Shown here: piece after piece, positions 1 to 64,000 of the stretch
Position numbering within the stretch: the first letter of the stretch is position 1
How the letters are laid out: every line of letters starts with the position of its first letter
Origin: Paracoccaceae bacterium
GTDB lineage: Bacteria > Pseudomonadota > Alphaproteobacteria > Rhodobacterales > Rhodobacteraceae
Direction of reading: 5' to 3'
Length of the DNA stretch: 64,000 bases
Assembly (NCBI GenBank): GCA_021741245.1
Contig: JAIOYF010000002.1
Span: 62,001-126,000 of the forward strand
Translations under genes and position numbers: made by a program
Notes under the pieces: model-generated
Database searches by the model: none
The model's input: the letters and a program-made list of their open reading frames with translations, nothing else
Told to the model about the DNA's origin: nothing

Positions 1-840
1 TTCGATCCGCTGATCCAAGAAACCATTGGCCGCACCCAAAGCTATGAGCTGACAAAACAGGTGGTCGACCAGATCCGTGAGCGTGGCATCTTGTCGTTGA
101 ACGCCGATATTCTTTACGGACTTCCACACCAGACCACCGAACGGATTTCGGAATCGGTGCAAAAGCTGCTGACCCTAAGTCCAGACCGTGTGGCGCTCTA
201 TGGCTATGCGCATGTGCCATGGATGAGCCGTCGTCAGCAGATGATCCCCTCGGATGTCATGCCAACCCCCGAAGAGCGTCTGGACTTGTTTGAGACGGCC
301 GAAAAGCTTTTCGAATGGGATGGCTACCGCGCCATTGGCATCGACCATTTTGCCCGCCCCACAGACGGTCTGGCCATTGCACAGGCCACCGGCCATCTGC
401 GCCGCAACTTTCAGGGCTACACAGACGATACGGCACCGATCCTGATTGGTCTTGGCGCCTCGTCCATCTCGCGCTTTCCGCAAGGCTATGCGCAAAACGC
501 CAGCGGAACGTCAGATTACACCAAGGCCATTCGTGCCGGGCAGTTTTCAACCCATCGCGGCCATGCCTTTACCGCCGAAGACCGTTTGCGGGGCCGGTTG
601 ATCGAGGCGGTGATGTGCGATTTCCACATCTCACGGGCTGAAATTCTGGCGTCCTTTGATGTCAGCCCAGAGCGGCTGCAAAGTCTGTTGGAAACAACCG
701 CCCATGCCTTTCCCGGAATGGTCACGCTGGACGACCGGGGCCTGACGATCCTGACGCAGGGTCGGGCGTTGACCCGCATGATCGCACGGTCTTTTGACGC
801 CTATGATCAGACAAAGGCCCAACATTCCGCCGCGATTTGA
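1..840 (+). CDS. hemN: Oxygen-independent coproporphyrinogen III dehydrogenase, 3' part
   Basis: Radical-SAM enzyme of haem synthesis that converts coproporphyrinogen III to protoporphyrinogen IX when oxygen is scarce. The frame is open from the first base, so the N-terminal part with the CxxxCxxC iron-sulfur motif lies outside the window; 279 codons remain. Visible are the barrel strand NADILYGLPHQT, the segment ALYGYAHVPWM and the C-terminal HemN domain (about the last 110 residues, beginning near EDRLRGRLIEAV). The AHVPWM segment fits HemN better than the related HemW. Nothing can be said about its promoter; in this group the gene is often under FnrL control, but that is family knowledge and not visible here. 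Confidence 0.9.
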   Translation, partial: FDPLIQETIGRTQSYELTKQVVDQIRERGILSLNADILYGLPHQTTERISESVQKLLTLSPDRVALYGYAHVPWMSRRQQMIPSDVMPTPEERLDLFETAEKLFEWDGYRAIGIDHFARPTDGLAIAQATGHLRRNFQGYTDDTAPILIGLGASSISRFPQGYAQNASGTSDYTKAIRAGQFSTHRGHAFTAEDRLRGRLIEAVMCDFHISRAEILASFDVSPERLQSLLETTAHAFPGMVTLDDRGLTILTQGRALTRMIARSFDAYDQTKAQHSAAI

Positions 841-899
841 TGCCAAGCCTTTTAACTGGCCCCATCTGCCCCTAATCTATGGGGGCAGGAGGCCGCATC

Positions 900-1904
900 A
901 TGCACCACTACTCCATCCTTGACCTATGCCCGGTTCCCGAAGGCAGCACCGCGTCTGACGCTTTGCGCAATACCGTGGATCTTGCCCGTCTGGCCGAGGG
1001 CGTAGGCTATCACCGCTATTGGCTGGCCGAGCATCACAACATGCCCGGCATCGCAAGTGCTGCAACGGCCGTGGTCATCGGCCATGTCGCCGCAGCCACC
1101 AAGACCATCCGCGTCGGTGCCGGTGGCATCATGCTGCCCAATCACGCACCGTTGATCGTGGCCGAGCAGTTTGGCACGCTTGCCACCCTGTTTCCGGGCC
1201 GGATCGACCTTGGTCTTGGGCGGGCACCGGGCACTGACATGGCCACCGCACGCGCCTTGCGCCGCCATATGGCCCCCGAAGACAGTTTTCCAAGCGATGT
1301 GGTAGAGCTTTTGGGTTATTTCGGCGATCCTGCCGCTGAGACATCCGTCCGCGCCTTTCCGGGCGCAGGCACCCATGTGCCGGTCTGGATCCTTGGGTCG
1401 AGCCTTTATGGTGCGCAACTGGCGGCCTATCTGGGCCTGCCCTATGCCTTTGCCTCTCATTTCGCACCCACCCATCTGGAAGAGGCGTTCGAGATCTATC
1501 GCGCCAGCTTTCGCCCGTCGCAATGGCTTGCCCAACCCTATGCGATCATGGCCGTTGGTGTCTGTGCCGCAGATACGGATGATCAGGCCCGGTTCTTGCG
1601 CAGCTCGCAAATGCTGGCCTTTGCGCGGCTGCGCACGGGGCAACCCGGCAAGCTGCCCGCCCCTGTGGCCGATATCTCAACCGTGGTGCCCGCGTCCGTT
1701 CTGGCGGGCGTAGAGCAGGCTCTCGCTTGCTCGGCCACAGGCTCTGCCAGCACGATCCGCCGTCAACTTGGCAGTCTGATTGACAGCTTCAAACCAGATG
1801 AGGTGCTGGTCACGGGCATGATCCACGACCATGCCGCCCGCCTGCGGTCATTCCAGATCACGGCGGAGGTCTTGTCAGAACTGCGACAGCGCATCGCCGC
1901 CTGA
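900..1904 (+). CDS. LLM-class flavin-dependent oxidoreductase (luciferase-like monooxygenase)
   Basis: A 334-residue protein of the bacterial luciferase-like family, which uses reduced FMN or F420-type cofactors to oxidise small organic substrates; the substrate cannot be told. Family signs are the N-terminal [22 protein letters not shown] near residue 45, [13 protein letters not shown], and [15 protein letters not shown] chose the ATG preceded by AGGAGG eight bases upstream rather than an in-frame ATG 21 bases earlier, which has no ribosome binding site. The upstream TGCCCC/GGGGCA arms could fold just before the ribosome binding site. It ends eight bases from the convergent glycosyltransferase gene. 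Confidence 0.88.
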
Positions 1905-1911
1905 CGCGCTG

Positions 1912-3147
1912 TCAGCTGCCCTGCATTGGGGCAAAGCTTTCAACGTACTCGACCATCCTTGGCAGACAGATCGTTTTCAGATCGTAATTTTGAACCGCAA
2001 AGGCCCGTGCGGCATCGCGCAGTGGCTGATACTTTGCCGGATCGGCCAGCGCATCAATCAAGGTGTCGGACCACGCGTTCACGTCAAAGAAATCGACCAA
2101 AAGCCCAGTCTCGCCATGGCGCAAAACCTCCTCGACAGGGGCGGTTTTTGATCCCACCACCAAACATCCTGCGGCCATGGCCTCGATCATCGACCACGAC
2201 AAGACAAAGGGATAGGTCAGATAGGCATGGGCCCGGCTGATCTGCAGGATGTTCACAAACACCGGATAGGGCACCTTTCCCATGAAATGCACACGGGCAG
2301 GATCAATGCGGTCACCCACCTCGGCCAGAATGGTTTCCTTCCACCCCTTGGCATCTTTCGGTGCCGCGCCATAGCTGACCTCATCCCCGCCCACGATCAC
2401 CACCTGCGCCTGCGGACGCGCGGCAAGGATGGCAGGCAAGGCACGCATAAAGATGTGATACCCCCGATAGGGTTCAAGATTGCGGTTCACAAAGGTCAGC
2501 ACCTCATCCCCGGCCCTCAGCACTTGCCCATTGGGCAGCGCAACACTGGCGGCAGAGTTGGGTGTCACCACCTCGGTATCCACCCCGTCATGGATCACCC
2601 GGATCATCCTGCGCAGCGGGTCGGGATAGGTGCTGGCCTGCCACTGGGTAGGGGACAGCCCCGCATCGGCATGCACCAAAGCCTGCCCCAGATGCGCCGC
2701 CCGTCCTTGCGCAATCATCACCTGATCAAAGCCATAGGGGGCAAATTCGGTGTCAAAGCCAACATCGGCCCCGCTGCCCCTGTAATAAAACTCTGCATAG
2801 ACGATCAGCTTGGCCTTTGGCCAGATTTCCTTCAGGAACAGGGTTTCACCCCAACCTGAATGGCCAAAGATCACGTCCGGATAATAGCCCTCTTTGTCAC
2901 GCAGTTGCAGACAGGCGCGGGCGCAAGACACCCCCCTGTCCGATAAGGTGGTATAGTTCCGTCCCAGCCGGGTTTGGGCTGGATCGATGCGCATCGCGTC
3001 ATGTTTGTAGCGCAGGGTCTTTACGGTTGACTGCCGCTTATTGCCCGCATCGGTCAGCGCCAAGACATCATGGCCGCGTCGCGCCATTTCGGGGGCCAAG
3101 TGCAGAAACTGCCCCGGGAAATTCTGATGAACGAACAGGATCTTCAC
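1912..3147 (-). CDS. Glycosyltransferase family 4 protein
   Basis: About 411 residues with the GT-B fold of family 4 glycosyltransferases: N-terminal KILFVHQNFPGQF acceptor-domain strand, then GGDEVSYG, GKVPYPVF and, in the donor domain, a run ending in SWSMIEAMAAGCLVVGS with the acidic residue and glycine loop that bind the nucleotide sugar. A GTG start is proposed because it lies one base after the stop of the upstream ABC ATPase gene (TGAcGTG) and immediately precedes KILFVHQ; longer ATG starts overlapping the ATPase gene are possible. It is the distal gene of the yej operon, though no functional link to peptide uptake is known. Acceptor and sugar are unknown; a role in surface polysaccharide is only inference. 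Confidence 0.85.
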   Translation of the reverse strand: MKILFVHQNFPGQFLHLAPEMARRGHDVLALTDAGNKRQSTVKTLRYKHDAMRIDPAQTRLGRNYTTLSDRGVSCARACLQLRDKEGYYPDVIFGHSGWGETLFLKEIWPKAKLIVYAEFYYRGSGADVGFDTEFAPYGFDQVMIAQGRAAHLGQALVHADAGLSPTQWQASTYPDPLRRMIRVIHDGVDTEVVTPNSAASVALPNGQVLRAGDEVLTFVNRNLEPYRGYHIFMRALPAILAARPQAQVVIVGGDEVSYGAAPKDAKGWKETILAEVGDRIDPARVHFMGKVPYPVFVNILQISRAHAYLTYPFVLSWSMIEAMAAGCLVVGSKTAPVEEVLRHGETGLLVDFFDVNAWSDTLIDALADPAKYQPLRDAARAFAVQNYDLKTICLPRMVEYVESFAPMQGS

Positions 3148-3148
3148 G

Positions 3149-4747
3149 TCACTTGCCACTTGCACCATGGCCAAAGGCTGCGGCCATCAGGGTCTGAGTA
3201 TATTCTGTCTTGGGCGCTCTGAAAATCTCATGGCTATCGCCCGCCTCCACCACATCGCCGGCCTTCATCACCATGACCTTATGGGACAAAGCCTTGACCA
3301 CACGTAAATCATGGCTGATGAAAATATAGGCCAGCCCCCATTTGCGCTGCAGATCGCGCAGCAGATCAACGATCTGCACCTGAACGGTCATATCCAGCGC
3401 ACTTGTCGGCTCATCCAGAACAACCAGCTTTGGCCGCAAGATCATGGCCCGCGCAATCGCAATGCGCTGGCGCTGACCGCCCGAAAACTCATGCGGATAG
3501 CGGCCCATCATCGCGGGGTCCAGACCAACCTCGGCCATGATCTCGGCCACCATTTCGCGGCGATCCCGACCGGGATCAACCGCATGCACCCCAAGCCCTT
3601 CGGCGATGATCTCTTCGACCGTCATGCGGGGGCTGAGGCTGCCAAAGGGGTCTTGAAACACAATCTGCAAATCACGCCGCACAGGCTGCATCTGCCCGCT
3701 CGACAGCCCTGCGATATCGCGGCCCATAACGGTGATCGGCCCGACCGAGGGCACAAGCCGCAAAATGGCCAAGGCCAGCGTCGTCTTGCCCGACCCACTT
3801 TCGCCCACCACCCCCAGCGTCTCACCCGCGCGCACAGACAGGCTGGCGGCATTCACAGCCTTGACGTGGCCAACCGTCTTTCGCATGAAGCCCGCGTGAA
3901 TGGGGAACCAGATGCGCAGATCTTTCGTGCGCACAACCTCTGGCGCATCGGCAGGAACCGGGGCTGGTGTGCCTGTCGGCTCTGCCCCCAGCAGCTTTTT
4001 GGTGTAGGGATGATTGGGCGAGTCAAAGATCTGCGCCGTCGGCCCTTGCTCCACAATCTCGCCGCCCTGCATCACGCAGACCCGGTCGGCGATGCGCCGC
4101 ACGATCCCCAGATCATGGGTGATGAACAACAGGCTCAACCCCTCGGAGCGCTTCAACTCGGCCAACAACTCCAGGATCTGCGCCTGAATGGTCACGTCAA
4201 GCGCAGTGGTCGGCTCATCCGCGATCAGCAGTTCTGGCCCATTGGCCAGTGCCATGGCAATCATCACCCGCTGTCGCTGCCCGCCTGACAACTGATGCGG
4301 ATAAGCCCCAAGGCGGCTTTCAGCCTCGCGGATACCCACCTTTTCCAGCAAATCCAAAATGCGCGCCCGCGCGGCGGCCCCCTGCATCCCCTGATGCAGC
4401 GCAAGGCTTTCGGCCAATTGCCGTTCAATTGTGTGCAGCGGGTTCAGGCTCGTCATCGGTTCTTGGAAAATGAAACTGATGTCATTGCCACGCACCCGGC
4501 GCAGATCGGCATCAGACGCGCCGATCATCTGAGTGCCATTATAGATCACCGATCCCGCCACCTGCGCATTGTCCCCCAGCAGCGAAACCGTCGAAAGCGC
4601 GGTCACCGACTTGCCCGACCCGCTTTCGCCGACAAGCGCGACCGTCTCGCCCTTGTTGACGCTAAAGCTGACCCCCTTGACCGCCTCAATCAGCCGGCCA
4701 TCTTGGCGAAAACTGATCCGCAGGTCTGCTACATCAAGCACCGTCAT
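3149..4747 (-). CDS. yejF: Peptide/microcin C-type ABC transporter, fused double ATPase
   Basis: Cytoplasmic ATPase of an oligopeptide-type importer, 532 residues, made of two complete ABC domains in one chain as in YejF. Each half shows a Walker A (GESGSGKS), a signature (LSGGQRQR and FSGGQRQR), a Walker B followed by DEPT, and a switch histidine (ITHDL, ISHDL). The C-terminal oligopeptide-transporter extension typical of DppD/F follows the first domain. Its ATG overlaps the permease stop as ATGA, so the genes are translationally coupled. YejABEF importers take up peptides and, in enterobacteria, microcin C; the substrate here is not shown. Confidence 0.93.
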
Positions 4748-5853
4748 TTGAAGGTCTTTCGCGGGTCAAAGGCATCGCGCACGCCCTCAAAGATAAACAC
4801 CAAAAGGCTGAGCATCAGGGCAAAGGTGAAAAAGGCGGTAAAGCCAAGCCAAGGGGCCTGCAGGTTCTGCTTGGCCTGCTGCGTCATTTCCCCCAGCGAC
4901 GGCGAACTGGACGGCAGGCCAAAGCCCAGAAAATCCAGCGAGGTCAGCGTGGCAATCGACCCGGTGATGACAAAGGGCAGCATGGTCAGCGTGGCCACCA
5001 TCGCATTGGGCAACACGTGGCGGAACATGATCACCCGATCCGGCACCCCAAGGGCACGCGCCGCCCGGACATATTCGAAATTCCGCGCCCGCAAGAATTC
5101 CGCCCGCACCACCCCCACAAGGGCCGTCCAGCCAAACATCACCATCAAGGCGACCATCAGCCAGAAGTTCATCGTAAAGACCGAAGCCACGATGATGATG
5201 ACATACAGCGACGGCGTCGATCCCCAGATTTCAAGGAAGCGCTGAAAGATCAGGTCCGTCAGCCCGCCGAAATAGCCCTGCACGGCCCCCGCCGTGATCC
5301 CGATGATGGATGACAGCAGCGTCACGATCAGCGCAAAGCTGACCGACAGGCGAAAGCCATAGATGACGCGCGCCAGCACATCGCGGGCGGTATCATCCGT
5401 GCCCAGCCAATGATCCGCATCCGGGGCCGAAGGCGCGGCCTTACCGATATCGTTGATCGTGTTAAAGCTATAGGGAATGGGCGACCAAAGGATCCAGCCC
5501 TTTTGATACTCGGTACCAGCACCATCCCATGTGCCCCCCTTGATCGCGTCAGCAATCCCCCTTGGGTCGTCCCAACAGGCCTCGGACCCGCCCGACAGGA
5601 TCAGGCACTGAACCTCGATATCCTTATACTTCGCCTCGGTCTTGAAGTCGCCGCCAAAGGCGGTTTCCGGATAGAACTTTACAAAGGGCGCGTGCAAACT
5701 GCCATTGAAGCTGACCAAAAGCGGGCGGTCATTGGCAACCACCTCTGCGAACAGGGAAATACCGTAAAGAAAGCCCAGCAAGATCAGCGACCAGAACGCG
5801 CGACGGTTTGCGCGAAAGTTGCGCCAGCGGCGTTGGTTCAGCGGGGAAAGCAC
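4744..5853 (-). CDS. yejE: Peptide ABC transporter permease YejE
   Basis: Inner-membrane permease of the Yej importer, about 369 residues. One N-terminal membrane segment (FWSLILLGFLYGISLF) is followed by a periplasmic stretch of some 90 residues holding GTWDGAGTEYQKGWILWSP, characteristic of YejE, and then by the BPD_transp_1 domain. The EAA loop is recognisable at RAARALGVPDRVIMFRHVLPN. I place the start at a GTG with a good GGAGGGG site nine bases upstream, beginning two bases beyond the permease YejB stop region; a longer reading would overlap yejB. The adjacent genes supply the partner permease and ATPase. Confidence 0.9.
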   Translation of the reverse strand: MLSPLNQRRWRNFRANRRAFWSLILLGFLYGISLFAEVVANDRPLLVSFNGSLHAPFVKFYPETAFGGDFKTEAKYKDIEVQCLILSGGSEACWDDPRGIADAIKGGTWDGAGTEYQKGWILWSPIPYSFNTINDIGKAAPSAPDADHWLGTDDTARDVLARVIYGFRLSVSFALIVTLLSSIIGITAGAVQGYFGGLTDLIFQRFLEIWGSTPSLYVIIIVASVFTMNFWLMVALMVMFGWTALVGVVRAEFLRARNFEYVRAARALGVPDRVIMFRHVLPNAMVATLTMLPFVITGSIATLTSLDFLGFGLPSSSPSLGEMTQQAKQNLQAPWLGFTAFFTFALMLSLLVFIFEGVRDAFDPRKTFK

Positions 5854-5857
5854 TATT

Positions 5858-7006
5858 CTAACCCCTCCGCTCGAAATCGATCCGCGGGTCGATCCAGACA
5901 TACATCAAATCCGACACAATCCCGATCACCAGCCCCACCAAGGCAAAGATGTAAAGCGTGCCAAACAGCACCGGAAAATCCCGCTCCACCGCCGATTTGT
6001 AGAACAACTGCCCTAACCCATCGAGCGAGAAGATCATCTCGATCAATAGCGAACTGCCAAAGAAAACCCCGATCAGCGCCGATGGGAAACCCGCGATCAC
6101 GATCAGCATGGCGTTGCGGAACACATGACCATAGAGCACCGCGCCCTCGGACAGGCCCTTGGCACGGGCGGTCATCACATATTGCTTTTTGATCTCATCC
6201 AGAAAGCTGTTCTTGGTCAGCAGCGTCAGCGTGGCAAAGCTGCCGATGGTGGTGGCCAGAACCGGCAGCGCGATGTGCCAGAAGTAATCCAGCACCTTGC
6301 CCATCATGCTCAGATCCGCCCAGCCGTCCGAGGTCAGTCCGCGCAGCGGGAACAGCCGGAAATAGCTGCCCCCCGCAAACAGCACCAACAGCAGGATGGC
6401 AAACAGGAAACTGGGGATGGAATAGGCCGCGATGATGACACTGCTGGTCCATGTGTCAAAGCGTGATCCATCACGCACCGCCTTGCGGATGCCCAAGGGG
6501 ATCGAGATCAGATAGGCCAGCAGCGTTGACCACAGCCCCAGCGTGATCGACACCGGCATCTTTTCCAAGACCAGATCCATCACGCCGATGGACCGGAAAT
6601 GGCTTTCGCCGAAATCGAACCGCAAATAGTTCCACATCATCAGGAAAAACCGCTCCAGCGCGGGGATCTTTTCCTTGACACATTCGGGGGCTTTTACCGA
6701 TGGCTTTCCAGTGAACCCCGGCTCACAAATGAACCGGGCAAAGCCGAACTGAACCTCCAGTTCCGCCAGAAAATCCGGGTCCAATCCGCGCGCGCCAACA
6801 TAACCGCTGTCCACGCCCTGCTGATTGATGCCAGCATCGCCGCCACCGCTGATGGCTTGAATGCTGTCCCCCTCACCCTCGACACGGGCCAGAACCTGTT
6901 CAATCGGGCCACCCGGCACGAATTGGGTCAAGGCAAAGTTGATCACCATGATCCCGACAAGCGTCGGAATGATCAGCAACAACCGCCGAAGGATATAGGC
7001 GCCCAT
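5858..7006 (-). CDS. yejB: Peptide ABC transporter permease YejB
   Basis: Second inner-membrane permease of the importer, 382 residues. It begins [19 protein letters not shown], the standard first membrane helix of DppB/YejB permeases, then has the long periplasmic insert found in YejB (about residues 35 to 130, with [18 protein letters not shown]), and the remaining helices. The EAA-type coupling loop is [23 protein letters not shown]. It sits 25 bases after yejA and four bases before the proposed yejE start, consistent with a single transcript yejA-B-E-F. Confidence 0.92.
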
Positions 7007-7031
7007 CTGGTCTGCCCGCCTGTTCTTCTTG

Positions 7032-8891
7032 TTATCGCAACGCGCCCGAGGCTTTCAGGGCCGCTGCCTTTTCTTCGTTGTACCACCAGAAATCCAACTC
7101 GCCCAGTGCATAGGGCGGCAAAGTCTCGGGGTGCTCGAACACGTCATAATAGGCAAGGGTATGTTTGTCCTTGAACCATTGGGGCACCCAGAACCGTTCG
7201 GCGCGCAAGACACGGTCCAGCGCCTTGGTGGCAACGGTCAGATCATCCAGCGACTGCGAGGCCATGACCACATCGATCAGCTTGTCCACAGCGGGGCTTT
7301 TCAGTCCATAGGTGTTAAAGGCCGAGATATCGGCAGTTTCAGACCCGTAATACTGCTTCAACTCAGACCCCGAGATATATCCAGACCGGGCGTTCCCAAC
7401 GACGATGTCAAAGTCATAGGTTGGTGGGCGGGTGCGGGCCTCCATCTGGGCATTGTCAACGCGCGTCATCTGCGCATCTATTCCTAGTGTCTTGAGGTTT
7501 TCGACATAGGGGTTGATCACCCGATCAAAGGTCGGACTGTCATTCAGGAATTCAACCGCCAGAACCTGACCATCCTTGCGGCGCAGGCCGTCGCTGCCAA
7601 CCTCCCAACCGGCGTCATCCAGCAGCGCGCTTGCCTTGCGCAGATTGGCGCGGTCAAGCTGACGTTCACCCGAAACAGGGGCCATGACCGCAGGTTCAGT
7701 CAAGATCGTCGCGGGCAAAAGGCCTTGGTCGACCAGTGGCTGCAAGATCGCAACCTCTTCGGGCGATGGCGTCCCTTCGGCCTGCAGCCAGCTGTTTTCC
7801 CAAACCGAATTGATCCGGGCATACAGCCCGCCGAACAAGGTGGCATTGGACCATTCAAAGTTGAACATCAGCCCGATTGCCTCGCGCACCCGCGGATCGC
7901 TGAACTTGTCGCGGCGCAGGTTGAAGACAAAGGCCTGACCCGAGGCTTTGGAACCGGAATCGAGTTCAACCTTTTTGACAACACCCGATTGCACGGCAGG
8001 GAAGTCGTATTTCTGCGTCCAGTTGAGGGAAGACGCCTCATTGCGGAACGTATAGCTGCCGCCCTTGAACGCCTCGAACGCGGCATCATAGTCACCATAA
8101 TATTCGATCCTGATGCGGTCGAAGTTGCTGGTGCCTTGGGTGATCGGCAAATCCTTGCCCCAATAGTCGGGGTTGCGCCGATAGCTGACGGTCTTGCCCG
8201 CCTCAAACGTGTCCAGCACATAAGGGCCAGAGCCAAGGAAGGGCGTCATGCTGGATTCTTCAAGATCCAGATTATTGGCCAGATAATGCGCCTTTGACAA
8301 AACCGGCAGGCCGCCCATATCGGCGGGCAAGTCACGGAACGGGACGCCCGGCTTGAAGGTGAACTTGATCTTGTGGGGGTCCAGCACCTCGACCTGTTCC
8401 ACCTGCGTTGCCAGAACCGTGCGGAAATCCGTCAGGCCCTTGGCCAAAAACGTCTCATAGGAAAAATACACGTCATCTGCCGTAAGCGGGCTGCCATCCG
8501 AGAATTTTGCCTCGGGGCGCAGGTTGAAGATCACCCAAGACCGATCTTGAGGATATTCCATCGTCGAACACAGCATACAATAGACGGCCCCGATCTCATC
8601 CGAGGTCCCGGTCAACACCGATTCAAACGGCGCGCTTGCCAAGGCGGCTGAACGGCCCTTTACGGAATAGGGGTTCATGCTGTCAAAGCCACCAAAGGCC
8701 CATTCCGAAATCTCGCCACCCTTGGGCGCGTTTGGATTGACATAGGGCAGATGGGTGAAATCCGCAGCCAAGTTAAGTTCGCCAAAGGTCGATATGCCAT
8801 GAGAGACGATTACGGTCTCTTGCGCGATGATTGGCGATCCAATTGCAACCCCCAGTCCAAACGCAATGGTCCTGCCCCAAGTCATGCCCAT
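7032..8891 (-). CDS. yejA: Extracellular peptide-binding protein (SBP family 5), YejA-like
   Basis: Periplasmic solute-binding component, 619 residues, with a signal peptide ([20 protein letters not shown], cleavage expected near IIAQ/E). SBP_bac_5 marks are [24 protein letters not shown] and YFSYETFL. Length matches YejA rather than the shorter DppA. The ATG chosen has AAGGGAG six bases upstream; an in-frame GTG 15 bases earlier overlaps that site and is unlikely. It is the first gene of the yej operon. Two unpaired cysteines in the mature part (CMLCS) are present. Confidence 0.92.
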
Positions 8892-8999
8892 ATCAACTCC
8901 CTTCACGCTAAGTGCCGCTTGCCTTCATTTAGGGAAGTAAAGCGCGGATTGTCGATGGCTCAAGTTGCGATTGCGTGATCAGGACGCAACAAATGCAAA

Positions 9000-9021
9000 G
9001 GGCTGCCTTTTTGGACAGCCC
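9000..9021 (-). terminator. Intrinsic terminator for the cytochrome gene
   Basis: A GGGCTG arm and its complement CAGCCC enclose a ten-base centre that can extend the stem by CC/GG. On the minus strand the stem is followed by a T-rich stretch (TTTGCATTTG). It lies 32 bases past the cytochrome cy stop codon and upstream of yejA. Visible in the sequence; activity is inferred. Confidence 0.6.
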
Positions 9022-9052
9022 TCACGAAGTTTTGCGGCCCAGAGGGGCTAAA

Positions 9053-9568
9053 TTACTGCGTTGATGCCAGATAGGCGATCACGTTGGCGCGGTCTTCCGC
9101 TTTGGGCAAACCTGCAAACGCCATCTTGGTGCCGGGGGCGTAGCCCTTTGGGCTGATCAGGAAAGCGTTCAGATTTTCCGGGCTCCAGGCATCTGCCGAC
9201 ATGCCGACCAGAACTTCGGAATAACCAAAGCCCGCGATCGACGCCTTGGGGCGATCCACGACACCGTTCAGGTGCGGGCCCGTGCCATCAACGCCATCAA
9301 CCTTGTGGCACGCCTTGCACTTTGCGAAAACCTTTTCGCCTGCAGCGGCATCCGCCGAGGCGTAGATCTCTTCAAAGGTTGGGCCTTCTTCGGCCGCAGC
9401 TTCCTCGGTTGCGCCTGTCTCAATGACATAGGCTTGCGCATGCTCACCGTCATGGCTTTCACCGCCCACGGTGTAAAGCGACTCGGCGGCCCATCCGCCC
9501 AGCATAAACACCAAAAGCGACCCGCAGACCGCCCCAGCAACTTTGGTCATTGTCATCGTGTCGAACAT
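9053..9568 (-). CDS. cycY: Membrane-anchored cytochrome c (cytochrome cy type)
   Basis: Class I c-type cytochrome of 171 residues that carries electrons between the bc1 complex and terminal oxidases or reaction centre while tethered to the membrane. The N-terminal segment from residue 8 to 30 ([20 protein letters not shown]) is an uncleaved anchor, followed by a flexible Glu/Ala-rich linker (about 35 to 65) and the haem domain with CKACH (Cys84, Cys87, His88) and the sixth ligand Met149 in GTKMAFAG. The anchor-linker-haem layout is that of Rhodobacter CycY, and its position divergent from pheA is like that seen in the group. A terminator hairpin follows. Confidence 0.9.
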
Positions 9569-9691
9569 GTCGCGACTTCCTTTGGCATTCGTCTCGAACG
9601 GCTTCTATCCGCTTCCATGCAGAAGTTTCAAGGTGTAGGACCGCGACCAATCGACCCTTTTTGCTCGGGTTTGACACAATGGAGGATGGAT

Positions 9692-10522
9692 ATGGCCGGT
9701 CGGATCGCTTTTCAGGGGGAACTCGGGGCCTATTCGCACCAAGCTTGCCATCAAGCGCGGCCTGATTTTGAGGTGGTTCCCTGCACCACATTCGAGGATG
9801 TGGTGGAAAAGACTCGCAGCGGCGAGGTTGATCTGGGAATGTTGGCCGTCGAAAATTCGACCTATGGCCGCGTTGCCGATGTCCATAGCCTTTTGCCCAA
9901 ATCCCAGTTGCATATCGTGGACGAAGCCTTTGTGCGGGTGCATGTAAACCTGCTTGGGGTTCCGGGGGCCAAGCTGGAAGAGATTCGCGAAGCCCATGGC
10001 CATGTGGTGATCTTGCCGCAATGTGCGGGCTTTTTGCGCAAACACGCGATTGCAGGCAAGGTCAGCTCCGACAACGCCCGCGCCGCGCGGGAGGTGTCAG
10101 AGGGGGGCGACAAGACCAAGGCGGCCCTCGCCAGCGAACTTGCCGCCTCCATCTACGGTCTGGACGTTGTGGCCAGCCAGATCGAGGATCACAAGAACAA
10201 CACGACCCGTTTTCTTGTGATGAGCCGAGAGGCCGATCTTTCACGACGCGCAGCCGCGATGATCACCACATTCACCTTTCGTGTGCGCAACATCCCCGCC
10301 GCCCTTTACAAGGCAATGGGCGGTTTCGCGACCAATGGCGTCAACATGACGAAACTGGAAAGCTACATGGTCGGGGGCAGCTTTATGGCCACCGAATTCT
10401 ATGCCGATATCGAAGGCCACCCCGAGGATGAAAACGTCGCCCGCGCTTTGGAAGAGTTGCGGTATTTCACGACGCATATGGATATTCTTGGCGTTTACCC
10501 GTCAGATCGCACCCGCACCTGA
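9692..10522 (+). CDS. pheA: Prephenate dehydratase
   Basis: Converts prephenate to phenylpyruvate in phenylalanine synthesis; 276 residues, monofunctional (no chorismate mutase domain). N-terminal PDT domain begins RIAFQGELGAYSHQA and contains the catalytic-site segment EDHKNNTTRF near residue 175. The C-terminal ACT domain (from about 190) has the phenylalanine-binding ESYMVGGSF motif, so feedback inhibition by phenylalanine is expected. The ATG used has GGAGG six bases upstream; a second ATG two codons earlier sits on top of that site. Much longer in-frame readings run back into the cytochrome gene on the other strand and are not credible. Confidence 0.93.
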   Translation: MAGRIAFQGELGAYSHQACHQARPDFEVVPCTTFEDVVEKTRSGEVDLGMLAVENSTYGRVADVHSLLPKSQLHIVDEAFVRVHVNLLGVPGAKLEEIREAHGHVVILPQCAGFLRKHAIAGKVSSDNARAAREVSEGGDKTKAALASELAASIYGLDVVASQIEDHKNNTTRFLVMSREADLSRRAAAMITTFTFRVRNIPAALYKAMGGFATNGVNMTKLESYMVGGSFMATEFYADIEGHPEDENVARALEELRYFTTHMDILGVYPSDRTRT

Positions 10523-10540
10523 GGCAATGGCGCGACCCGT

Positions 10541-11014
10541 TTAGCGCTTGCGAGTCGAGGCAAACCGCATTTCCATATCCGTGGCCAATTGGCCAAGGCG
10601 CTTGTTCAAACGGGCCTGCACCTTGCCCTTGGCAAGTTTTACGGATTGCAAGAACAACCGCGCGCCCAGCGTCTTTGGCTTTACATCCACACTGAGCGAC
10701 AAGCGCGTGCGCATCGGCGCAAGCGACAACAGGTCAACGACCATATCCGCCTCGATCAGTTTTCCGACAGCCCTAAATGCGATCTTTGCATTTGGGTCCA
10801 ACGCCACCAGATGGGCGATCAGGCTGCGCTCTTTGCCGCGAAACCTGAACTCAATCGACCATTCCATTCCCGGACCATGAACGCGCAGTTTGTCGAGGCG
10901 CCGCACCTCGGCCCCGCGCCGCATCGCCGACCGTTCCCATCCCTCAAAATCCGACAAGGCCGCATAGACAAATTCCAAAGGCGCTTCGATATCGGTTCTT
11001 GATGAAATATGCAT
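10541..11014 (-). CDS. SRPBCC (START-like) family protein
   Basis: A 157-residue protein starting MHISSRTDIEAPLEFVYAALSDFEGWE, the typical opening of SRPBCC/polyketide-cyclase-like folds that bind hydrophobic ligands. There is no signal peptide or membrane segment, and the C-terminus is very basic (RLNKRLGQLATDMEMRFASTRKR region). The ligand is unknown. It lies convergent with pheA, with 18 bases between the stop codons. Confidence 0.75.
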   Translation of the reverse strand: MHISSRTDIEAPLEFVYAALSDFEGWERSAMRRGAEVRRLDKLRVHGPGMEWSIEFRFRGKERSLIAHLVALDPNAKIAFRAVGKLIEADMVVDLLSLAPMRTRLSLSVDVKPKTLGARLFLQSVKLAKGKVQARLNKRLGQLATDMEMRFASTRKR

Positions 11015-11075
11015 ACAAACAGCCCCAGATTATTCAATCGACGGGCTGTTCCGCCCCTTGCCGGCAAAGTTGGCG

Positions 11076-12041
11076 TCAATCCAGTTTTCCTGCAAGCCAG
11101 TTCTGGATCAGAAAATGGGCTATCGCCCCTTTTCTTGCGGGTTTGACGCGGGGATGTGCCCCGCTCATGACCGTCACCATCTCTTCCCGCGTCACCCAAA
11201 TGGCATCTTCAAGCTCTGCAGGATCAATCTTGATCGTATCGTCCAGCGCATCGGCATGGCAGCCAAACATCAGATTTGCCGGAAAGGGCCAAGGCTGCGA
11301 CGCCACATAGCGAACCGGACCTATGCCGATCCCGGACTCCTCCAGCACCTCGCGCCGGACGGCGGCCTCTATCGTTTCACCAGGTTCGACAAACCCGGCA
11401 AGGCATGAATACATGCCCTCTGGCCAGCCGGGGCTGCGGCCCAAAAGGGCGCGGTTGCCATGGGTCACCAGCATGATCACGACAGGATCGGTTCTGGGAA
11501 AGTGATGGGCGGCACAAGCTGGGCAATCACGCTGCCACCCCGCCATCGCCAGTACCGATTCCGCGCCACAGGCAGCGCAGAATCGATGGCTTTGATGCCA
11601 TTGCAAAATCGCGCGCGCCGTTGCCGCAATTTCAGCCTCGCGCGCAGGAAGGGCAACCATGATGCCGCGCAATTCACAAAAGCCCGCATCTTGGTCAACA
11701 TCCGGGTGCCGTTGCACAGACGGGTCCAGAAAACCTGCGACGACATCTTCGGCGTCAGGGCCGGGCTGCCAGTCTGAGATATCAACCGCGAAACAGGGCG
11801 CGCCGTCATCCAGACCCAGAAACACCGCTGGACGGCCTTGACGCAGCACCGGATGGTCGGCGGCAACAAAGGCAAGGGCAGAACCGCCCCGGACCAAAGG
11901 TTTGCCACGCCAAAAGGGCACTATCTTTGCGCGTGCGAAAAGCGATGCCATCGCAGCCGCATCCCCTCGCAGCTGCGCTGCGCGTTCAAGACCCGCATCG
12001 GCAAAGGCCATCCATTCAGTGTCGTGCATCCCGAACCCCAT
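11076..12041 (-). CDS. nudC: NAD(+) diphosphatase (Nudix)
   Basis: Hydrolyses NAD(H) to NMN(H) and AMP and, in other bacteria, removes NAD caps from RNA. The protein has the three expected parts: an N-terminal domain, a zinc ribbon with four cysteines (CAACG and CPAC, about residues 155 to 175), and a Nudix domain with GFVEPGETIEAAVRREVLEE and the downstream SQPWPFPANLM typical of NudC. Start choice is uncertain: ATGs at 12041 and 12029 and a longer one at 12068 are all in frame, none with a strong ribosome binding site. Confidence 0.9.
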   Translation of the reverse strand: MGFGMHDTEWMAFADAGLERAAQLRGDAAAMASLFARAKIVPFWRGKPLVRGGSALAFVAADHPVLRQGRPAVFLGLDDGAPCFAVDISDWQPGPDAEDVVAGFLDPSVQRHPDVDQDAGFCELRGIMVALPAREAEIAATARAILQWHQSHRFCAACGAESVLAMAGWQRDCPACAAHHFPRTDPVVIMLVTHGNRALLGRSPGWPEGMYSCLAGFVEPGETIEAAVRREVLEESGIGIGPVRYVASQPWPFPANLMFGCHADALDDTIKIDPAELEDAIWVTREEMVTVMSGAHPRVKPARKGAIAHFLIQNWLAGKLD

Positions 12042-12282
12042 AGAATTTGGCCTTGTGTGACACGCCATCGCGAAAACGGCAAACTGATCACTTGGCCAAT
12101 GGTCCCAGGGTTCGATTTGCCACGGGAAACGCAGATTTCATCCATAAAAATGCCACCATGCGCAACATTGATGCAACTTAAGGGTGCTTTTTTACTGGGA
12201 GTACATTCTTTGGTATAGTCAAGCAGGGCGAATTGAAACACAACTATAGCGGTATCTTGCACAAGGATTGTGACCCTGAAGA

Positions 12283-14199
12283 ATGTCTGAGTCGCACTTG
12301 CCCCTTGAATCTATAAACTTCGTGGGTCCGGCAACGGATCCGGAAGAGTGCAAGAAAGCAAAAGTGACTGCAAAGTTCCGCATCATCGCCACGACGGACC
12401 TTCATATGCATGTAAATGCCTATGATTACTACACAGACCAAAGCTGCACGGACAAAGGCTTGGCCCTGACCGCCCGCCTGATCGCCGATGCGCGGGCAGA
12501 ATGCGAAAATTCAATTCTGGTCGACAATGGCGACTTTCTGCAGGGCAGTCCGATGGGGGATTTTGTTGCCCGAAAACGGGTGGTTCCAAACCCGATGATC
12601 GCGGCAATGAACCTATTGGCCTATGATGTCGTGAACATCGGCAATCACGAACTGTCGCACGGCCTTGCATACCTGTCATCCGCCGTCGCGCAGGCAAGGT
12701 TTCCCTGCCTGTCCGCAAATATCTTCAAAGCGACCCGAAAGGACGGGGCCTCGTTCAGGCCGCCTTATTCAATCGTTGAAAAACTGGTCTTGGACAGTAT
12801 GGGCCGCACCCATGTTATCCGTGTTGGCGTCATTGGCGTGCTCCCCCCCCAGACAGAGGTTTGGGAACATCAAAACATCGCCGGTAAACTTCGTATGGTC
12901 GGCATGGTCGGTGCCGTCGCCCGCTGTTTGCCAAAAATGCGCCGCGAGGGGGCTGATCTGGTCCTTGTGCTGGCCCATTGCGGCATCGGCACCCCTGACG
13001 CCGGTGATGCGGATGAAAACGCGGCCCTTAGCATTGCACGGCTTACGGGGGTTGATGCCATCGTCATGGGGCATACGCATCTCGCGTTTCCCGGCCCATC
13101 CTATGGCACTGGGGCAGAGGTCGATTCGAATATCGGAACCTTGGCGGGCAAACCTGCGGTGATGGCGGGGGTCTATGGCTCGCACATAGGGATCATCGAT
13201 TTTACGCTTGAGCGTGCGGACGGTCGCTGGCAGATTTCAAACCACCGCAGCGAGGCACGCGCCGTTGCCCCCAATACCCTCCTTGGCAGTGGCGCGGTCA
13301 CACCACGCGAAGATCCCGAGATTGCGCGGCTGAGCACCGCCTCGCACGAGGCGACCCTGCATTGGGCGCGCAAACCAATTGGTCTTCTCGGGCGACATAT
13401 CCACAGCTATTTTGCTACCGTCAGCGACAGCCCGACAGTGAAATTGGTGAACCTTGCGCAGGCGCTCTATGTGAAAGAGCGTCTTGCCGGAACGGCCTTT
13501 GCCGGGCTGCCGCTTTTGTCGGCAAGCGCCCCCTATAAATCCGGCGGCAGAAGCGGGCCCAGAAACTACAGCTACGTCGAAGGCGGCAATATGTTGTTGC
13601 GTCATGCAGCCGACCTTTACGTCCACCCCAACACGATCGTCGGCCTGCATCTGAAGGGGTCAGAGGTGATCGCGTGGCTGGAGCATTCTGCCCGCATCTT
13701 TCGCCAGATAGAACCGGGCGGCACGGATCAGCCCTTGATCAACATGGACGTGCCGTCGTTTCAATTCGATACCATTTGGGGGCTGACCTATCAGATAGAC
13801 CTTGCGGCGGCGGGCCAGCTTTGCGGGGAGCCAAGGATCAAGAACCTGTGTCTCAATGGCAAGCCAATCGACCCTGACATGATGTTCATCCTTGCCACCA
13901 ACAGCTATCGCAGCAGTGGAAGTGGCGGGTTCTTTTCGGGTGCCAAGGATCGCATCATCCTTGGCGATCAGATTGCAAACCGCGATATCCTGATCCGCTA
14001 TGTCGCATCCGGGGCTGTCGCGGACCCAGACGCCATACCGCGAAAGCCCTCTTGGACATTCGCGCCCTTGCCCGGCACCTCGGTCACGTTCCAAACCACA
14101 CCCTTGGCCATGGATCATATGGGGGATGTGCCGCATCTGGATTTGACCCCTCTGGCCCTGCAAAGTGACGGGTTCCAGACGATGCGCCTTGCGCTTTAG
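12283..14199 (+). CDS. cpdB: 2',3'-cyclic-nucleotide phosphodiesterase / 5'-nucleotidase family protein
   Basis: Two-domain metallophosphoesterase of 638 residues. The N-terminal domain has the dimetal motifs in order: TTDLHMH, DNGDFLQGSPMGD, GNHELSHG, LAHCGIG and GHTHLAFPGP. The C-terminal 5'-nucleotidase domain has the substrate-stacking type segment and NSYRSSGSGGFF near the end. CpdB of enterobacteria is periplasmic, but this protein has no recognisable signal peptide, and a stop codon two codons upstream of the ATG rules out a simple extension. It may therefore be cytoplasmic, or exported by another route. About 214 bases without a gene separate it from nudC. Confidence 0.88.
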   Translation: MSESHLPLESINFVGPATDPEECKKAKVTAKFRIIATTDLHMHVNAYDYYTDQSCTDKGLALTARLIADARAECENSILVDNGDFLQGSPMGDFVARKRVVPNPMIAAMNLLAYDVVNIGNHELSHGLAYLSSAVAQARFPCLSANIFKATRKDGASFRPPYSIVEKLVLDSMGRTHVIRVGVIGVLPPQTEVWEHQNIAGKLRMVGMVGAVARCLPKMRREGADLVLVLAHCGIGTPDAGDADENAALSIARLTGVDAIVMGHTHLAFPGPSYGTGAEVDSNIGTLAGKPAVMAGVYGSHIGIIDFTLERADGRWQISNHRSEARAVAPNTLLGSGAVTPREDPEIARLSTASHEATLHWARKPIGLLGRHIHSYFATVSDSPTVKLVNLAQALYVKERLAGTAFAGLPLLSASAPYKSGGRSGPRNYSYVEGGNMLLRHAADLYVHPNTIVGLHLKGSEVIAWLEHSARIFRQIEPGGTDQPLINMDVPSFQFDTIWGLTYQIDLAAAGQLCGEPRIKNLCLNGKPIDPDMMFILATNSYRSSGSGGFFSGAKDRIILGDQIANRDILIRYVASGAVADPDAIPRKPSWTFAPLPGTSVTFQTTPLAMDHMGDVPHLDLTPLALQSDGFQTMRLAL

Positions 14200-14283
14200 C
14201 GTTCCTTTGCCCGACCGCGCCTTTCCCTGTGGCCGATGATCTGTTAGCCCTCGTCTGGGAAAATACGACAGCAGAGCCACAGC

Positions 14284-14919
14284 ATGTATGACGCGATCTT
14301 TTTCGATTTGGACGGCACTTTGATTGATTCGGAGCGCCTTGCCGTGCAGGCCGGGCAACACGCCTTTGGCACGATGGGTCACCACGATGCCCAAGACCTG
14401 TTGCACAGCCTGATCGGGATCGATTTGCCAACAGCCTCGGTGATGATCCGCGCGGCTTATCCCGGAATCGACTTGGCGGAACTTAACGCGCATTGGTCGG
14501 CTAGTTTTGATACCGCGATGCAGATCAACGTTCCGTTGAAAACCGGGGCCCATGCGCTTGTTCACGACCTTGCCAGCCGTCATCCCCTTGCCCTCGTCAC
14601 CTCGTCCGGGCGCGAGCATGCTTTGGACAAGTTGGAACGCTCGGGCCTGTTGCCCGCCTTTCGCGCCGTGATCACGCGTGAGGATGTCAGCGCCACCAAA
14701 CCCGCCCCCGCCCCCTATCTGCTGGCAGCCAGCCTTTTGGACGCCAACCCCGACCGCTGCCTTGTGTTCGAGGACAGCGAAGCCGGGGCCGAGGCCGGCC
14801 ATCGTGCGGGCATGCGCGTGGTGCAGGTTCCGGATGTTATTCCAGCCACCGGGCGCTTCGCCCATCACGTTGCCACAGATTTGCACGCGGGCGCCCGTTG
14901 GGCAGGACTGATTGCCTAA
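14284..14919 (+). CDS. HAD-superfamily phosphatase (beta-phosphoglucomutase/GPH type)
   Basis: Cytoplasmic HAD hydrolase of 211 residues. Motif I is FFDLDGTLIDSE (nucleophile Asp8 and Asp10), motif II is LVTSSGRE, motif III the Lys in SATKPAPAPYL, and motif IV EDSEAGAEAGHRAG. The helical cap inserted after motif I places it in subfamily I with phosphoglycolate phosphatases and beta-phosphoglucomutases; the substrate cannot be read from sequence. It is followed directly by the SRP RNA gene. Confidence 0.85.
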   Translation: MYDAIFFDLDGTLIDSERLAVQAGQHAFGTMGHHDAQDLLHSLIGIDLPTASVMIRAAYPGIDLAELNAHWSASFDTAMQINVPLKTGAHALVHDLASRHPLALVTSSGREHALDKLERSGLLPAFRAVITREDVSATKPAPAPYLLAASLLDANPDRCLVFEDSEAGAEAGHRAGMRVVQVPDVIPATGRFAHHVATDLHAGARWAGLIA

Positions 14920-14959
14920 GGGGGTCTTGCGGAATCGCGCGGCGTGACTTATTTCTGTC

Positions 14960-15059
14960 GGCGAGAGGTTGGCGCGGGCGAGCGCCTCGCCAACCCGGTC
15001 AGGTCCGGAAGGAAGCAGCCGTAACGAGTCCCGTTTGGGTCGTTGTCCAGCCTCTCACC
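14960..15059 (+). ncRNA. ffs: Signal recognition particle RNA (4.5S type)
   Basis: About 100 bases that fold into one long hairpin: GAGAGGTTGG at the 5' end pairs with CCAGCCTCTC at the 3' end. The apical part carries the universal domain IV, GGTCAGGTCCGGAAGGAAGC followed by AGCCGTAACGA, with the GGAA tetraloop and the asymmetric internal loop that bind Ffh. Ends are set by the extent of pairing and may be off by a few bases. It lies between the HAD gene and gpmI. Confidence 0.95.
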
Positions 15060-15130
15060 TTTCTCCCCTTGCAGTTGCCCCCTCCTTCTGCCCGCGTTAT
15101 GAACGTTGGGACAGCACAGCGAGGCACCTG

Positions 15131-16654
15131 ATGACCACCCCCCCCAAACCCGTCGTGTTATGCATTCTGGATGGTTGGGGGATATTGCCCACATCTGAAT
15201 ATAATGCCCCCGCTTTGGCCAAAACGCCGAATTTTGACGCGCTGATGGCCGGTTGCCCGCACTCAACCCTGACGACCTATGGCCCCGACGTAGGCTTGCC
15301 GCGGGGACAGATGGGCAATTCCGAAGTGGGCCATACCAATATCGGCGCGGGTCGCGTGGTTGCGATGGATCTGGGTGCGATCGACCTTGCGGTTGAGGAT
15401 GGCAGTTTTGCCAAGAATGACGCCCTTTTGGCCTTTGCCGCATCGGTCAAGGCGGCAGGTGGGACGGCGCATCTGATGGGTGTCGCCTCGGATGGCGGGG
15501 TGCATGGACACATCAGCCACGTAATTGCCGCCTGCACGGCGCTGACCGATCTTGGCCTTTCCGTGGCCCTGCATGCGATCACCGATGGACGCGACGTGGC
15601 CCCCTCCTCTGCCGGTGGGTTCATCGAAATGCTGGTCGGCGCCCTTCCCGTAGGGGCCAGCATTGCCACCGTCACCGGGCGATATTGGGCGATGGACCGC
15701 GACAATCGGTGGGAGCGCGTTTCCCGCGCCTATGACGCGATGATCAACGCGCAGGGCGAGACTGCGCCCGATGCGGCCAAGGCAGTGTCGCAATCCTATG
15801 ACAAGGGCGAAACCGACGAATTCCTCGCCCCCACCGTGATCGGCGGCTATGCCGGGGCACGTGATGGGGACGGCCTCTTTTGCCTGAATTTTCGCGCCGA
15901 CCGCGCCCGCGAAATCCTTGCCGCTATCGGCAAACCCGGCTTTGACGCCTTTGACACCGGCTCGCGCCCGGCATGGTCGGCGCTTTTGGGAATGGTCGAG
16001 TATTCGGTGGATCACAGCACTTATTTCGAAGCCGCCTTTCCCAAGCGGGTCATCGTCAATTGCCTTGGGGAATGGGTCTCTTCGCATCACAAGACCCAAT
16101 TCCGTTTGGCCGAGACCGAGAAATACCCCCATGTCACCTTTTTCTTGAACGGCGGCCGTGAGGTTCCGTTTCCGGGGGAAGAGCGCGCCATGCCGCAATC
16201 ACCCAAGGTGGCGACCTATGATCTGCAACCCGAAATGTCGGCCCCCGAGGTCAGCGACAAATTGGTCGAGGCAATTGAAAAAGGCTACGATCTGATCGTG
16301 GTGAACTTTGCCAATCCTGATATGGTCGGCCACACCGGGGTGCTTGAGGCCGCGATCATCGCCTGTCAGTCCGTGGATGATGGCCTTGGCCGCGCGATGG
16401 CGGCGCTCAAGGCGCGTGGTGGGGCGATGCTGGTCACGGCGGATCATGGCAATTGCGAACAGATGTGGGATCCGGTCACAAACGGCCCGCATACAGCACA
16501 TACGATCAACCCGGTGCCCGTTGCCGTCTTGGGGGCCCCTGCCGGAAAGACCCTGCGCAGCGGGGGACGGCTTGCAGATATCGCACCGACCTTGCTTGAA
16601 TTGATGGGCCTGCCACAACCGCCCGAAATGACGGGAAAAAGCCTGCTGCAATGA
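15131..16654 (+). CDS. gpmI: 2,3-bisphosphoglycerate-independent phosphoglycerate mutase
   Basis: Glycolytic interconversion of 3- and 2-phosphoglycerate by a manganese enzyme, 507 residues. Seen are VVLCILDGWG with the first metal-binding aspartate, GQMGNSEVGHTNIGAGRVV with the phosphorylated serine, and VTADHGNCEQM near the C-terminus with the second metal site. Length is normal for the family. The start used precedes TTPPKPVVLC; the frame is open further upstream but runs into the SRP RNA gene. Its stop overlaps the start of the envC-like gene as ATGA. Confidence 0.95.
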   Translation: MTTPPKPVVLCILDGWGILPTSEYNAPALAKTPNFDALMAGCPHSTLTTYGPDVGLPRGQMGNSEVGHTNIGAGRVVAMDLGAIDLAVEDGSFAKNDALLAFAASVKAAGGTAHLMGVASDGGVHGHISHVIAACTALTDLGLSVALHAITDGRDVAPSSAGGFIEMLVGALPVGASIATVTGRYWAMDRDNRWERVSRAYDAMINAQGETAPDAAKAVSQSYDKGETDEFLAPTVIGGYAGARDGDGLFCLNFRADRAREILAAIGKPGFDAFDTGSRPAWSALLGMVEYSVDHSTYFEAAFPKRVIVNCLGEWVSSHHKTQFRLAETEKYPHVTFFLNGGREVPFPGEERAMPQSPKVATYDLQPEMSAPEVSDKLVEAIEKGYDLIVVNFANPDMVGHTGVLEAAIIACQSVDDGLGRAMAALKARGGAMLVTADHGNCEQMWDPVTNGPHTAHTINPVPVAVLGAPAGKTLRSGGRLADIAPTLLELMGLPQPPEMTGKSLLQ

Positions 16655-17763
16655 TCTTGCGCGCCGCTGCCCTTGCCCTTTGTCTTCTTGCCCCCGCCGC
16701 AAGGGCGCAGGGTGTGGCAGAACAGGCCACCACCGCGGCGGGAAATCTGAAATCCGCCGTCGTGGCCCTGCAAGAGGCCAGCACCTCCCGCGACCGGGTG
16801 GCGGCGCTGACCAAAACCATCCGCGCCTATGAGGAGGGTCTGGCCGTCTTGCGCGAGGCCCTGCGCCAAGCTCATTTGCGAGAGGCCACCCTTGAATTGC
16901 AGTTCCGCGCAAAACGCGACCGCGTGGCGCAATTGATTGGTGTTCTAAGCCAACTGGAAAGCCGCCCCGGCCCCTTGTTGCTCTTGCACCCCTCTGGTCC
17001 CCTTGGCACCGTGCGATCGGGCATGATGCTGGCCGATGTCACCCCCGCACTGCAGGCCGAGGCCGAAGGTCTGCGCCGCGAGTTGACGGAACTTCGCGAT
17101 TTGCGCGCCTTGCAAGAGGCCGCTGGTGAAACCCTGACTGCGGGGCTTGCCGTGGCCCAACAGGCGCGCTCTGACCTAAGCCAAGCGATCTCCGACCGCA
17201 CCACCCTGCCCAAACAATTTACCGAAGACCCCGAGGTGCTGCGCGGCCTGTTGCAAAGCGCCGATACGCTGGATGCCTTTGCCGCAGGCCTCGTGCTTGA
17301 CGACAGCAGCAACCGCAGCTTCCCCGAGGCCAAGGGCACCTTGCCCCTGCCCACTTTGGGAACCCTGTTGCGAACGGCATATGAGGCCGATGCCGCAGGT
17401 GTGCGCCGCCCCGGCATCACGCTTGCCACCCGCCCCCGCGCCTTGGTCACCACCCCTTGGCCTGCCACCATCCGGTATCTTGGCCCACTACTAGACTACG
17501 GAAATGTGATCGTGCTGGAGCCGGGCGGGGGCTATCTATTGATCCTCGCCGGGCTTGATAGTGTTTATGGAGAGGTGGGCGAAGTTCTTGCAGCAGGGGC
17601 CGCAGTTGGCCTCATGGGTGGCAAAGAGGCAGACGCGGCAGAGTTTTTGGCCAACACACAAGAACGTGGTGGCGCACGTGATACGGAAACGCTTTATATA
17701 GAGCTGAGACAAGAGGCAGAACCGGTCGATCCGGCCGAATGGTTCTCTGCATTGAGGGAATAG
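16651..17763 (+). CDS. EnvC-like murein hydrolase activator with degenerate LytM domain
   Basis: Periplasmic protein of 370 residues: signal peptide (LRAAALALCLLAPAARAQG), a long coiled-coil region to about residue 190 with repeated Ala/Glu/Leu heptads, and a C-terminal LytM/M23-like domain ending LYIELRQEAEPVDPAEWF. The zinc-binding histidines of active M23 peptidases are absent: where His-x-His and the first His are expected there is VIVLEPGGGYLLILAGL. This is the pattern of EnvC-type activators of amidases. It is coupled to gpmI and lies ten bases before ctpA, an order repeated in many alphaproteobacteria. Confidence 0.8.
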   Translation: MILRAAALALCLLAPAARAQGVAEQATTAAGNLKSAVVALQEASTSRDRVAALTKTIRAYEEGLAVLREALRQAHLREATLELQFRAKRDRVAQLIGVLSQLESRPGPLLLLHPSGPLGTVRSGMMLADVTPALQAEAEGLRRELTELRDLRALQEAAGETLTAGLAVAQQARSDLSQAISDRTTLPKQFTEDPEVLRGLLQSADTLDAFAAGLVLDDSSNRSFPEAKGTLPLPTLGTLLRTAYEADAAGVRRPGITLATRPRALVTTPWPATIRYLGPLLDYGNVIVLEPGGGYLLILAGLDSVYGEVGEVLAAGAAVGLMGGKEADAAEFLANTQERGGARDTETLYIELRQEAEPVDPAEWFSALRE

Positions 17764-17773
17764 GACGACGCTG

Positions 17774-19117
17774 ATGAAGAAATTCGTATTGGCCGCTCTG
17801 GGCGGCACCGTGGCCGGGGTCATTCTGACAACGCAAGTCGCAGCCCCCCTGATCGCGCAAGAGGCCAGCAGAAACGCCAATGTCTATGAACAACTTGATC
17901 TGTTTGGCGATATCTTTGAGCGGGTCCGTGGGCAATATGTCGAGGAAGTCGACAGTCAAAAGCTGATCGAGGCCGCCATCAACGGCATGCTGACATCGCT
18001 TGACCCGCATTCCAACTTCCTTGCCCCCAAAGACTTTGACGACATGCAGGTGCAAACCCGTGGCGAATTCGGCGGGCTTGGGATCGAGGTCACGCAAGAG
18101 GATGGCTTTGTAAAGGTCGTGTCGCCCATGGATGGCACCCCGGCGGATGAGGCGGGAGTCGAGGCGGGGGATTTCATCACCCACGTGAATGGCGAATCGG
18201 TGATGGGCCTCAATCTCGATCAGGCGGTCGAAATGATGCGCGGGCCGGTCGGTTCGGAAATCATCATCACCATCGTCCGTCAGGGCGTCGACGAACCCTT
18301 TGACGTCTCGATCATTCGCGACACCATCAAACTCACCGCTGTGCGCAGCCGCGTTGTGGGCGACACTGTTGTGTTGCGCATCACCACATTCAACGATCAA
18401 ACCTTTTCGGGTCTGGAAGAGGGGCTGAAGAAGTCGGTGGAAGAATTGGGCGGCATGGACAAGGTCAATGGCTTTGTCATCGACCTGCGCAACAACCCCG
18501 GTGGCCTGCTGACACAGGCGATCAAGGTCTCGGATGCCTTCCTTGATCAGGGCGAAATTGTTTCAACCCGCGGCCGCGCCCCATCCAACAGCGAGCGTTT
18601 CAACGCCGTAAAGGGCGATCTGGCGAACGGCAAACCGATTGTGGTGCTGATCAACGGCGGCTCGGCTTCGGCGTCTGAAATCGTGTCGGGCGCGTTGCAA
18701 GATCACCGTCGGGCGATTGTGGTTGGCACAAAAAGCTTTGGCAAAGGGTCCGTGCAAACGGTCATCCCGCTGCGGGGCGATGGGGCCATGCGCTTGACCA
18801 CGGCGCGCTACTACACCCCCTCGGGCCGCTCGATTCAGCTTTTGGGCGTGATGCCCGACATCGTTGTAAACCAACCGCGCAAAGACCCGAATGCGACCCC
18901 GGTAGAAGAACCCAAAAGTGCCGTGCGTCGCCAGACGTCCGAGGCGGATCTGCGGGGCGTCTTGTCCAATGACTCGATGACCGAGGATGAACGCAAACTT
19001 CTTGAAGAAGAGCGCGCCCGCACCGAAGACTCCGCAAAGCTGCGCGATGAGGATTACCAACTGGCCTATGCGGTTGATATCCTCAAGGGCCTGTCTGCCG
19101 TCGCCCCGAAACCATAA
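17774..19117 (+). CDS. ctpA: Carboxy-terminal processing protease (S41)
   Basis: Periplasmic or membrane-attached serine protease of 447 residues that degrades or trims cell-wall-related proteins. Domains in order: signal/anchor (KFVLAALGGTVAGVILTTQ), a PDZ domain around residues 95 to 180 (VKVVSPMDGTPADEAGVEAGD), and the S41 catalytic core with the nucleophile in NGGSASASEIVSGAL and the general-base lysine in GTKSFGKGSVQT. A charged tail of about 90 residues follows. Its placement after an EnvC-like activator suggests control of peptidoglycan hydrolases, as reported for CtpA systems elsewhere. Confidence 0.92.
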   Translation: MKKFVLAALGGTVAGVILTTQVAAPLIAQEASRNANVYEQLDLFGDIFERVRGQYVEEVDSQKLIEAAINGMLTSLDPHSNFLAPKDFDDMQVQTRGEFGGLGIEVTQEDGFVKVVSPMDGTPADEAGVEAGDFITHVNGESVMGLNLDQAVEMMRGPVGSEIIITIVRQGVDEPFDVSIIRDTIKLTAVRSRVVGDTVVLRITTFNDQTFSGLEEGLKKSVEELGGMDKVNGFVIDLRNNPGGLLTQAIKVSDAFLDQGEIVSTRGRAPSNSERFNAVKGDLANGKPIVVLINGGSASASEIVSGALQDHRRAIVVGTKSFGKGSVQTVIPLRGDGAMRLTTARYYTPSGRSIQLLGVMPDIVVNQPRKDPNATPVEEPKSAVRRQTSEADLRGVLSNDSMTEDERKLLEEERARTEDSAKLRDEDYQLAYAVDILKGLSAVAPKP

Positions 19118-19180
19118 GAAAAGCAGCGGCCGGGCGGATCTTGCGGATCCTGCGTCCCGGCCCCTGACCAAAGGCACCCC

Positions 19181-19672
19181 ATGTCCGTCGATCCCCAAAC
19201 CCTGCCCTACCGACCCTGCGTCGGGGTCATGCTGATCAATGCCCAAGGGCTGATCTGGGCCGGGCAACGCATTGATGCCCCCGCGGGTGTGGCGGCATGG
19301 CAAATGCCCCAAGGTGGCATTGACGAGGGCGAAAGACCGAAAGATGCGGCCTATCGCGAACTTTGGGAAGAAACCGGCATTCAAAAGGACATGGTCGACT
19401 TCATCGCCAAAACCGATGATTGGGTGACCTATGACCTGCCGCCAGAACTTTTGGGAAAGGTCTGGAAGGGCAAGTATCGCGGGCAAAAGCAAAAGTGGTT
19501 CTTGCTGCGCTACCTTGGCGCCGATGAGGCGATTGATATCGCCAGTGAACACCCCGAGTTTTCACGCTGGAAATGGATCGCGGCCCCCGAAATGATCGCC
19601 GCCATCGTCCCCTTCAAACGCGCTGTCTATGAACAGGTGGTTGCGGCGTTTCAGGGCCATCTCGCGTCATAA
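19181..19672 (+). CDS. rppH: RNA pyrophosphohydrolase
   Basis: Nudix enzyme of 163 residues that removes pyrophosphate from the 5' end of mRNA and so starts decay; it also cleaves dinucleoside polyphosphates. It opens [21 protein letters not shown] and has the Nudix box [23 protein letters not shown] with the RppH-specific WQMPQGGID before it. KSFR-like basic surface and the FSRWKW motif near residue 130 are present. It is the last gene of the gpmI to rppH run; a structured repeat follows. Confidence 0.92.
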
Positions 19673-19763
19673 TCGGCACCCTGCCAGCCTGCGCGCCGCA
19701 CCTGTCACTTCACGCTCACCACAGGCACCCAAGTCACAGCCAGTAGCCCACGCCAACCACAGT

Positions 19764-19809
19764 CCCGTGGCAACGCCGCCGATGGGCCCTCGATGGGCCC
19801 AAAGGTGGC
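19764..19809. repeat. Structured intergenic repeat, copy A
   Basis: Begins CCGTGGCAACGCCGCCGA, identical over 18 bases to a second copy at 33962. It folds into an outer stem (GCCGCC with GGTGGC), a small internal loop, and an inner stem GGGCC/GGCCC closing the loop CTCGATG. The inner-stem bases differ from copy B but stay paired, and the loop is the same. It lies between the convergent rppH and ubiH-like genes, where a terminator would be expected, but no T-run follows on either strand. Confidence 0.6.
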
Positions 19810-19817
19810 ACAACCGT

Positions 19818-21047
19818 TCAGATCGCCCGACCGGCCAAAAGCCGCGGCAAGTCCCCCGCCAACCCCGCCGCCTGCCGCACGAACCTGCGGCGCAGCCCCG
19901 GCACGGCATTGACCAGCCCCAGACCAAGATCGCGGCCGATCCGGGCCACAGGGTTGTCGTTGGAAAACACCCGGTTGACCGTATCCATTCCCAAGGCAAG
20001 TGTCGTGGCATCAAACCGACGCCACCGCTGATAGCGCTCCAGCACGTCTGCCGCGCCCAGATCCTCGCCCCGCCGCACAGCCTCGACCAGAACCTGCGCC
20101 AACGCCGCCACATCCCGCAAACCAAGGTTCAGCCCCTGCCCCGCAATCGGGTGCACGCCATGTGCCGCATCCCCCACGAGGGCAACGCGCGGCGCAATGA
20201 AACTTTGCGCCAGCGACAGGCTCAGCGCATAGGTGAACCTTGCGCCAGCCAGTTTGATCTCCCCCAGAAAATCACCAAACCGCGGGCGCAAGACGGCCAG
20301 ATATTCGTCATCATCCAAGGCCTGAATGGCCTGCGCCGCCGCCTCTTCCTCGCTCCACACGATCGAGGAGTGATGCCCGCCCGCCAAGGGCAAGATGGCC
20401 AGCGGCCCGGCTGGCATGAAGAACTGCTGTGCCACACCGTTATGCGGATGTTCGTGCCAGACAGCCGTCACCAAGGCCGTTTGCTGATAGCCCCAGCCGA
20501 AACGTTTGATCCCGGCCTTTGCCGCAACACCTGATCCGCGCCCGTCACAGCCCACCAACAGACCCGCCCGCAGCACCTGACCGGAGGCAAGCGTCACGTC
20601 AACGCCCGTCCCTGCAACCGCATGATCCACAACCTTGGAGTCTGACATCAGGGTCAGCCCGTCTTGGGCAGTCATGGCATCAAGGAAGGCGCGGTAAAGA
20701 TGCCTGTCCTCCAGCATGAACCCCATCGGTCCCTCTTCGATTTCCGCACTGTCAAAGGTCAGGAAAAAGGGTGCCGCGCCCTGCCCAGCCACCCCGTCCG
20801 AGGCTTTGATCTTGAGGATCGGTTGCGCCAGATCGGCCACCTGTGGCCAGATGCCAATGCCCAGCAATAACCGTTTGGAGGCGATGGCCAACGCATAGGC
20901 CCGCCCGTCAAAACCTGCCTCGGCCCGGCATGGCGCGGGGCGGGCATCGACGACGATCACCTTCAACCCGTTGCGCGCAAGTGCCAAAGCCAAGGCCGGG
21001 CCGTTCAGCCCGCCGCCTGCAATAATGATATTTGCATCCTGTTCCAT
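19818..21047 (-). CDS. UbiH/COQ6-family FAD-dependent hydroxylase
   Basis: Aromatic-ring hydroxylase of ubiquinone synthesis, 409 residues. It has the N-terminal dinucleotide motif IIIAGGGLNGPALALAL, the internal LLVGCDGRGSGVAA, and the second FAD motif LVGDAAHGVHPIAGQGLNLGLRD, which is the UbiH/UbiF signature. Which ring position it hydroxylates cannot be told. The start precedes EQDANIIIAGGG; an ATG 36 bases upstream is an alternative and no clear ribosome binding site decides. The amidase gene is divergent, so the roughly 80-base gap should hold both promoters. Confidence 0.87.
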   Translation of the reverse strand: MEQDANIIIAGGGLNGPALALALARNGLKVIVVDARPAPCRAEAGFDGRAYALAIASKRLLLGIGIWPQVADLAQPILKIKASDGVAGQGAAPFFLTFDSAEIEEGPMGFMLEDRHLYRAFLDAMTAQDGLTLMSDSKVVDHAVAGTGVDVTLASGQVLRAGLLVGCDGRGSGVAAKAGIKRFGWGYQQTALVTAVWHEHPHNGVAQQFFMPAGPLAILPLAGGHHSSIVWSEEEAAAQAIQALDDDEYLAVLRPRFGDFLGEIKLAGARFTYALSLSLAQSFIAPRVALVGDAAHGVHPIAGQGLNLGLRDVAALAQVLVEAVRRGEDLGAADVLERYQRWRRFDATTLALGMDTVNRVFSNDNPVARIGRDLGLGLVNAVPGLRRRFVRQAAGLAGDLPRLLAGRAI

Positions 21048-21128
21048 GAACGCGAATATGATCCACTGCGCGGGATTGTCCATACGCTGCCTTGCCGCTA
21101 GCGTCAGCGGCGCAAACAGGGGGACAAC

Positions 21129-22472
21129 ATGGGCAAAACGAATCCAGCGACATGGGCAAATATGACCGCAGCACAATTGGGTGCGGAAATAGAGGCCGGG
21201 CGCATCAATCCGGTTGAGCTGTGCGAAATGCAGCTTGATGCCATCGACGGCCACCCCATGCGCGACCGGATCTATGCCCGTGTGATGCCCAATCGGTCGC
21301 GGGCCGAGGCTATGGCGGCCACGGCGCGGGCCAAGGCGGGCCTGCGGCGCGGGCCGCTGGATGGCGTGCCGATCAGCTGGAAAGATCTGTTCGACACCGC
21401 CGGGCGGCCCACGGAATCCGGCTCTGCCTTGCTGCGCGGTCGCATTCCTGATGCGGATGCCGAGGTGTTGCGCGTCGCCACGCTGCAAGGTCTGGTCTGC
21501 CTTGGCAAAACCCACATGTCGGAACTGGCCTTTTCCGGGCTGGGTCTGAACCCGGTCACCGCGACGCCGCCTTGCATCAATGATGATGCCGCCGTTCCGG
21601 GCGGATCGTCGTCAGGGGCTGCGGCCTCTGTTGCCTTTGGCCTTGCCCCGGCGGCGATTGGCTCGGATACGGGCGGGTCTGTGCGTATTCCGGCGGCATG
21701 GAATGATCTGGTCGGCCTCAAAACGACGCTTGGCCGCTTGCCAACAAAGGGCGTGGTCCCGCTGTGCGAGATGTTCGACACCGTCGGCCCTCTGGCCCAC
21801 ACGGTCGAGGATTGCGCCCTGTTGCTGGCCGCGATGGAGGGGACACGCCCCGCTGATCTGCGCGGAAACAGCCTGAGTGGCGCGCGGTTCATGGTGCTGG
21901 AAACCGTCGCCCTTGACGATATCCGCGAACGTCCCGCGCGTGGCTTTGAGGATGCCGTGGCCCGTCTGGCGCGGGCTGGCGCGCGGATTGAACGCGGCGT
22001 GGTGCCGGAACTGGCCGAGGCCATGGCCCTCGCCCCGATCTTGTTCACCGCCGAGGCCTATGGCATCTGGGGCAAGGTGATCGAGGCCGCCCCCGAAAAG
22101 ATGTTCCCGCGCATCTTGGAACGTTTCCGCTCTGGTGCGCATTTCACCGCCTCAGACTATGTCGCCGGGTGGCGCAGGCTGCACGCGTTGCGGGAAATAT
22201 GGGAAAGCGCGACGGCAGGCTTTGATGCTGTTTTGGTGCCAACAGCGCCCATCGTCCCCCCCAACACCAACCGCCTGATGACCGATGATGCCTATTACGT
22301 CACCGAAAACCTGCTTGCCCTGCGCAACACGCGGATCGGGAACCTGATGGGCCTGTGCGCCCTGACCCTGCCCACATCCGAACCGTCCTGCGGGATCAGC
22401 CTGATGTGTTCGCCCATGCAAGAAGAGCGTCTGTTGCGCCTTGGCGCGGCGGCAGAACGGGCCTTGCATTGA
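21129..22472 (+). CDS. Amidase (amidase signature family)
   Basis: Amide hydrolase of 447 residues. The Ser-cisSer-Lys triad is visible: Lys in DGVPISWKDLFDTAG, the cis-serine in PGGSSSGAAAS, and the nucleophile in GSDTGGSVRIPAAW. There is no signal peptide and no neighbouring gatB/gatC, so it is a stand-alone amidase, not the tRNA amidotransferase subunit. The substrate is not evident. GGGGGA lies six bases before the ATG, and a GCTAG element about 30 bases upstream may be part of its -10 region. Confidence 0.88.
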   Translation: MGKTNPATWANMTAAQLGAEIEAGRINPVELCEMQLDAIDGHPMRDRIYARVMPNRSRAEAMAATARAKAGLRRGPLDGVPISWKDLFDTAGRPTESGSALLRGRIPDADAEVLRVATLQGLVCLGKTHMSELAFSGLGLNPVTATPPCINDDAAVPGGSSSGAAASVAFGLAPAAIGSDTGGSVRIPAAWNDLVGLKTTLGRLPTKGVVPLCEMFDTVGPLAHTVEDCALLLAAMEGTRPADLRGNSLSGARFMVLETVALDDIRERPARGFEDAVARLARAGARIERGVVPELAEAMALAPILFTAEAYGIWGKVIEAAPEKMFPRILERFRSGAHFTASDYVAGWRRLHALREIWESATAGFDAVLVPTAPIVPPNTNRLMTDDAYYVTENLLALRNTRIGNLMGLCALTLPTSEPSCGISLMCSPMQEERLLRLGAAAERALH

Positions 22473-22489
22473 GCGGCTGAACACCAACT

Positions 22490-22518
22490 GGCCTGCCCAA
22501 ACCCACGAACGGCAGGCC
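22490..22518. terminator. Hairpin after the amidase gene
   Basis: Perfect eight-base arms GGCCTGCC and GGCAGGCC separated by 13 bases, 18 bases past the amidase stop. On the plus strand it is followed by A-rich sequence, not T-rich, so it is not a textbook intrinsic terminator; it may stabilise the 3' end or stop transcription with Rho. No gene on the minus strand needs it. Confidence 0.4.
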
Positions 22519-22636
22519 AAAAAGCCACATTGATCGCAGCCAAGCCCCCGGAACACACCGTTTTTCTGGACCCGGCCACAGTGAACCGCTATCGTGTCCT
22601 GAAGCGGGGCGTTACGACCCCGAGATTGAGGCAGAC

Positions 22637-23845
22637 ATGGTGTTTCCTGAGCGGTTTTCGAACCTGCCAGATTATGCGTTTCCGCGCTTGCGGAAACTGT
22701 TGGACAAACACGCGCCCGGCCACGCCCCCGGCGGCGCGCCAGTCGTCATGACCATTGGTGAGCCACGCCACCCGATGCCCGATTTTGTCGGGCCTATTCT
22801 GGCCCAGAATCTGGCGGGCTTTGGCGTCTATCCCCCCAATGACGGGGCCCCTGAACTGCTTTCGGCCATCGCAGCTTGGGTGCAGCGGCGCTATGATGTC
22901 ACGCTGTCCACCGATTGCCTGATGGTTCTCAATGGCACGCGTGAGGGATTGTTCAACGCAGCCATAGCGTTGTCGCCCGAAACCAAGAACGGCAAGCAGC
23001 CGATCATCGCGATGCCCAACCCGTTTTATCAGGTCTATGCCGTAGCGGCCCTGACGGTCGGCGCCGAACCCCTTTACGTGCCTGCCACCGCCGAGACGGG
23101 GTTTTTGCCCGATTACGCAGGCCTGCCCCCTGAAACGCTGGATCGGCTGACCGCCGTCTACATCTGTTCGCCCGCCAATCCGCAGGGCGTGATCGCCTCA
23201 GTCGACTATCTGGCGACGCTTATGGCGCTGGCGGAAAAGCATGATTTCCGCATCTTTGCTGATGAGTGCTATTCCGAGATCTGGCGCGATGCCCCGCCCC
23301 CCGGTGCCCTCAGCGTGGCAAAAGCCACCGGCACGGACCCTGAGCGGGTTGCGGTCTTTCACTCGCTGTCCAAACGCTCCAACCTGCCGGGGCTGCGCTC
23401 TGGCTTCGTGGCGACCGGGCCGCAGTCGATGGCCCAGATGCGCCAGTTGCGCAATTTCGCAGGCGCACCTTTGCCCCTGCCCCTGCAACGCGTGGCCCAA
23501 GCCGCTTGGGCCGACGAAGATCACGTCAGCGCCAGCCTCGCCCTCTATCAGCAAAAGTTCCAGATGGCGGATGAGGTGTTTTCCGGCCTGCACAACCGCG
23601 TCGCCCCCGAGGGCGGGTTCTTTTTGTGGCTGCCCGTGCCTGCCAAGACCGACGCGGGCGATGATGAGGCCGCAACTTTGCGCATCTGGCGCGAAACCGG
23701 GGTTCGGGTCTTGCCCGGTTCTTACCTGTCGCGCGATGCCAACGGCGGCAACCCCGGCCGTGGCTACATCCGGGTGGCCCTTGTGGCCCCATATGACGAA
23801 TTGCAGCACGGGCTGACCCGCCTGCGTGACTGCCTCTACGGTTAA
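22637..23845 (+). CDS. Class I/II aminotransferase (DapC-like)
   Basis: PLP-dependent aminotransferase of 402 residues, cytoplasmic. It shows [10 protein letters not shown] with the aspartate that holds the pyridinium nitrogen, and [15 protein letters not shown] with the Schiff-base lysine and phosphate-binding arginine. Relatives annotated as succinyldiaminopimelate aminotransferase in Rhodobacterales look like this, including the opening [15 protein letters not shown], so a role in lysine/diaminopimelate synthesis is plausible but not proven. It lies 14 bases before ftsK and may be co-transcribed with it. Confidence 0.85.
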
Positions 23846-23859
23846 GGACAGAAAAGCAC

Positions 23860-26800
23860 ATGGCCTCTATTCACGCCCGTCAGCGCGATCCGCTTCTGGA
23901 CCAGAACACCCAAGCCCTGCTGGAACGCCGGGGACGAGAGTTGCTTGGGATTGCCATGCTTTTTGTCGCTTTTGCCTTTGCCCTCATGCTCGGCAGCCAT
24001 TCGGCGGATGATCCGGGTTGGATGGTGGCCACCCAAGATCCTGCCCGCAATATTCTGGGCCGGTTTGGCGCAGCCGTGTCATCAACCCTGATGATCATCG
24101 GGGGCAAGGGAACATGGATGATCCCGCTGATCCTTGGTGCATGGGGCTTGCGGTTTGTCACCCATCACGGGGCAGACCGCGTCATGGGGCGCATCGTTTT
24201 CGCCGTGATCGCCATTGCCTTGGGGTCTGTCTTTGCAGCGACGCTTGTTCCCGGCGCGACCTGGCCACACTCTTTTGGTCTGGGTGGTTTGTTCGGTGAC
24301 ACCGTCTTGGGCGCGCTTTTGGGAATTGCGCCGTTGCCGACGGGTCTTGGATTGAACCTGTTCTCCATGATCCTTGGCGGCATGTTGGCTGTCATGGGCC
24401 TGTGGGTCACAGGCTTTACGATGGAAGAACTCAACAAAATCACGCGCTTTTTGCTCAATGGCAGCATCTTTGCCTATGACACTCTTGTTGGCCTCGCGGG
24501 TCAGGGCAGCCAGAAGGCAGCCATGGCCCTTGCAGAACGCCGCGCCCAAAAGGCCGAGGCCCGCACGATGGCCGCCGCCTATGCGGCCTATGATGATCCG
24601 GTGGTCGCGGGCGAATGGCAGCCACAGCCCATGGGCCAAAAGCCAGCGCGTCCCGCAACATCCATCCACCGTGCCCAGACCGACGCCGAAGCCCTCGCCC
24701 AAAACGCAAGCGAGTGGGGTCGCCCTGCATCGCTTCGCGGCGAGATGCGTGCCGATCCTCGCTATCCCGAACCGATGGCCGAGGCACCGCACTATGCCCC
24801 CCCACGGGAACGTGCGGGCCTGCTGTCGCGCATGCCGCAACTGATGCGCCGCATGGCAGACCCAGAGCCGGAACTGGTCGAACCGATGATGAGCCTTCAG
24901 GCACAAGAGGCCTTGGCCCCCGATGATGATCGGATAAAGGCCCGCATCTCGGATGCGATCCGCGCGCGTGTGCGCAACCCGGTGGCCAGCCTGAACCCGA
25001 TCACAGCCGCCGTTCAACGCCGCGAACCGCCCGTGGCGCGCAGCGAGACCAGAACGCTGACCCAACGCCTGCGCGGTCCTCAGCCCCTTTTGGCGGATAC
25101 CCGGCCCATGCCCCCCGTCACTTCCGGTGGCCTCCCGGCAGAGCCGCCCCTGACGGCTGCCCATGCCGCCGCCGTGAAACCGACCGTTGTCACATCCGTC
25201 ACCCGGACCCGCGTGCCGGTTGCCCCCCCTGCCCCACCCGTGGTGGAAGAGGACAGCATGACAGACTGGGCCGCACAGGCAAATGTGTTCGCCCCAATCT
25301 CACGTCGGCCCGCAGAACCCGAAGCCCTGCCGCGCCTTTCCACGCCCCGCAACAGCCTGAGCGACTATCAAAGCGAAAGCGATGTGACCGCCGCTGACGA
25401 CCAAGACCATGACGAATGGCAGCCCGATGAGGATTATGAGCCTGACTACGATCCGGCCCCGGTAGAGGCCTTTCGTCCCGTCACCAATGCCCCGCGTTTT
25501 CCAAGTGCAGACCCGCGCAAACCGGTTGTGCAGCATGCCCAGAAAAAGCAAACGGCCCCCTCACGCAAAGCCATCGACGAGGCCCAGCCCCGCCTGCGCT
25601 TTGACGATCCGGCACCTGAATACGAACTGCCTCCCCTGTCGCTGCTGACTGCGCCCTCGACGGTCGTGCGCAATCCGCTGTCGGATGAGGCGCTGGAAGA
25701 AAACGCCCGCATGTTGGAAAACGTGCTGGATGATTACGGCGTCAAGGGCGAGATCGTCTCGGTCCGTCCCGGCCCGGTCGTCACCATGTATGAACTGGAA
25801 CCCGCACCGGGCCTGAAAGCCAGCCGCGTGATCGGCCTTGCCGATGATATCGCCCGCTCCATGTCCGCCTTGTCGGCCCGCGTTTCAACCGTGCCGGGGC
25901 GCAGCGTCATCGGGATCGAACTGCCCAACCTTACCCGCGAAAAGGTCGTGCTGCGCGAAATCCTGTCCGCCCGCGATTTTGGCGATAGCAACATGCGCCT
26001 GCCGCTGGCCCTTGGCAAAGACATCGGCGGCGAGGCGATTGTCGCCAACCTTGCCAAGATGCCCCACCTGTTGATCGCAGGCACCACCGGTTCGGGCAAA
26101 TCGGTCGCCATCAACACCATGATCCTGTCGCTGCTGTATAAGCTTTCCCCCGAGGAATGCCGCATGATCATGATCGACCCCAAGATGCTGGAACTGTCTG
26201 TCTATGACGGCATCCCGCACCTTTTGTCCCCCGTCGTGACCGATCCGAAAAAGGCCGTCGTCGCCCTGAAATGGGTCGTGGGCGAGATGGAGGAACGCTA
26301 CCGCAAAATGTCCAAGATGGGCGTGCGCAACATCGACGGCTATAACGGCCGCGTGCGCGAGGCGCTGGCCAAGAATGAGATGTTCAAGCGTACAATCCAG
26401 ACCGGTTTTGATGATGATACGGGTGAGCCCGTGTTTGAAACCGAAGAATTCCAGCCCGTCACCATCCCCTATATCGTGGTGATCGTGGACGAGATGGCCG
26501 ACCTGATGATGGTCGCCGGCAAGGAAATCGAGGCTTGCATCCAGCGTCTTGCCCAGATGGCCCGCGCCTCTGGCATCCACCTGATCATGGCCACGCAGCG
26601 CCCCTCGGTCGATGTGATCACCGGCACGATCAAGGCCAACTTCCCCACCCGGATTTCGTTTCAGGTGACGTCAAAGATCGACAGCCGCACCATCCTTGGT
26701 GAACAGGGCGCCGAACAGCTCCTCGGCATGGGCGACATGCTCTATATGGGCAACGGCGCCAAGATCACCCGTATCCACGGCCCCTTCGTCTCGGACGAAG

Positions 26801-27126
26801 AGGTCGAGGAAATCGTCAACCACCTCAAATCCTTCGGCCCGCCCACCTATATGTCGGGCGTCGTTGAAGGCCCGGATGAAGACAGCGCCTCGGATATCGA
26901 CGTGGTGCTGGGTCTGTCCACGGGCGAAGGCGGGGATGATATCCTCTACGACCAAGCCGTCGCCATCGTGGCCAAGGACCGCAAATGCTCCACCTCCTAT
27001 ATCCAGCGCAAACTGGGCATCGGCTATAACAAGGCCGCACGTCTGGTCGAGCAGATGGAAGATCAGGGCATCGTCACCGCCGCCAACCATGTCGGCAAGC
27101 GCGAGATCTTGGTCGAGGAGCGGTGA
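23860..27126 (+). CDS. ftsK: DNA translocase FtsK
   Basis: Septal DNA pump that moves chromosome ends apart and activates dimer resolution; 1088 residues. N-terminal membrane part with about four segments up to residue 185, then a long Pro/Ala/Arg-rich linker (about 210 to 600), then the alpha/beta motor with Walker A GTTGSGKS near residue 745 and Walker [14 protein letters not shown], and finally the DNA-reading gamma domain with [22 protein letters not shown]. All parts are present and intact, so recognition of KOPS-like sequences is expected. Confidence 0.96.
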
Positions 27127-27186
27127 CGCGACAGCGGGTCCCCTGAACCTAACTGCCGGAACTTGGCTGGCAGACGGGTTTGGGGA

Positions 27187-28020
27187 TCACTCCCCCCGCA
27201 ACAGGGCCGCGCGCAGGGCTGGCTCATCGACAGGCAGGCCCGCAAAGATTTTTGAGGCATGCACGCCTTGATGAAAAAACAACTCATAGCCCGAGATGAT
27301 TTTCAAACCCTCTGCGGCGGCCTCTTGCAAGAATTGCGTGTCCGACGGGGTATAGACCGCGTCAAAGGCCCATTCAGCACCAACCATCGCCGCCCGTGGC
27401 AAGGGCGTGCCACCATAGCCGACCATGCCAACCGGGGTGCAATTGATCAGACCCTGCGCGCCCTTGGCGGCCGAAACGGCATCTGCGGAAAAACTCACCT
27501 CAACCTCAGGTGCCCATGTCGCCAGATCGGCGGCAAGGCCCTGCGCCTTGGCGATATCGCGATCCACCAGATGCAAACGCAGCCCCCCAAGGGCCACCAG
27601 CCCAAAGGCCACTGCCCGCCCCACCCCGCCGGTGCCGATCATGCAGGTCACGCCCGGTGCCCCCTGCCCCATGGACGCGCGATAGGCGGCAACAAAGCCG
27701 GTGTAATCCGTGTTGAAACCTGCTGGTCCATCCGGCCCGAAAACAACCGTGTTGACGGCCCCGATCCCGCGCACATGCGGATCCTCCACCACCACTTTGT
27801 GGATCACGACTTCCTTGTAGGGATAGGTGATATTGAGGCCGCGAAACCCACCCTTGGCACAACCAGCAAAGACGGCGTCAAAATCCTGACCAAGGTCCTT
27901 TGGGATCAGGCGGTCATAGGCAATCGTCACCCCGTTTTGCAGGCCGATCAACCTGTGCATCAATGGCGATTTCGATTGGGCAATATTATCCCCGATCAAG
28001 CCAAGCTGAATGTCGATCAT
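27187..28020 (-). CDS. Shikimate/quinate dehydrogenase family protein
   Basis: NAD(P)-dependent oxidoreductase of 277 residues of the AroE fold. The substrate pocket is recognised from AQSKSPLMHRLIGLQ, the catalytic lysine in NITYPYKEV and the aspartate in FNTDYTGF; the nucleotide loop is GTGGVGRAVAFGL followed by LHLVDRD, where the aspartate favours NAD over NADP. NITYPYK differs from the NVTxPHK common in biosynthetic AroE and resembles the catabolic quinate/shikimate branch. The cell may have another AroE elsewhere. It is preceded by a good AGAAGG site. Confidence 0.82.
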   Translation of the reverse strand: MIDIQLGLIGDNIAQSKSPLMHRLIGLQNGVTIAYDRLIPKDLGQDFDAVFAGCAKGGFRGLNITYPYKEVVIHKVVVEDPHVRGIGAVNTVVFGPDGPAGFNTDYTGFVAAYRASMGQGAPGVTCMIGTGGVGRAVAFGLVALGGLRLHLVDRDIAKAQGLAADLATWAPEVEVSFSADAVSAAKGAQGLINCTPVGMVGYGGTPLPRAAMVGAEWAFDAVYTPSDTQFLQEAAAEGLKIISGYELFFHQGVHASKIFAGLPVDEPALRAALLRGE

Positions 28021-28032
28021 ACGGCACCTTCT

Positions 28033-28236
28033 TTACGTTGACGCGACCGCGCTGATTTGCGTGGCACGGGTCTGAGTTTGCGAGGCAGGGTTAAAGCGAT
28101 TGAAGACAAAATGCACCGACGAAATCGTGCCTGCCGCTGTTTGAAGGGCCCCGCCCATAAGGGAGCTTTGCGTGGCGCCATCCGGGGCACGAAACGCGCC
28201 ATCACCGCCGATCACAGGATCGGCAATTGACCGCAA
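28033..28236 (-). CDS. Possible small protein, about 60 residues
   Basis: An open frame upstream of the dehydrogenase with TTG (or, seven codons in, GTG) as possible starts. Many of its third codon positions are G or C as in the neighbours, and the peptide is evenly mixed (for example SLMGGALQTAAGTISS) with no arginine-rich composition typical of shadow frames. It has no recognised domain. Its stop lies 12 bases before the next ATG, so it would be translated from the same transcript. No strong ribosome binding site is seen; it could be just leader sequence. Confidence 0.3.
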   Translation of the reverse strand: MRSIADPVIGGDGAFRAPDGATQSSLMGGALQTAAGTISSVHFVFNRFNPASQTQTRATQISAVAST

Positions 28237-28288
28237 CAGTCATGCAATCCTTGATGCAACTTGGCCCAAGGATGCGTATATTCATCGC

Positions 28289-28891
28289 ATGAATCGTCGC
28301 ACCGCCATATTGGCCCCGCTTGCCCTGTTTGCCCTCGGGTCACCGGCTTTGGCCGCCCCGATCCCCTTGGCGCAGTTGTCGAAATACCTCAACGCCATCA
28401 CCACGGTGGAGGCCGATTTCACACAGATCAACGCCGATGGGACCATTACGACGGGCCACATCTACATTCGTCGCCCCGGCCGCGTGCGGTTTGAATACGC
28501 CCCACCGGACCGCAGCCTTGTCATGGCGGGTGGTAGTCAGGTCGCGATTTTCGACGCAAAATCGAACCAACCGCCCGAGCAGTATCCGCTGAAGCGGACC
28601 CCCCTCAACCTTATTCTTGCCGCCAATGTCGACCTTGGCCGCGCCAAAATGGTTGTGGGCCACAAGCAGGTGGAAAATACCACCCGTGTGGTCGCACAAG
28701 ACCCCGAAAACCCGAGTTACGGAACGATCGAACTTGTCTTTACGGCCGATCCGGTGGAGTTGCGGCAATGGATCATCACCGATGATGTTGGCAACCAAAC
28801 CACATTGATCTTGGGTGAAATGAAGAAAGGCGGGACTTTTCCGCCTTCCTATTTCAGCATCACGTCCGAAATTCAAAAGCGCGGGCTTTAG
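28289..28891 (+). CDS. lolA: Outer-membrane lipoprotein carrier protein
   Basis: Periplasmic chaperone that ferries lipoproteins from the LolCDE complex to the outer membrane; 200 residues. It has a cleavable signal peptide (NRRTAILAPLALFALGSPALAAP), then the LolA fold: VEADFTQINADGTITTGHIYIRRPGRVRFEY, with the conserved arginine strand, and GTIELVFTADPVELRQWIITDD. The ATG follows a weak purine stretch. The 3' end overlaps by four bases the convergent lipoprotein gene. Confidence 0.9.
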   Translation: MNRRTAILAPLALFALGSPALAAPIPLAQLSKYLNAITTVEADFTQINADGTITTGHIYIRRPGRVRFEYAPPDRSLVMAGGSQVAIFDAKSNQPPEQYPLKRTPLNLILAANVDLGRAKMVVGHKQVENTTRVVAQDPENPSYGTIELVFTADPVELRQWIITDDVGNQTTLILGEMKKGGTFPPSYFSITSEIQKRGL

Positions 28892-29469
28892 CGCCTGCAG
28901 CTTTGGAGTTGCTGGGCATAGGTCTGGGACCGCGCCTGCACCTTTGCTGATACGTCCATCAGCCAAGGTTTGCCCAGATAACTTTGCTTGGAATAACCTG
29001 TGCGCCCCTCATGATAGGCAAGGTACTGCGCGCGCGCATCGGCCTTTGAAATCCCAAGCCGCGCACTGGACTGGTCCATGTACCATCCCATGAAATCCGT
29101 CGCATCCTGTATCCGGTCGCGTTTTGCGCTGCCGCGACGCTGTTCGCGCTGATACTCTTCCCATGTGCCGTCCAAGGCCTGACTATAGCCATAGGCCGAA
29201 GACTGCCGCCCCATCGGAATGACCCCAAGGGCAAAGCGGTGCGGTGTGCGGGCGTTGCCCACAAATTTCGACTCTTGATGGATTGTGGCCATTTGAACGT
29301 AAACGGGAATGCCCCATTTCCGCTCTGCCGCCTGCATGGCCCTGTAGTATTGCGGACGCTCACGCACGATGGCGCAGGCGTTTTCAAGATCACGAGGCGC
29401 CGAAAAGTTACCACCCCCACAAGATGCAAGGACAAGAAACAGAATCGACGCACGGAGAAGTCTGCTCAT
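28888..29469 (-). CDS. SLT-domain (lytic transglycosylase-like) lipoprotein
   Basis: Exported lipoprotein of 193 residues. The signal ends in the lipobox VLASC with the acylated cysteine near residue 17, followed by GGG. The rest resembles an SLT goose-lysozyme-like domain: the likely catalytic glutamate in ATIHQESKFVGNARTPHR, then SSAYGYSQALDGTWEEY and AYHEGRTGY near the end. It probably cleaves or binds peptidoglycan at the membrane. Start is set by GAGGGGC five bases before the ATG; an earlier in-frame start would put charged residues before the signal. Confidence 0.82.
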   Translation of the reverse strand: MSRLLRASILFLVLASCGGGNFSAPRDLENACAIVRERPQYYRAMQAAERKWGIPVYVQMATIHQESKFVGNARTPHRFALGVIPMGRQSSAYGYSQALDGTWEEYQREQRRGSAKRDRIQDATDFMGWYMDQSSARLGISKADARAQYLAYHEGRTGYSKQSYLGKPWLMDVSAKVQARSQTYAQQLQSCRR

Positions 29470-29545
29470 TTGCCCCTCGCACGTTTTATTATTGTCCACA
29501 GGATAGGGCAAAAGCAGCCGGGGGGAAATGGGCCAAAACCTGAGT

Positions 29546-30427
29546 TCAGATCAGAAATCCGAGAGTGAGCGGCAAAGTCACCACCGAAAGCAGGGTCGAG
29601 GCGATGACAAGTCCCGCCACCGCATCCGCATCGGCCCCATATTTCGCAGCCAGCATGTAAGAGGTGACGGCAACAGGCGTCGTGACCTGCAAGATCAGAA
29701 CGGCAAAGGCAACGGGTTCCAGTTCAAACCACAGACCAATCAGCACGGCCACCCCCAGACAAATCGCCGCCCGCAGAAGCGAAAGCCAAAAGGCCCGCCC
29801 CAAGCGCCCTGCGTTCAACCGTGCCACCGCGACGCCAAGCGTGATCAGCATGACCGGAATGGCAATCTGCCCCAGCAAGGACAGGGAATTGGTCAACCAG
29901 TCTGGTGTGTGCCACCCCTGCCACAAGAACAGCGCGCCAAGAAGTGTGGCCCATGTCACAGGCTCTTTCAGGGCGCGCAGGGGCGAGCCTCCTCCAGACA
30001 CCATCCACACCCCAAAGGTGAAGGAAAAGATTGCCATGACAGCAAAGACCACCAGCGCATAGGCAAAACCCGCCTCGCCAAAGGCAAACAGGGCCAGCGG
30101 CAGGCCGACATTGCCCGTATTGCCAAAGATCAAGGGTGGCAGATAGGTCCGGCGTGGCATGCCCGCCAGCTGCAAAACCGCCCAGAACACCCCCGTCAAC
30201 ACAAGATAGGCCGCAATCGCAGCCAAGGTCAGGGCCGTCAGGGCCGCAGGATCAATGCTGGTTTTCATCAGGGCGGTGAAGATCAGCGCAGGCACGGAAA
30301 GGGTCATCGACAGGCGCGTGATGAACTCGATCCGATACTCATGGCCAAGTTTCACCCAGAAGAATCCAATGGCGCCAAGCAGTCCAACCGGGGCCACGAT
30401 CTCAAGCACTGTCAGGATAAGGGCCAC
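29546..30427 (-). CDS. AEC-family transporter (auxin efflux carrier type)
   Basis: Inner-membrane carrier of 293 residues with about ten hydrophobic segments in two five-helix halves, each with a proline or glycine break (VPALIFTALMKT; PVAVTSYMLAAKYG). Bacterial AEC members carry out malate, malonate or similar organic acids; the substrate is not shown. The TGNVGLPLALFAFGE segment is a well-kept family motif. It is divergent from hspQ, with an 80-base gap for both promoters. Confidence 0.87.
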   Translation of the reverse strand: MALILTVLEIVAPVGLLGAIGFFWVKLGHEYRIEFITRLSMTLSVPALIFTALMKTSIDPAALTALTLAAIAAYLVLTGVFWAVLQLAGMPRRTYLPPLIFGNTGNVGLPLALFAFGEAGFAYALVVFAVMAIFSFTFGVWMVSGGGSPLRALKEPVTWATLLGALFLWQGWHTPDWLTNSLSLLGQIAIPVMLITLGVAVARLNAGRLGRAFWLSLLRAAICLGVAVLIGLWFELEPVAFAVLILQVTTPVAVTSYMLAAKYGADADAVAGLVIASTLLSVVTLPLTLGFLI

Positions 30428-30510
30428 AGTTTGTTTCCTTTTGTCGTCGCCTGTCGTGTGGACAAACGGGCAGGTTCGGGATTACTAACCAACATCGGGG
30501 GAAGCAAGTG

Positions 30511-30837
30511 ATGCTTAAATCTATGCCCAAATACCACCTTGGGCAGGTGGTTCGTCATAAGAAGCATCCCTTCCGGGGTGTGGTATTTGACGTGGATGCC
30601 ATGTTTTCCAACACCGATGAATGGTATGAAAACATTCCCGAAGAGAGCCGCCCCCCAAAGAATCAGCCTTTCTATCACCTGCTGGCTGAAAACGACCAAA
30701 GCTACTATGTGGCCTATGTGTCCGAGCAGAACCTGATCCCCGACGAAACTGGCGAACCTGTGGGCCACCCGGATCTGGGTGACCTGTTTGGGGATTTTGA
30801 GGATGGGCGTTACCCGTTGCAGTTCCAGTTGAACTGA
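30511..30837 (+). CDS. hspQ: Heat-shock protein HspQ
   Basis: Small protein of 108 residues (YccV-like) that in E. coli is a specificity factor for Lon protease and was first noted as binding hemimethylated DNA. Motifs: YHLGQVVRHKKHPFRGVVFDVD at the N-terminus, SRPPKNQPFYHLL and ENDQSYYVAYVSEQNL. The ATG has GGGGGAAG five bases upstream; a GTG directly before it is less likely. A heat-shock promoter cannot be recognised. Confidence 0.92.
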   Translation: MLKSMPKYHLGQVVRHKKHPFRGVVFDVDAMFSNTDEWYENIPEESRPPKNQPFYHLLAENDQSYYVAYVSEQNLIPDETGEPVGHPDLGDLFGDFEDGRYPLQFQLN

Positions 30838-30910
30838 TCGCACCTGCCCCGTTGACTGACCCGTAACCTATTGCCCCTAGCCTGCCTCTGTCTTTAACGG
30901 AGTTGCAGCA

Positions 30911-31246
30911 ATGAAAATGGCATCCATTCCCCACCCTGAACTTTTGATCGTTCAGGTGAATGAAACCCGCATCGATGCCGCCGGGGCGATCAACTTCAAG
31001 GAACGGATGCGGGAACTTACCCAAGACAATGGCAAACGGGTGATCCTTGATCTGTCGGGCGTGACCTTTATCGACAGCAGCGGTCTGGGGGCGGTCGTGG
31101 CTGTGCGCAAATCACTGGGGCCTGATCGGCCTTTGGAATTGGCGGGGTTGACCTCGGCGGTGGAAAAGGTGTTTCGCCTGACACGCATGGACAGCGTCTT
31201 TCCCATCCACACCTGCGTGCCCGTTGGCCAATCTGATGGCGTCTGA
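30911..31246 (+). CDS. STAS-domain anti-sigma factor antagonist
   Basis: Cytoplasmic 111-residue single STAS domain. The phospho-acceptor loop is VTFIDSSGLGAVVAVRK, with Ser56 and Ser57 in the place phosphorylated by anti-sigma kinases. Its gene overlaps that of the kinase downstream by 11 bases, a classic partner-switch pair. No PP2C phosphatase or sigma factor gene is next to it. GGAG lies eight bases before the ATG. A CCCCTAGCCT element some 30 bases upstream may be the -10 region. Confidence 0.88.
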   Translation: MKMASIPHPELLIVQVNETRIDAAGAINFKERMRELTQDNGKRVILDLSGVTFIDSSGLGAVVAVRKSLGPDRPLELAGLTSAVEKVFRLTRMDSVFPIHTCVPVGQSDGV

Positions 31247-31682
31247 CAAGGTTACGGGAACAACCCGCGTCACCATACCGTCAAATGCCCATGCCGTGCG
31301 CGATGCGCTTTGTGCCTTGTTCGAAACCCTGATCCCGAACCAAATGCCTCAAGACACGCGCGACGCCGCGCAGATTGTGCTGGCCGAGGCTTTGAACAAC
31401 ATCGTTGAACACGCCTATGCACAATCACCCGGTGAGATTGAGGTGACCTTGGCCGTGACCGAACGGGGCGTGACATGCGATATTGTCGATTTTGGCCTCC
31501 CCATGCCCAATGGCCAGCTTCCCTGCGGCAAGTTGGCCGTGCACACGCAACTGGAGGATCTGCCCGAGGGTGGCTTTGGCTGGTACTTGATTCGCACCCT
31601 GTCCCAAGACCTGAACTATCGCCGCGAAGGCGCGCGCAATATGCTTTCATTTCGGATAGAATCGAAACAATCAGCGCATTAA
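31236..31682 (+). CDS. Anti-sigma factor serine kinase (RsbW-like ATPase)
   Basis: GHKL ATPase of about 148 residues that would phosphorylate the STAS protein encoded just before it and, when the antagonist is phosphorylated, hold a sigma factor or other target. The N box is QIVLAEALNNIVEHAYA and the G box is GGFGWYLIRTL; an intermediate DFGLPMP segment supplies the ATP-lid aspartate. ATG is chosen within the overlap; a TTG 12 bases earlier is also possible. The target is not in this window. Confidence 0.87.
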   Translation: MASDKVTGTTRVTIPSNAHAVRDALCALFETLIPNQMPQDTRDAAQIVLAEALNNIVEHAYAQSPGEIEVTLAVTERGVTCDIVDFGLPMPNGQLPCGKLAVHTQLEDLPEGGFGWYLIRTLSQDLNYRREGARNMLSFRIESKQSAH

Positions 31683-31790
31683 GGGCCATATTGTTTCCAT
31701 TTTTTCGATTCTGACGTGAAAGGGCCTGAATTTCCCCCTAAAACTGCCGCCCGTACTACCGATATATACAGTGTAGCTGCATAAAGCTTC

Positions 31791-31837
31791 CCTCGGTGCT
31801 GCGGATAAAAGCCCCCACCCAGTTCGTGGCACCGAGG
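31791..31837 (+). promoter_or_regulatory. Inverted repeat in the leader of the ggt-like gene
   Basis: Perfect nine-base arms CCTCGGTGC and GCACCGAGG enclose 29 bases, ending 62 bases before the next start codon. The spacing suggests a folded mRNA leader rather than a protein operator. The gap from 31683 to 31899 holds no other coding sequence that I can support; an AT-rich stretch GATATATACAG at 31761 could be promoter sequence. Confidence 0.4.
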
Positions 31838-31899
31838 TTCTTATGTCGCTGGACTCTCCCGGTTTTCCTCTTAAATTCGCCTGAACAGCGGAGGATGAC

Positions 31900-33477
31900 A
31901 TGCGGGATTTCCACTTACCGGGCCGGTCTGCGGTCTTTGCAGAAAACGGCGTCTGCGCCTCCTCTCACCCTCTTGCCGCCTCTACCGCGCTTGATGTGCT
32001 GAAATCTGGCGGCAATGCCGTGGATGCAGCCATTGCCGGCGCGGTGCTTCTGGGTATTTGCGAACCGCAGATGACCGGCCTTGGCGGGGATTGCTTTGTT
32101 TTGCTCAAGCCCCCCGGCGAAGACCGCGTGACGGCCCTGAACGGGTCAGGCCGCGCGCCAAAGGGGCTGTCTGCCGCCGAAATGCGCAGCCGTGGCCTGT
32201 CGGCCGTGCCCGTGCGCGGGGTCGAGGCGGTGACGCTGCCCGGTGCGGTCGATGCCTTTTGCAAACTGTCCGCCGATTGGGGCAAGAAGCCCCTCCAAGA
32301 TATCCTCGCCCCGGCCATTCACTATGCCGAACATGGCGTGCCAGTGGCGCCGCGCGTGGCCTTTGACTGGGCAGAGGACGCCCCCCACCTGCAGGGCCGT
32401 GCGCGGGATTTGTTCTTGTTTGGCGGCAACGCCCCGCAACCGGGCCAAATCTTCCGCGCCCCCGGTCAGGCCGAAGTGCTGCGTCGCATCGCACGCGAAG
32501 GCCGGGCCGGTTATTATGAGGGCGAGGTGGCCGAGGATCTGATCGCCTCGCTCCGCGCGCTTGGCGGCACCCATACGCTGGACGATCTTGCCGCCACCGC
32601 CTGCGATTATGTTGACCCGGTCAGTGGCCCCTACAAGAATATCGATCTGCTGGAGCATCCGCCAAACGGTCAGGGTGCGACGGCGATCTTGATGCTCAAG
32701 ATCCTGCGCCACTTTGACATCGCGGCGATGGACCCTTTCGGTGCGGCCCGCGCGCATATCGAGGCCGAGGCCGCAAAACTGGCCTATGATGCCCGTAATC
32801 GCTTTATCGCCGATCCTGATCACATGACCCGGCTGGACCACATGCTGTCGGACAAGACCGCCGCCGCCCTCGCCGCGCTGATCGACCCCAAGCGCGCCAT
32901 GGCCGCTGCGGCCCCCCTGACCGAGGCTGTGCACAAGGACACCATCTACATCACCGTGGTGGACCGCGACCGCATGGCAGTATCACTGATCTATTCGGTT
33001 TATTTCGGCTTTGGCTCCGGCTTTGCCTCGGACCGGTTTGGCATCAACTTCCAGAACCGTGGTGCGGGCTTTACCCTGACCGAAGGTCACCCGAATGAGG
33101 CCGCAGGTGGCAAGCGCCCGATGCACACGATCATTCCGGGCATGATTGCGAAAAACGGTCGGGTGGTGATGCCCTTTGGCGTGATGGGCGGGGCCTATCA
33201 ACCCTGCGGGCATGCGCGCTTTGTCTCCAACATCGTTGATTTCGGGATGGACCCGCAGGCCGCCATTGACGGCGCGCGCAGCTTTTCGGGGCCGGACGGA
33301 ATGCAGGTTGAACGGGGCTACAGCGATGAAGTGCGTGCAGAACTTGCCGCCATGGGGCATGAGGTCAGTATTCCACGCACACCGCTTGGCGGCGCACAGG
33401 CCATCTTGATCGGCGAAGACGGGATCCTGACCGCCGGATCAGACCCGCGCAAAGATGGGGTGGCCCTTGGATATTGA
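31900..33477 (+). CDS. Gamma-glutamyltransferase family protein
   Basis: Ntn-hydrolase family protein of 525 residues. Self-cleavage is expected before the threonine in KDTIYITVVDRD, near residue 349, leaving the small subunit that carries GAGFTLTEGHPNEAAGGKRPMHTIIPGM. The N-terminal GGNAVDAAIAGAVLLGICEPQMTGLGGDCF is the family signature. There is no signal peptide, unlike the periplasmic GGT of enterobacteria, so it is probably cytoplasmic and may be a glutathione- or cephalosporin-acylase-like homologue. GGAGG lies six bases upstream of the ATG. Confidence 0.88.
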   Translation: MRDFHLPGRSAVFAENGVCASSHPLAASTALDVLKSGGNAVDAAIAGAVLLGICEPQMTGLGGDCFVLLKPPGEDRVTALNGSGRAPKGLSAAEMRSRGLSAVPVRGVEAVTLPGAVDAFCKLSADWGKKPLQDILAPAIHYAEHGVPVAPRVAFDWAEDAPHLQGRARDLFLFGGNAPQPGQIFRAPGQAEVLRRIAREGRAGYYEGEVAEDLIASLRALGGTHTLDDLAATACDYVDPVSGPYKNIDLLEHPPNGQGATAILMLKILRHFDIAAMDPFGAARAHIEAEAAKLAYDARNRFIADPDHMTRLDHMLSDKTAAALAALIDPKRAMAAAAPLTEAVHKDTIYITVVDRDRMAVSLIYSVYFGFGSGFASDRFGINFQNRGAGFTLTEGHPNEAAGGKRPMHTIIPGMIAKNGRVVMPFGVMGGAYQPCGHARFVSNIVDFGMDPQAAIDGARSFSGPDGMQVERGYSDEVRAELAAMGHEVSIPRTPLGGAQAILIGEDGILTAGSDPRKDGVALGY

Positions 33478-33955
33478 TCGCACCACTGCCCCGACCGATG
33501 TGCCGGATTATGATGATCTCTCGGCCTCCATCCGTGCCCTCACAAAGGGTGAGGTGGATACGGTTGCCCTGATGGCCACGCTTGTGTGCGAGATCCATCA
33601 CAACCATCCCTTGTGCGACTGGACCGGTTTTTACCGTGTCGTGGCGCCTGATCTGCTCAAGATCGGCCCCTATCAGGGCGGGCATGGCTGCCTTGTCATC
33701 CCGTTTTCGCGGGGCGTGTGTGGGGCGGCGGCACGCATGGGACAGGTGCTGAACGTGCCCGATGTCGATGCCTTTGCCGACCATATCGCGTGCTCCTCCT
33801 CCACCCGGTCCGAACTCGTGCTGCCAGTCTGGAACGGGGCTGGCACCTTGCTTGGGGTGCTGGACCTTGACAGCAACACACCGGCGGCCTTCACGGCGGC
33901 GGATGAAAACTGGCTGGTCCCGCTTTTGGCAGAGGTCTTTCGCGACTCGGTCTGA
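33455..33955 (+). CDS. msrC: Free methionine-(R)-sulfoxide reductase (GAF domain)
   Basis: Single GAF domain of 166 residues that reduces free Met-R-sulfoxide. The three redox cysteines of the fRMsr family are present: GHGCLVIPF, RGVCGAAA and HIACSSSTRSELVLP. Other motifs are WTGFYRV and LGVLDLDSNTPAAF. It overlaps the 3' end of the ggt-like gene by 23 bases; the ATG has no good ribosome binding site, so a TTG 12 bases later or coupling to the upstream gene is possible. A structured repeat and a homocysteine methyltransferase gene follow, giving a sulfur amino acid theme. Confidence 0.88.
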   Translation: MGWPLDIDRTTAPTDVPDYDDLSASIRALTKGEVDTVALMATLVCEIHHNHPLCDWTGFYRVVAPDLLKIGPYQGGHGCLVIPFSRGVCGAAARMGQVLNVPDVDAFADHIACSSSTRSELVLPVWNGAGTLLGVLDLDSNTPAAFTAADENWLVPLLAEVFRDSV

Positions 33956-33960
33956 ACCTG

Positions 33961-34007
33961 TCCGTGGCAACGCCGCCGAGCGGGGGCTCGATGCCCCCCG
34001 AGGCGGC
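33961..34007. repeat. Structured intergenic repeat, copy B
   Basis: Shares the 18 bases CCGTGGCAACGCCGCCGA with the copy near 19.77 kb. The outer stem GCCGCC/GGCGGC is one pair stronger (G-C in place of G-T), and the inner stem is GGGGG/CCCCC instead of GGGCC/GGCCC, while the loop CTCGATG is the same. It starts six bases past the msrC stop and ends about 170 bases before the methyltransferase start. Confidence 0.6.
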
Positions 34008-34103
34008 CGCCCTGCGCGCGATACCGATTATTGCCCCCTCGACCGCTAGGTCCTGCCCCCGTTGCGACCCTGCAGCGGCGTAAAGGGATGACAAGAACAG
34101 CCA

Positions 34104-34138
34104 GCGGCTGCCTGACATCTCTTGATCTTCGCAGCCGC
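34104..34138 (+). promoter_or_regulatory. Possible leader hairpin before homocysteine methyltransferase
   Basis: GCGGCTGC and GCAGCCGC form an eight-base stem with a 19-base loop, 38 bases before the ATG. An earlier GCAGCGGCG could compete for the same arm. No known SAM or SAH riboswitch consensus was recognised by eye. Confidence 0.25.
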
Positions 34139-34175
34139 CGCGCCGATGGTGCACGAAAGTATACGGGAGTGCGCA

Positions 34176-35072
34176 ATGGCGACGATCACCTTGTTAGATG
34201 GCGGCATGGGTCAAGAGTTGGTGGCGCGGTCCGGCGATGATCCAACCCCTCTGTGGGCCACGCGGGTGATGATCGATCATCCCGGCCTTGTCCGCGATAT
34301 TCACGCCGATTACTTTGCGGCCGGTGCCGGGGTGGCCACCACCAATACCTATGCCATCCACCATGACCGGTTGGAGCGGTTTGGCATGGACCCGCTGTTT
34401 CACGCCCTGCACCTGCGCGCCTTGGCCGAAGTGCATGAGGCCCGCGCGGCGCATGGCACGGGCCGCATTGCAGGCTCCATGGGCCCGTTGATTGCCACAT
34501 ACCGCCCCGAAGTCACGCTGCCCGTGGCCGAGGCTGCCCCGAAATATGCCGAGATTGCCCGCATTCTGGGCCCCCATGTTGATCTTTTCCTGTGTGAAAC
34601 CCTTGCCTCGGTTGAAATGTGCGAAGGGGCCGTCAAAGGCGCGGTTGCGGGTGGCAAGCCGATATGGCTGTCGGTCACGGTGGATGACCATGACGGATCA
34701 AGGCTGCGCTCGGGGGAACCTGTGACCGATCTTGCACGGCTGATCGCGGGTTACCCCGTTGCCGCGGTTTTGGCCAATTGTTCGGTGCCAGAGGCGATGG
34801 CGGATGCTTTGGCGGGGCTCAGCACTCTGGGGCTGCCCTTTGGGGCCTATGCCAATGGCTTTACCCATATCTCGGGCAACTTCCTGAAGGATGCGCCAAC
34901 TGTCTCGGAACTCACCCACCGCCATGATCTGACACCCGAGGTTTATGCCGATTTTGTCATGGCATGGGTCGCCATGGGTGCCACCATTGTTGGCGGCTGC
35001 TGTGAGGTTGGCCCCGCCCATATCCGGCATCTGGCCCAGCGACTGCAGGCCGAGGGTCACAAACTGGCATGA
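34176..35072 (+). CDS. Homocysteine S-methyltransferase family protein
   Basis: Zinc-dependent methyltransferase barrel of 298 residues that moves a methyl group to homocysteine, giving methionine. The three zinc cysteines are visible: ANCSVPE and the pair in VGGCCEVGP. N-terminal LLDGGMGQEL is typical. Single-domain members use S-methylmethionine or betaine-like donors; the donor is unknown here. The start precedes ATITLLDGG and has GGGAG seven bases upstream; the frame continues upstream but into leader sequence. Its end overlaps the rluA start as ATGA. Confidence 0.87.
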   Translation: MATITLLDGGMGQELVARSGDDPTPLWATRVMIDHPGLVRDIHADYFAAGAGVATTNTYAIHHDRLERFGMDPLFHALHLRALAEVHEARAAHGTGRIAGSMGPLIATYRPEVTLPVAEAAPKYAEIARILGPHVDLFLCETLASVEMCEGAVKGAVAGGKPIWLSVTVDDHDGSRLRSGEPVTDLARLIAGYPVAAVLANCSVPEAMADALAGLSTLGLPFGAYANGFTHISGNFLKDAPTVSELTHRHDLTPEVYADFVMAWVAMGATIVGGCCEVGPAHIRHLAQRLQAEGHKLA

Positions 35073-35734
35073 CCAAAAGCGCCATCCCTGATTTCAGCTA
35101 TGATCCGCCGACCGGCCCGCTGGTGGTTCTTTACGAGGACCGCCACATCATCGTCATCGACAAGCCCGCAGGCCTTTTGTCCGTGCCCGGCAAGCTGGAG
35201 GGGCGTGAAGATTGCCTTGTCTCCCGCTTGCAGGCCGAACGCTGGGACGCGCTGGTGGTGCACCGACTGGATTGCGACACCTCCGGCGTGATCATCTTTG
35301 CCCGGACAAAAACCGCGCAGGGATTTTTGGGGCAAGAGTTTGAAAAGCGGCGCGCCCGGAAAACCTATACCGCACGGGTGCATGGCGTGATGGTGGGCGA
35401 TAGCGGCCATGTCGATCTGCCGCTTTGTGTGGATTGGCCCAACCGCCCCCGGCAAATGGTCAGCCATGAGATGGGCAAACCGGCCCAGACCGATTGGCAT
35501 GTGATCGGACGTTCAGCCGATGAAACGCGGGTTTCCTTGCATCCGCTGACCGGGCGCAGCCATCAATTGCGTGTGCATATGCTGTCCCTCGGCCATCCGA
35601 TTGTGGGCGATCAGATTTACGCCACGGATTTCCCCCGCCTTGCGCCCCGCTTGATGTTGCATGCCACCGAATTGACGCTGCATCATCCCGAAACAAAGGC
35701 CCCGATAACCTTTCACGCGCCGATCCCGTTTTGA
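35069..35734 (+). CDS. rluA: RluA-family pseudouridine synthase
   Basis: Converts specific uridines in RNA to pseudouridine; 221 residues. Catalytic aspartate lies in VVHRLDCDTSGV, with the upstream IIVIDKPAGLLSVPG and downstream RSHQLRVHM motifs. No S4 domain is present, which matches RluA (23S rRNA U746 and tRNA U32 in E. coli) rather than RluC/D. The gene is coupled to the methyltransferase gene by a four-base overlap. Confidence 0.88.
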   Translation: MTKSAIPDFSYDPPTGPLVVLYEDRHIIVIDKPAGLLSVPGKLEGREDCLVSRLQAERWDALVVHRLDCDTSGVIIFARTKTAQGFLGQEFEKRRARKTYTARVHGVMVGDSGHVDLPLCVDWPNRPRQMVSHEMGKPAQTDWHVIGRSADETRVSLHPLTGRSHQLRVHMLSLGHPIVGDQIYATDFPRLAPRLMLHATELTLHHPETKAPITFHAPIPF

Positions 35735-35796
35735 AGGAATTGAGCTCTATGCAAAGACACTTTCCCCTACCCATAGGAATAAGATAAGCAGTCGCT

Positions 35797-36465
35797 ATGC
35801 GGTGGAACCTTCCCAATACCCTGACGGTGATGCGCCTGATTGCTGCCCCCGGCGTTGCGATCATGTTTTTGTATTTTCACCGCCCCTGGGCAGACTGGTT
35901 TGCCCTGACGCTGTTCGTGGTCGCCGCCATCACCGATTGGTTTGATGGCTATATCGCGCGGGCTTGGCATCAGGAATCCAAGTTCGGCGCGATGCTGGAC
36001 CCCATTGCCGACAAGGCGATGGTGGTGATCGCGCTGGTGATCATCACCGGCTATTCGGGCATGAACCCTTGGCTGATCCTGCCCGTCACCGTGATCTTGT
36101 TCCGGGAGGTCTTTGTTTCGGGTCTGCGCGAGTTTCTGGGCGCCAAGGCGGGCCTTTTGAAAGTGACCAAACTGGCCAAGTGGAAGACCACGGCGCAGAT
36201 GGTCGCCATTGCCATTCTGTTTCTGGGCACTGGACTGGAGCATCTGGAAGGCATCGCGCGGCGTGGCCTTTCGGTGGAGCAATACACCGAACTGGTGACA
36301 AAGGGGCTGGCTGATCCGATCCGGTCTTGCGGCGCACGGGGCTGTTCATCCTATGCGACCATTCTGGGCTTGGGGTTGATCTGGGTGGCGGCCATTCTCA
36401 CCTTTATGACGGGATGGGACTATTTCAGAAAATCGCTGCCCTTCCTGAAGGATGATGCGCCATGA
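35797..36465 (+). CDS. pgsA: CDP-diacylglycerol-glycerol-3-phosphate 3-phosphatidyltransferase
   Basis: Inner-membrane enzyme of phosphatidylglycerol synthesis, 222 residues with about five membrane segments. The CDP-alcohol phosphatidyltransferase motif is complete: DWFDGYIAR, then GAMLDPIADK eight residues on, giving DGxxAR(x)8GxxxDxxxD. It opens RWNLPNTLTVMRLIAAPG. The end overlaps moaD as ATGA; this order with moaD and moaE is common in Rhodobacterales although the functions are unrelated. Confidence 0.94.
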   Translation: MRWNLPNTLTVMRLIAAPGVAIMFLYFHRPWADWFALTLFVVAAITDWFDGYIARAWHQESKFGAMLDPIADKAMVVIALVIITGYSGMNPWLILPVTVILFREVFVSGLREFLGAKAGLLKVTKLAKWKTTAQMVAIAILFLGTGLEHLEGIARRGLSVEQYTELVTKGLADPIRSCGARGCSSYATILGLGLIWVAAILTFMTGWDYFRKSLPFLKDDAP

Positions 36466-36710
36466 TCGATGTGATGTATTTTGCTTGGGTGCGCGAACGG
36501 ATTGGCCTTCCGCGCGAGCGGATTGAAACAGATGCCGCAACCGTGGCCGATCTGATTGATGAGCTCAAAGCCCGCGAGCCGCGCTATGAGATGGCGTTTG
36601 CGGATCTCAAATCGCTGCGTGTGGCCTTGGATCAAGAGCTTTCATCCTTTGACGCCCCCTTGGCCGGGGTGCGGGAAGTGGCATTTTTCCCACCCATGAC
36701 CGGGGGCTGA
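36462..36710 (+). CDS. moaD: Molybdopterin synthase small subunit
   Basis: Ubiquitin-like sulfur carrier of 82 residues. It ends in the required Gly-Gly (FFPPMTGG), whose terminal carboxylate is thiolated and donates sulfur to precursor Z within the MoaD-MoaE complex. It begins IDVMYFAWVRERIGLPRE. One base separates its stop from the moaE start, so the two subunits are made together. Confidence 0.94.
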   Translation: MIDVMYFAWVRERIGLPRERIETDAATVADLIDELKAREPRYEMAFADLKSLRVALDQELSSFDAPLAGVREVAFFPPMTGG

Positions 36711-36711
36711 G

Positions 36712-37152
36712 ATGCGCCTGTCGGTCCAGCAAGACAGCTTTGATCTGGGACACGAGGCAAATGCCTTTGCCGCCGGGATCACGGGGGCCGGTGCTGTTGT
36801 CACCTTTACCGGCGTCGTGCGCGACAATGGCGGGAAACTGGCCGCGATGGAGATTGAGCATTATCCCGGCATGACCGAAAAGGCGATTTCCGGGATCATG
36901 GATCAGGCCATGGCGCGGTGGTCGCTTGCCGATGCCTTGGTCATTCACCGCTATGGGCGGCTTGTGGCCAATGACCCGATCATGATGGTCGCCACCGCCG
37001 CGCGCCACCGCGCCGACGCCTTTGCCGCCGCCGAATTCCTGATGGATTACCTCAAATCCCGCGCGCCGTTCTGGAAAAAGGAAATCGGCGCGGATGGGTC
37101 GGAATGGGTCGCGGCCCGCGATGAGGATGAGGCCGCCCTGACCCGCTGGTAG
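36712..37152 (+). CDS. moaE: Molybdopterin synthase catalytic subunit
   Basis: Large subunit, 146 residues, which builds the dithiolene of molybdopterin. Recognised by AVVTFTGVVRDN, ALVIHRYGRLVANDPIMMVATAARHRADAF and the C-terminal KSRAPFWKKE with the active-site lysines (two adjacent Lys after Trp). It indicates that the organism uses molybdoenzymes. A 96-base gap separates it from rnr. Confidence 0.94.
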   Translation: MRLSVQQDSFDLGHEANAFAAGITGAGAVVTFTGVVRDNGGKLAAMEIEHYPGMTEKAISGIMDQAMARWSLADALVIHRYGRLVANDPIMMVATAARHRADAFAAAEFLMDYLKSRAPFWKKEIGADGSEWVAARDEDEAALTRW

Positions 37153-37248
37153 CCATTTATGCCGCTGCCCCCCTTTGCTGGGCGTATTTGTAATGCTGCA
37201 AATGCAAGGCGTCTTTCGTGGCCCCGTCGCCCGTGCTAGGGCAGGATC

Positions 37249-39498
37249 ATGGAACAGATGCCCAGCAAAGAGCAGATCCTGCAATGGATCACCGACAATC
37301 CCGGCCTTGTGGCCAAACGCGATATCGCGCGCGCCTTTGACATAAAGGGGGCGGGACGGATCGAGTTGAAGCGCCTGCTGAAGGAATTGGAGGCAGAGGG
37401 CCAGCTTGCCAAAAAGGGCCGCAGCTATCGGGACCCTTCGACCCTGCCGCCCGTGTCGATCCTTGTCATGCTGGCCCCCGACGCGCAGGGCGATCAGTTC
37501 GCCCGGCCCATGGAATGGACGGGTGAGGGGCCAGAGCCGCGCATCTTGTTCATTCCCAAGCGCGGCGATCCGGCCTTGGGGGCCGGGGCCAAGCTGCTGG
37601 CGCGGTTGTCCGAGGTGGGCCTCGACGAATACCAATATGAGGCGCGGCTGATCCGGGCGCTGGGGTCCAACCCGATCCGGGTGCTGGGCGTGTTTCGGAC
37701 CGGGGCCGAAGGCGGCCGCATTGTGCCCATCGACAAGGGTCAAGACAAGGAATGGCGCGTCTCGCGCGACATGACCCTTGATGCCAAGGATGGCGAGTTG
37801 GTCGAGGGCGAGGCCATTGGCAACCGCAAGATGGGCCTGCCGCAGGCGCGCATCACTGCGCGGCTGGGCGATCCGTCTGGGCCAAAGGCGGTCAGCTTGA
37901 TTGCCATTCATCAGCATGGCATCCCCGACCAATTCCCCGATGCCGTGATCGCCGAGGCGGACCGGGCAGAACCCGCCCCGCTGAAGGGGCGCGAGGATCT
38001 GCGCGATCTGCCGCTTGTCACCATCGACCCGGTCGATGCGCGCGACCGCGACGATGCGGTTTATGCCGAGGCCGATACAGAGGCCGGCAACCCCGGTGGC
38101 TTTGTTGTCTGGGTGGCGATTGCTGATGTTTCTTACTATGTGCGGCCCGGATCGGCCCTTGACCGTGAGGCGCGCAAGCGCGGCAATTCCAGCTATTTCC
38201 CGGATCGTGTGGTGCCAATGTTGCCCGACGTGCTGTCGGGCGATCTGTGCAGCCTGCATGAAGGCGTGGATCGGGCCTGCATTGCCGTGCGCATGCGGTT
38301 GGATGCGCAGGGCGCCAAGATCGGCCACAGGTTCGTGCGCGGCCTGATGCGCTCGGTGGCCTCGTTGAACTATGAACAGGCTCAGTCCGCGATTGACGGG
38401 ATGCCCGATGATGTGACCGGGCCGCTGCTGGACCCAGTCTTGCGCCCGCTTTACGCGGCCTATGCGGCCACAAAAACCGAGCGGGCGATGCGGCAACCGC
38501 TGGATCTGGACCTGCCAGAGCGCAAGATCATTCTGTCAGAGACGGGCGAGGTGACATCGGTCGCCTTCAAGGAACGCTTTGACGCGCACCGCTTGATCGA
38601 AGAGTTCATGATCCTTGCCAATGTGGCAGCGGCGGAAGAGTTAGTTCGGCTGAAAACCCCGCTCTTGTACCGTGTGCACGAAGAACCCAGCCCCGAAAAG
38701 CTGGACATGCTGCGCGAGGTTGCCGAGGCCAGCGGCTTTACCCTTGCCAAGGGGCAGGTCTTGCAGACCAGCCATCTGAACCGCCTGTTGAACGCGGCCC
38801 AAGGGTCGGAGTTTGACGAGTTGATCAATATCTCGACCCTGCGCAGCATGACGCAGGCCTATTACCACCCGCAAAACTTCGGGCATTTCGGCTTGGCCTT
38901 GCAGAACTATGCGCACTTCACCTCGCCCATCCGGCGCTATTCCGATCTGATCGTGCACCGCGCATTGATCACGGGCCACCATTGGGGCGATGATGGGCTG
39001 TCGGCCTTTGACATCGAAAACCTTGAAGAAACCGGCAAGCTGATTTCCGACAGTGAACGCCGCTCGATGGCGGCAGAGCGCGACACCACCGACCGCTACC
39101 TTGCGGCCTATCTGGCCGACCGGGTGGGCAGCGAATTTGCCGGACGGATTTCCGGGGTGCAGCGGTTTGGCCTGTTTGTGAAGTTGGCGGAAACCGGGGC
39201 CGATGGCCTGATTCCCATTCGAAGCGTCGGGCGCGAGTTCTTTCATTATGACCAAGACAGCCAGACCCTGACCGGGGCCGATACCGGCATGACCATCGGC
39301 CTCGGGCAAAAGGTCACCGTGCGACTGGCCGAGGCGATCCCGGTTACAGGTGGGTTGATGCTGGAGCTTTTGACCATCGAAGATCGCGCCCTGCCCCGCG
39401 GCACGGCCAGACGTGGCCGGTTCAACCCGCGCAAGCCGGGCAAGGCGGCCGCCAAGGATGCTGCCGTCAGGCGCAAGGTTTTGCGCAAGCGCAAGTAG
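37249..39498 (+). CDS. rnr: Ribonuclease R
   Basis: Processive 3'-5' exoribonuclease of 749 residues. N-terminal winged-helix RNA-binding part (EQILQWITDNPGLVAKRDIARAF), cold-shock domains, the RNB domain with the catalytic aspartates in TIDPVDARDRDDAVYAE near residue 265, and a C-terminal S1 domain (GSEFAGRISGVQRFGLFVKL) followed by a basic tail (RKVLRKRK). All domains are intact. A GTGCTAGG element just 15 bases upstream of the ATG would give a very short leader if it is the -10. Confidence 0.95.
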   Translation: MEQMPSKEQILQWITDNPGLVAKRDIARAFDIKGAGRIELKRLLKELEAEGQLAKKGRSYRDPSTLPPVSILVMLAPDAQGDQFARPMEWTGEGPEPRILFIPKRGDPALGAGAKLLARLSEVGLDEYQYEARLIRALGSNPIRVLGVFRTGAEGGRIVPIDKGQDKEWRVSRDMTLDAKDGELVEGEAIGNRKMGLPQARITARLGDPSGPKAVSLIAIHQHGIPDQFPDAVIAEADRAEPAPLKGREDLRDLPLVTIDPVDARDRDDAVYAEADTEAGNPGGFVVWVAIADVSYYVRPGSALDREARKRGNSSYFPDRVVPMLPDVLSGDLCSLHEGVDRACIAVRMRLDAQGAKIGHRFVRGLMRSVASLNYEQAQSAIDGMPDDVTGPLLDPVLRPLYAAYAATKTERAMRQPLDLDLPERKIILSETGEVTSVAFKERFDAHRLIEEFMILANVAAAEELVRLKTPLLYRVHEEPSPEKLDMLREVAEASGFTLAKGQVLQTSHLNRLLNAAQGSEFDELINISTLRSMTQAYYHPQNFGHFGLALQNYAHFTSPIRRYSDLIVHRALITGHHWGDDGLSAFDIENLEETGKLISDSERRSMAAERDTTDRYLAAYLADRVGSEFAGRISGVQRFGLFVKLAETGADGLIPIRSVGREFFHYDQDSQTLTGADTGMTIGLGQKVTVRLAEAIPVTGGLMLELLTIEDRALPRGTARRGRFNPRKPGKAAAKDAAVRRKVLRKRK

Positions 39499-39503
39499 CG
39501 CCA

Positions 39504-39533
39504 TTGCCTTGTTCCCCCCCTGCCCGCTAGGCT
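39504..39533 (+). promoter_or_regulatory. Candidate promoter of the transglycosylase gene
   Basis: TTGCCT and TAGGCT are separated by 18 bases, with the -10-like box 25 bases before the start codon. Similar CTAG-containing boxes stand before several other genes in the window. Inferred from sequence alone. Confidence 0.35.
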
Positions 39534-39558
39534 GTCGCCAAACAGCAAGGCAGGCGGG

Positions 39559-40800
39559 ATGCGGGTTTTTTTGGTCTTGGCGATGATCTTGGCACTGGCG
39601 CAAAACGTCAGCGCGCAATCGCTGAACACCAGCGAAGGCGACGCGCTGCCACAAGGGGATGATTGGGTGGATCAAGGATCGCAGGCTGGCCTCGAGGCAT
39701 GGCTGACAGGTTTTCGCGACAGGGCGCTGGCAGCGGGGGTAACCGCGCAGACGCTGGATCAGGCTCTGCGTGATCTGCGCTTTGACGCCGATCTGATCAA
39801 GAAAGACCGCAATCAAAGCGAGTTTACAAAGACCATCTGGGATTACCTTGACACCGCCGTGTCTGACGACCGGGTGGTGCCGGGGGTCAAGGCGCTGAAA
39901 CGACATGCCGATCTGTTTGCCCGGATTGAGGCGGAATATGGCGTAGAGCGAGAGGTCGTTGCCGCGATCTGGGGGCTGGAATCGGCCTATGGCACCTTTC
40001 GCGGCAAGGTGGCCACGATCAACGCGCTGTCCACCCTATCTTATGACGCGCGGCGGGCCGCGTTTTTTGAGGGGCAGTTGATCGCCGCACTAAAGATCAT
40101 TCAGAACGGCGATGTCACGCCTGCGGCGATGCAGGGCAGCTGGGCCGGGGCCATGGGGCATACGCAATTCATGCCGGGGTCGTGGTGGGAGTTTGCGGTC
40201 GATTTCGATGGCGACGGAAAGCGCAATATCTGGGGGGATGATCCGGCGGATGCCCTTGCCTCCACCGCCAATTACCTGCGCCATTGGGGCTGGACCAAGG
40301 GACAACCTTGGGGGTTGGAAATCTCGCTGCCCACAGGCTTTGACTATGACCAGACGACCGAGCGTGTGCGCAAGCCCGTGGCGGATTGGGCGGCCCTTGG
40401 GGTGCGGCCCATGGCGGGGGGGGAATTGCCCGACGGTGGTTTGGCCTCGGTCCTGTTGCCGGGGGGCGCGCGGGGGGCGGCGTTTCTGATCTTTTCCAAC
40501 TTTCAGGTGATCGAGCGTTACAACACCGCCGATGCCTATGTGATCGCCGTGGGGCATCTGTCGGACCGTTTGCGGGGTGGCCCACCGATCAAGGCGGGCT
40601 GGCCGCGCGAGTTGCGGGCGCTGACGCAAGATGAGCGGAAAGAGTTGCAGACACGGCTGACGCAGGCAGGATTTGACGCAAAGGGCGTGGATGGGCGGAT
40701 CGGTCCCAATACCATTGCCGCCGTCAAGGCGTGGCAAAAGGCCAATGGCCGCATTCCCGATGGCTATGCCAGCCTTGAGGTGCTGGAGGCGCTGCGTTAG
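39559..40800 (+). CDS. Lytic murein transglycosylase (MltB family) with peptidoglycan-binding domain
   Basis: Exported enzyme of 413 residues that cleaves glycan strands to 1,6-anhydromuramic ends. Signal peptide (RVFLVLAMILALAQNVSAQ), then the SLT_2 catalytic domain with the glutamate in AAIWGLESAYGTFRG, followed by MGHTQFMPGSW and DGDGKRNIWGDDPADALAS, and a C-terminal PG-binding_1 repeat (GFDAKGVDGRIGPNTIAAVKAWQ). There is no lipobox, so it is soluble in the periplasm, like SltB3/MltB relatives. It ends in a four-base overlap with the convergent peptidase gene. Confidence 0.9.
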   Translation: MRVFLVLAMILALAQNVSAQSLNTSEGDALPQGDDWVDQGSQAGLEAWLTGFRDRALAAGVTAQTLDQALRDLRFDADLIKKDRNQSEFTKTIWDYLDTAVSDDRVVPGVKALKRHADLFARIEAEYGVEREVVAAIWGLESAYGTFRGKVATINALSTLSYDARRAAFFEGQLIAALKIIQNGDVTPAAMQGSWAGAMGHTQFMPGSWWEFAVDFDGDGKRNIWGDDPADALASTANYLRHWGWTKGQPWGLEISLPTGFDYDQTTERVRKPVADWAALGVRPMAGGELPDGGLASVLLPGGARGAAFLIFSNFQVIERYNTADAYVIAVGHLSDRLRGGPPIKAGWPRELRALTQDERKELQTRLTQAGFDAKGVDGRIGPNTIAAVKAWQKANGRIPDGYASLEVLEALR

Positions 40801-41780
40801 CGCGCGGCCCAAGTGGGTTGCAAATCCCCCGGCATGGGCCGCGCAAGGTAAACCGCGCGGGCGATGGCGCGGGCAAGGCAGGTGGCAGCGGCATGGCCCA
40901 ACTGAAAGCTGTCGGTCAGCGGGTCGGCCATGACCCGCGTGCCGGTCGAGGCCGCAAAGACCAGATCCCCGTCCAGCGGTGTATGCGACGGCACAATGGC
41001 CCGCGCCATCCCGTCATGCGCGGCTGTCGCCATCCGCTGCGCCTGCGCTTGGGTCAGGGCGGCATCGGTGGCGACGATGGCGATGGTCGTGGCCTCGCTT
41101 ATGCGTTTTCGCGGCAGGGGGGCCTCGGATGGCGCATGGCGTGGCGCGGGGCCAAGACCGCCAAACTCCTCCCCCTCTTCCCAAGGGGCGGCCCAGAAAT
41201 GCGGGCCGTCACCCACCGTTACAGACCCCAAGGCATTGACCGCGACCAAGGCGCCGACCGTGATCCCCGAGGGCAAGACGCATGAGGCAGAGCCAAGCCC
41301 GCCCTTCAGGGTGCCGGTTGCCGCCCCAAAGCCCGCACCAGCGGTGCCAAGGTCAAACCCCTGCGCCACAGCGGCATAGGCCGCCTGACCCAGATCGTAA
41401 TAGGGATTGCGCGACCACGCTTTGTCGCCACCGTTAAGCAAATCAAAGAGGATCGCCCCCGGCACAATCGGCACCCGCTGATCGCCAACGGCAAAGCCTC
41501 GCCCCGCCGCCCGCAGCGCATCCGCCACGCCCGAGCAGGCATCAAGGCCAAAGGCCGATCCGCCCGACAGCACCAGCGCGTCCACCTCTTGCACCAAACG
41601 GTCGGGGGCCAGCAAATCCGTCTCACGCGTGCCGGGCGCGCCGCCCATCACATGCACCGCCGCCGTAAACGGCTGAGTGGCCGTCAGAACCGTCACCCCC
41701 GATTTCAGACGCAGATCATGCGCCGACCCGACCAAAAGGCCGGGCACATCGGTGATCAGGTTGCGGGGTCCGGGGCGCAT
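40797..41780 (-). CDS. P1 family (DmpA/BapA-type) peptidase
   Basis: Ntn-type aminopeptidase homologue of 327 residues. It opens NLITDVPGLLVGSAHD, has VLSGGSAFGLDACSGVADAL and the autocleavage and catalytic serine in TLKGGLGSASCVLPSG, then ATTIAIVATDAALTQAQ. Known members release N-terminal D- or beta-residues from peptides and split themselves before the serine. No signal peptide is seen. Substrate unknown. Confidence 0.87.
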   Translation of the reverse strand: MRPGPRNLITDVPGLLVGSAHDLRLKSGVTVLTATQPFTAAVHVMGGAPGTRETDLLAPDRLVQEVDALVLSGGSAFGLDACSGVADALRAAGRGFAVGDQRVPIVPGAILFDLLNGGDKAWSRNPYYDLGQAAYAAVAQGFDLGTAGAGFGAATGTLKGGLGSASCVLPSGITVGALVAVNALGSVTVGDGPHFWAAPWEEGEEFGGLGPAPRHAPSEAPLPRKRISEATTIAIVATDAALTQAQAQRMATAAHDGMARAIVPSHTPLDGDLVFAASTGTRVMADPLTDSFQLGHAAATCLARAIARAVYLARPMPGDLQPTWAAR

Positions 41781-41857
41781 CGCTGGATCAGGCCGCAGTC
41801 ACACCTGATTTGGCAAGCGAAAACCGCGCCCAGCCCCCGTAGGGACTGACGCAAAAG

Positions 41858-41871
41858 GGTGCCGCAGCACC
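41858..41871 (-). terminator. Terminator-like hairpin after the 59-residue protein gene
   Basis: On the minus strand GGTGC and GCACC enclose a TGCG loop and are followed by CTTTT. It lies 17 bases past the small gene's stop and upstream of the peptidase gene. Confidence 0.5.
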
Positions 41872-41887
41872 ATTGGCCCCATGCGGT

Positions 41888-42067
41888 TTATTCCGTGGCA
41901 GGCTTTGGGGTGGTGACCTCGGGCTCAGACTTTTCAACAACCGCTTCGGTTTGCGGCAAATGCGGCTTGGTCGGCGAATTGCTCCTGAACCGCGACGGCT
42001 TTGGCGTGCCTTTTTTGCTGAGAAAGTCGGTAAGGTCGAAAGGCGTTTTTGAAACATGATTGCCCAT
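41888..42067 (-). CDS. Small hydrophilic protein, 59 residues
   Basis: Not recognised. The start has an excellent AAGGAG site six bases upstream. The peptide (opening GNHVSKTPFDLTDFLSKKGT) is rich in Lys, Pro, Ser and Thr, without membrane segment, signal or cysteine, and its C-terminal third (EKSEPEVTTPKPATE) looks disordered. It is bounded by a terminator-like hairpin on each side, so it appears to be its own transcription unit. A nucleic-acid or cell-envelope binding role would be guesswork. Confidence 0.65.
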   Translation of the reverse strand: MGNHVSKTPFDLTDFLSKKGTPKPSRFRSNSPTKPHLPQTEAVVEKSEPEVTTPKPATE

Positions 42068-42128
42068 GGTCGTCTCCTTGTATTGTGGCAGGCGTGCCTG
42101 CGCAGACGTGTGAGTTTGGAAAATGGCG

Positions 42129-42154
42129 AAAGGGCGGGAACGTCCCCGCCCTTT
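42129..42154 (-). terminator. Strong hairpin terminator after the 72-residue protein gene
   Basis: Ten-base perfect arms AAAGGGCGGG and CCCGCCCTTT around a six-base loop, 40 bases past the stop of the upstream small gene. On the minus strand the stem ends in TTT, then CGCCATTTT. It may work in both directions, but no plus-strand gene leads into it. Confidence 0.7.
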
Positions 42155-42194
42155 GCAATGATGCTGCAACGACGCCATGCAAAGGCGCAGGCAG

Positions 42195-42413
42195 TTATGA
42201 CTTGGGTTTATCTCGCGCCCGGTCCGGGGTGGCCCCATCGTGACCTGCTTTCGCATCGGAAAGATCGCCCATCTGCTTTTGCACAGGGGCGGCCGATTGA
42301 TTGGCCTGCTGCCCCGCGTGGCCATCTGATTTTGGCCGGTCAGATTTCGCTGTGGTGTTTGAATTGGCGTGATGCCCGGATGCGGCATTGGCCTTGGACG
42401 TGTCGGAACCCAT
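42195..42413 (-). CDS. Small hydrophilic protein, 72 residues
   Basis: Not recognised. It opens GSDTSKANAASGHHANSNTTAKSD and is rich in Ala, Ser, Asp, Lys and His, with no hydrophobic stretch, so it is probably disordered. GGAGG lies seven bases before the chosen ATG; an in-frame start 20 codons earlier lacks one and would include the ribosome binding site. A strong terminator follows. Like its small neighbour, it seems an independent gene. Its low-complexity sequence recalls stress-induced hydrophilic proteins, but this is only a resemblance. Confidence 0.6.
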   Translation of the reverse strand: MGSDTSKANAASGHHANSNTTAKSDRPKSDGHAGQQANQSAAPVQKQMGDLSDAKAGHDGATPDRARDKPKS

Positions 42414-42705
42414 ATCGGGTCCTCCATAACACCATGCGGGGATCCCACATGGATCCTTCGACAATGGGGACAAACGCCACCAATTGCTAGGCCCAAGCTG
42501 TGCCTATCGCCCTTGTGCCTGAAATTGTCGGCAATTCTTTTCCCAAACACCCCTGAAAACCACAGGGAATACCGAAGATTTTGCCCTGCTGCATCGCCCC
42601 CCCGTATTTGGATCGGCGTTTTCCTTGGTCTTTTCTGCCCATCAAGGATCGGGGCGATGCCCTTGCTCAGCGCAATAAGGATGGCGCCCTGCGTTGACCG
42701 TGCCC
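42414..42705. other. Intergenic stretch with no supported gene
   Basis: About 290 bases between a small protein gene and the hydrolase gene. I see the leader of the small gene at its left edge and no convincing coding frame, RNA or clear terminator. It lies downstream of the long catabolic operon, whose 3' end should be here. Confidence 0.5.
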
Positions 42706-43557
42706 CTAGCGGGCAAGGTCCAACAACAGCCGGGACAAGGCGCTGGCAGGGTCGGCAAGATCAAGGATGACATCAAAGTGGTTGCGATCAGCGATCCTGT
42801 GGACCGCCCAGCCTGTGGCCTTGCCAAAAGCATCTGACTGGCGGTGAAAGCCCATCCGTTCGCCCGTGCCCGCCGCCAGAGCCAAGGCCCCGCGCAATCC
42901 TTGCGGCGGGTGGCGCAGGGGGCTTTGGGCAACTTCGGCATCTGTAAAGCGCATCCAGTCCTGCACATGGCTTGCCGCCAGCGGGGCCAGTTCAAACAGG
43001 CCCGACACCGGCAGACAGCCGTGCAGCGGCTGCTCTGGCAGGCCCATCGCGGCTTGCCAACCCGGTTGCGCCACGGCGGCGGCAAGGTGGCCACCCGCCG
43101 ATGACCCGGTTACCGTGATCCGCGTGCGATCAAGGCCAAGGGCTTCGGCATTGTGCCAAAGATAGGCAATCGCACGACGGCTGTCGGCGATGATGTCGGT
43201 GATGCTGGCATCGGGGGCCAGACGGTAATCGGGCACCGCGCAGGCAATGCCTTGCGCCGCCAGCATCGGGGCGGCAAAAGCCGATTGGCCGCGCGACAGG
43301 GCCCGCCAATAGCCCCCGTGGATAAACACCACAACAGGGCGCAACGCACCTGCAACCGTCCCGAAAAGGTCAAGCTTCAGGCCCGTCTCTTGGCAAAATG
43401 TCAGCCCCGCGCGCGTATTGGGCAGGTCATGAGCCACATCTGACAGGCTTTGATACAGCCCGATGATACGGGCAAACTCTGCCTCACTGACAGTGGCGCG
43501 GGCGGTGTAATCGGCGTCCAGTTGCGCTGCGGGCAAGGTGGCTTCGTTGGTCAGCAT
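42706..43557 (-). CDS. Alpha/beta hydrolase (kynurenine formamidase-like esterase)
   Basis: Esterase/lipase-type hydrolase of 283 residues. The oxyanion motif is FIHGGYWRALSR, the nucleophile lies in VTGSSAGGHLAAA, and the catalytic histidine probably in RIADRNHFDVI near residue 262. HGGYW with this layout is typical of bacterial and animal arylformamidases and related carboxylesterases. It is coupled to the dehydrogenase gene by TGATG and is the last gene of the operon containing 3-hydroxyanthranilate dioxygenase, which makes an amide or formyl-amine substrate attractive, though unproven. Confidence 0.83.
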   Translation of the reverse strand: MLTNEATLPAAQLDADYTARATVSEAEFARIIGLYQSLSDVAHDLPNTRAGLTFCQETGLKLDLFGTVAGALRPVVVFIHGGYWRALSRGQSAFAAPMLAAQGIACAVPDYRLAPDASITDIIADSRRAIAYLWHNAEALGLDRTRITVTGSSAGGHLAAAVAQPGWQAAMGLPEQPLHGCLPVSGLFELAPLAASHVQDWMRFTDAEVAQSPLRHPPQGLRGALALAAGTGERMGFHRQSDAFGKATGWAVHRIADRNHFDVILDLADPASALSRLLLDLAR

Positions 43558-44336
43558 CAGATCACCACAGGGTTGGCTCGGTTCTCGATCAGACGCACAA
43601 GCGACAGCGCGGTGAGGGCCGAGGATTTGGGGTTATGGGCAAGGGCAAGGTTGTCCAGCGTGATCTCCATCCGGCCAAAATCACCCGTGGCAAGAACGCG
43701 GTGGCGATTGGCCGTGGCGGCAGGATCGGCAATCAGGCGCAGCGTGGTGGCATCGGGACCAAGACCTGCCAGCGCCGTGATCATCGCCACATTGGCATTT
43801 TGCGGAAACTGCTGCGCCGCCTGTCTGGCGGACCCTTCGAAAAAGCAATGGGGTGCAGTCAGGCCACCCAGATCGCACAGCGTTTCGGCCTTGGTGCCCC
43901 GCCACGCGAGGGCGGGTTTCGTCACCTCATGCGTGACCTGCGCCAAGGGCAAGCGTGCGGCGGCCGACAGCGCGTCGATCCCCCCCAATGCGCCGGGGGG
44001 GATCAGGATTTGGCGCCGATGCGCGCGGGCGATGGCCTGCAAATGGTCCAGCACTCCGGCCTCGGCAAAGGCCGAGGTGGAGGCGGGGGCGAAATCTGCC
44101 CCGGCGGCCAAGGCGGCCTCTCCCCATGGCATCACGGCGGCGCGGCCTGCCACCTCGACCACAAGATCGGGGCGCAGGGATGCAAGTTCGGCAGGCGAGG
44201 TGATCACCGCATGCGGCAGTTGGCGGCTGACATCGCGCACGGCAACGGCCACCAGATCCACCGGGGCCCCGCGCGCCGCCAACAGCCGCGCCACCTCGGT
44301 GCCGATTGCGCCCCAACCGATCAGAACCAACCGCAT
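43557..44336 (-). CDS. Aspartate dehydrogenase-like oxidoreductase
   Basis: NAD(P)-binding protein of 259 residues. N-terminal Rossmann loop LIGWGAIGTEVARLLAARG; the C-terminal DUF108 domain has the family motif GSARQAAQQFPQNANVAM. Known members oxidise L-aspartate to iminoaspartate (NadX in NAD synthesis) or run in reverse. Here it is set between a LIV-type transporter and a hydrolase in an operon with a ring-cleaving dioxygenase, so a related amino acid or imine formed in a catabolic route is at least as likely. No nadA or nadC is nearby. Start and upstream stop overlap as TGATG. Confidence 0.82.
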   Translation of the reverse strand: MRLVLIGWGAIGTEVARLLAARGAPVDLVAVAVRDVSRQLPHAVITSPAELASLRPDLVVEVAGRAAVMPWGEAALAAGADFAPASTSAFAEAGVLDHLQAIARAHRRQILIPPGALGGIDALSAAARLPLAQVTHEVTKPALAWRGTKAETLCDLGGLTAPHCFFEGSARQAAQQFPQNANVAMITALAGLGPDATTLRLIADPAATANRHRVLATGDFGRMEITLDNLALAHNPKSSALTALSLVRLIENRANPVVI

Positions 44337-45037
44337 CAAACGCCCACCCAAGCCTGAACGCGGTCATGGTCGCGGGTCAGATCGTCGCTCGTCCCCGTCC
44401 AGACGGTGGTGCCCTTTTCCAAAATGAAATGCCGGTCGGCCAAGCGTTTGAGCACTGAAAACGTTTTGTCGATCAACAAGATGGACTGACCATCGCGCTT
44501 CAGCCTTTCCACAACATGCCAGATCTCGGTGCGGATCACCGGGGCCAGACCCTCCGTCGCCTCATCCAAGATCAACAGGCGGGGGTTGGTCATCAATGCC
44601 CGCCCCACGGCCAGCATCTGCTGTTCGCCGCCCGAGAGCGTGGCTGCCATCTGGCCTGCCCGCTCGCCCAAGCGGGGGAAAAGGTCGTAGATGCGGGCCA
44701 ACGTCCATGGCGATTTTGCGCCCAGCCGGTTCGCCGCCGTTGCCACCAGATTTTCGCGCACCGTCAGTGTCGGAAAGATCTGCCGCCCCTCTGGCACAAG
44801 GCCAAAGCCAAGGCGTGCGACCTTTTCCGGCGCAAGGCCACCAATGGCGCGGCCGTCATAGTCCACAGACCCGCCACGCGGGGGCAAAAGCCCCATGATG
44901 GTGCGCACCGTTGTGGTTTTGCCCATGCCGTTGCGGCCCATCAGCGTGACCACTTCGCCGTCCTTGATATCAAGTGAAATGTCGAACAGCACCTGCGACG
45001 CGCCATAGCCTGCCTGTAGATTTTGCACGCTCAGCAT
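44336..45037 (-). CDS. LIV-type ABC transporter ATPase (LivF-like)
   Basis: Cytoplasmic ATPase, 233 residues, of the branched-chain amino acid/amide/aromatic acid importer family. Walker A is GRNGMGKTT, the signature LSGGEQQML, and the Walker B LLILDEATEGLAP; the short form without a C-terminal extension and TEGLAP mark LivF. It overlaps the LivG gene by one base (TGATG). Confidence 0.92.
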   Translation of the reverse strand: MLSVQNLQAGYGASQVLFDISLDIKDGEVVTLMGRNGMGKTTTVRTIMGLLPPRGGSVDYDGRAIGGLAPEKVARLGFGLVPEGRQIFPTLTVRENLVATAANRLGAKSPWTLARIYDLFPRLGERAGQMAATLSGGEQQMLAVGRALMTNPRLLILDEATEGLAPVIRTEIWHVVERLKRDGQSILLIDKTFSVLKRLADRHFILEKGTTVWTGTSDDLTRDHDRVQAWVGV

Positions 45038-45786
45038 CAGGCCTCCTCCTCGCCCAGATAGGCTTCGCGCACCGTAGGGTTGGCGCGGATGTCATCGGCA
45101 TTTCCGGCAGCGATGATGCGACCATAGACCAGCACGGAAATCCGGTCGGCCAAGGCAAAGACCGCTTCCATATCATGTTCGACCAACAGCATCGCACATT
45201 CGCCCCGCGCGGCAAGAAGTGCCTCGATCATCTGTTGACTTTCCACATGGCCCAGCCCCGCCATCGGTTCATCCAGCAGCAAAAGCCGGGGGCGTTGCGA
45301 CAGGGCCATCGCCAGTTCCAACTGCTTTTTCTCGCCATGTGCCAGATCAGCGACAGTCACATCGGCGCGGTCGCCAAGGGCTGAATCTTTCAGAATAGTC
45401 GCGACCTCGTCCCAAATCTCGGCCCGCTTTGCGGCGCGGTCAAAGATGCGAAAATTGCCCCCCTCACGCGCCTGCACCGCCAGACCAAGGTTCTCGCGCA
45501 CCGTCATGTCATCCAAAAGCGAAGTGATCTGAAACGTCCGCCCCAGCCCAAGGGCCACGCGATCCGCCGGGGGCAGGCGCGTGATGTCGCGGCCCGCAAG
45601 GTGGATTTGGCCTGCGTTGGGGGTGATCTCGCCGCAAATCTGATTGATCAGGGTCGATTTACCCGCACCATTGGGGCCGATCAGGGCATGTATCTCGCCC
45701 GTATCCACCGTCAGGCTGACATGATCGGTGGCCGTCAACCCGCCAAAGGTTTTCAGCAGCCCCGAAATCTCCAGCACATGGGTCAT
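45037..45786 (-). CDS. LIV-type ABC transporter ATPase (LivG-like)
   Basis: Partner ATPase, 249 residues: Walker A GPNGAGKSTLINQI, signature ADLAHGEKKQLELAMAL, Walker B LLLLDEPMAGLG, and a C-terminal BCA_ABC_TP_C tail (ANPTVREAYLGEEEA) characteristic of LivG. The ATG overlaps the stop of the preceding permease gene as ATGA, so a longer N-terminus reading into that gene is not real. ADLAHGEKK is the degenerate signature usual for LivG. Confidence 0.92.
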   Translation of the reverse strand: MTHVLEISGLLKTFGGLTATDHVSLTVDTGEIHALIGPNGAGKSTLINQICGEITPNAGQIHLAGRDITRLPPADRVALGLGRTFQITSLLDDMTVRENLGLAVQAREGGNFRIFDRAAKRAEIWDEVATILKDSALGDRADVTVADLAHGEKKQLELAMALSQRPRLLLLDEPMAGLGHVESQQMIEALLAARGECAMLLVEHDMEAVFALADRISVLVYGRIIAAGNADDIRANPTVREAYLGEEEA

Positions 45787-46754
45787 CCCTTCCCCCCCAG
45801 CCTGCGCAGCAAGGCCATCAGCCCGCCCTTGGAGGTCATCACCACCAACAGCAAGATAATGCCGACGGGCAGCATCCAATGTTCGGTATAGCGGGCAAGG
45901 GTGGTTTCCAGCGTGAACAGAACCCCTGCCCCGATGAAGGGACCGGCCAAAGTGCCCACACCGCCAAGGATCACCATGATCATCAATTCGCCCGACCGTG
46001 ACCAATGCATCATGTCGGGCGAGGCAAAGCGCAGGAAATTGACCATCAGCGCCCCCGCCAGCCCCGCCCCCATGCCCGACAGGACAAAGGCATACAGCTT
46101 GTAGCGATAGGTCGAGATGCCCATGGCCGCCATGCGGCGTTCGTTCTGGCGGATGCCCGCGATGATCTGGCCAAAAGAGGATTGCACAAGGCGGCGCAGA
46201 AACAGGTAATAGGCGGCGGCAAGTCCCAAAACGACCCAGTAAAGCGTGGCCTTGTCGCGCATGTTCAGGCCCGGCAAAGAATTGGTGCGGCGCACCATGA
46301 TGCCATCCTCACCGCCATAGGTTTTCAGACTGATGAACAGGAAAAAGAACATCTGCGCAAAGGCCAGTGTGATCATGATGAACTGCACGCCGCCGGTGCG
46401 CAGCGACATCGCCCCCACAAGGGCGGCGGCAAGGCCCGCAATCAAAATCGCGGCGGGCAGCGTGATCAGCATCTGGTCGGTTCCGGGGATCAGCCCAAGA
46501 AACGCGGTTCCGGCGTCGAAATGGTGATACATGATCCCCACGACATAGCCGCCGATCCCAAAAAACGCCGCATGGCCAAAGCTGACCATCCCGCCGTAGC
46601 CCAAGATGAAATTCAGGCTGGCCGCCGCCATCCCATAGATCAGGGCCTGACCGACCAGCCGGGTCCAACTGGCCTGTCCGGTCAACTCGGCGGCAAAGGG
46701 CACAAGGGCCAAGACCACAAAGACCGCCGCCAGAATGATATGCTCGCGCTTCAT
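45783..46754 (-). CDS. LIV-type ABC transporter permease (LivM-like)
   Basis: Inner-membrane permease of about 323 residues and eight or more hydrophobic segments. LivM marks are LNFILGYGGMVSFGHAAFFGIGGYV and GGVGTLAGPFIGAGVLFTLE. The start chosen precedes KREHIILAAV and comes just after the livH-like stop; longer readings begin inside that gene. Confidence 0.92.
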   Translation of the reverse strand: MKREHIILAAVFVVLALVPFAAELTGQASWTRLVGQALIYGMAAASLNFILGYGGMVSFGHAAFFGIGGYVVGIMYHHFDAGTAFLGLIPGTDQMLITLPAAILIAGLAAALVGAMSLRTGGVQFIMITLAFAQMFFFLFISLKTYGGEDGIMVRRTNSLPGLNMRDKATLYWVVLGLAAAYYLFLRRLVQSSFGQIIAGIRQNERRMAAMGISTYRYKLYAFVLSGMGAGLAGALMVNFLRFASPDMMHWSRSGELMIMVILGGVGTLAGPFIGAGVLFTLETTLARYTEHWMLPVGIILLLVVMTSKGGLMALLRRLGGKG

Positions 46755-46758
46755 CGGA

Positions 46759-47673
46759 TCACCCTTGCGCCGCAAACAGGCCGCGCGGGCGGACCAGCAG
46801 CACAAGCGCCATCATCAGATAGATGCCCATCGACGAAATCCCGACGCCCAGCGCCTGCGCCTCGGGTCCCGGCATCGCCTGTTGCAAAAGACCGGGCAAA
46901 AAGGCGCGCAGCATGGTGTCGCACATGCCCAGCACGATCCCGGCCACAAACGCACCTTTGACCGACCCGACCCCGCCAATCACCACCACGACAAAGGTCG
47001 CCAGAATGATCTCATCCCCCATGCCCACCTGCACCGACACGATGGGCGAGGCCATGACCCCAGCCAGCCCGGCCAGCAGCGCACCCAAGCCAAAGATCGC
47101 GGTGTAAAGGCCTTGAATATTCACGCCCAAGGCGCGCACCATCTGGCGATTGCTGGCCCCCGCCCGCACCAGCATGCCAATGCGGGTCTTGTTGATCAGC
47201 AGATACAGACCCACAGCCACCGCCAGACCGACGGCAATCACGAACAGCCGAAAGGTCGGATAAGGCAGGCCGGGAATGATCTCGATCGATCCCGAAAACA
47301 CCTCGGGCAGCGATGTGAACAGCGGCTGGCGGCCAAAGATCAGAACGGTGGATTGGTTGAAGATCAAGATCAGGGCAAAGGTGGCCAGAACCTGATCCAG
47401 ATGGTCGCGCGCATAAAGACGGCGCATCACGCCAAGCTCGACAACAATCCCCACGATGGCAGAGGCCGCCAAGCCTGCCAGCAGCCCGCCCCAGAAAGAC
47501 CCGGTCTGTATGGAAACCCAGGCCCCCGCGAATGCGCCAACCATATAGAACGCGCCATGGGCCAGATTGATCACGCCCATGATGCCGAAAATCAGTGTCA
47601 GGCCAGCGGCCAGCAAGAACAGCGTCACGCCATATTGCAACCCGTTCAAAAGCTGCTCGAACAAAAGAATCAT
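46759..47673 (-). CDS. LIV-type ABC transporter permease (LivH-like)
   Basis: Permease of 304 residues, opening LLFEQLLNGLQYGVTLFLLAAGLTLIFGIMGVINLAHGAFYMVGA, which is the LivH signature, with the C-terminal GGVGSVKGAFVAGIVLG. It forms the heterodimeric channel with the LivM-like protein. It lies downstream of livK beyond a terminator-like hairpin, which may lower its expression relative to the binding protein. Confidence 0.92.
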   Translation of the reverse strand: MILLFEQLLNGLQYGVTLFLLAAGLTLIFGIMGVINLAHGAFYMVGAFAGAWVSIQTGSFWGGLLAGLAASAIVGIVVELGVMRRLYARDHLDQVLATFALILIFNQSTVLIFGRQPLFTSLPEVFSGSIEIIPGLPYPTFRLFVIAVGLAVAVGLYLLINKTRIGMLVRAGASNRQMVRALGVNIQGLYTAIFGLGALLAGLAGVMASPIVSVQVGMGDEIILATFVVVVIGGVGSVKGAFVAGIVLGMCDTMLRAFLPGLLQQAMPGPEAQALGVGISSMGIYLMMALVLLVRPRGLFAAQG

Positions 47674-47728
47674 CCGCTCGTCCCCCTTTGGCGCAGGCGG
47701 TCTGTGAATTTGGGGTGCGCTGAAAAAC

Positions 47729-47756
47729 GGGCCGGAAAGGCGTTCCGATCCGGCCC
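47729..47756 (-). terminator. Terminator or attenuator between livK and livH
   Basis: On the minus strand GGGCCGGA and TCCGGCCC enclose a 12-base loop and are followed by GTTTTT, a near-ideal intrinsic terminator. It starts only ten bases past the livK stop. Because the rest of the transporter operon lies beyond it, partial read-through is expected, a common way to make more binding protein than permease. Confidence 0.75.
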
Positions 47757-47765
47757 GATGTCAGA

Positions 47766-48905
47766 TCACATCTTGCAGTCTGCGGCGTAAACGTCGCCCG
47801 CTGCTTCGATGATCTTTTCCTTGGTGACGATCACCGGATTGCCCGCCGAATCGGCCTCAATCGCGGTCAGGTACCAGTCCTGAACCGGGTGCTGGTTTGC
47901 GCCAAAGGCAAAGTTGCCACGGGTAGAGGCGAAGTCGGCAGCCTTCATCGCGGCCTGCAATGCGGCCACGTCTTCCCCACCCGCCGTGTTCAGCGCGCCA
48001 CCGATCAAAAGGCCGGTGTCATAGGCCTGCTGGGCATAGGTCGTCAGCGGGGTTTCGGGGAAGGCGGCGGCCCATGCGGCAACCATGGCCTTGGAGGCCG
48101 CGTTGTCGAAATCGGCATTCCAATGGGTGGTGCCGGTCAGACCCACGGCAGCGGGGCCAACAGCCTTGAGGATCACGCTGTCATAGGATGGCTCCGACAG
48201 CACCATCGGAATGCTGCCCAGCAAACCCGCCTGCTGATATTGCTTGAGAAAGGCAATCCCCTGCCCACCGGGGTGGAACTGGAACACCACTTGCGCGGCC
48301 TTGTCGCGGATCTGCGCCATTTCGCTGGCAAAGTCAGATTGTTCGACGCCCGTATAGATCTCGGTCACTTCGCCGCCGAACTCCCGCGTGAACCCGGCGA
48401 TGGCGTCTTTGCCGGCCTGATAGTTGGGGGCCAAGGCGACGGCAGTGGTGTAGCCAAGTTTCTTTGCCGCCGCACCCGAGGCTTCGTGCAGGCTGTCATT
48501 TTGCCAGCTGACCACAAAGTAATTCGGATGGCACTTTGCCCCGGCCAGCCCCGAGGGTGCTGCATTCGGGCTGACATAGATCGCGCCAGCATCGGTGACT
48601 TCGGGAACCACGGCCCCCGAGACGTTCGAGAACACGATGCCGGTCAGCAGCGTGATACCCTCTTCGTTCAGCATCCGGTCGGCAATCTGCACGCCCGTAT
48701 TGGGATCGCGGCCATCGTCTTCAACGACCAACTCATAGGCCGCGCCCGTCGCATCAAGGCCCAGCTTCAGACCGTTGCGAATTTGTTCGCCCAGATAGCC
48801 TGCTGGCCCTGACAATGTGGTGATCACGCCGATCTTGGTGCCTTCGGCAAAGGAGGGAACCGCCAAGGCCACCAACACACTGGCAGATGTCAAAAGTCTT
48901 TTCAT
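47766..48905 (-). CDS. LIV-type periplasmic substrate-binding protein
   Basis: Binding protein of 379 residues (Peripla_BP_6). Signal peptide KRLLTSASVLVALAVPSFAEG, then KIGVITTLSGPAGYLGEQIRNGLKLGLD, typical of LivK/amide/aromatic-acid binders. A conserved cysteine pair is not obvious (one Cys in AGAKCHPNYF and one at the C-terminus, DCKM). GGGAGAA lies six bases before the ATG. Close relatives bind branched-chain amino acids, but many in Rhodobacteraceae and Bradyrhizobiaceae bind benzoate-like acids; the neighbouring ring dioxygenase favours an aromatic ligand here. Confidence 0.88.
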   Translation of the reverse strand: MKRLLTSASVLVALAVPSFAEGTKIGVITTLSGPAGYLGEQIRNGLKLGLDATGAAYELVVEDDGRDPNTGVQIADRMLNEEGITLLTGIVFSNVSGAVVPEVTDAGAIYVSPNAAPSGLAGAKCHPNYFVVSWQNDSLHEASGAAAKKLGYTTAVALAPNYQAGKDAIAGFTREFGGEVTEIYTGVEQSDFASEMAQIRDKAAQVVFQFHPGGQGIAFLKQYQQAGLLGSIPMVLSEPSYDSVILKAVGPAAVGLTGTTHWNADFDNAASKAMVAAWAAAFPETPLTTYAQQAYDTGLLIGGALNTAGGEDVAALQAAMKAADFASTRGNFAFGANQHPVQDWYLTAIEADSAGNPVIVTKEKIIEAAGDVYAADCKM

Positions 48906-48957
48906 GTTGTTCTCCCGGTTTTGTTGCAATCTTGTTTTTGTTTTTCGTCATAGTGGC

Positions 48958-48981
48958 AGGCTTGAAAATTATTTCAAGCCT
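48958..48981. promoter_or_regulatory. Perfect palindrome between the dioxygenase gene and livK
   Basis: Ten-base arms AGGCTTGAAA and its exact complement around ATTA. It begins eight bases past the dioxygenase stop and 53 bases before the livK start. No T-run follows on the minus strand, so it is more like an operator than a terminator; TTGAAA inside it and CTATGA about 18 bases on could form an internal promoter. Confidence 0.5.
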
Positions 48982-48988
48982 AAAACAT

Positions 48989-49552
<564 letters not shown>

Positions 49553-50509
49553 TCAGGCCAGTTTCAGGCCACAGGTTTCAAACGCAAGTTTTGTCTGGGT
49601 TTTCTCGGCCTCGGTCAGGTCCAGACAGGGCGGGCGCACCCTTCCCCCGGTCTGACCCAAAAGATCTTGCCAGTATTTCTGGTGCGCATGGGGTTTTTCC
49701 GCAGGACGGGTGGATTTCAGCGCATGGCGCACGGGATCAAGGCTATCGCGGATCGCCCGCGCCTCCTCTGCACGGCCTGCAAAGGCCGCGTCGGTATAGG
49801 CCCGCATGCGTTTGTCTGCCGCTGTCTGCATCAGATAGGGCGGCGAGGAACACAGATAAAGCCGCCAGTTCAGCTCCACAATATTGTCCAGCCATTCCTC
49901 TTCCGACGCTGTGGACACGATCATCCGGTCGCTGGCCAGTTTGGTCAGCTCCACATACATGTCGCGGGGGGTGGAATACTTGATGGCAACCACGGTTTCG
50001 ATATCGGCCAGTCGGTTGCACAACTGCGGACTCATCAGATAGCCGCTGTCAGGATGCGACCACAGCGCGATACCGATATCCACCTGTGCCGCAATCGTCT
50101 CATAATAGCGGATCAGCGTTTCGTCCTGCGCCTTGTAAAAATGCAGAATCGGCGCATGAACCACGATGTAATCGGCCCCGCAGGACTGCGCATGTCTTGC
50201 CAGATCAATCACCACATCCATGTTCTGATCCGAACACGACATGATGGTTTGCGCCCGGCCATTTGCCGCCCTGACCGCCAGATCAAAGGCGCGTTTGCGT
50301 TCATCGACCGACATGGCGAAAAACTCGCCCTGCTTGCCCGCGATGAAAAAGCCGTCGATCCCCAGATCTTCGATCCAGTGGGTCATATTGGCGGCAAAGC
50401 CCTCCTCATCAATCGACAGATCCTGACGAAACGGCATCAACCCTGCCGCCCAAATGCCCTTCATATGGGCAAAGGCATGGGATTTCGCGTCTTTGCGGCT
50501 GTAGTTCAT
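49553..50509 (-). CDS. Dihydrodipicolinate synthase-family aldolase
   Basis: Class I (Schiff-base) lyase of the DHDPS/N-acetylneuraminate lyase barrel, 318 residues. The catalytic lysine is Lys177 in VVAIKYSTPRDMY. The usual GTTGE loop reads AGKQGEFFAMS, lacking the two threonines used in dipicolinate synthesis, and the Tyr motif region reads VVHAPILHFYKAQDE, so it is unlikely to be DapA. Related hydratase-aldolases split pyruvate from aromatic ring-fission products. It overlaps the aldehyde dehydrogenase gene as ATGA, which suggests that it hands an aldehyde to that enzyme or follows it. Confidence 0.85.
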   Translation of the reverse strand: MNYSRKDAKSHAFAHMKGIWAAGLMPFRQDLSIDEEGFAANMTHWIEDLGIDGFFIAGKQGEFFAMSVDERKRAFDLAVRAANGRAQTIMSCSDQNMDVVIDLARHAQSCGADYIVVHAPILHFYKAQDETLIRYYETIAAQVDIGIALWSHPDSGYLMSPQLCNRLADIETVVAIKYSTPRDMYVELTKLASDRMIVSTASEEEWLDNIVELNWRLYLCSSPPYLMQTAADKRMRAYTDAAFAGRAEEARAIRDSLDPVRHALKSTRPAEKPHAHQKYWQDLLGQTGGRVRPPCLDLTEAEKTQTKLAFETCGLKLA

Positions 50510-51972
50510 GCTGTGCCTCCGGCAACGGTCGGCTCGGTTTCCAAGTCCATTCGGTGCGAGATGGTCTTGGTCACGGTATAGTGGTGCAAGCCGTCCGCCC
50601 CACCCTCGCGGCCATGGCCTGAGTATTTCACCCCGCCAAACGGCACCTCGGCCACGCTTGCCTCCAGCGTGTTGATCGACAGGTTTCCGGCCTCGATCTC
50701 GTTGGTCAAACGATCCACATTCGCTGCCGAATGGGTAAAGCCATAGGCTGCAAGGCCAAAGGGCAGCGCATTGGCGCAGGAAATCGCCTCATCCAGCCCA
50801 GACACCGGGTTGATGATGGCAATCGGCCCAAAGGGTTCTTCGCGCATCACGCGGGCGTCGTCAGGCACCTCGGCCAGCACGGTGACGGGATAGAAATAGC
50901 CCGGCCCATTAGGGCGCGCGCCGCCACACAGCACCTTTGCCCCCTTGGCGCGGGCATCCTCCACCAGCGCCTCCATCGCCGCAATTCGGCGCGCATTCGC
51001 CAGCGGCCCCATCTCGGTGCCGGGGTCAAGGCCATCACCAAACCGCACCTGTGCGGCGCGCTCGGCAAAGGCCTTGGCAAAGGTCGCATAGGATGCTTCT
51101 GCCACGAAAAACCGCGTGGGCGATGTGCAGACCTGCCCGGAATTGCGCGCCTTGCGCACCGCCGACATCCGCCCCGCCGCATGGGCATCGACATCGTCAC
51201 ACACGATCACCGGCGCATGGCCCCCCAGCTCCATCAGCACAGGCGTCATCGACCGCGCCGCCATCTCGGTCAGATGAATCCCCACCGCCGTTGATCCGGT
51301 AAAGGCGACCACGCGGATGCGGTCTTGTGGGATCAAATAGCTGGAAATCTCGGCCGGATTGCCGAAGACAAGGTTCAGCACACCGGCAGGCAGCCCCGCA
51401 TCCTGAAACGCCCGTGCGATATGGATCGCGCCCGCCGGGGTTTCCTCGGCGGCCTTTAGGATGATCGAACATCCCGAGGCAAGCGCGCCCGCAATCTTGC
51501 GCGCAGGCTGGCTCATCGGGAAGTTCCATGGTGAAAAACCCGCAACGATCCCCGCCGGTTCCCGCACCACTGTATAGCGGATGCCGGGGGCCGACGGGAC
51601 CACATGACCATAAAGCCGCTGCGCCTCGCCTGCGTCCCATTCAAAGAACTCTGCCCCCCGGATCACCTCCATCCGGGCCTGCACCAAGGGCTTGCCGTTT
51701 TCCATGGTGATCGAGGGCGCAATCTGCGGCCCCCGTTCACGCAGCAGATTTGCCGCCCGCGTGATGATCTGCGCCCGCACCCTTGGCGCGGTGCGCGACC
51801 AGAGCGTGAAGCCACGCTCGGCCGCGTCCAAGGCATCATCCAGATCACTTTGGCGGGCAATGGGCAGGCGGCCAATCTCTTGCTCAGTGGCCGGGTTCAG
51901 CACAGGCAGGGTGTCTGACGTCTTGCGCCATGTGTTGTCGATGAAAAGGTTCAGATCAGGGTATGTGGTCAT
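50506..51972 (-). CDS. NAD(P)-dependent aldehyde dehydrogenase
   Basis: Aldehyde dehydrogenase of 488 residues: Asn150 in GFSPWNFPMSQP, Glu248 in LMELGGHAP and the nucleophile Cys282 in NSGQVCTSPTRF. It resembles succinate-semialdehyde and 2-aminomuconate-semialdehyde dehydrogenases. As the first gene of the operon with 3-hydroxyanthranilate dioxygenase it may oxidise the semialdehyde formed after ring cleavage, but a decarboxylase would be needed first in the known pathway. It is divergent from a LysR gene. Confidence 0.9.
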   Translation of the reverse strand: MTTYPDLNLFIDNTWRKTSDTLPVLNPATEQEIGRLPIARQSDLDDALDAAERGFTLWSRTAPRVRAQIITRAANLLRERGPQIAPSITMENGKPLVQARMEVIRGAEFFEWDAGEAQRLYGHVVPSAPGIRYTVVREPAGIVAGFSPWNFPMSQPARKIAGALASGCSIILKAAEETPAGAIHIARAFQDAGLPAGVLNLVFGNPAEISSYLIPQDRIRVVAFTGSTAVGIHLTEMAARSMTPVLMELGGHAPVIVCDDVDAHAAGRMSAVRKARNSGQVCTSPTRFFVAEASYATFAKAFAERAAQVRFGDGLDPGTEMGPLANARRIAAMEALVEDARAKGAKVLCGGARPNGPGYFYPVTVLAEVPDDARVMREEPFGPIAIINPVSGLDEAISCANALPFGLAAYGFTHSAANVDRLTNEIEAGNLSINTLEASVAEVPFGGVKYSGHGREGGADGLHHYTVTKTISHRMDLETEPTVAGGTA

Positions 51973-52043
51973 GACAGGCCCGCAGGTTGCTTTGGTCCAT
52001 TAATTCGCAGTGGAGCATTGAATGCAAATGAAGTAATCGAAGC

Positions 52044-52068
52044 TGGATATTCATATTTGGAATAGCCA
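52044..52068. promoter_or_regulatory. Candidate LysR operator
   Basis: A near-perfect palindrome TGGaTATTC-N7-GAATAgCCA that includes the LysR-type T-N11-A core. It ends three bases before the LysR start codon and about 70 bases before the divergent aldehyde dehydrogenase start, fitting autoregulation and control of the catabolic operon. Confidence 0.55.
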
Positions 52069-52071
52069 AGA

Positions 52072-53028
52072 ATGAGCCAACTTCCCCTGCTTGAGACTCA
52101 CCTGTCCCTTCGGCACCTGAAGTTGATCGACGCCATCGCCCGTGAAGGCACGCTACTTGGTGCGGCGCAAAGCGTTGGTCTGACGCAATCCGCCGTCACA
52201 AAGGCCCTGCAAGAGGCAGAGGCCACCACCCAAACCCGCCTATTTGACCGCACAAATCGCGGCGTGCATCCAACGCAGGCGGGCGAGGTTCTGGTGGCCC
52301 ATGCCCGCCTTGTGCTGACCCAGTTGCGACACGCGGGGCAGGAACTGGAGGATCTGCGCTCTGGCTCGGGTGGCCGGGTCGCGGTGGGCGTTCTGGTGTC
52401 GGCTGCCGTGTCGATCCTGCCCTCGGCCATCGCCGCCGTCCGCCAACAGCGGCCCAATCTGGCGGTCAAGGTGATTGAGGGCACCAATGACGTGCTGATG
52501 CCCCTGCTGCGCTCCGGCGAGATTGATCTGGTCATTGGCCGCCTGCCTGCCCTTTCCAGTGGCAGCGGCATCGCCGAAGAAGTGTTGTGCGAGGATTTCG
52601 CCCAGATCGTGGTGCGCCGGGGCCATCCGCTGGTGCAAAGACCGGGCCTGACCTTGGCCGATCTGATGGACCAGCCTTGGATATTGCCGCGTCAGGAAAC
52701 CAGTCTGCGCAGCCAGATTGACGAAGGGTTTCGCCAGATGGGCCTGCGCGCCCCGGTCAATATCGTGGAATCCGTGTCGATCCTGACCAATCTGGCCCTT
52801 GTTCTGAACGCTGATTATCTGGTGGTCTGGCCCGTTCAACTGGCCCGGTTCGAGGTGCATCTGGGCTTGGTTCAGGCGCTGGACATCCCCTTGCCGTCAA
52901 CCCACCGCCCCATCGGCATCTCTACCCGTCGCGACGCCCGCCTGTCGCCTGCCGCCGATACCTTGATCGCGGCGCTGCGCCAATCGGCAAAACAGCACGA
53001 GGTGACCTTGGATCTGCCCGTCACATAG
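52072..53028 (+). CDS. LysR-family transcriptional regulator
   Basis: Activator or repressor of 318 residues. The N-terminal winged helix is LSLRHLKLIDAIAREGTLLGAAQSVGLTQSAVTKALQEAE (residues 11 to 50); the remaining part is the two-lobe effector domain (GRVAVGVLVSAAVSILPSAI onward). It is divergent from the aldehyde dehydrogenase gene and so the likely controller of that operon; the effector is probably the imported compound or an intermediate. Confidence 0.9.
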   Translation: MSQLPLLETHLSLRHLKLIDAIAREGTLLGAAQSVGLTQSAVTKALQEAEATTQTRLFDRTNRGVHPTQAGEVLVAHARLVLTQLRHAGQELEDLRSGSGGRVAVGVLVSAAVSILPSAIAAVRQQRPNLAVKVIEGTNDVLMPLLRSGEIDLVIGRLPALSSGSGIAEEVLCEDFAQIVVRRGHPLVQRPGLTLADLMDQPWILPRQETSLRSQIDEGFRQMGLRAPVNIVESVSILTNLALVLNADYLVVWPVQLARFEVHLGLVQALDIPLPSTHRPIGISTRRDARLSPAADTLIAALRQSAKQHEVTLDLPVT

Positions 53029-53108
53029 GCTTGGCCGCCCCAAAGCACGGCAAGCACCGTCTGTCCCCAGATCGAGGCGCCCCGTTCAGCCAAGGGCAAA
53101 AAGAACCC

Positions 53109-53774
53109 TCAGGCGGCCTTGCGCATCCTGTCGCGGATTGCGTCTGCGGTTTTGGTGTAGTGACTGGCCAAAAGGCGCACCGCTGTGTCGGCCTCGCGCG
53201 CCAGCACAGCCTCGGCCAGCGCGCTGTGTTCGGCTTGGATGTCGCGCCCCAAAATGCTGGACGGACCCGAGGCAACCAGCGCCGGGATGCGATAGCGTTC
53301 CGTCGCCGCATAAAGCCGCTCAAAGAACTCCAGCCGCCACGGTGACCGACAGGCCGCGAGCAGCGCCCGGTGAAAGGCATAGTGCCGCGCCTCGATATCC
53401 CAGACGCTGACCGCGCTGACCGCTGCACGATCGACCTGCAGTTTCAGGGCATAAAGCGCCGCCACAATGGCCGCCGACCAATCATCATCCCCATACTGGA
53501 TCGACAGGCGCAAGGCATCGCTTTCCACAAGGATGCGGCTGTCGACGGCATCTTGCATCTCATCGATCGACAAAGGCGCAACCTTGAAGCCGCGCAGCGC
53601 CTCGGCCACCACAAGACGCTCCACCTGCAGCCTGCTCAACGCCTCACGCAGGGGCGAGAACCCCATGGCGTAACGCGCGCTCAACTCCGCCATGCGCAGC
53701 GGTTGGCAGGGGCCAAGCAGGCCTTGGATGATGTCGCGGCGGATCGCGAGATAGGCTTTTTCCGATAGCGTCAT
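53109..53774 (-). CDS. GntR-family (FadR-type) transcriptional regulator
   Basis: Regulator of 221 residues with the GntR winged helix (EKAYLAIRRDIIQGLLGPCQPLRMAEL, then SPLREALSRLQVERLV) and the all-helical FCD effector domain (ILVESDALRLSIQYG; HYAFHRALLAAC; QAEHSALAEAVLAREADTA) with the metal-ligand-type histidines. The start precedes TLSEKAYL; a longer frame runs into the divergent dioxygenase gene. It faces the gentisate dioxygenase cluster across 130 bases holding a strong palindrome. Confidence 0.9.
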   Translation of the reverse strand: MTLSEKAYLAIRRDIIQGLLGPCQPLRMAELSARYAMGFSPLREALSRLQVERLVVAEALRGFKVAPLSIDEMQDAVDSRILVESDALRLSIQYGDDDWSAAIVAALYALKLQVDRAAVSAVSVWDIEARHYAFHRALLAACRSPWRLEFFERLYAATERYRIPALVASGPSSILGRDIQAEHSALAEAVLAREADTAVRLLASHYTKTADAIRDRMRKAA

Positions 53775-53820
53775 GCTGCCTGCTCCTGTTCCTTGCGTGT
53801 TATGACCCAGCCCGGATTGC

Positions 53821-53858
53821 ATGGCAATTTCTATATTTTCGAAAATCTGTCTTGCCAT
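53821..53858. promoter_or_regulatory. Nested palindromes between gntR and the dioxygenase gene
   Basis: The 12-base perfect palindrome ATTTTCGAAAAT lies within outer arms ATGGCAA and TTGCCAT, whose centre is one base away. The site is 47 bases from the GntR start and 49 bases from the dioxygenase start, a good place for a GntR operator that controls both directions. Confidence 0.5.
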
Positions 53859-53906
53859 CCATCGGATCAAGGGCCATCCTTTCGTGACCTTTAAGGGAGT
53901 CCCGGC

Positions 53907-55025
53907 ATGGCCAGAGCACATGAAAACCACCGCGAGGATGTGGTGGGGCGCGCGAATGTCGAAGATACGCCGGAACTGCTGGCCTATTACGACGAGTTGG
54001 CAGAGCTGGACGCAGGCGCGCTTTGGACGGTTGCCAACAAGATCGAGCCTTGGCAGCCCAAGTCGCAATCGGTGCCGGTCGTCTGGCGCTACAAGGATCT
54101 GCGCGCGCATGTCTTGCGCTCGGTCGATCTGGTCACGCCGGAAAAGGCGGGGCGGCGGGTGATCTATCTGAACAATCCGGGGCGGCAGGATGTGTCGGCG
54201 GCGGTGGGCTGGCTTTACGCGGGCTTGCAGGTGATGAACCCCGGCGAAAAGGCGGGCGCGCATCGCCATTCCGCCAGTGCGGTCCGCTTTATCATGGAGG
54301 GCAGCGGGGCCTATACAGTCGTGGATGGCCACAAGATGACGCTGGGCCGCAACGACTTTGTGCTGACCCCGAACGGCACATGGCATGAGCATGCGGTGGA
54401 ACCCGACGGCACGCCCTGCATCTGGCAAGACGGGCTGGACATTCCCTTTGTCAACGCGATGGAGGCGAATTTCTATGAAGTTCACCCGCAGGGCACGGAA
54501 CCCGTGGCCTTTCCCGTTGATGACATGACCAAGAAATGGGGCAACCCCGGTCTGCGCCCGTCAGATGATTGGTCCAAACCCTATAGCCCGATGTTCAAAT
54601 ATGAATGGGCCCCGACCTATGCTTCGCTGCAAACCTATGCACAAAGCTGCGAGGGCTCTGCGTTTGACGGACATTTGCTCGAATATGTGAACCCGGCGAC
54701 CAATGGCCCGGTGATGCCCACCATGGGGGCCTCCATGCAGATGCTGCGCCCCGGCCTGCACACGCGGGCGCATCGCCATACCGGCAGCTACCTTTACCAC
54801 TGCGCCAAAGGGGCGGGCTATTCGGTGATCGACGGCAAGCGCTATGACTGGTCCGAACGTGACATCTTTTGCGTGCCATCCTGGGCTTGGCATGAGCATG
54901 TGAACACCTCCGCCACCGAGGATGCGGTGCTGTTTTGCCTGTCCGATCTGCCGGTGATGCGGGCGCTGGGTCTTTATCGCGAACAGGCTTACGCCGAAAA
55001 TGACGGCTTTCAGCCGCTAAAGTAA
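53907..55025 (+). CDS. Gentisate 1,2-dioxygenase-type cupin
   Basis: Iron(II) ring-cleaving dioxygenase of 372 residues with two cupin domains. The catalytic first cupin has GAHRHSASAVRFIMEGSGAYTVVDG and TWHEHAVE for the histidine ligands; the second has TRAHRHTGSYLYHCAKGAGYSV and WAWHEHVN. Length and order match gentisate and salicylate 1,2-dioxygenases. Gentisate would give maleylpyruvate, the natural substrate for the next gene's family. GGGAG lies seven bases before the ATG. Other 2-hydroxybenzoates are possible substrates. Confidence 0.88.
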   Translation: MARAHENHREDVVGRANVEDTPELLAYYDELAELDAGALWTVANKIEPWQPKSQSVPVVWRYKDLRAHVLRSVDLVTPEKAGRRVIYLNNPGRQDVSAAVGWLYAGLQVMNPGEKAGAHRHSASAVRFIMEGSGAYTVVDGHKMTLGRNDFVLTPNGTWHEHAVEPDGTPCIWQDGLDIPFVNAMEANFYEVHPQGTEPVAFPVDDMTKKWGNPGLRPSDDWSKPYSPMFKYEWAPTYASLQTYAQSCEGSAFDGHLLEYVNPATNGPVMPTMGASMQMLRPGLHTRAHRHTGSYLYHCAKGAGYSVIDGKRYDWSERDIFCVPSWAWHEHVNTSATEDAVLFCLSDLPVMRALGLYREQAYAENDGFQPLK

Positions 55026-55034
55026 GGATACCCG

Positions 55035-55955
55035 ATGAAACTTGTAACCTATCGCGCCTCAGTCGAGGCATCTGCCCGTTTGGGCGTCATCCTTGGCGAT
55101 CTGGTGGTGGATGCGGCCCTGTTGGGCGAGGCCTTTGGCGAGGCGATCCCTGACAGCATGTTGGGCCTGATCGACGCCGGGCGGCCCGGTCTTGCCGCGC
55201 TATCGGCGCTGATGGCAAAGGCGGGGAATGTACCCCCAATCGGCACCGCCACAGCCCTTGCCAACGTGACGCTGCTGGCCCCGATCCCGCGCCCGCGCAA
55301 GAACATCTTTGGCATCGGGCTGAACTATGTCGAACATGTCGCCGAAAGTGCGGCAGCGCTGGACACTGACCCGAACCTGCCCAAACAGCCGGTGATCTTT
55401 TCAAAGCCGCCAACCGCAGTCATCGGGCCGAATGCGCCCATCGAGCACAACAAGAAGATCACCCAGCAGTTGGATTGGGAGGTGGAACTGGCCGTCATCA
55501 TCGGTACCACCGCCCGCCGGGTGACGCGGGCCGAGGCGCTGGCCCATGTCTTTGGCTATTCCGTGATGATCGACGTCTCGGCCCGCGATTGCCGCCGCGC
55601 CGGGCAATGGATCTTTTCCAAGGGGCAAGACAGTTTCGCCCCCTTTGGTCCCTGTATCGTGACAGCGGATGACATTCCCGATCCGCAAAAGCTTGACCTG
55701 TGGCTCACGCTGAACGGGGTGGAAAAACAGCGCTCGAACACGGCCAATATGCTGTTCAAGGTCGATGAGCTGATTGCAGATATCTGCCAAGGCATCACGC
55801 TGGAACCGGGTGATATCATCGCCAGCGGCACCCCCGCCGGTGTGGGTGCGGGCCGAACCCCGCAAGAATGGATGTGGCCGGGCGATGTGGTGGTGGCGAC
55901 CGTCGAAGGTATCGGCACCCTGCGCCATTCCATCGTCGACGTAACCCCGGAGTGA
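55035..55955 (+). CDS. Fumarylacetoacetate hydrolase family protein (acylpyruvase type)
   Basis: Divalent-metal hydrolase of 306 residues. Family marks: KNIFGIGLNYVEHV, DWEVELAVIIGTTARRV with acidic metal ligands, and GQDSFAPFGPCIVTADDI. In gentisate routes such enzymes hydrolyse maleyl- or fumarylpyruvate to pyruvate plus maleate or fumarate. No maleylpyruvate isomerase gene is seen in the window, so direct maleylpyruvate hydrolysis is a reasonable guess. It is nine bases after the dioxygenase gene. Confidence 0.88.
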   Translation: MKLVTYRASVEASARLGVILGDLVVDAALLGEAFGEAIPDSMLGLIDAGRPGLAALSALMAKAGNVPPIGTATALANVTLLAPIPRPRKNIFGIGLNYVEHVAESAAALDTDPNLPKQPVIFSKPPTAVIGPNAPIEHNKKITQQLDWEVELAVIIGTTARRVTRAEALAHVFGYSVMIDVSARDCRRAGQWIFSKGQDSFAPFGPCIVTADDIPDPQKLDLWLTLNGVEKQRSNTANMLFKVDELIADICQGITLEPGDIIASGTPAGVGAGRTPQEWMWPGDVVVATVEGIGTLRHSIVDVTPE

Positions 55956-55959
55956 TCCC

Positions 55960-56883
55960 ATGACCTTTACTGCTGCCGTCGTGCAAATGGCCTCCAACCC
56001 CAATGACCCACTGGCCACGGCACAGGCCGCATGTGCCCGCTTGCGCGAGGCGGCAGCCAAGGGGGCCAAACTGGTGGTCTTCCCCGAGGCGCTGATCGGC
56101 GGCTATCCCAAGGGCGCCAGCTTTGGTGCGCCCATCGGCATGCGCAAACCCGAGGGCCGCGCCGCCTTTGCCCGCTATCACGCGGCGGCGATTGATCTGG
56201 ATGGTCCAGAGGTGGCCCTTTTGGCCGAGGCCACGCGCGATACCGGGGCCTTCGCCGTGGTCGGTGTGATCGAACGCGATGGCGCAACGGTCTATTGCAC
56301 GGTGCTGTATTTCGACGGCGAAAAGGGACTGGTCGGCAAGCATCGCAAACTGATGCCAACGGCGGCTGAACGGCTGATCTGGGGCTTTGGCGATGGCTCC
56401 ACCCTGCCGGTGTTCGAAACCGAACTGGGCACCATTGGGGCTGTGATCTGCTGGGAAAACTATATGCCAGCCCTGCGGATGCATATGTATCACCAAGGCG
56501 TCAGCCTGTATTGTGCCCCCACCGCAGATGACCGCGACACATGGCTGCCCACCATGCAGCACATCGCACTGGAGGGGCGGACTTTCGTGCTGACCGCCTG
56601 CCAGTATATCACCCGCGCGGCCTTTGCGCCCGAGCATGAAAGTGCGCTTGGCGATGATCCGGACACCGTGATGATGCGCGGCGGGTCGGCCATCATCGGG
56701 CCCTTGGGCAAGGTGCTGGCTGGCCCCGATTTCTCGGGCGAGACAATCCTTTACGCCCAGATCGACCCTGATGAGGTGATGAAGGCCAAGTATGATTTCG
56801 ACGTGACCGGCCACTATGCCCGCCCCGACGTGTTTCAACTGACCGTGGACACGCGGCCCAAGAAAGCCGTGCAGGAAATCTGA
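55960..56883 (+). CDS. Nitrilase
   Basis: Carbon-nitrogen hydrolase of 307 residues with the triad Glu43 (VFPEALIGGYPKG), Lys130 (KHRKLMPTAAERLIWGFGDG) and Cys164 (AVICWENYMP). CWEN and the HRKLMPTAAERLIWG segment are those of true nitrilases, which turn nitriles into acids plus ammonia, rather than of amidases. A nitrile-derived hydroxybenzoate could feed the gentisate-type dioxygenase of the same cluster. Its stop overlaps the next start by one base. Confidence 0.9.
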   Translation: MTFTAAVVQMASNPNDPLATAQAACARLREAAAKGAKLVVFPEALIGGYPKGASFGAPIGMRKPEGRAAFARYHAAAIDLDGPEVALLAEATRDTGAFAVVGVIERDGATVYCTVLYFDGEKGLVGKHRKLMPTAAERLIWGFGDGSTLPVFETELGTIGAVICWENYMPALRMHMYHQGVSLYCAPTADDRDTWLPTMQHIALEGRTFVLTACQYITRAAFAPEHESALGDDPDTVMMRGGSAIIGPLGKVLAGPDFSGETILYAQIDPDEVMKAKYDFDVTGHYARPDVFQLTVDTRPKKAVQEI

Positions 56884-57506
56884 TGCGTTGGGATATGGAC
56901 AAGGTTGCCACGCCCATTGCCTACAAGCTTTTGGCGGCAACCGTGATGCCGCGCCCGATTGCTTGGGTGGTCAGCCAAGATGACGCGGGTCAGGTCAACG
57001 CAGCCCCCTATTCGTTTTTCAACGTCATGGGATCGGCCCCGCCCACGGTGGCCTTGGGCATGCTGGCCGACCCTGCGCGCGGGGTCAAAGACAGCGCGTG
57101 CAATATCTTGCAAACCGGGGAATTCGTCGTTTGTCTGGTGCCAGAGCGGTTGGCGGCCGCGGCCAATCTGACAGCGATTGACGCGCCGCGCGGGGTGAAT
57201 GAACTGGTGCTTGCAGGCCTTGCCACTACAGCGTCCGTGCATATCAAACCGCCCCGCATCAGCGACAGCCCGGTCGCCTTTGAATGCCGGACCCATACAA
57301 CGGTGGAAACCGGCCCCAACCAGTTTGTGGTGATCGGGCAGGTCATCGCGGTTCACATTGACGACCGCTTCATTCTGGACGCCGACCGCGCCCATATCGA
57401 CACCCCCGCCCTTGATCTGGTGGCGCGGTCCTATGGCTCTGACTATGTGCGCAGCCACGATACGTTTCAGCTGCACCGCCCCACGTGGGCCGGGCGTGAG
57501 GAATAG
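56883..57506 (+). CDS. Flavin reductase family (FMN-binding split barrel) protein
   Basis: FMN-binding protein of 207 residues with the DIM6/NTAB fold: MPRPIAWVVSQDDAGQVNAAPYSFFNVMGSAPPTVALG near the N-terminus and FECRTHTTVETGPNQFVVIGQVIAVHID. Members give reduced flavin to two-component monooxygenases or act on their own. No monooxygenase component is next to it; the luciferase-like enzyme at the other end of the window is not an obvious partner. Coupled to the nitrilase gene by TGATG. Confidence 0.87.
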   Translation: MRWDMDKVATPIAYKLLAATVMPRPIAWVVSQDDAGQVNAAPYSFFNVMGSAPPTVALGMLADPARGVKDSACNILQTGEFVVCLVPERLAAAANLTAIDAPRGVNELVLAGLATTASVHIKPPRISDSPVAFECRTHTTVETGPNQFVVIGQVIAVHIDDRFILDADRAHIDTPALDLVARSYGSDYVRSHDTFQLHRPTWAGREE

Positions 57507-57535
57507 CGGTTGGGGCAATGCGCGGGCGCCAGGTT

Positions 57536-58336
57536 TCAGGTGCCGTCCAGCGAAGCAATAAAGTTCGAAAACAACTCCCCCTGAGAGCCTACCCCCAGCT
57601 TGCCATAAATATTGCGCCGATGGATGCGCACGGTTCCCGTGGCGATGCCCAAAGCAAGGCCCGTGGATTCGGCGGAATACCCTTTGAGGGTGTATTCAAC
57701 AATCTCGGCCTCGCGCGAGGTCAGAAGATTGCGGCCAAAACGCTGGAATGACTCATCGATCAGGCGGGACAGACGTGGCCCTTGCGACGCCGGATCGTTT
57801 GAAAACCTTGAAACCAACCCACCCCAATGCCGCCGCGCGCAGGCATCGACAAAGGGCACGATGGCCTGCAATTCGCGAAACTGGCGGACGGAAAAGACCT
57901 TCTGTGCGCGCATGGCCGATATCACCACGCTGACGTCCTGACCCACGTCGATGATAAAGCCTATTTCTTCGGCAAGTCCGGTCTGGACATAATAGTTGCG
58001 GAAGTATTCCGCCTGATAAAAACGGTCAGGCGCAAGATCCCGCAACCGCACAAGCCGCGATGTCGTCGGGGCCATCGAATTCAGGTAGAACGGGTCCAGA
58101 AGATAGGGCCCCTCCTGATAGGCATCGACCATGACCTGCCGCTTTGCCGCCGGAAAATTGTGATACACATCAATGGGTCGGCTGTCGCGGTGATAGGCAA
58201 AGATGACCGTGTATTCAAACGGCACCACGCTGCGGATGGCATCGGTCAGCGCCTTGGCAAAATGCGGCTCGTCCAGTGCCGACACCACGGCGGCACTGGC
58301 GGCAACCCAATCCGAGAACTGCGGTTTCGCCGCCAT
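57536..58336 (-). CDS. LuxR-type transcriptional regulator
   Basis: Regulator of 266 residues: an N-terminal sensing region without the Trp and Tyr pattern of homoserine-lactone receptors (has VYHNFPAAKRQVMVDAYQEGPYLLDPFYL) and a C-terminal GerE helix-turn-helix (LTSREAEIVEYTLKGYSAESTGLALGIATGTVRIHRRNIYGKL, about 199 to 240). No luxI is present. It is divergent from a polyamine-type importer, and similar solo regulators beside such importers are common in alphaproteobacteria, so the ligand is probably the imported amine. AAAGGG precedes the ATG. Confidence 0.87.
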   Translation of the reverse strand: MAAKPQFSDWVAASAAVVSALDEPHFAKALTDAIRSVVPFEYTVIFAYHRDSRPIDVYHNFPAAKRQVMVDAYQEGPYLLDPFYLNSMAPTTSRLVRLRDLAPDRFYQAEYFRNYYVQTGLAEEIGFIIDVGQDVSVVISAMRAQKVFSVRQFRELQAIVPFVDACARRHWGGLVSRFSNDPASQGPRLSRLIDESFQRFGRNLLTSREAEIVEYTLKGYSAESTGLALGIATGTVRIHRRNIYGKLGVGSQGELFSNFIASLDGT

Positions 58337-58466
58337 CTATGCCCTTTGTGATATATACAGCCAGAGGCCGTTTCCCTATCGTTTTAAGAATTGACGGCAT
58401 ATGGCCCGGTGCGCAAGTGCATTCAGATGCTCCACGCCGTGCGACTATGCCGGAACGGGGAAGATG

Positions 58467-59618
58467 ATGATTCAGAATCCGTCCATGGCCGACGCCGCGT
58501 CCACCGATGTGGCCCCCACAGAGGTTGTGGCCGAATTTGCCGGGGCCACCAAACGCTTTGGCGCTGTGCTGGCCGCCGATCGCATCAATCTGCGCATCCG
58601 TCGGGGTGAGTTCCTGTCGTTTCTGGGCCCGTCGGGCTGTGGCAAAACCACGGCCCTGCGCATGCTTGCGGGATTCGAGGCCCCGACCGAAGGCGCCGTG
58701 CTGATCGATGGCAAAGATGTCAGCGCCGTGCCCGCCCACAAGCGCCCGGTGAACATGGTGTTTCAGCACTACGCGCTTTTCCCGCATATGACCGTTGCGC
58801 AAAATGTGGGCTATGGCCTGCGTCAGCGTCGCCCACGCCTGCCGGGGGCCGAGATCGCGCAAAAGGTTGACGCAGCACTGGCCAAGGTGCGGCTGGCGGA
58901 TTTTGGCGCAAGGCGCATCTGGGAATTGTCCGGCGGACAGCAGCAACGGGTCGCCCTCGCGCGGGCGATCATCAACGAACCGCAGATCTTGTTGCTGGAC
59001 GAGCCGATGGCGGCACTGGACGCCAAGCTGCGCGGCGAAATGCAACGCGAGTTGCTGGAGTTGCAGCGCAGCCTGAACGTGACCTTTGTTCTGGTCACCC
59101 ATGATCAGGAAGAAGCGCTGTCGATGTCGGATCGGATCTGCATCATGGGCAAGGGCCGCATCGCACAGGTGGGCAGCCCGCAAGAATTGTATGACCGCCC
59201 GCGCAACCGCTATGTCGCCGATTTTGTCGGCAGGGCAAATATCGTCGCGGCCAAGATCATCGCGCGTCAGGGTGGCATCGCGCAGGCTGTGCTGGGCAAT
59301 GGGGCCACCATTGGCGTCAACGACCTGCCCGGCGACACGCGCGGCAAGGCCGAAATCGCCATCCGCCCCGAGGCGTTAACCCTTGCGCGCGGCAAGGACG
59401 CGGTGCCCGAAGATACGGTCGCCCTTCCGGCGCGCGTTACTCACCGCACCTTTTTGGGGGATCGCACTGAATATCTGCTGATGGCGGAAGGGATCGGCCC
59501 TTTGCAAGTCAACTCCCCCCGACAGGCCGCATCTGCGATTGGCGAGCATGATGTGGGGGCGCATGTGCGTGTTCTTTGGCGGGCGGGAACCGGGCTCGTT
59601 CTTGCCGCTGATATCTGA
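58467..59618 (+). CDS. Polyamine-type ABC transporter ATPase (PotA-like)
   Basis: ATPase of about 383 residues: Walker A GPSGCGKTTALRML, Q-loop VFQHYALFPHMTV, signature LSGGQQQRVALAR, Walker B ILLLDEPMAALD and a C-terminal TOBE domain (AEIAIRPEALTLARGKD). The FPHMTV and DEPMAALD segments are usual in PotA/spermidine-putrescine importers. Two adjacent ATGs follow GGGGAAG; the second has better spacing. First gene of a four-gene importer set that ends in a dehydrogenase. Confidence 0.9.
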   Translation: MIQNPSMADAASTDVAPTEVVAEFAGATKRFGAVLAADRINLRIRRGEFLSFLGPSGCGKTTALRMLAGFEAPTEGAVLIDGKDVSAVPAHKRPVNMVFQHYALFPHMTVAQNVGYGLRQRRPRLPGAEIAQKVDAALAKVRLADFGARRIWELSGGQQQRVALARAIINEPQILLLDEPMAALDAKLRGEMQRELLELQRSLNVTFVLVTHDQEEALSMSDRICIMGKGRIAQVGSPQELYDRPRNRYVADFVGRANIVAAKIIARQGGIAQAVLGNGATIGVNDLPGDTRGKAEIAIRPEALTLARGKDAVPEDTVALPARVTHRTFLGDRTEYLLMAEGIGPLQVNSPRQAASAIGEHDVGAHVRVLWRAGTGLVLAADI

Positions 59619-59654
59619 CGGAGCCTGAGCAAATCCAACAAGGGAATGAGTCAC

Positions 59655-60809
59655 ATGAAAAACGATACGACACCGATTTCACGCACCGCCTTTATGGAAG
59701 AGTTGCGCCGCTATCAAAAAGGGTCTGTCACACGGCGGCACTTTCTTGGCGTCACCGGGCTTGGCACGGCAATGGCGGTGATGGGGGGCGCGTTGCCGGG
59801 CCTGCTGCCGACCCGCGCACGGGCGCAAGACATTGGGGATCGTGTGGTTCTGGCGACATGGCCGAACTATCACGATCCGGCAAACTTTGACGCGTTCGCA
59901 CAACAGACAGGTGCCCTTACGCAGGTGAACGTCTTTGGGTCCAACGAGGAAATGCTGGCCAAGATTCAGGCCGGCGGGTCTGGTTGGGATGTCTTCGTGC
60001 CCACCAACTATGCGATCCCGACTTACGTCATGGCCGATCTGATCGAGCCGCTCGATCTGTCCAAGATCCCGAACTATGACGCCGCTGCCTTTGATCAGCG
60101 TTTCGCCACTGCGGGCACTATCGACGGCAAAGTGTATGCCGTGCCAAAGAACTGGGGCACCACGGGCATCGCCTTCAACAGCACCAAGACCGGTGGCATT
60201 GTTGACAGCTGGAAGACCTTTTTTGATGGCGCGCGGGACAAATTCGATGGCCGCGTCATGGTTCACGACTATCAGCTGACCACCATTGGCAACGCTCTGG
60301 TCTATCACGGGTTCAGCTTCAACTCCGTCGATCCGGCAGAATTGGCCGAGGCGGAAAAGCTGCTGATCGATGTCAAACCGCACCTTTATGCGATTTCCTC
60401 GGATTATCAGCCCGCGATGCGCAACGGTGATGCTTGGCTGACCATGTGCTGGACAGGCGATGGCAAGCAGATGAACGTCGATATGCCCGAAATCGGCTTT
60501 GCTCTTGGCAAGGAAGGTGGCGAGATTTGGTCCGACTATTACGCCATTCCAAAGGATGCGCCGCACAAAGACGCGGCCTATGCCCTGATCAACTATCTGC
60601 TGGATCCCAACGTGAATGCGACCGAGGCGCTGGCCCATGGCTATCCGGTGGCCGACAGCCGCACCAACGCGCTTTTGCCCGAGGCGCTGCTGAACGACCC
60701 GATCCTGTATCCGGCCGCCGGGGCGCTGGACCCGCTGGAATTCGGGGCCGCGGTCACCCTGACGGACCCGAACCGTGCCGAAGTCATGGCGCGTTTCAAA
60801 TCGGCCTGA
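59655..60809 (+). CDS. Polyamine-type periplasmic binding protein (PotD-like), Tat signal
   Basis: Binding protein of 384 residues with a long N-terminal region carrying a twin-arginine motif (SVTRRHFLGVTGLGTAMAVMGG) and cleavage expected after ARAQ. The mature part has the PotD pattern GSNEEMLAKIQAGGSGWDVFVPTNYAI. Export in folded form is therefore likely. AAGGGA stands eight bases before the chosen ATG; another ATG three codons earlier lies too close to it. Ligand probably a polyamine or similar amine. Confidence 0.88.
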   Translation: MKNDTTPISRTAFMEELRRYQKGSVTRRHFLGVTGLGTAMAVMGGALPGLLPTRARAQDIGDRVVLATWPNYHDPANFDAFAQQTGALTQVNVFGSNEEMLAKIQAGGSGWDVFVPTNYAIPTYVMADLIEPLDLSKIPNYDAAAFDQRFATAGTIDGKVYAVPKNWGTTGIAFNSTKTGGIVDSWKTFFDGARDKFDGRVMVHDYQLTTIGNALVYHGFSFNSVDPAELAEAEKLLIDVKPHLYAISSDYQPAMRNGDAWLTMCWTGDGKQMNVDMPEIGFALGKEGGEIWSDYYAIPKDAPHKDAAYALINYLLDPNVNATEALAHGYPVADSRTNALLPEALLNDPILYPAAGALDPLEFGAAVTLTDPNRAEVMARFKSA

Positions 60810-60834
60810 CGGGGAACGGAAAAGGAAACAGACG

Positions 60835-61692
60835 ATGGCCATGACCCAGACACGGGGCCGGGCGCTGCTGCTGACACCAGCCGCGCTGTGGTATGCAGCC
60901 CTTTTGCTGCTGCCGCTGGCTGTCGTCTTGATCTTTTCCTTCGGAGAGCGCACCCCCATCGGCGGCTACGCCCCGGGGTTCACGCTTGCGCAATACGCGA
61001 ATTTGCCCGCCCGGATGGCGGCGTTTCGCAACACGCTGACCCTTGCGCCAGTGGGCACCTTGGCCGCGCTGCTGATCGCCTATCCCCTGGCCTATTTTCT
61101 GGCGGTCAGGGTCTCGGTGCGCTGGAAGACCCTTCTTCTGGTGCTGGTGATCGTGCCATTCTGGACATCGATCCTGATCCGCTCCTATGCGTGGATCTTC
61201 TTGTTGGGGGGCAAGGGCCTGCCTGCCCTTCTGGCATCCATCGGGTTCGAAGATATTCGCCTGCTCAACTCCCCCTTCGCGGTGCTGGTGGGAATCGTCT
61301 ATGGCTATCTGCCGCTTATGGTCTTTCCGATCTATGTGGCGCTGGAGAAACTTGACCTGCGCTTGTTGGAGGCCGCGGCCGACCTTGGCGCACCGCCATG
61401 GCGCAGCTTTGTGCAAATCACCCTGCCCTTGTCGATGCCGGGGGTTCTGACCGGGTCGATGCTGGTGTTCATCCTTTTGATGGGAGAGTTCCTGATCCCC
61501 GCGATCCTTGGCGGCGGCAAGGTCTTCTTTGTCGGCAATGCGCTGGTGGATCTGTTTTTACAGTCGCGCAATTGGCCCTTTGGATCGGCGGTGGCCGTGG
61601 CGCTGGTTGTCATCATGCTGATCACCGTCGCGATCTATACCCGCGTGGTCAAACGCTATGCCGCAGGCCGCGACGACGTGGCCATGATGTGA
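60835..61692 (+). CDS. Polyamine-type ABC transporter permease (PotB-like)
   Basis: Inner-membrane permease of 285 residues with six hydrophobic segments. N-terminal RALLLTPAALWYAALLLLPLAVVLIFSF and the EAA loop LLEAAADLGAPPWRSFVQITLPLSMPG identify it. AAAGGAAA lies eight bases before the ATG; a longer frame begins in the binding-protein gene. It pairs with the permease that follows eight bases later. Confidence 0.9.
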   Translation: MAMTQTRGRALLLTPAALWYAALLLLPLAVVLIFSFGERTPIGGYAPGFTLAQYANLPARMAAFRNTLTLAPVGTLAALLIAYPLAYFLAVRVSVRWKTLLLVLVIVPFWTSILIRSYAWIFLLGGKGLPALLASIGFEDIRLLNSPFAVLVGIVYGYLPLMVFPIYVALEKLDLRLLEAAADLGAPPWRSFVQITLPLSMPGVLTGSMLVFILLMGEFLIPAILGGGKVFFVGNALVDLFLQSRNWPFGSAVAVALVVIMLITVAIYTRVVKRYAAGRDDVAMM

Positions 61693-61699
61693 GGGTGCC

Positions 61700-62506
61700 A
61701 TGAGATTTTATGCCCTCGCGGTCTATGCCTTTCTCTACCTTCCCATTGGCATCATCGCCTTGTTCTCATTCTCGGCGGGCAGATCGGCCTCTTCGATGGA
61801 GGGGTTTTCGCTGCAATGGTATGGCCGGGCGCTGAACAACCCATTTGTGATGGAGGCGCTGTGGACATCGCTGCGCGTGGCATTTGTGTCGGCCGTGTTG
61901 GCCACCTTGGTGGGCACGGCTGCGGCGCTCGCGTTGACAGGCATGCGCGGGCGGCTGCGGGCCACGTTCGATCTGCTGGTGCAGATTGCCGTGATGATTC
62001 CGGGGATTGTGATTGGCATTGCCACGCTGATCGCGCTGGTCAGCGTTTTTGATCTGGTAAACCCATGGCTGGAACAGATCACGGGGTGGTCACTGGCGCT
62101 GGGGGCCGGATCCTTGATCGGGGCGCATGGGTTGTTCACCATGTCACTGGTCGTGCTTTTGGTGCGCGGACGGCTGGAGACGCTGGACCCCGCCCTGATC
62201 GAGGCCTCAAGCGATCTTGGCGCGACGCCCCTTGGCACCTTCAGGCAGGTCACCCTGCCCCAGATCCTGCCCGCGATACTTGCCGGGTTCTTGCTGGCCT
62301 TTACCTTCAGCTTTGACGATTTCGTCATCGCCTTCTTTGTTGCGGGCGCCGAGACGACGCTGCCGATCTATGTGTTTTCGTCAATCCGGCGGGGGGTCAC
62401 GCCCGAGATCAACGCGATCGGCACCATGGTCATGGTCGCCTCGCTGACCCTTTTGATCATCGCACAGCTTTTGCTGCGGCGATCACAGGCGCAGCGGCGC
62501 GCCTAA
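61700..62506 (+). CDS. Polyamine-type ABC transporter permease (PotC-like)
   Basis: Second permease, 268 residues. It opens RFYALAVYAFLYLPIGIIALFSFSAGRSASSMEGFSLQWY, the standard PotC opening with SF and W(Y) residues, and has the EAA loop LIEASSDLGATPLGTFRQVTLPQILP and FTFSFDDFVIAFFVAG. Together with the three preceding genes it completes the importer. Stop and the next start are 25 bases apart. Confidence 0.91.
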   Translation: MRFYALAVYAFLYLPIGIIALFSFSAGRSASSMEGFSLQWYGRALNNPFVMEALWTSLRVAFVSAVLATLVGTAAALALTGMRGRLRATFDLLVQIAVMIPGIVIGIATLIALVSVFDLVNPWLEQITGWSLALGAGSLIGAHGLFTMSLVVLLVRGRLETLDPALIEASSDLGATPLGTFRQVTLPQILPAILAGFLLAFTFSFDDFVIAFFVAGAETTLPIYVFSSIRRGVTPEINAIGTMVMVASLTLLIIAQLLLRRSQAQRRA

Positions 62507-62531
62507 TTCACATGCAGGAGACAGCCAAGCC

Positions 62532-63287
62532 ATGTTGCAAGATCGCGTGACGCTGGTAACCGCAGGCGGTTCGGGGATCGGTCGGGCCGGTGCCGTTGCG
62601 ATGGCGCGGCAAGGCGCTTTTGTTGTGGTCAGCGACCTGCACAAAGATCTGGCCACAGAAACGCTGGAGCAGATCCGCGCATCGGGCGGCAAAGGCGAGG
62701 CGCGGGCGCTGGACATGCGCGATGATGCGGCGGTAGCGGCCGAGATTGCACGTGTGGCAACCGCGCATGGCCGGATCGACGTCTTGCACAGCCATGCAGG
62801 CATTCAGATCGCAGGCCGCGCCGAGGATGTGACACCCGAGCAGATGGACGCCTCTTGGGCGCTGAACGTGCGGGCGCATTTCGTGGCGTCGCGGGCGGTC
62901 ATCCCGTTCATGCGCGCGCAGGGGGGTGGATCGGTGATCATCACCGCGTCCAACTCCGGCTGTCAGTACGACCGTGGCATGGTCTCTTATGCAACCACCA
63001 AACACGCAGCGGTGGCCATGGTGAAACAGATGGCAGCCGATTACGCGCGCGAAAAGATCCGCTTCAACGCCCTGTGTCCGGGGTTCGTGGATACGCCATT
63101 TAACGCAGGGTTTGAGGCCCAGATGGGCGGGCGGGCGCGACTGGAAAGCTATGTCACCGATACCATCCCCATGGGCCGCTGGGCCAGCGCCGAAGAGATT
63201 GCCGAAGGCATCGTTTACCTTGCCTCTGACCGCTCGGCCTTTGTCACCGGCTTGGCGCTGGTGATTGATGGCGGTGAATCGCTATAA
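62532..63287 (+). CDS. Short-chain dehydrogenase/reductase (SDR)
   Basis: Classical SDR of 251 residues: cofactor loop VTAGGSGIGRAGAVAM, VLHSHAGIQ in place of NNAG, catalytic serine in ITASNSG, Tyr-x-x-x-Lys in VSYATTKHAAV, and LCPGFVDTPFN. Lack of the usual acidic or basic cofactor selector is not clear; a DLHK follows the second strand, favouring NAD. Its place after the importer suggests it acts on the imported compound or its alcohol/carbonyl product. Substrate unknown. Confidence 0.88.
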   Translation: MLQDRVTLVTAGGSGIGRAGAVAMARQGAFVVVSDLHKDLATETLEQIRASGGKGEARALDMRDDAAVAAEIARVATAHGRIDVLHSHAGIQIAGRAEDVTPEQMDASWALNVRAHFVASRAVIPFMRAQGGGSVIITASNSGCQYDRGMVSYATTKHAAVAMVKQMAADYAREKIRFNALCPGFVDTPFNAGFEAQMGGRARLESYVTDTIPMGRWASAEEIAEGIVYLASDRSAFVTGLALVIDGGESL

Positions 63288-63300
63288 TCTTGATCGGCGC

Positions 63301-63313
63301 GGTCCCCCGGACC
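63301..63313. terminator. Possible bidirectional terminator
   Basis: GGTCC and GGACC arms around CCC between the convergent dehydrogenase and LysR genes, followed by CGTTTC on the plus strand. Short stem and weak T-run. Confidence 0.3.
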
Positions 63314-63317
63314 CGTT

Positions 63318-64000
63318 TCAGGCAAGCCCGATCTTGGCAAGATAGGTATTCAGCCGCGCCAGCAGGTCCAAAGTCTCGGGCCGGTCCCGCCCTTGGTTGG
63401 TGGTCCACAGCCCGACATTTCGGGCAGACAGGCCAACGTTCAAATCAACAGGGGAAATCTTGAACCGATCTTGGTAAATACCCAGTAAGCGAAACGGCAA
63501 CATGCTGCACGATCTGGTTTTTTCCAGCATGCGAAAGGTCATTGTGACATCGCCGGTGCTTTCCAGAATTGGGGTGACATCGGGCAGGCCAAGGTGATCC
63601 AGCGTTTTGCGGGTCACATCAAACAACCCCGAAATCTCGCCCACGGAAATCCAGCGATGCTGGGCAAGATCGCGCGCCAAGACCCCGGTCTTGCCAACCA
63701 AAGGATCATCCCGGCCAACAAAAACGGCAAGGCGGTCTTGGAACAGCTTTTCGCGCACAAGCCGATCTTCCCCGCGGTTAAGGTCATAAGGAATGATCGC
63801 CACGTCCAGCTGATCTGAATTCAGCCTCTCCACCAGCCTTGCCGCATATTCGCAAAAGATCTTGATCCCATAGGCCGGCGGCGACTCGATCGTTTCGGCA
63901 AAGAAATCCCCCATGATGGTTGCGGCAAGCATCGGCCCGACACCAACGCGCAACTCGCCCTTCAGGCCATGTCGCCATTCCTGAATGGAGGTTTCCGCCC
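63318..64000 (-). CDS. LysR-family regulator, C-terminal part
   Basis: The frame runs off the right edge of the window, so the helix-turn-helix end is missing. The 227 codons present form the LysR substrate-binding domain, opening GELRVGVGPMLAATIMGDFF and including LAVFVGRDDPLVGKTG and WISVGEISGLFDVTRKTLDHLGLPDV. Convergent with the SDR gene. It may regulate genes beyond the window. Confidence 0.85.
   Translation of the reverse strand, partial: AETSIQEWRHGLKGELRVGVGPMLAATIMGDFFAETIESPPAYGIKIFCEYAARLVERLNSDQLDVAIIPYDLNRGEDRLVREKLFQDRLAVFVGRDDPLVGKTGVLARDLAQHRWISVGEISGLFDVTRKTLDHLGLPDVTPILESTGDVTMTFRMLEKTRSCSMLPFRLLGIYQDRFKISPVDLNVGLSARNVGLWTTNQGRDRPETLDLLARLNTYLAKIGLA

Follow-up and report, generated by a model that had tools for sequence, protein, structure and literature searches.

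3-Hydroxyanthranilate (3-HAA) is a breakdown product of tryptophan. The nba/onb 2-nitrobenzoate/3-HAA meta-cleavage pathway likewise combines a 3-hydroxyanthranilate dioxygenase (HAO), which yields 2-amino-3-carboxymuconate semialdehyde (ACMS), with an aldehyde dehydrogenase (ALDH). There, OnbD begins by decarboxylating ACMS, and dehydrogenation by OnbE and deamination by OnbF follow (PMC5817917). A fungal 3-HAA cluster (Aspergillus terreus and other Ascomycota) groups HAO with a semialdehyde dehydrogenase for catabolism, as here; it includes an ACMS decarboxylase and a recurrent YjgF-family gene, the proposed deaminase (PMC7842363). Unlike nba/onb, the operon that we analyzed in a 64,000-nucleotide stretch of DNA (the window) has neither a decarboxylase nor a deaminase gene and encodes a dihydrodipicolinate synthase (DHDPS)-like protein and an aspartate dehydrogenase (AspDH). 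In protocatechuate 4,5-cleavage (lig), the semialdehyde from ring opening is oxidized and hydrated before an aldolase cuts it into two small acids, oxaloacetate among them. This oxidation–hydration–aldol logic resembles the route proposed below, although the enzymes are unrelated and the substrate carries no nitrogen. Hydratase-aldolases of the NahE/PhdJ type, also in the DHDPS family, carry out hydration plus a retro-aldol reaction; they have the same fold and lysine as the window's DHDPS-like protein, in which motif residues are changed. Some relatives of the operon, not the window itself, also resemble the quinolone 2,4-dioxygenase (QDO/HOD/AqdC) pathways in having a monooxygenase, a cofactor-free dioxygenase (3ibt, E=2e-79), and a hydrolase. 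In contrast to those pathways, the quinolone genes are wired to an HAO core, an arrangement that, we infer, calls for an 8-hydroxyquinolone, for example xanthurenate or a compound derived from it.

We propose, with a probability of roughly 55%, that this operon represents one form of an alternative and widespread lower pathway for 3-HAA. This pathway appears to be undescribed and to dispense with the usual decarboxylase, the opened ring probably being split into C4 and C3 pieces. The ten minus-strand genes at 42706-51972 and their claimed couplings, reported in an earlier note on this DNA, were borne out by an ORF check and profile searches: all ten frames are open, with the places and families noted, and ATGA overlaps join ALDH/aldolase and livM/livG, while TGATG overlaps join livG/livF, livF/AspDH, and AspDH/hydrolase (Table 1). 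Five of the genes encode a LIV-type importer, LivK/H/M/G/F (48905-44336, minus strand).

Table 1. Features of the operon and its regulator (positions in the window)
Feature	Position	Strand	Evidence
NAD-type ALDH; proposed ACMS dehydrogenase	50506..51972	-	PF00171 E=3e-147; GQVC and ELGG motifs
DHDPS-family protein, K177 kept; proposed hydratase/retro-aldolase on 2-amino-3-carboxymuconate	49553..50509	-	PF00701 E=1.6e-31
3-Hydroxyanthranilate 3,4-dioxygenase (HAO/NbaC)	48989..49537	-	both NCBIfam cut-offs passed; 1yfu; active-site residues
LivK-type periplasmic binding protein	47766..48905	-	PF13458 E=2e-67
LivH-type permease	46759..47673	-	NCBIfam profile match
LivM-type permease	45783..46754	-	NCBIfam profile match
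LivG-type ATPase	45037..45786	-	profile matches
LivF-type ATPase	44336..45037	-	NCBIfam profile match
Aspartate-dehydrogenase family; proposed iminosuccinate/oxaloacetate + NH3 to L-aspartate	43557..44336	-	NF009828; 2dc1
Alpha/beta hydrolase; proposed amidase for N-acyl-3-hydroxyanthranilate	42706..43557	-	PF20434/PF07859; GSSAG at 151
Divergent LysR-type regulator	52072..53028	+	PcaQ is the best NCBIfam match (208.8 bits; cut-off of 303.8 not reached)
Palindrome TATTC-N7-GAATA, candidate LysR site, LysR/ALDH gap	52048..52064	.	conservation in 7 aligned

The entire operon and the LysR gene are kept in two same-genus relatives (L022 and L023), and the regulator is 82–87% identical in these two operons. 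Among seven aligned sequences, the left arm of the palindrome (TATTCC) is invariant in 7/7 and the right arm (GAATA) is kept in 6/7 (GACTA in L035); TACTTCATTTG, which comes after the palindrome, is invariant in 7/7. Promoter and terminator scans did no better than shuffled sequence (2 versus 2.6 and 10 versus 10.4). Across 55 related loci with long flanks, HAO was present in 55/55, AspDH in 49/55, livH and livK in 52/55, the hydrolase in 49/55, and either an ALDH or a molybdenum hydroxylase in 51/55. Larger sets were counted in two ways whose figures differ: 83 loci with genes called by a custom codon-usage script rather than a standard gene finder (L024-L103 plus L015, L016, and L019, the last being the same locus as L057) and 80 loci searched by tblastn with identity thresholds. 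As judged from gene content, the core consists of HAO, the DHDPS-like protein, and either an ALDH or, in its place, a molybdenum hydroxylase, with AspDH in most cases; the importers and upstream enzymes differ between relatives, which carry a hydrolase, a kynureninase, or a quinolone monooxygenase–dioxygenase pair.

Co-occurrence of the dioxygenase, aldolase, and dehydrogenase, which the earlier note had proposed to look for, was strongly positive. A search of one collection with the aldolase-like gene gave 269 relatives; among the best 80, 79 had HAO in the same locus, and the 80th locus breaks off there. At the level of the class, 22/23 genomes with the aldolase subfamily had HAO compared with 14/362 without it (385 genomes; Fisher p=2e-25, uncorrected for relatedness). 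HAO-positive here means a match of at least 120 bits (36 genomes); five matches at 26–29 bits, over the family cut-off of 25, were set aside as other cupins. The two genes lay on separate contigs in 6 of the 22 genomes (G067, G125, G159, G245, G339, and G417), some of these contigs ending nearby. The recurrence of the gene set in relatives, loci, and genomes rules out a purely local or chance neighborhood.

The sequences show the gene families, their conservation and co-occurrence, the alternation of ALDH and molybdenum enzyme, and the lack of a close ACMS-decarboxylase relative; we infer in what order the steps run, what the DHDPS-like enzyme catalyzes, what AspDH does, and which compound is imported. 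HAO would open the ring of 3-HAA to give ACMS, whose aldehyde would be oxidized to 2-amino-3-carboxymuconate by the ALDH (by the molybdenum hydroxylase in other lineages), also blocking cyclization to quinolinate. The lysine of the DHDPS-like enzyme would bind the C2 imine, water would be added to the double bond, and a retro-aldol reaction would release a C3 fragment, malonate semialdehyde, and a C4 fragment, oxaloacetate or iminosuccinate. AspDH would use NADH to reduce the C4 product, so that the nitrogen is retained in L-aspartate and the NAD+ consumed in the oxidation step is restored. The seven carbons of 3-HAA would thus become C4 and C3 pieces without decarboxylation. In the window, the importer and hydrolase probably supply N-acylated 3-HAA; relatives may feed the core through kynureninase, or through the quinolone monooxygenase–dioxygenase pair and then a hydrolase of the same family as the window's. 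No gene for handling malonate semialdehyde was recognized in the operon.

We place oxidation before C–C cleavage because the ALDH and the molybdenum enzyme are alternative partners of the aldolase-like gene. With the identity cut applied to the 55 long-flank loci, 41 had only the ALDH, 10 only the molybdenum subunit, none both, and 4 neither; the 83 gene-called loci gave 51, 23, 1, and 8, respectively, and tblastn found an ALDH in 50 and a molybdenum subunit in 23 of 80. The single locus with both (L078) carries a 51%-identical ALDH on the opposite strand. Directly upstream of the aldolase gene lay an ALDH gene in 27/83 loci, the molybdenum subunit in 24/83, and a divergent LysR gene in 26/83. 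The closest solved relatives of the window's ALDH are named succinate- and alpha-ketoglutarate-semialdehyde dehydrogenases. The molybdenum large subunit matched a glyceraldehyde dehydrogenase subunit best in NCBIfam (457.6 bits, below the cut-off of 790), and CO dehydrogenase and quinoline oxidoreductase are among the solved structures nearest to it. Given this kinship and the fact that no iron-sulphur or FAD partner gene was recognized beside it by eye in the loci, its functional equivalence to the ALDH, drawn from position and mutual exclusion, is a guess.

The DHDPS-like protein carries the proposed cleavage. It matched seven NCBIfam models, under the cut-off in all seven, and its DapA score was 81.9 bits against a curated cut-off of 206.15. 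In 30 aligned sequences, K59, Q60, W150, H152, and K177 are invariant. K177 aligns with the lyase Schiff-base lysine of the DHDPS family, W150 falls at the class I aldolase Tyr position (Tyr133 in DHDPS), and K59/Q60 stand where the G-[ST]-T-G-E motif has its Ser-Thr pair. We take the Tyr and the Ser/Thr pair to be catalytic, so their replacement allows for chemistry besides a plain aldolase reaction. DapA identity was rejected on score. The predicted model (pLDDT 91; TM about 0.8 to DHDPS entries) confirmed a DHDPS-like barrel and nothing beyond, and no NahE/PhdJ-type hydratase-aldolase was recognized among the best 60 of 123 sequence matches or the best 50 fold matches.

The same genes and the same co-occurrence would arise if this enzyme were instead a decarboxylase and/or deaminase, a nonhomologous stand-in for ACMS decarboxylase and deaminase, which we consider unlikely. 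With the lysine at C2, 2-amino-3-carboxymuconate would be a beta-imino acid at its C3 carboxylate, which would be lost as CO2 to give 4-oxalocrotonate for the normal 2-oxopentenoate route. The replaced tyrosine is compatible with this, and the DHDPS family includes the decarboxylating dehydratase KdgD, whose NCBIfam model weakly matches the protein, and a pyrroline-hydroxycarboxylate deaminase. However, the ten genes lack an oxalocrotonate decarboxylase, a hydratase, and a 4-hydroxy-2-oxovalerate aldolase; nor were such genes recognized by eye in the recurrent clusters of relatives, whereas plasmid clusters of the conventional kind do list them. Moreover, AspDH would be left without a role.

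HAO passed both curated NCBIfam equivalog cut-offs (269.4 versus 220 bits and 255.7 versus 145.95 bits), its best PDB match is 1yfu (E=1e-72), and it has two CxxC pairs (126/129 and 163/166). The full active site claimed for it was confirmed at all six residues, R46, H50, E56, H96, R100, and E111, among which we take His/Glu/His to be the metal ligands and the arginines to serve the substrate. By these sequence features, it reads as an orthodox HAO. Four loci (L017, L018, L020, and L021) had HAO without a nearby aldolase-like gene, so HAO presence need not mean an aldolase-type route. In an HAO tree (95 of 97 rows, two without a 150-residue match being dropped), four HAOs labeled decarboxylase type clustered together (82/82, rough) on long branches nested within aldolase-type HAOs, and the tree therefore gives no split into two kinds; for the L105 HAO, whose stretch lists no decarboxylase gene, the label was taken from the kind of cluster around it.

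A cluster neighboring the operon encodes a relative of gentisate/5-aminosalicylate dioxygenase. This neighbor would suit a dioxygenase acting on another aminohydroxybenzoate in a different aromatic-amine pathway, as would the lack of kynureninase in 75/80 and of kynurenine monooxygenase in 79/80 loci within the stretches covered. We regard that reading as distinctly improbable: the six HAO residues are all kept, and kynureninase in the other 5 loci and in two plasmid cluster types (labeled Phaeobacter and Roseateles) points to 3-HAA. So do the kynurenine monooxygenase and tryptophan dioxygenase of L102, on a contig labeled Acidimicrobiia, where HAO, kynureninase, kynurenine monooxygenase, tryptophan dioxygenase, ALDH, aldolase, and AspDH genes form one run. 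In L118, a tryptophan dioxygenase–ALDH–aldolase–AspDH run reaches the contig end. The L102 monooxygenase as query, in a search that had no positive control, matched 0/45 genomes at E<=1e-30, the L102 genome lying outside that set.

The 3-hydroxy-4-quinolone dioxygenase releases N-acylanthranilates, and in 14/14 gene-called loci that have it, it is followed directly by the hydrolase family of the window, whose own hydrolase is 45% identical to that of L064. This adjacency makes an N-acyl substrate more plausible. Monooxygenase and quinolone dioxygenase occurred together in 12 of the 83 gene-called loci, one alone in 3 and 2, and neither in 66; the second count gave both in 17 and neither in 63 of 80. 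All five importer parts scored below the curated cut-offs of LivF/LivG/LivM/LivH and the LivK-type subfamily PRK15404, and their best-scoring models, likewise below cut-off, were those of the urea importer Urt. On gene content, importer and hydrolase look to be interchangeable entry modules rather than central parts. The pathway first sketched for this operon is supported in part, as a 3-HAA catabolic unit that lacks decarboxylase and deaminase genes; in our reading, its oxidation moves from after cleavage to before it, and the importer and hydrolase leave the core.

The dehydrogenase passed the curated AspDH subfamily cut-off (NF009828; 238.2 versus 177 bits) and aligned along its length with solved L-aspartate dehydrogenase 2dc1 and also with 1h2h/1j5p; an N-x-H motif at 210-212 contains a His that is presumably catalytic. 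Its scoring as AspDH suggests that the C4 product is oxaloacetate or iminosuccinate, and its apparent lack in 6/55 long-flank loci fits a terminal step replaceable by other enzymes. NadX membership was rejected, the score against the TIGR03855 equivalog being 138.4 bits versus a cut-off of 206.55. That shortfall also argues against quinolinate supply for NAD, in which ACMS would cyclize and a NadX-like AspDH would feed the same pathway. The presence of HAO with an AspDH relative would fit such a role, and the best NadB match in the window genome is below cut-off (341 versus 452.75 bits); but the ALDH, the aldolase-like enzyme, and the importers do not fit, and the ALDH would compete for ACMS, making this reading very improbable. 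NadB (TIGR00551) does not settle it, since the matches in 45/45 genomes, 4 over the cut-off and 41 below, most near 300–360 bits, may largely be paralogues.

Profile searches found no ACMS decarboxylase or RidA-family aminomuconate deaminase among the ten operon genes, as had been claimed. Close ACMS-decarboxylase relatives (57–59% identity, as in those adjoining HAO elsewhere) occurred in 0/23 aldolase genomes versus 5/14 HAO-only genomes (p=0.005 across 36 HAO genomes that are related to one another), and 6/6 further relatives (G002, G009, G012, G025, G041, and G059) gave no match at E<=1e-30. As far as sequence shows, the usual decarboxylase elsewhere in the genome, which the earlier note held would speak against its proposal, did not appear: the best match in the window genome has 29% identity and lies on a different contig. 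Distant relatives (29–34% identity) occurred in 6/23 aldolase genomes, the window's included, and in nine HAO-only genomes that have a close form of neither the aldolase-like enzyme nor the decarboxylase; by the identity gap alone, we judged them paralogues. These distant forms, and RidA-family genes near the operon in 8/83 gene-called loci (L019 and L057 being one), though in a cluster of the acyl-CoA type, would suit the usual route, with its ACMS decarboxylase and deaminase genes lying at other places in the genome. As far as sequence goes, that route is rejected and seems barely credible.

The earlier note knew of no described pathway with this gene set, and none appeared among the open-licence literature matches listed, which covered the pathway, its sources, and DHDPS-family hydratase-aldolases. 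More tentatively than the C4 + C3 split itself, we suggest that 3-HAA is converted to aspartate plus malonate semialdehyde in a redox-neutral sequence with no CO2 loss, by a new class of DHDPS-family enzyme whose substrate is an aminated ring-fission product, and that this core is common to the catabolism of tryptophan/3-hydroxykynurenine, N-acyl-3-hydroxyanthranilate, and 8-hydroxyquinolones of the xanthurenate type. If true, bacteria would have a second complete way to mineralize the kynurenine-pathway metabolite 3-HAA, one bypassing ACMS decarboxylase, the enzyme that competes with quinolinate formation in the known scheme. Functions would follow for some hundreds of genes (269 aldolase-like relatives in one collection), mostly in Alphaproteobacteria, whose present annotations read “dihydrodipicolinate synthase family”, “aspartate dehydrogenase”, and “NAD-dependent succinate-semialdehyde dehydrogenase”. 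As a gene marker, the set would also indicate what becomes of tryptophan-derived aromatics, and it would make a new DHDPS-family reaction directly testable.

The dioxygenase encoded in the operon is, by sequence, an orthodox 3-hydroxyanthranilate (3-HAA) 3,4-dioxygenase (HAO). It scored above both curated cut-offs, shares 62% identity with the Cupriavidus metallidurans CH34 HAO, has 1yfu as its best PDB match (E = 1e-72), and keeps all six active-site residues. The ten minus-strand genes and their start/stop couplings, as the earlier note described them, were all present when ORFs, family matches, and overlaps were checked. The contig that carries them is 489 kb long, in a genome of 4.2 Mb, and operon comparison places Pseudotabrizicola species (Paracoccaceae) as the closest named relatives. 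The dehydrogenase is an aspartate dehydrogenase (AspDH) by subfamily score; NadX was rejected as its identity, the protein falling below the NadX equivalog cut-off. Aligned to a lyase, the DHDPS-family protein, referred to here as aldolase-like, retains lysine K177 but carries K59/Q60 in place of Ser-Thr and W150-S-H-P in place of the tyrosine motif, and these residues are invariant across 30 aligned sequences. Its predicted fold is a DHDPS-like barrel (a confident model; pLDDT 91, pTM 0.90), and the extra Lys and His would suit a poly-carboxylate substrate, such as 2-amino-3-carboxymuconate.

A pattern and tblastn scan of 84,980 species genomes yielded 269 stretches encoding relatives of the aldolase-like protein. 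Among the best 80 of these 269, HAO shared the locus in 79; in the sole exception (L041), the sequence stops right after the aldolase gene. In the gene-called set, HAO lies immediately downstream of the aldolase-like gene at 79 of the 83 loci. The 55 loci with long flanks all held HAO, with AspDH and the hydrolase in 49 each and livH and livK in 52. Aldehyde dehydrogenase (ALDH) was found in 41 of these 55, a molybdenum-hydroxylase large subunit in 10, neither in 4, and both together in none at the identity cut used. By gene-called clusters, the 83 loci divided into ALDH only (51), molybdenum subunit only (23), both (1), and neither (8). Directly before the aldolase gene stood ALDH in 27, the molybdenum subunit in 24, and a divergent LysR gene in 26; those loci of this last group that do have ALDH carry it at another position. 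We read this pattern as one aldehyde-oxidizing enzyme swapped for another. The molybdenum subunit has a glyceraldehyde dehydrogenase subunit as its best NCBIfam match, below cut-off, and CO dehydrogenase and quinoline oxidoreductase as its best PDB matches. In seven loci, a metallo-beta-lactamase-fold gene (cluster 19, PF00753) separates HAO from the importer permease genes.

Of 101 near relatives, 11 had HAO (PF06052) above cut-off, the window genome counted among them. Two same-genus genomes keep the whole operon (L022, L023), a third has pieces of it (L011, L014), and L019 has the same gene set with the molybdenum subunit in place of ALDH. At L015 and L016, the core (HAO, aldolase-like gene, and ALDH or molybdenum subunit, usually with AspDH) occurs with a TRAP importer and a DMT-type permease, importer types that come partly from reading the sequence. 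Four loci around near-relative HAO genes (L017, L018, L020, L021) had no aldolase-like gene near HAO; the genome of L020 (G067) has one on another contig, and in that of L021 (G061) a close decarboxylase relative adjoins HAO. The HAO genes of L017 and L018, which are 81-82% identical to that of the window and lack the core, have neighbors resembling pyrimidine-breakdown genes (names from reading the sequence).

Co-occurrence of the dioxygenase and the aldolase-like gene in other genomes, part of a check proposed in the earlier note, was strong in 385 genomes drawn from the window's class: 22 of 23 genomes with the aldolase subfamily (called at E<=1e-60) carry HAO, G284 being the exception. HAO, counted at no less than 120 bits (41 genomes above the family cut-off, five weak ones set aside), occurred in 36 (Fisher p = 2e-25, uncorrected for relatedness of the genomes). 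The two genes are on different contigs in 6 of the 22 (G067, G125, G159, G245, G339, G417); since a contig breaks off close to the gene in some of them, not all six need be truly separate. In a phylum sample, 10 of 398 genomes had the subfamily, all from the window's class. As query for the decarboxylase of 2-amino-3-carboxymuconate semialdehyde (ACMS), the HAO product, we used the amidohydrolase adjoining RidA-HAO in Mycetohabitans, taken as that enzyme. Close matches (57-59% identity, E ~1e-121 or better) were found in G361, G061, G235 (one TGA read in frame), G182, and G244, adjoining HAO in all five. These are 5 of the 14 HAO genomes without the aldolase, whereas none of the 23 aldolase genomes among the 385 had a close match (p = 0.005 across 36 HAO genomes, a small, related sample). 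Distant matches (29-34% identity) occurred in six of the 23 aldolase genomes and in all nine remaining HAO genomes without the aldolase; we take these to be paralogues. On this small and related sample, the split suggests that two lower 3-HAA routes exist, never seen together.

ACMS bears an aldehyde group as well as an enamine with an adjacent carboxylate. We infer the following order and chemistry. The aldehyde would be oxidized first, to a product whose imine form is a 3-substituted iminosuccinate. Addition of water and a retro-aldol split would then yield malonate semialdehyde (C3) and oxaloacetate or iminosuccinate (C4). Such a route would account for AspDH in the set, would balance NAD+/NADH when ALDH is used, and would need no decarboxylase. 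In the main rival, which uses the same genes, the DHDPS-like enzyme would strip off CO2 and ammonia, leaving 4-oxalocrotonate. This rival leaves AspDH unexplained, and no genes acting after 4-oxalocrotonate were recognized in the operon or in the recurrent clusters of relatives.

Gene content points to three recurring sources of 3-HAA: the hydrolase with a LIV importer, which is the front end of the window operon; kynureninase; and a quinolone monooxygenase/dioxygenase pair. Kynureninase occurs in five loci among the best 80 of 269 relatives, among them Ensifer-type loci whose ABC importer is of the PF04392 type. A plasmid cluster labeled Phaeobacter inhibens combines HAO, ALDH, kynureninase, TTT and TRAP importers, AspDH, and the aldolase-like gene, and a plasmid labeled Roseateles (marked UNVERIFIED) also has a kynureninase-containing cluster. 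A flavin monooxygenase, closest to methylhydroxypyridine-carboxylate oxygenase, and a 3-hydroxy-4-oxoquinoline 2,4-dioxygenase (3ibt, E = 2e-79) occur in 17 loci, together in each (tblastn, best 80 of 269); by gene-called clusters, both are in 12 of 83 loci and one only in 5 of 83. The window's hydrolase family directly follows this dioxygenase in 14 of 14 gene-called loci (45% identity to the window hydrolase in one pair). Since quinolone dioxygenases release N-acylanthranilates and CO, this position indicates that the window-type hydrolase is probably an N-acyl amidase. A quinolone would presumably feed the HAO core only if it carried an 8-hydroxyl group, as xanthurenate does.

Other gene groups adjoin the operon. 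In several genera, an acyl-CoA type cluster holds a varying set of CoA ligase, enoyl-CoA hydratase, acyl-CoA dehydrogenase, and RidA genes, in most cases with a salicylyl-CoA/aminobenzoyl-CoA oxygenase-like gene; it perhaps handles anthranilate from the operon's same source. At L051, L061, L070, and L079, genes for a Rieske-type oxygenase pair, an AMP ligase, and a PF04199 cyclase, as well as thiolase-like and SDR-like genes, precede the Mo-type operon and may form a further front end (the names come mostly from reading the sequence).

One locus, L102, holds in a single direction HAO, kynureninase (398.8 bits against a cut-off of 246.4), kynurenine monooxygenase (E = 3e-95 to its best PDB match), tryptophan dioxygenase (at 264.5 bits short of the model cut-off, 390.7), ALDH, the aldolase-like gene, and AspDH; its contig is labeled Acidimicrobiia and comes from a metagenome bin, so that the label may be wrong. 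L118, from a second genome of the same labeled phylum, has tryptophan dioxygenase (partial, at a contig end), ALDH, the aldolase-like gene, and AspDH. Aldolase-type genomes are rare in that phylum (2 of 396 searched, one being L102's own). In the window genome, tryptophan dioxygenase and kynureninase are encoded on a contig other than the operon's; a search without positive control found kynurenine monooxygenase neither in this genome nor in 44 others.

The palindrome between the LysR gene and the operon is a candidate LysR site: across seven aligned sequences, its left arm and the following 11-mer are invariant, and its right arm differs at a single position in just one of the seven. The divergent cluster adjoining the operon may be a second aromatic-amine pathway; its 207-aa protein had no NCBIfam match at E<=1e-20, and an SDR gene also follows the cluster. 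A second AspDH-like gene of the same genome (223 aa; PF01958, 40 bits), ~8 kb past the window end, directly adjoins a further LIV-type importer as well as genes resembling aldo-keto reductases (names in part from reading the sequence).

Coordinates of the operon, its neighbors, and related loci (window positions unless a locus is named)
Feature	Position or loci	Strand	Remark
Operon	42706-51972	-	
Aldolase-like gene	49553-50509	-	
Palindrome TATTC-N7-GAATA	52048-52064		In the gap between LysR gene and operon; followed by TACTTCATTTG
LysR gene	52072-53028		Divergent from operon
CsiR-like GntR regulator	Precedes genes of cluster 53907-57506		Below cut-off
Gentisate/5-aminosalicylate 1,2-dioxygenase relative	Cluster 53907-57506	+	Below both cut-offs
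FAH-family hydrolase	Cluster 53907-57506	+	
Nit6803-like nitrilase relative	Cluster 53907-57506	+	Below cut-off
ABC importer	58464-62506		Spermidine-like by reading; after cluster 53907-57506
Second AspDH-like region	L111 7589-15000		Contig C11 ~133.6-141 kb, own genome
HAO genes without core	L017 9388-9921, L018 9586-10125		
Acyl-CoA type clusters	L019, L025, L033-L036, L038, L052, L057		L019 = L057
Metallo-beta-lactamase-fold insertions	L047, L053, L054, L056, L058, L063, L080		

In the available portions of the literature consulted, HAO catabolism runs via ACMS decarboxylase in bacteria (PMC5817917) and in fungi (PMC7842363), and the available portion of a review of aromatic-amine degradation gives no other fate of 3-HAA (PMC4539516). 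Among the matches listed from the open-licence literature, no title described this gene set. We call it a putative new lower branch of aromatic catabolism, in which one enzyme has a proposed reaction.
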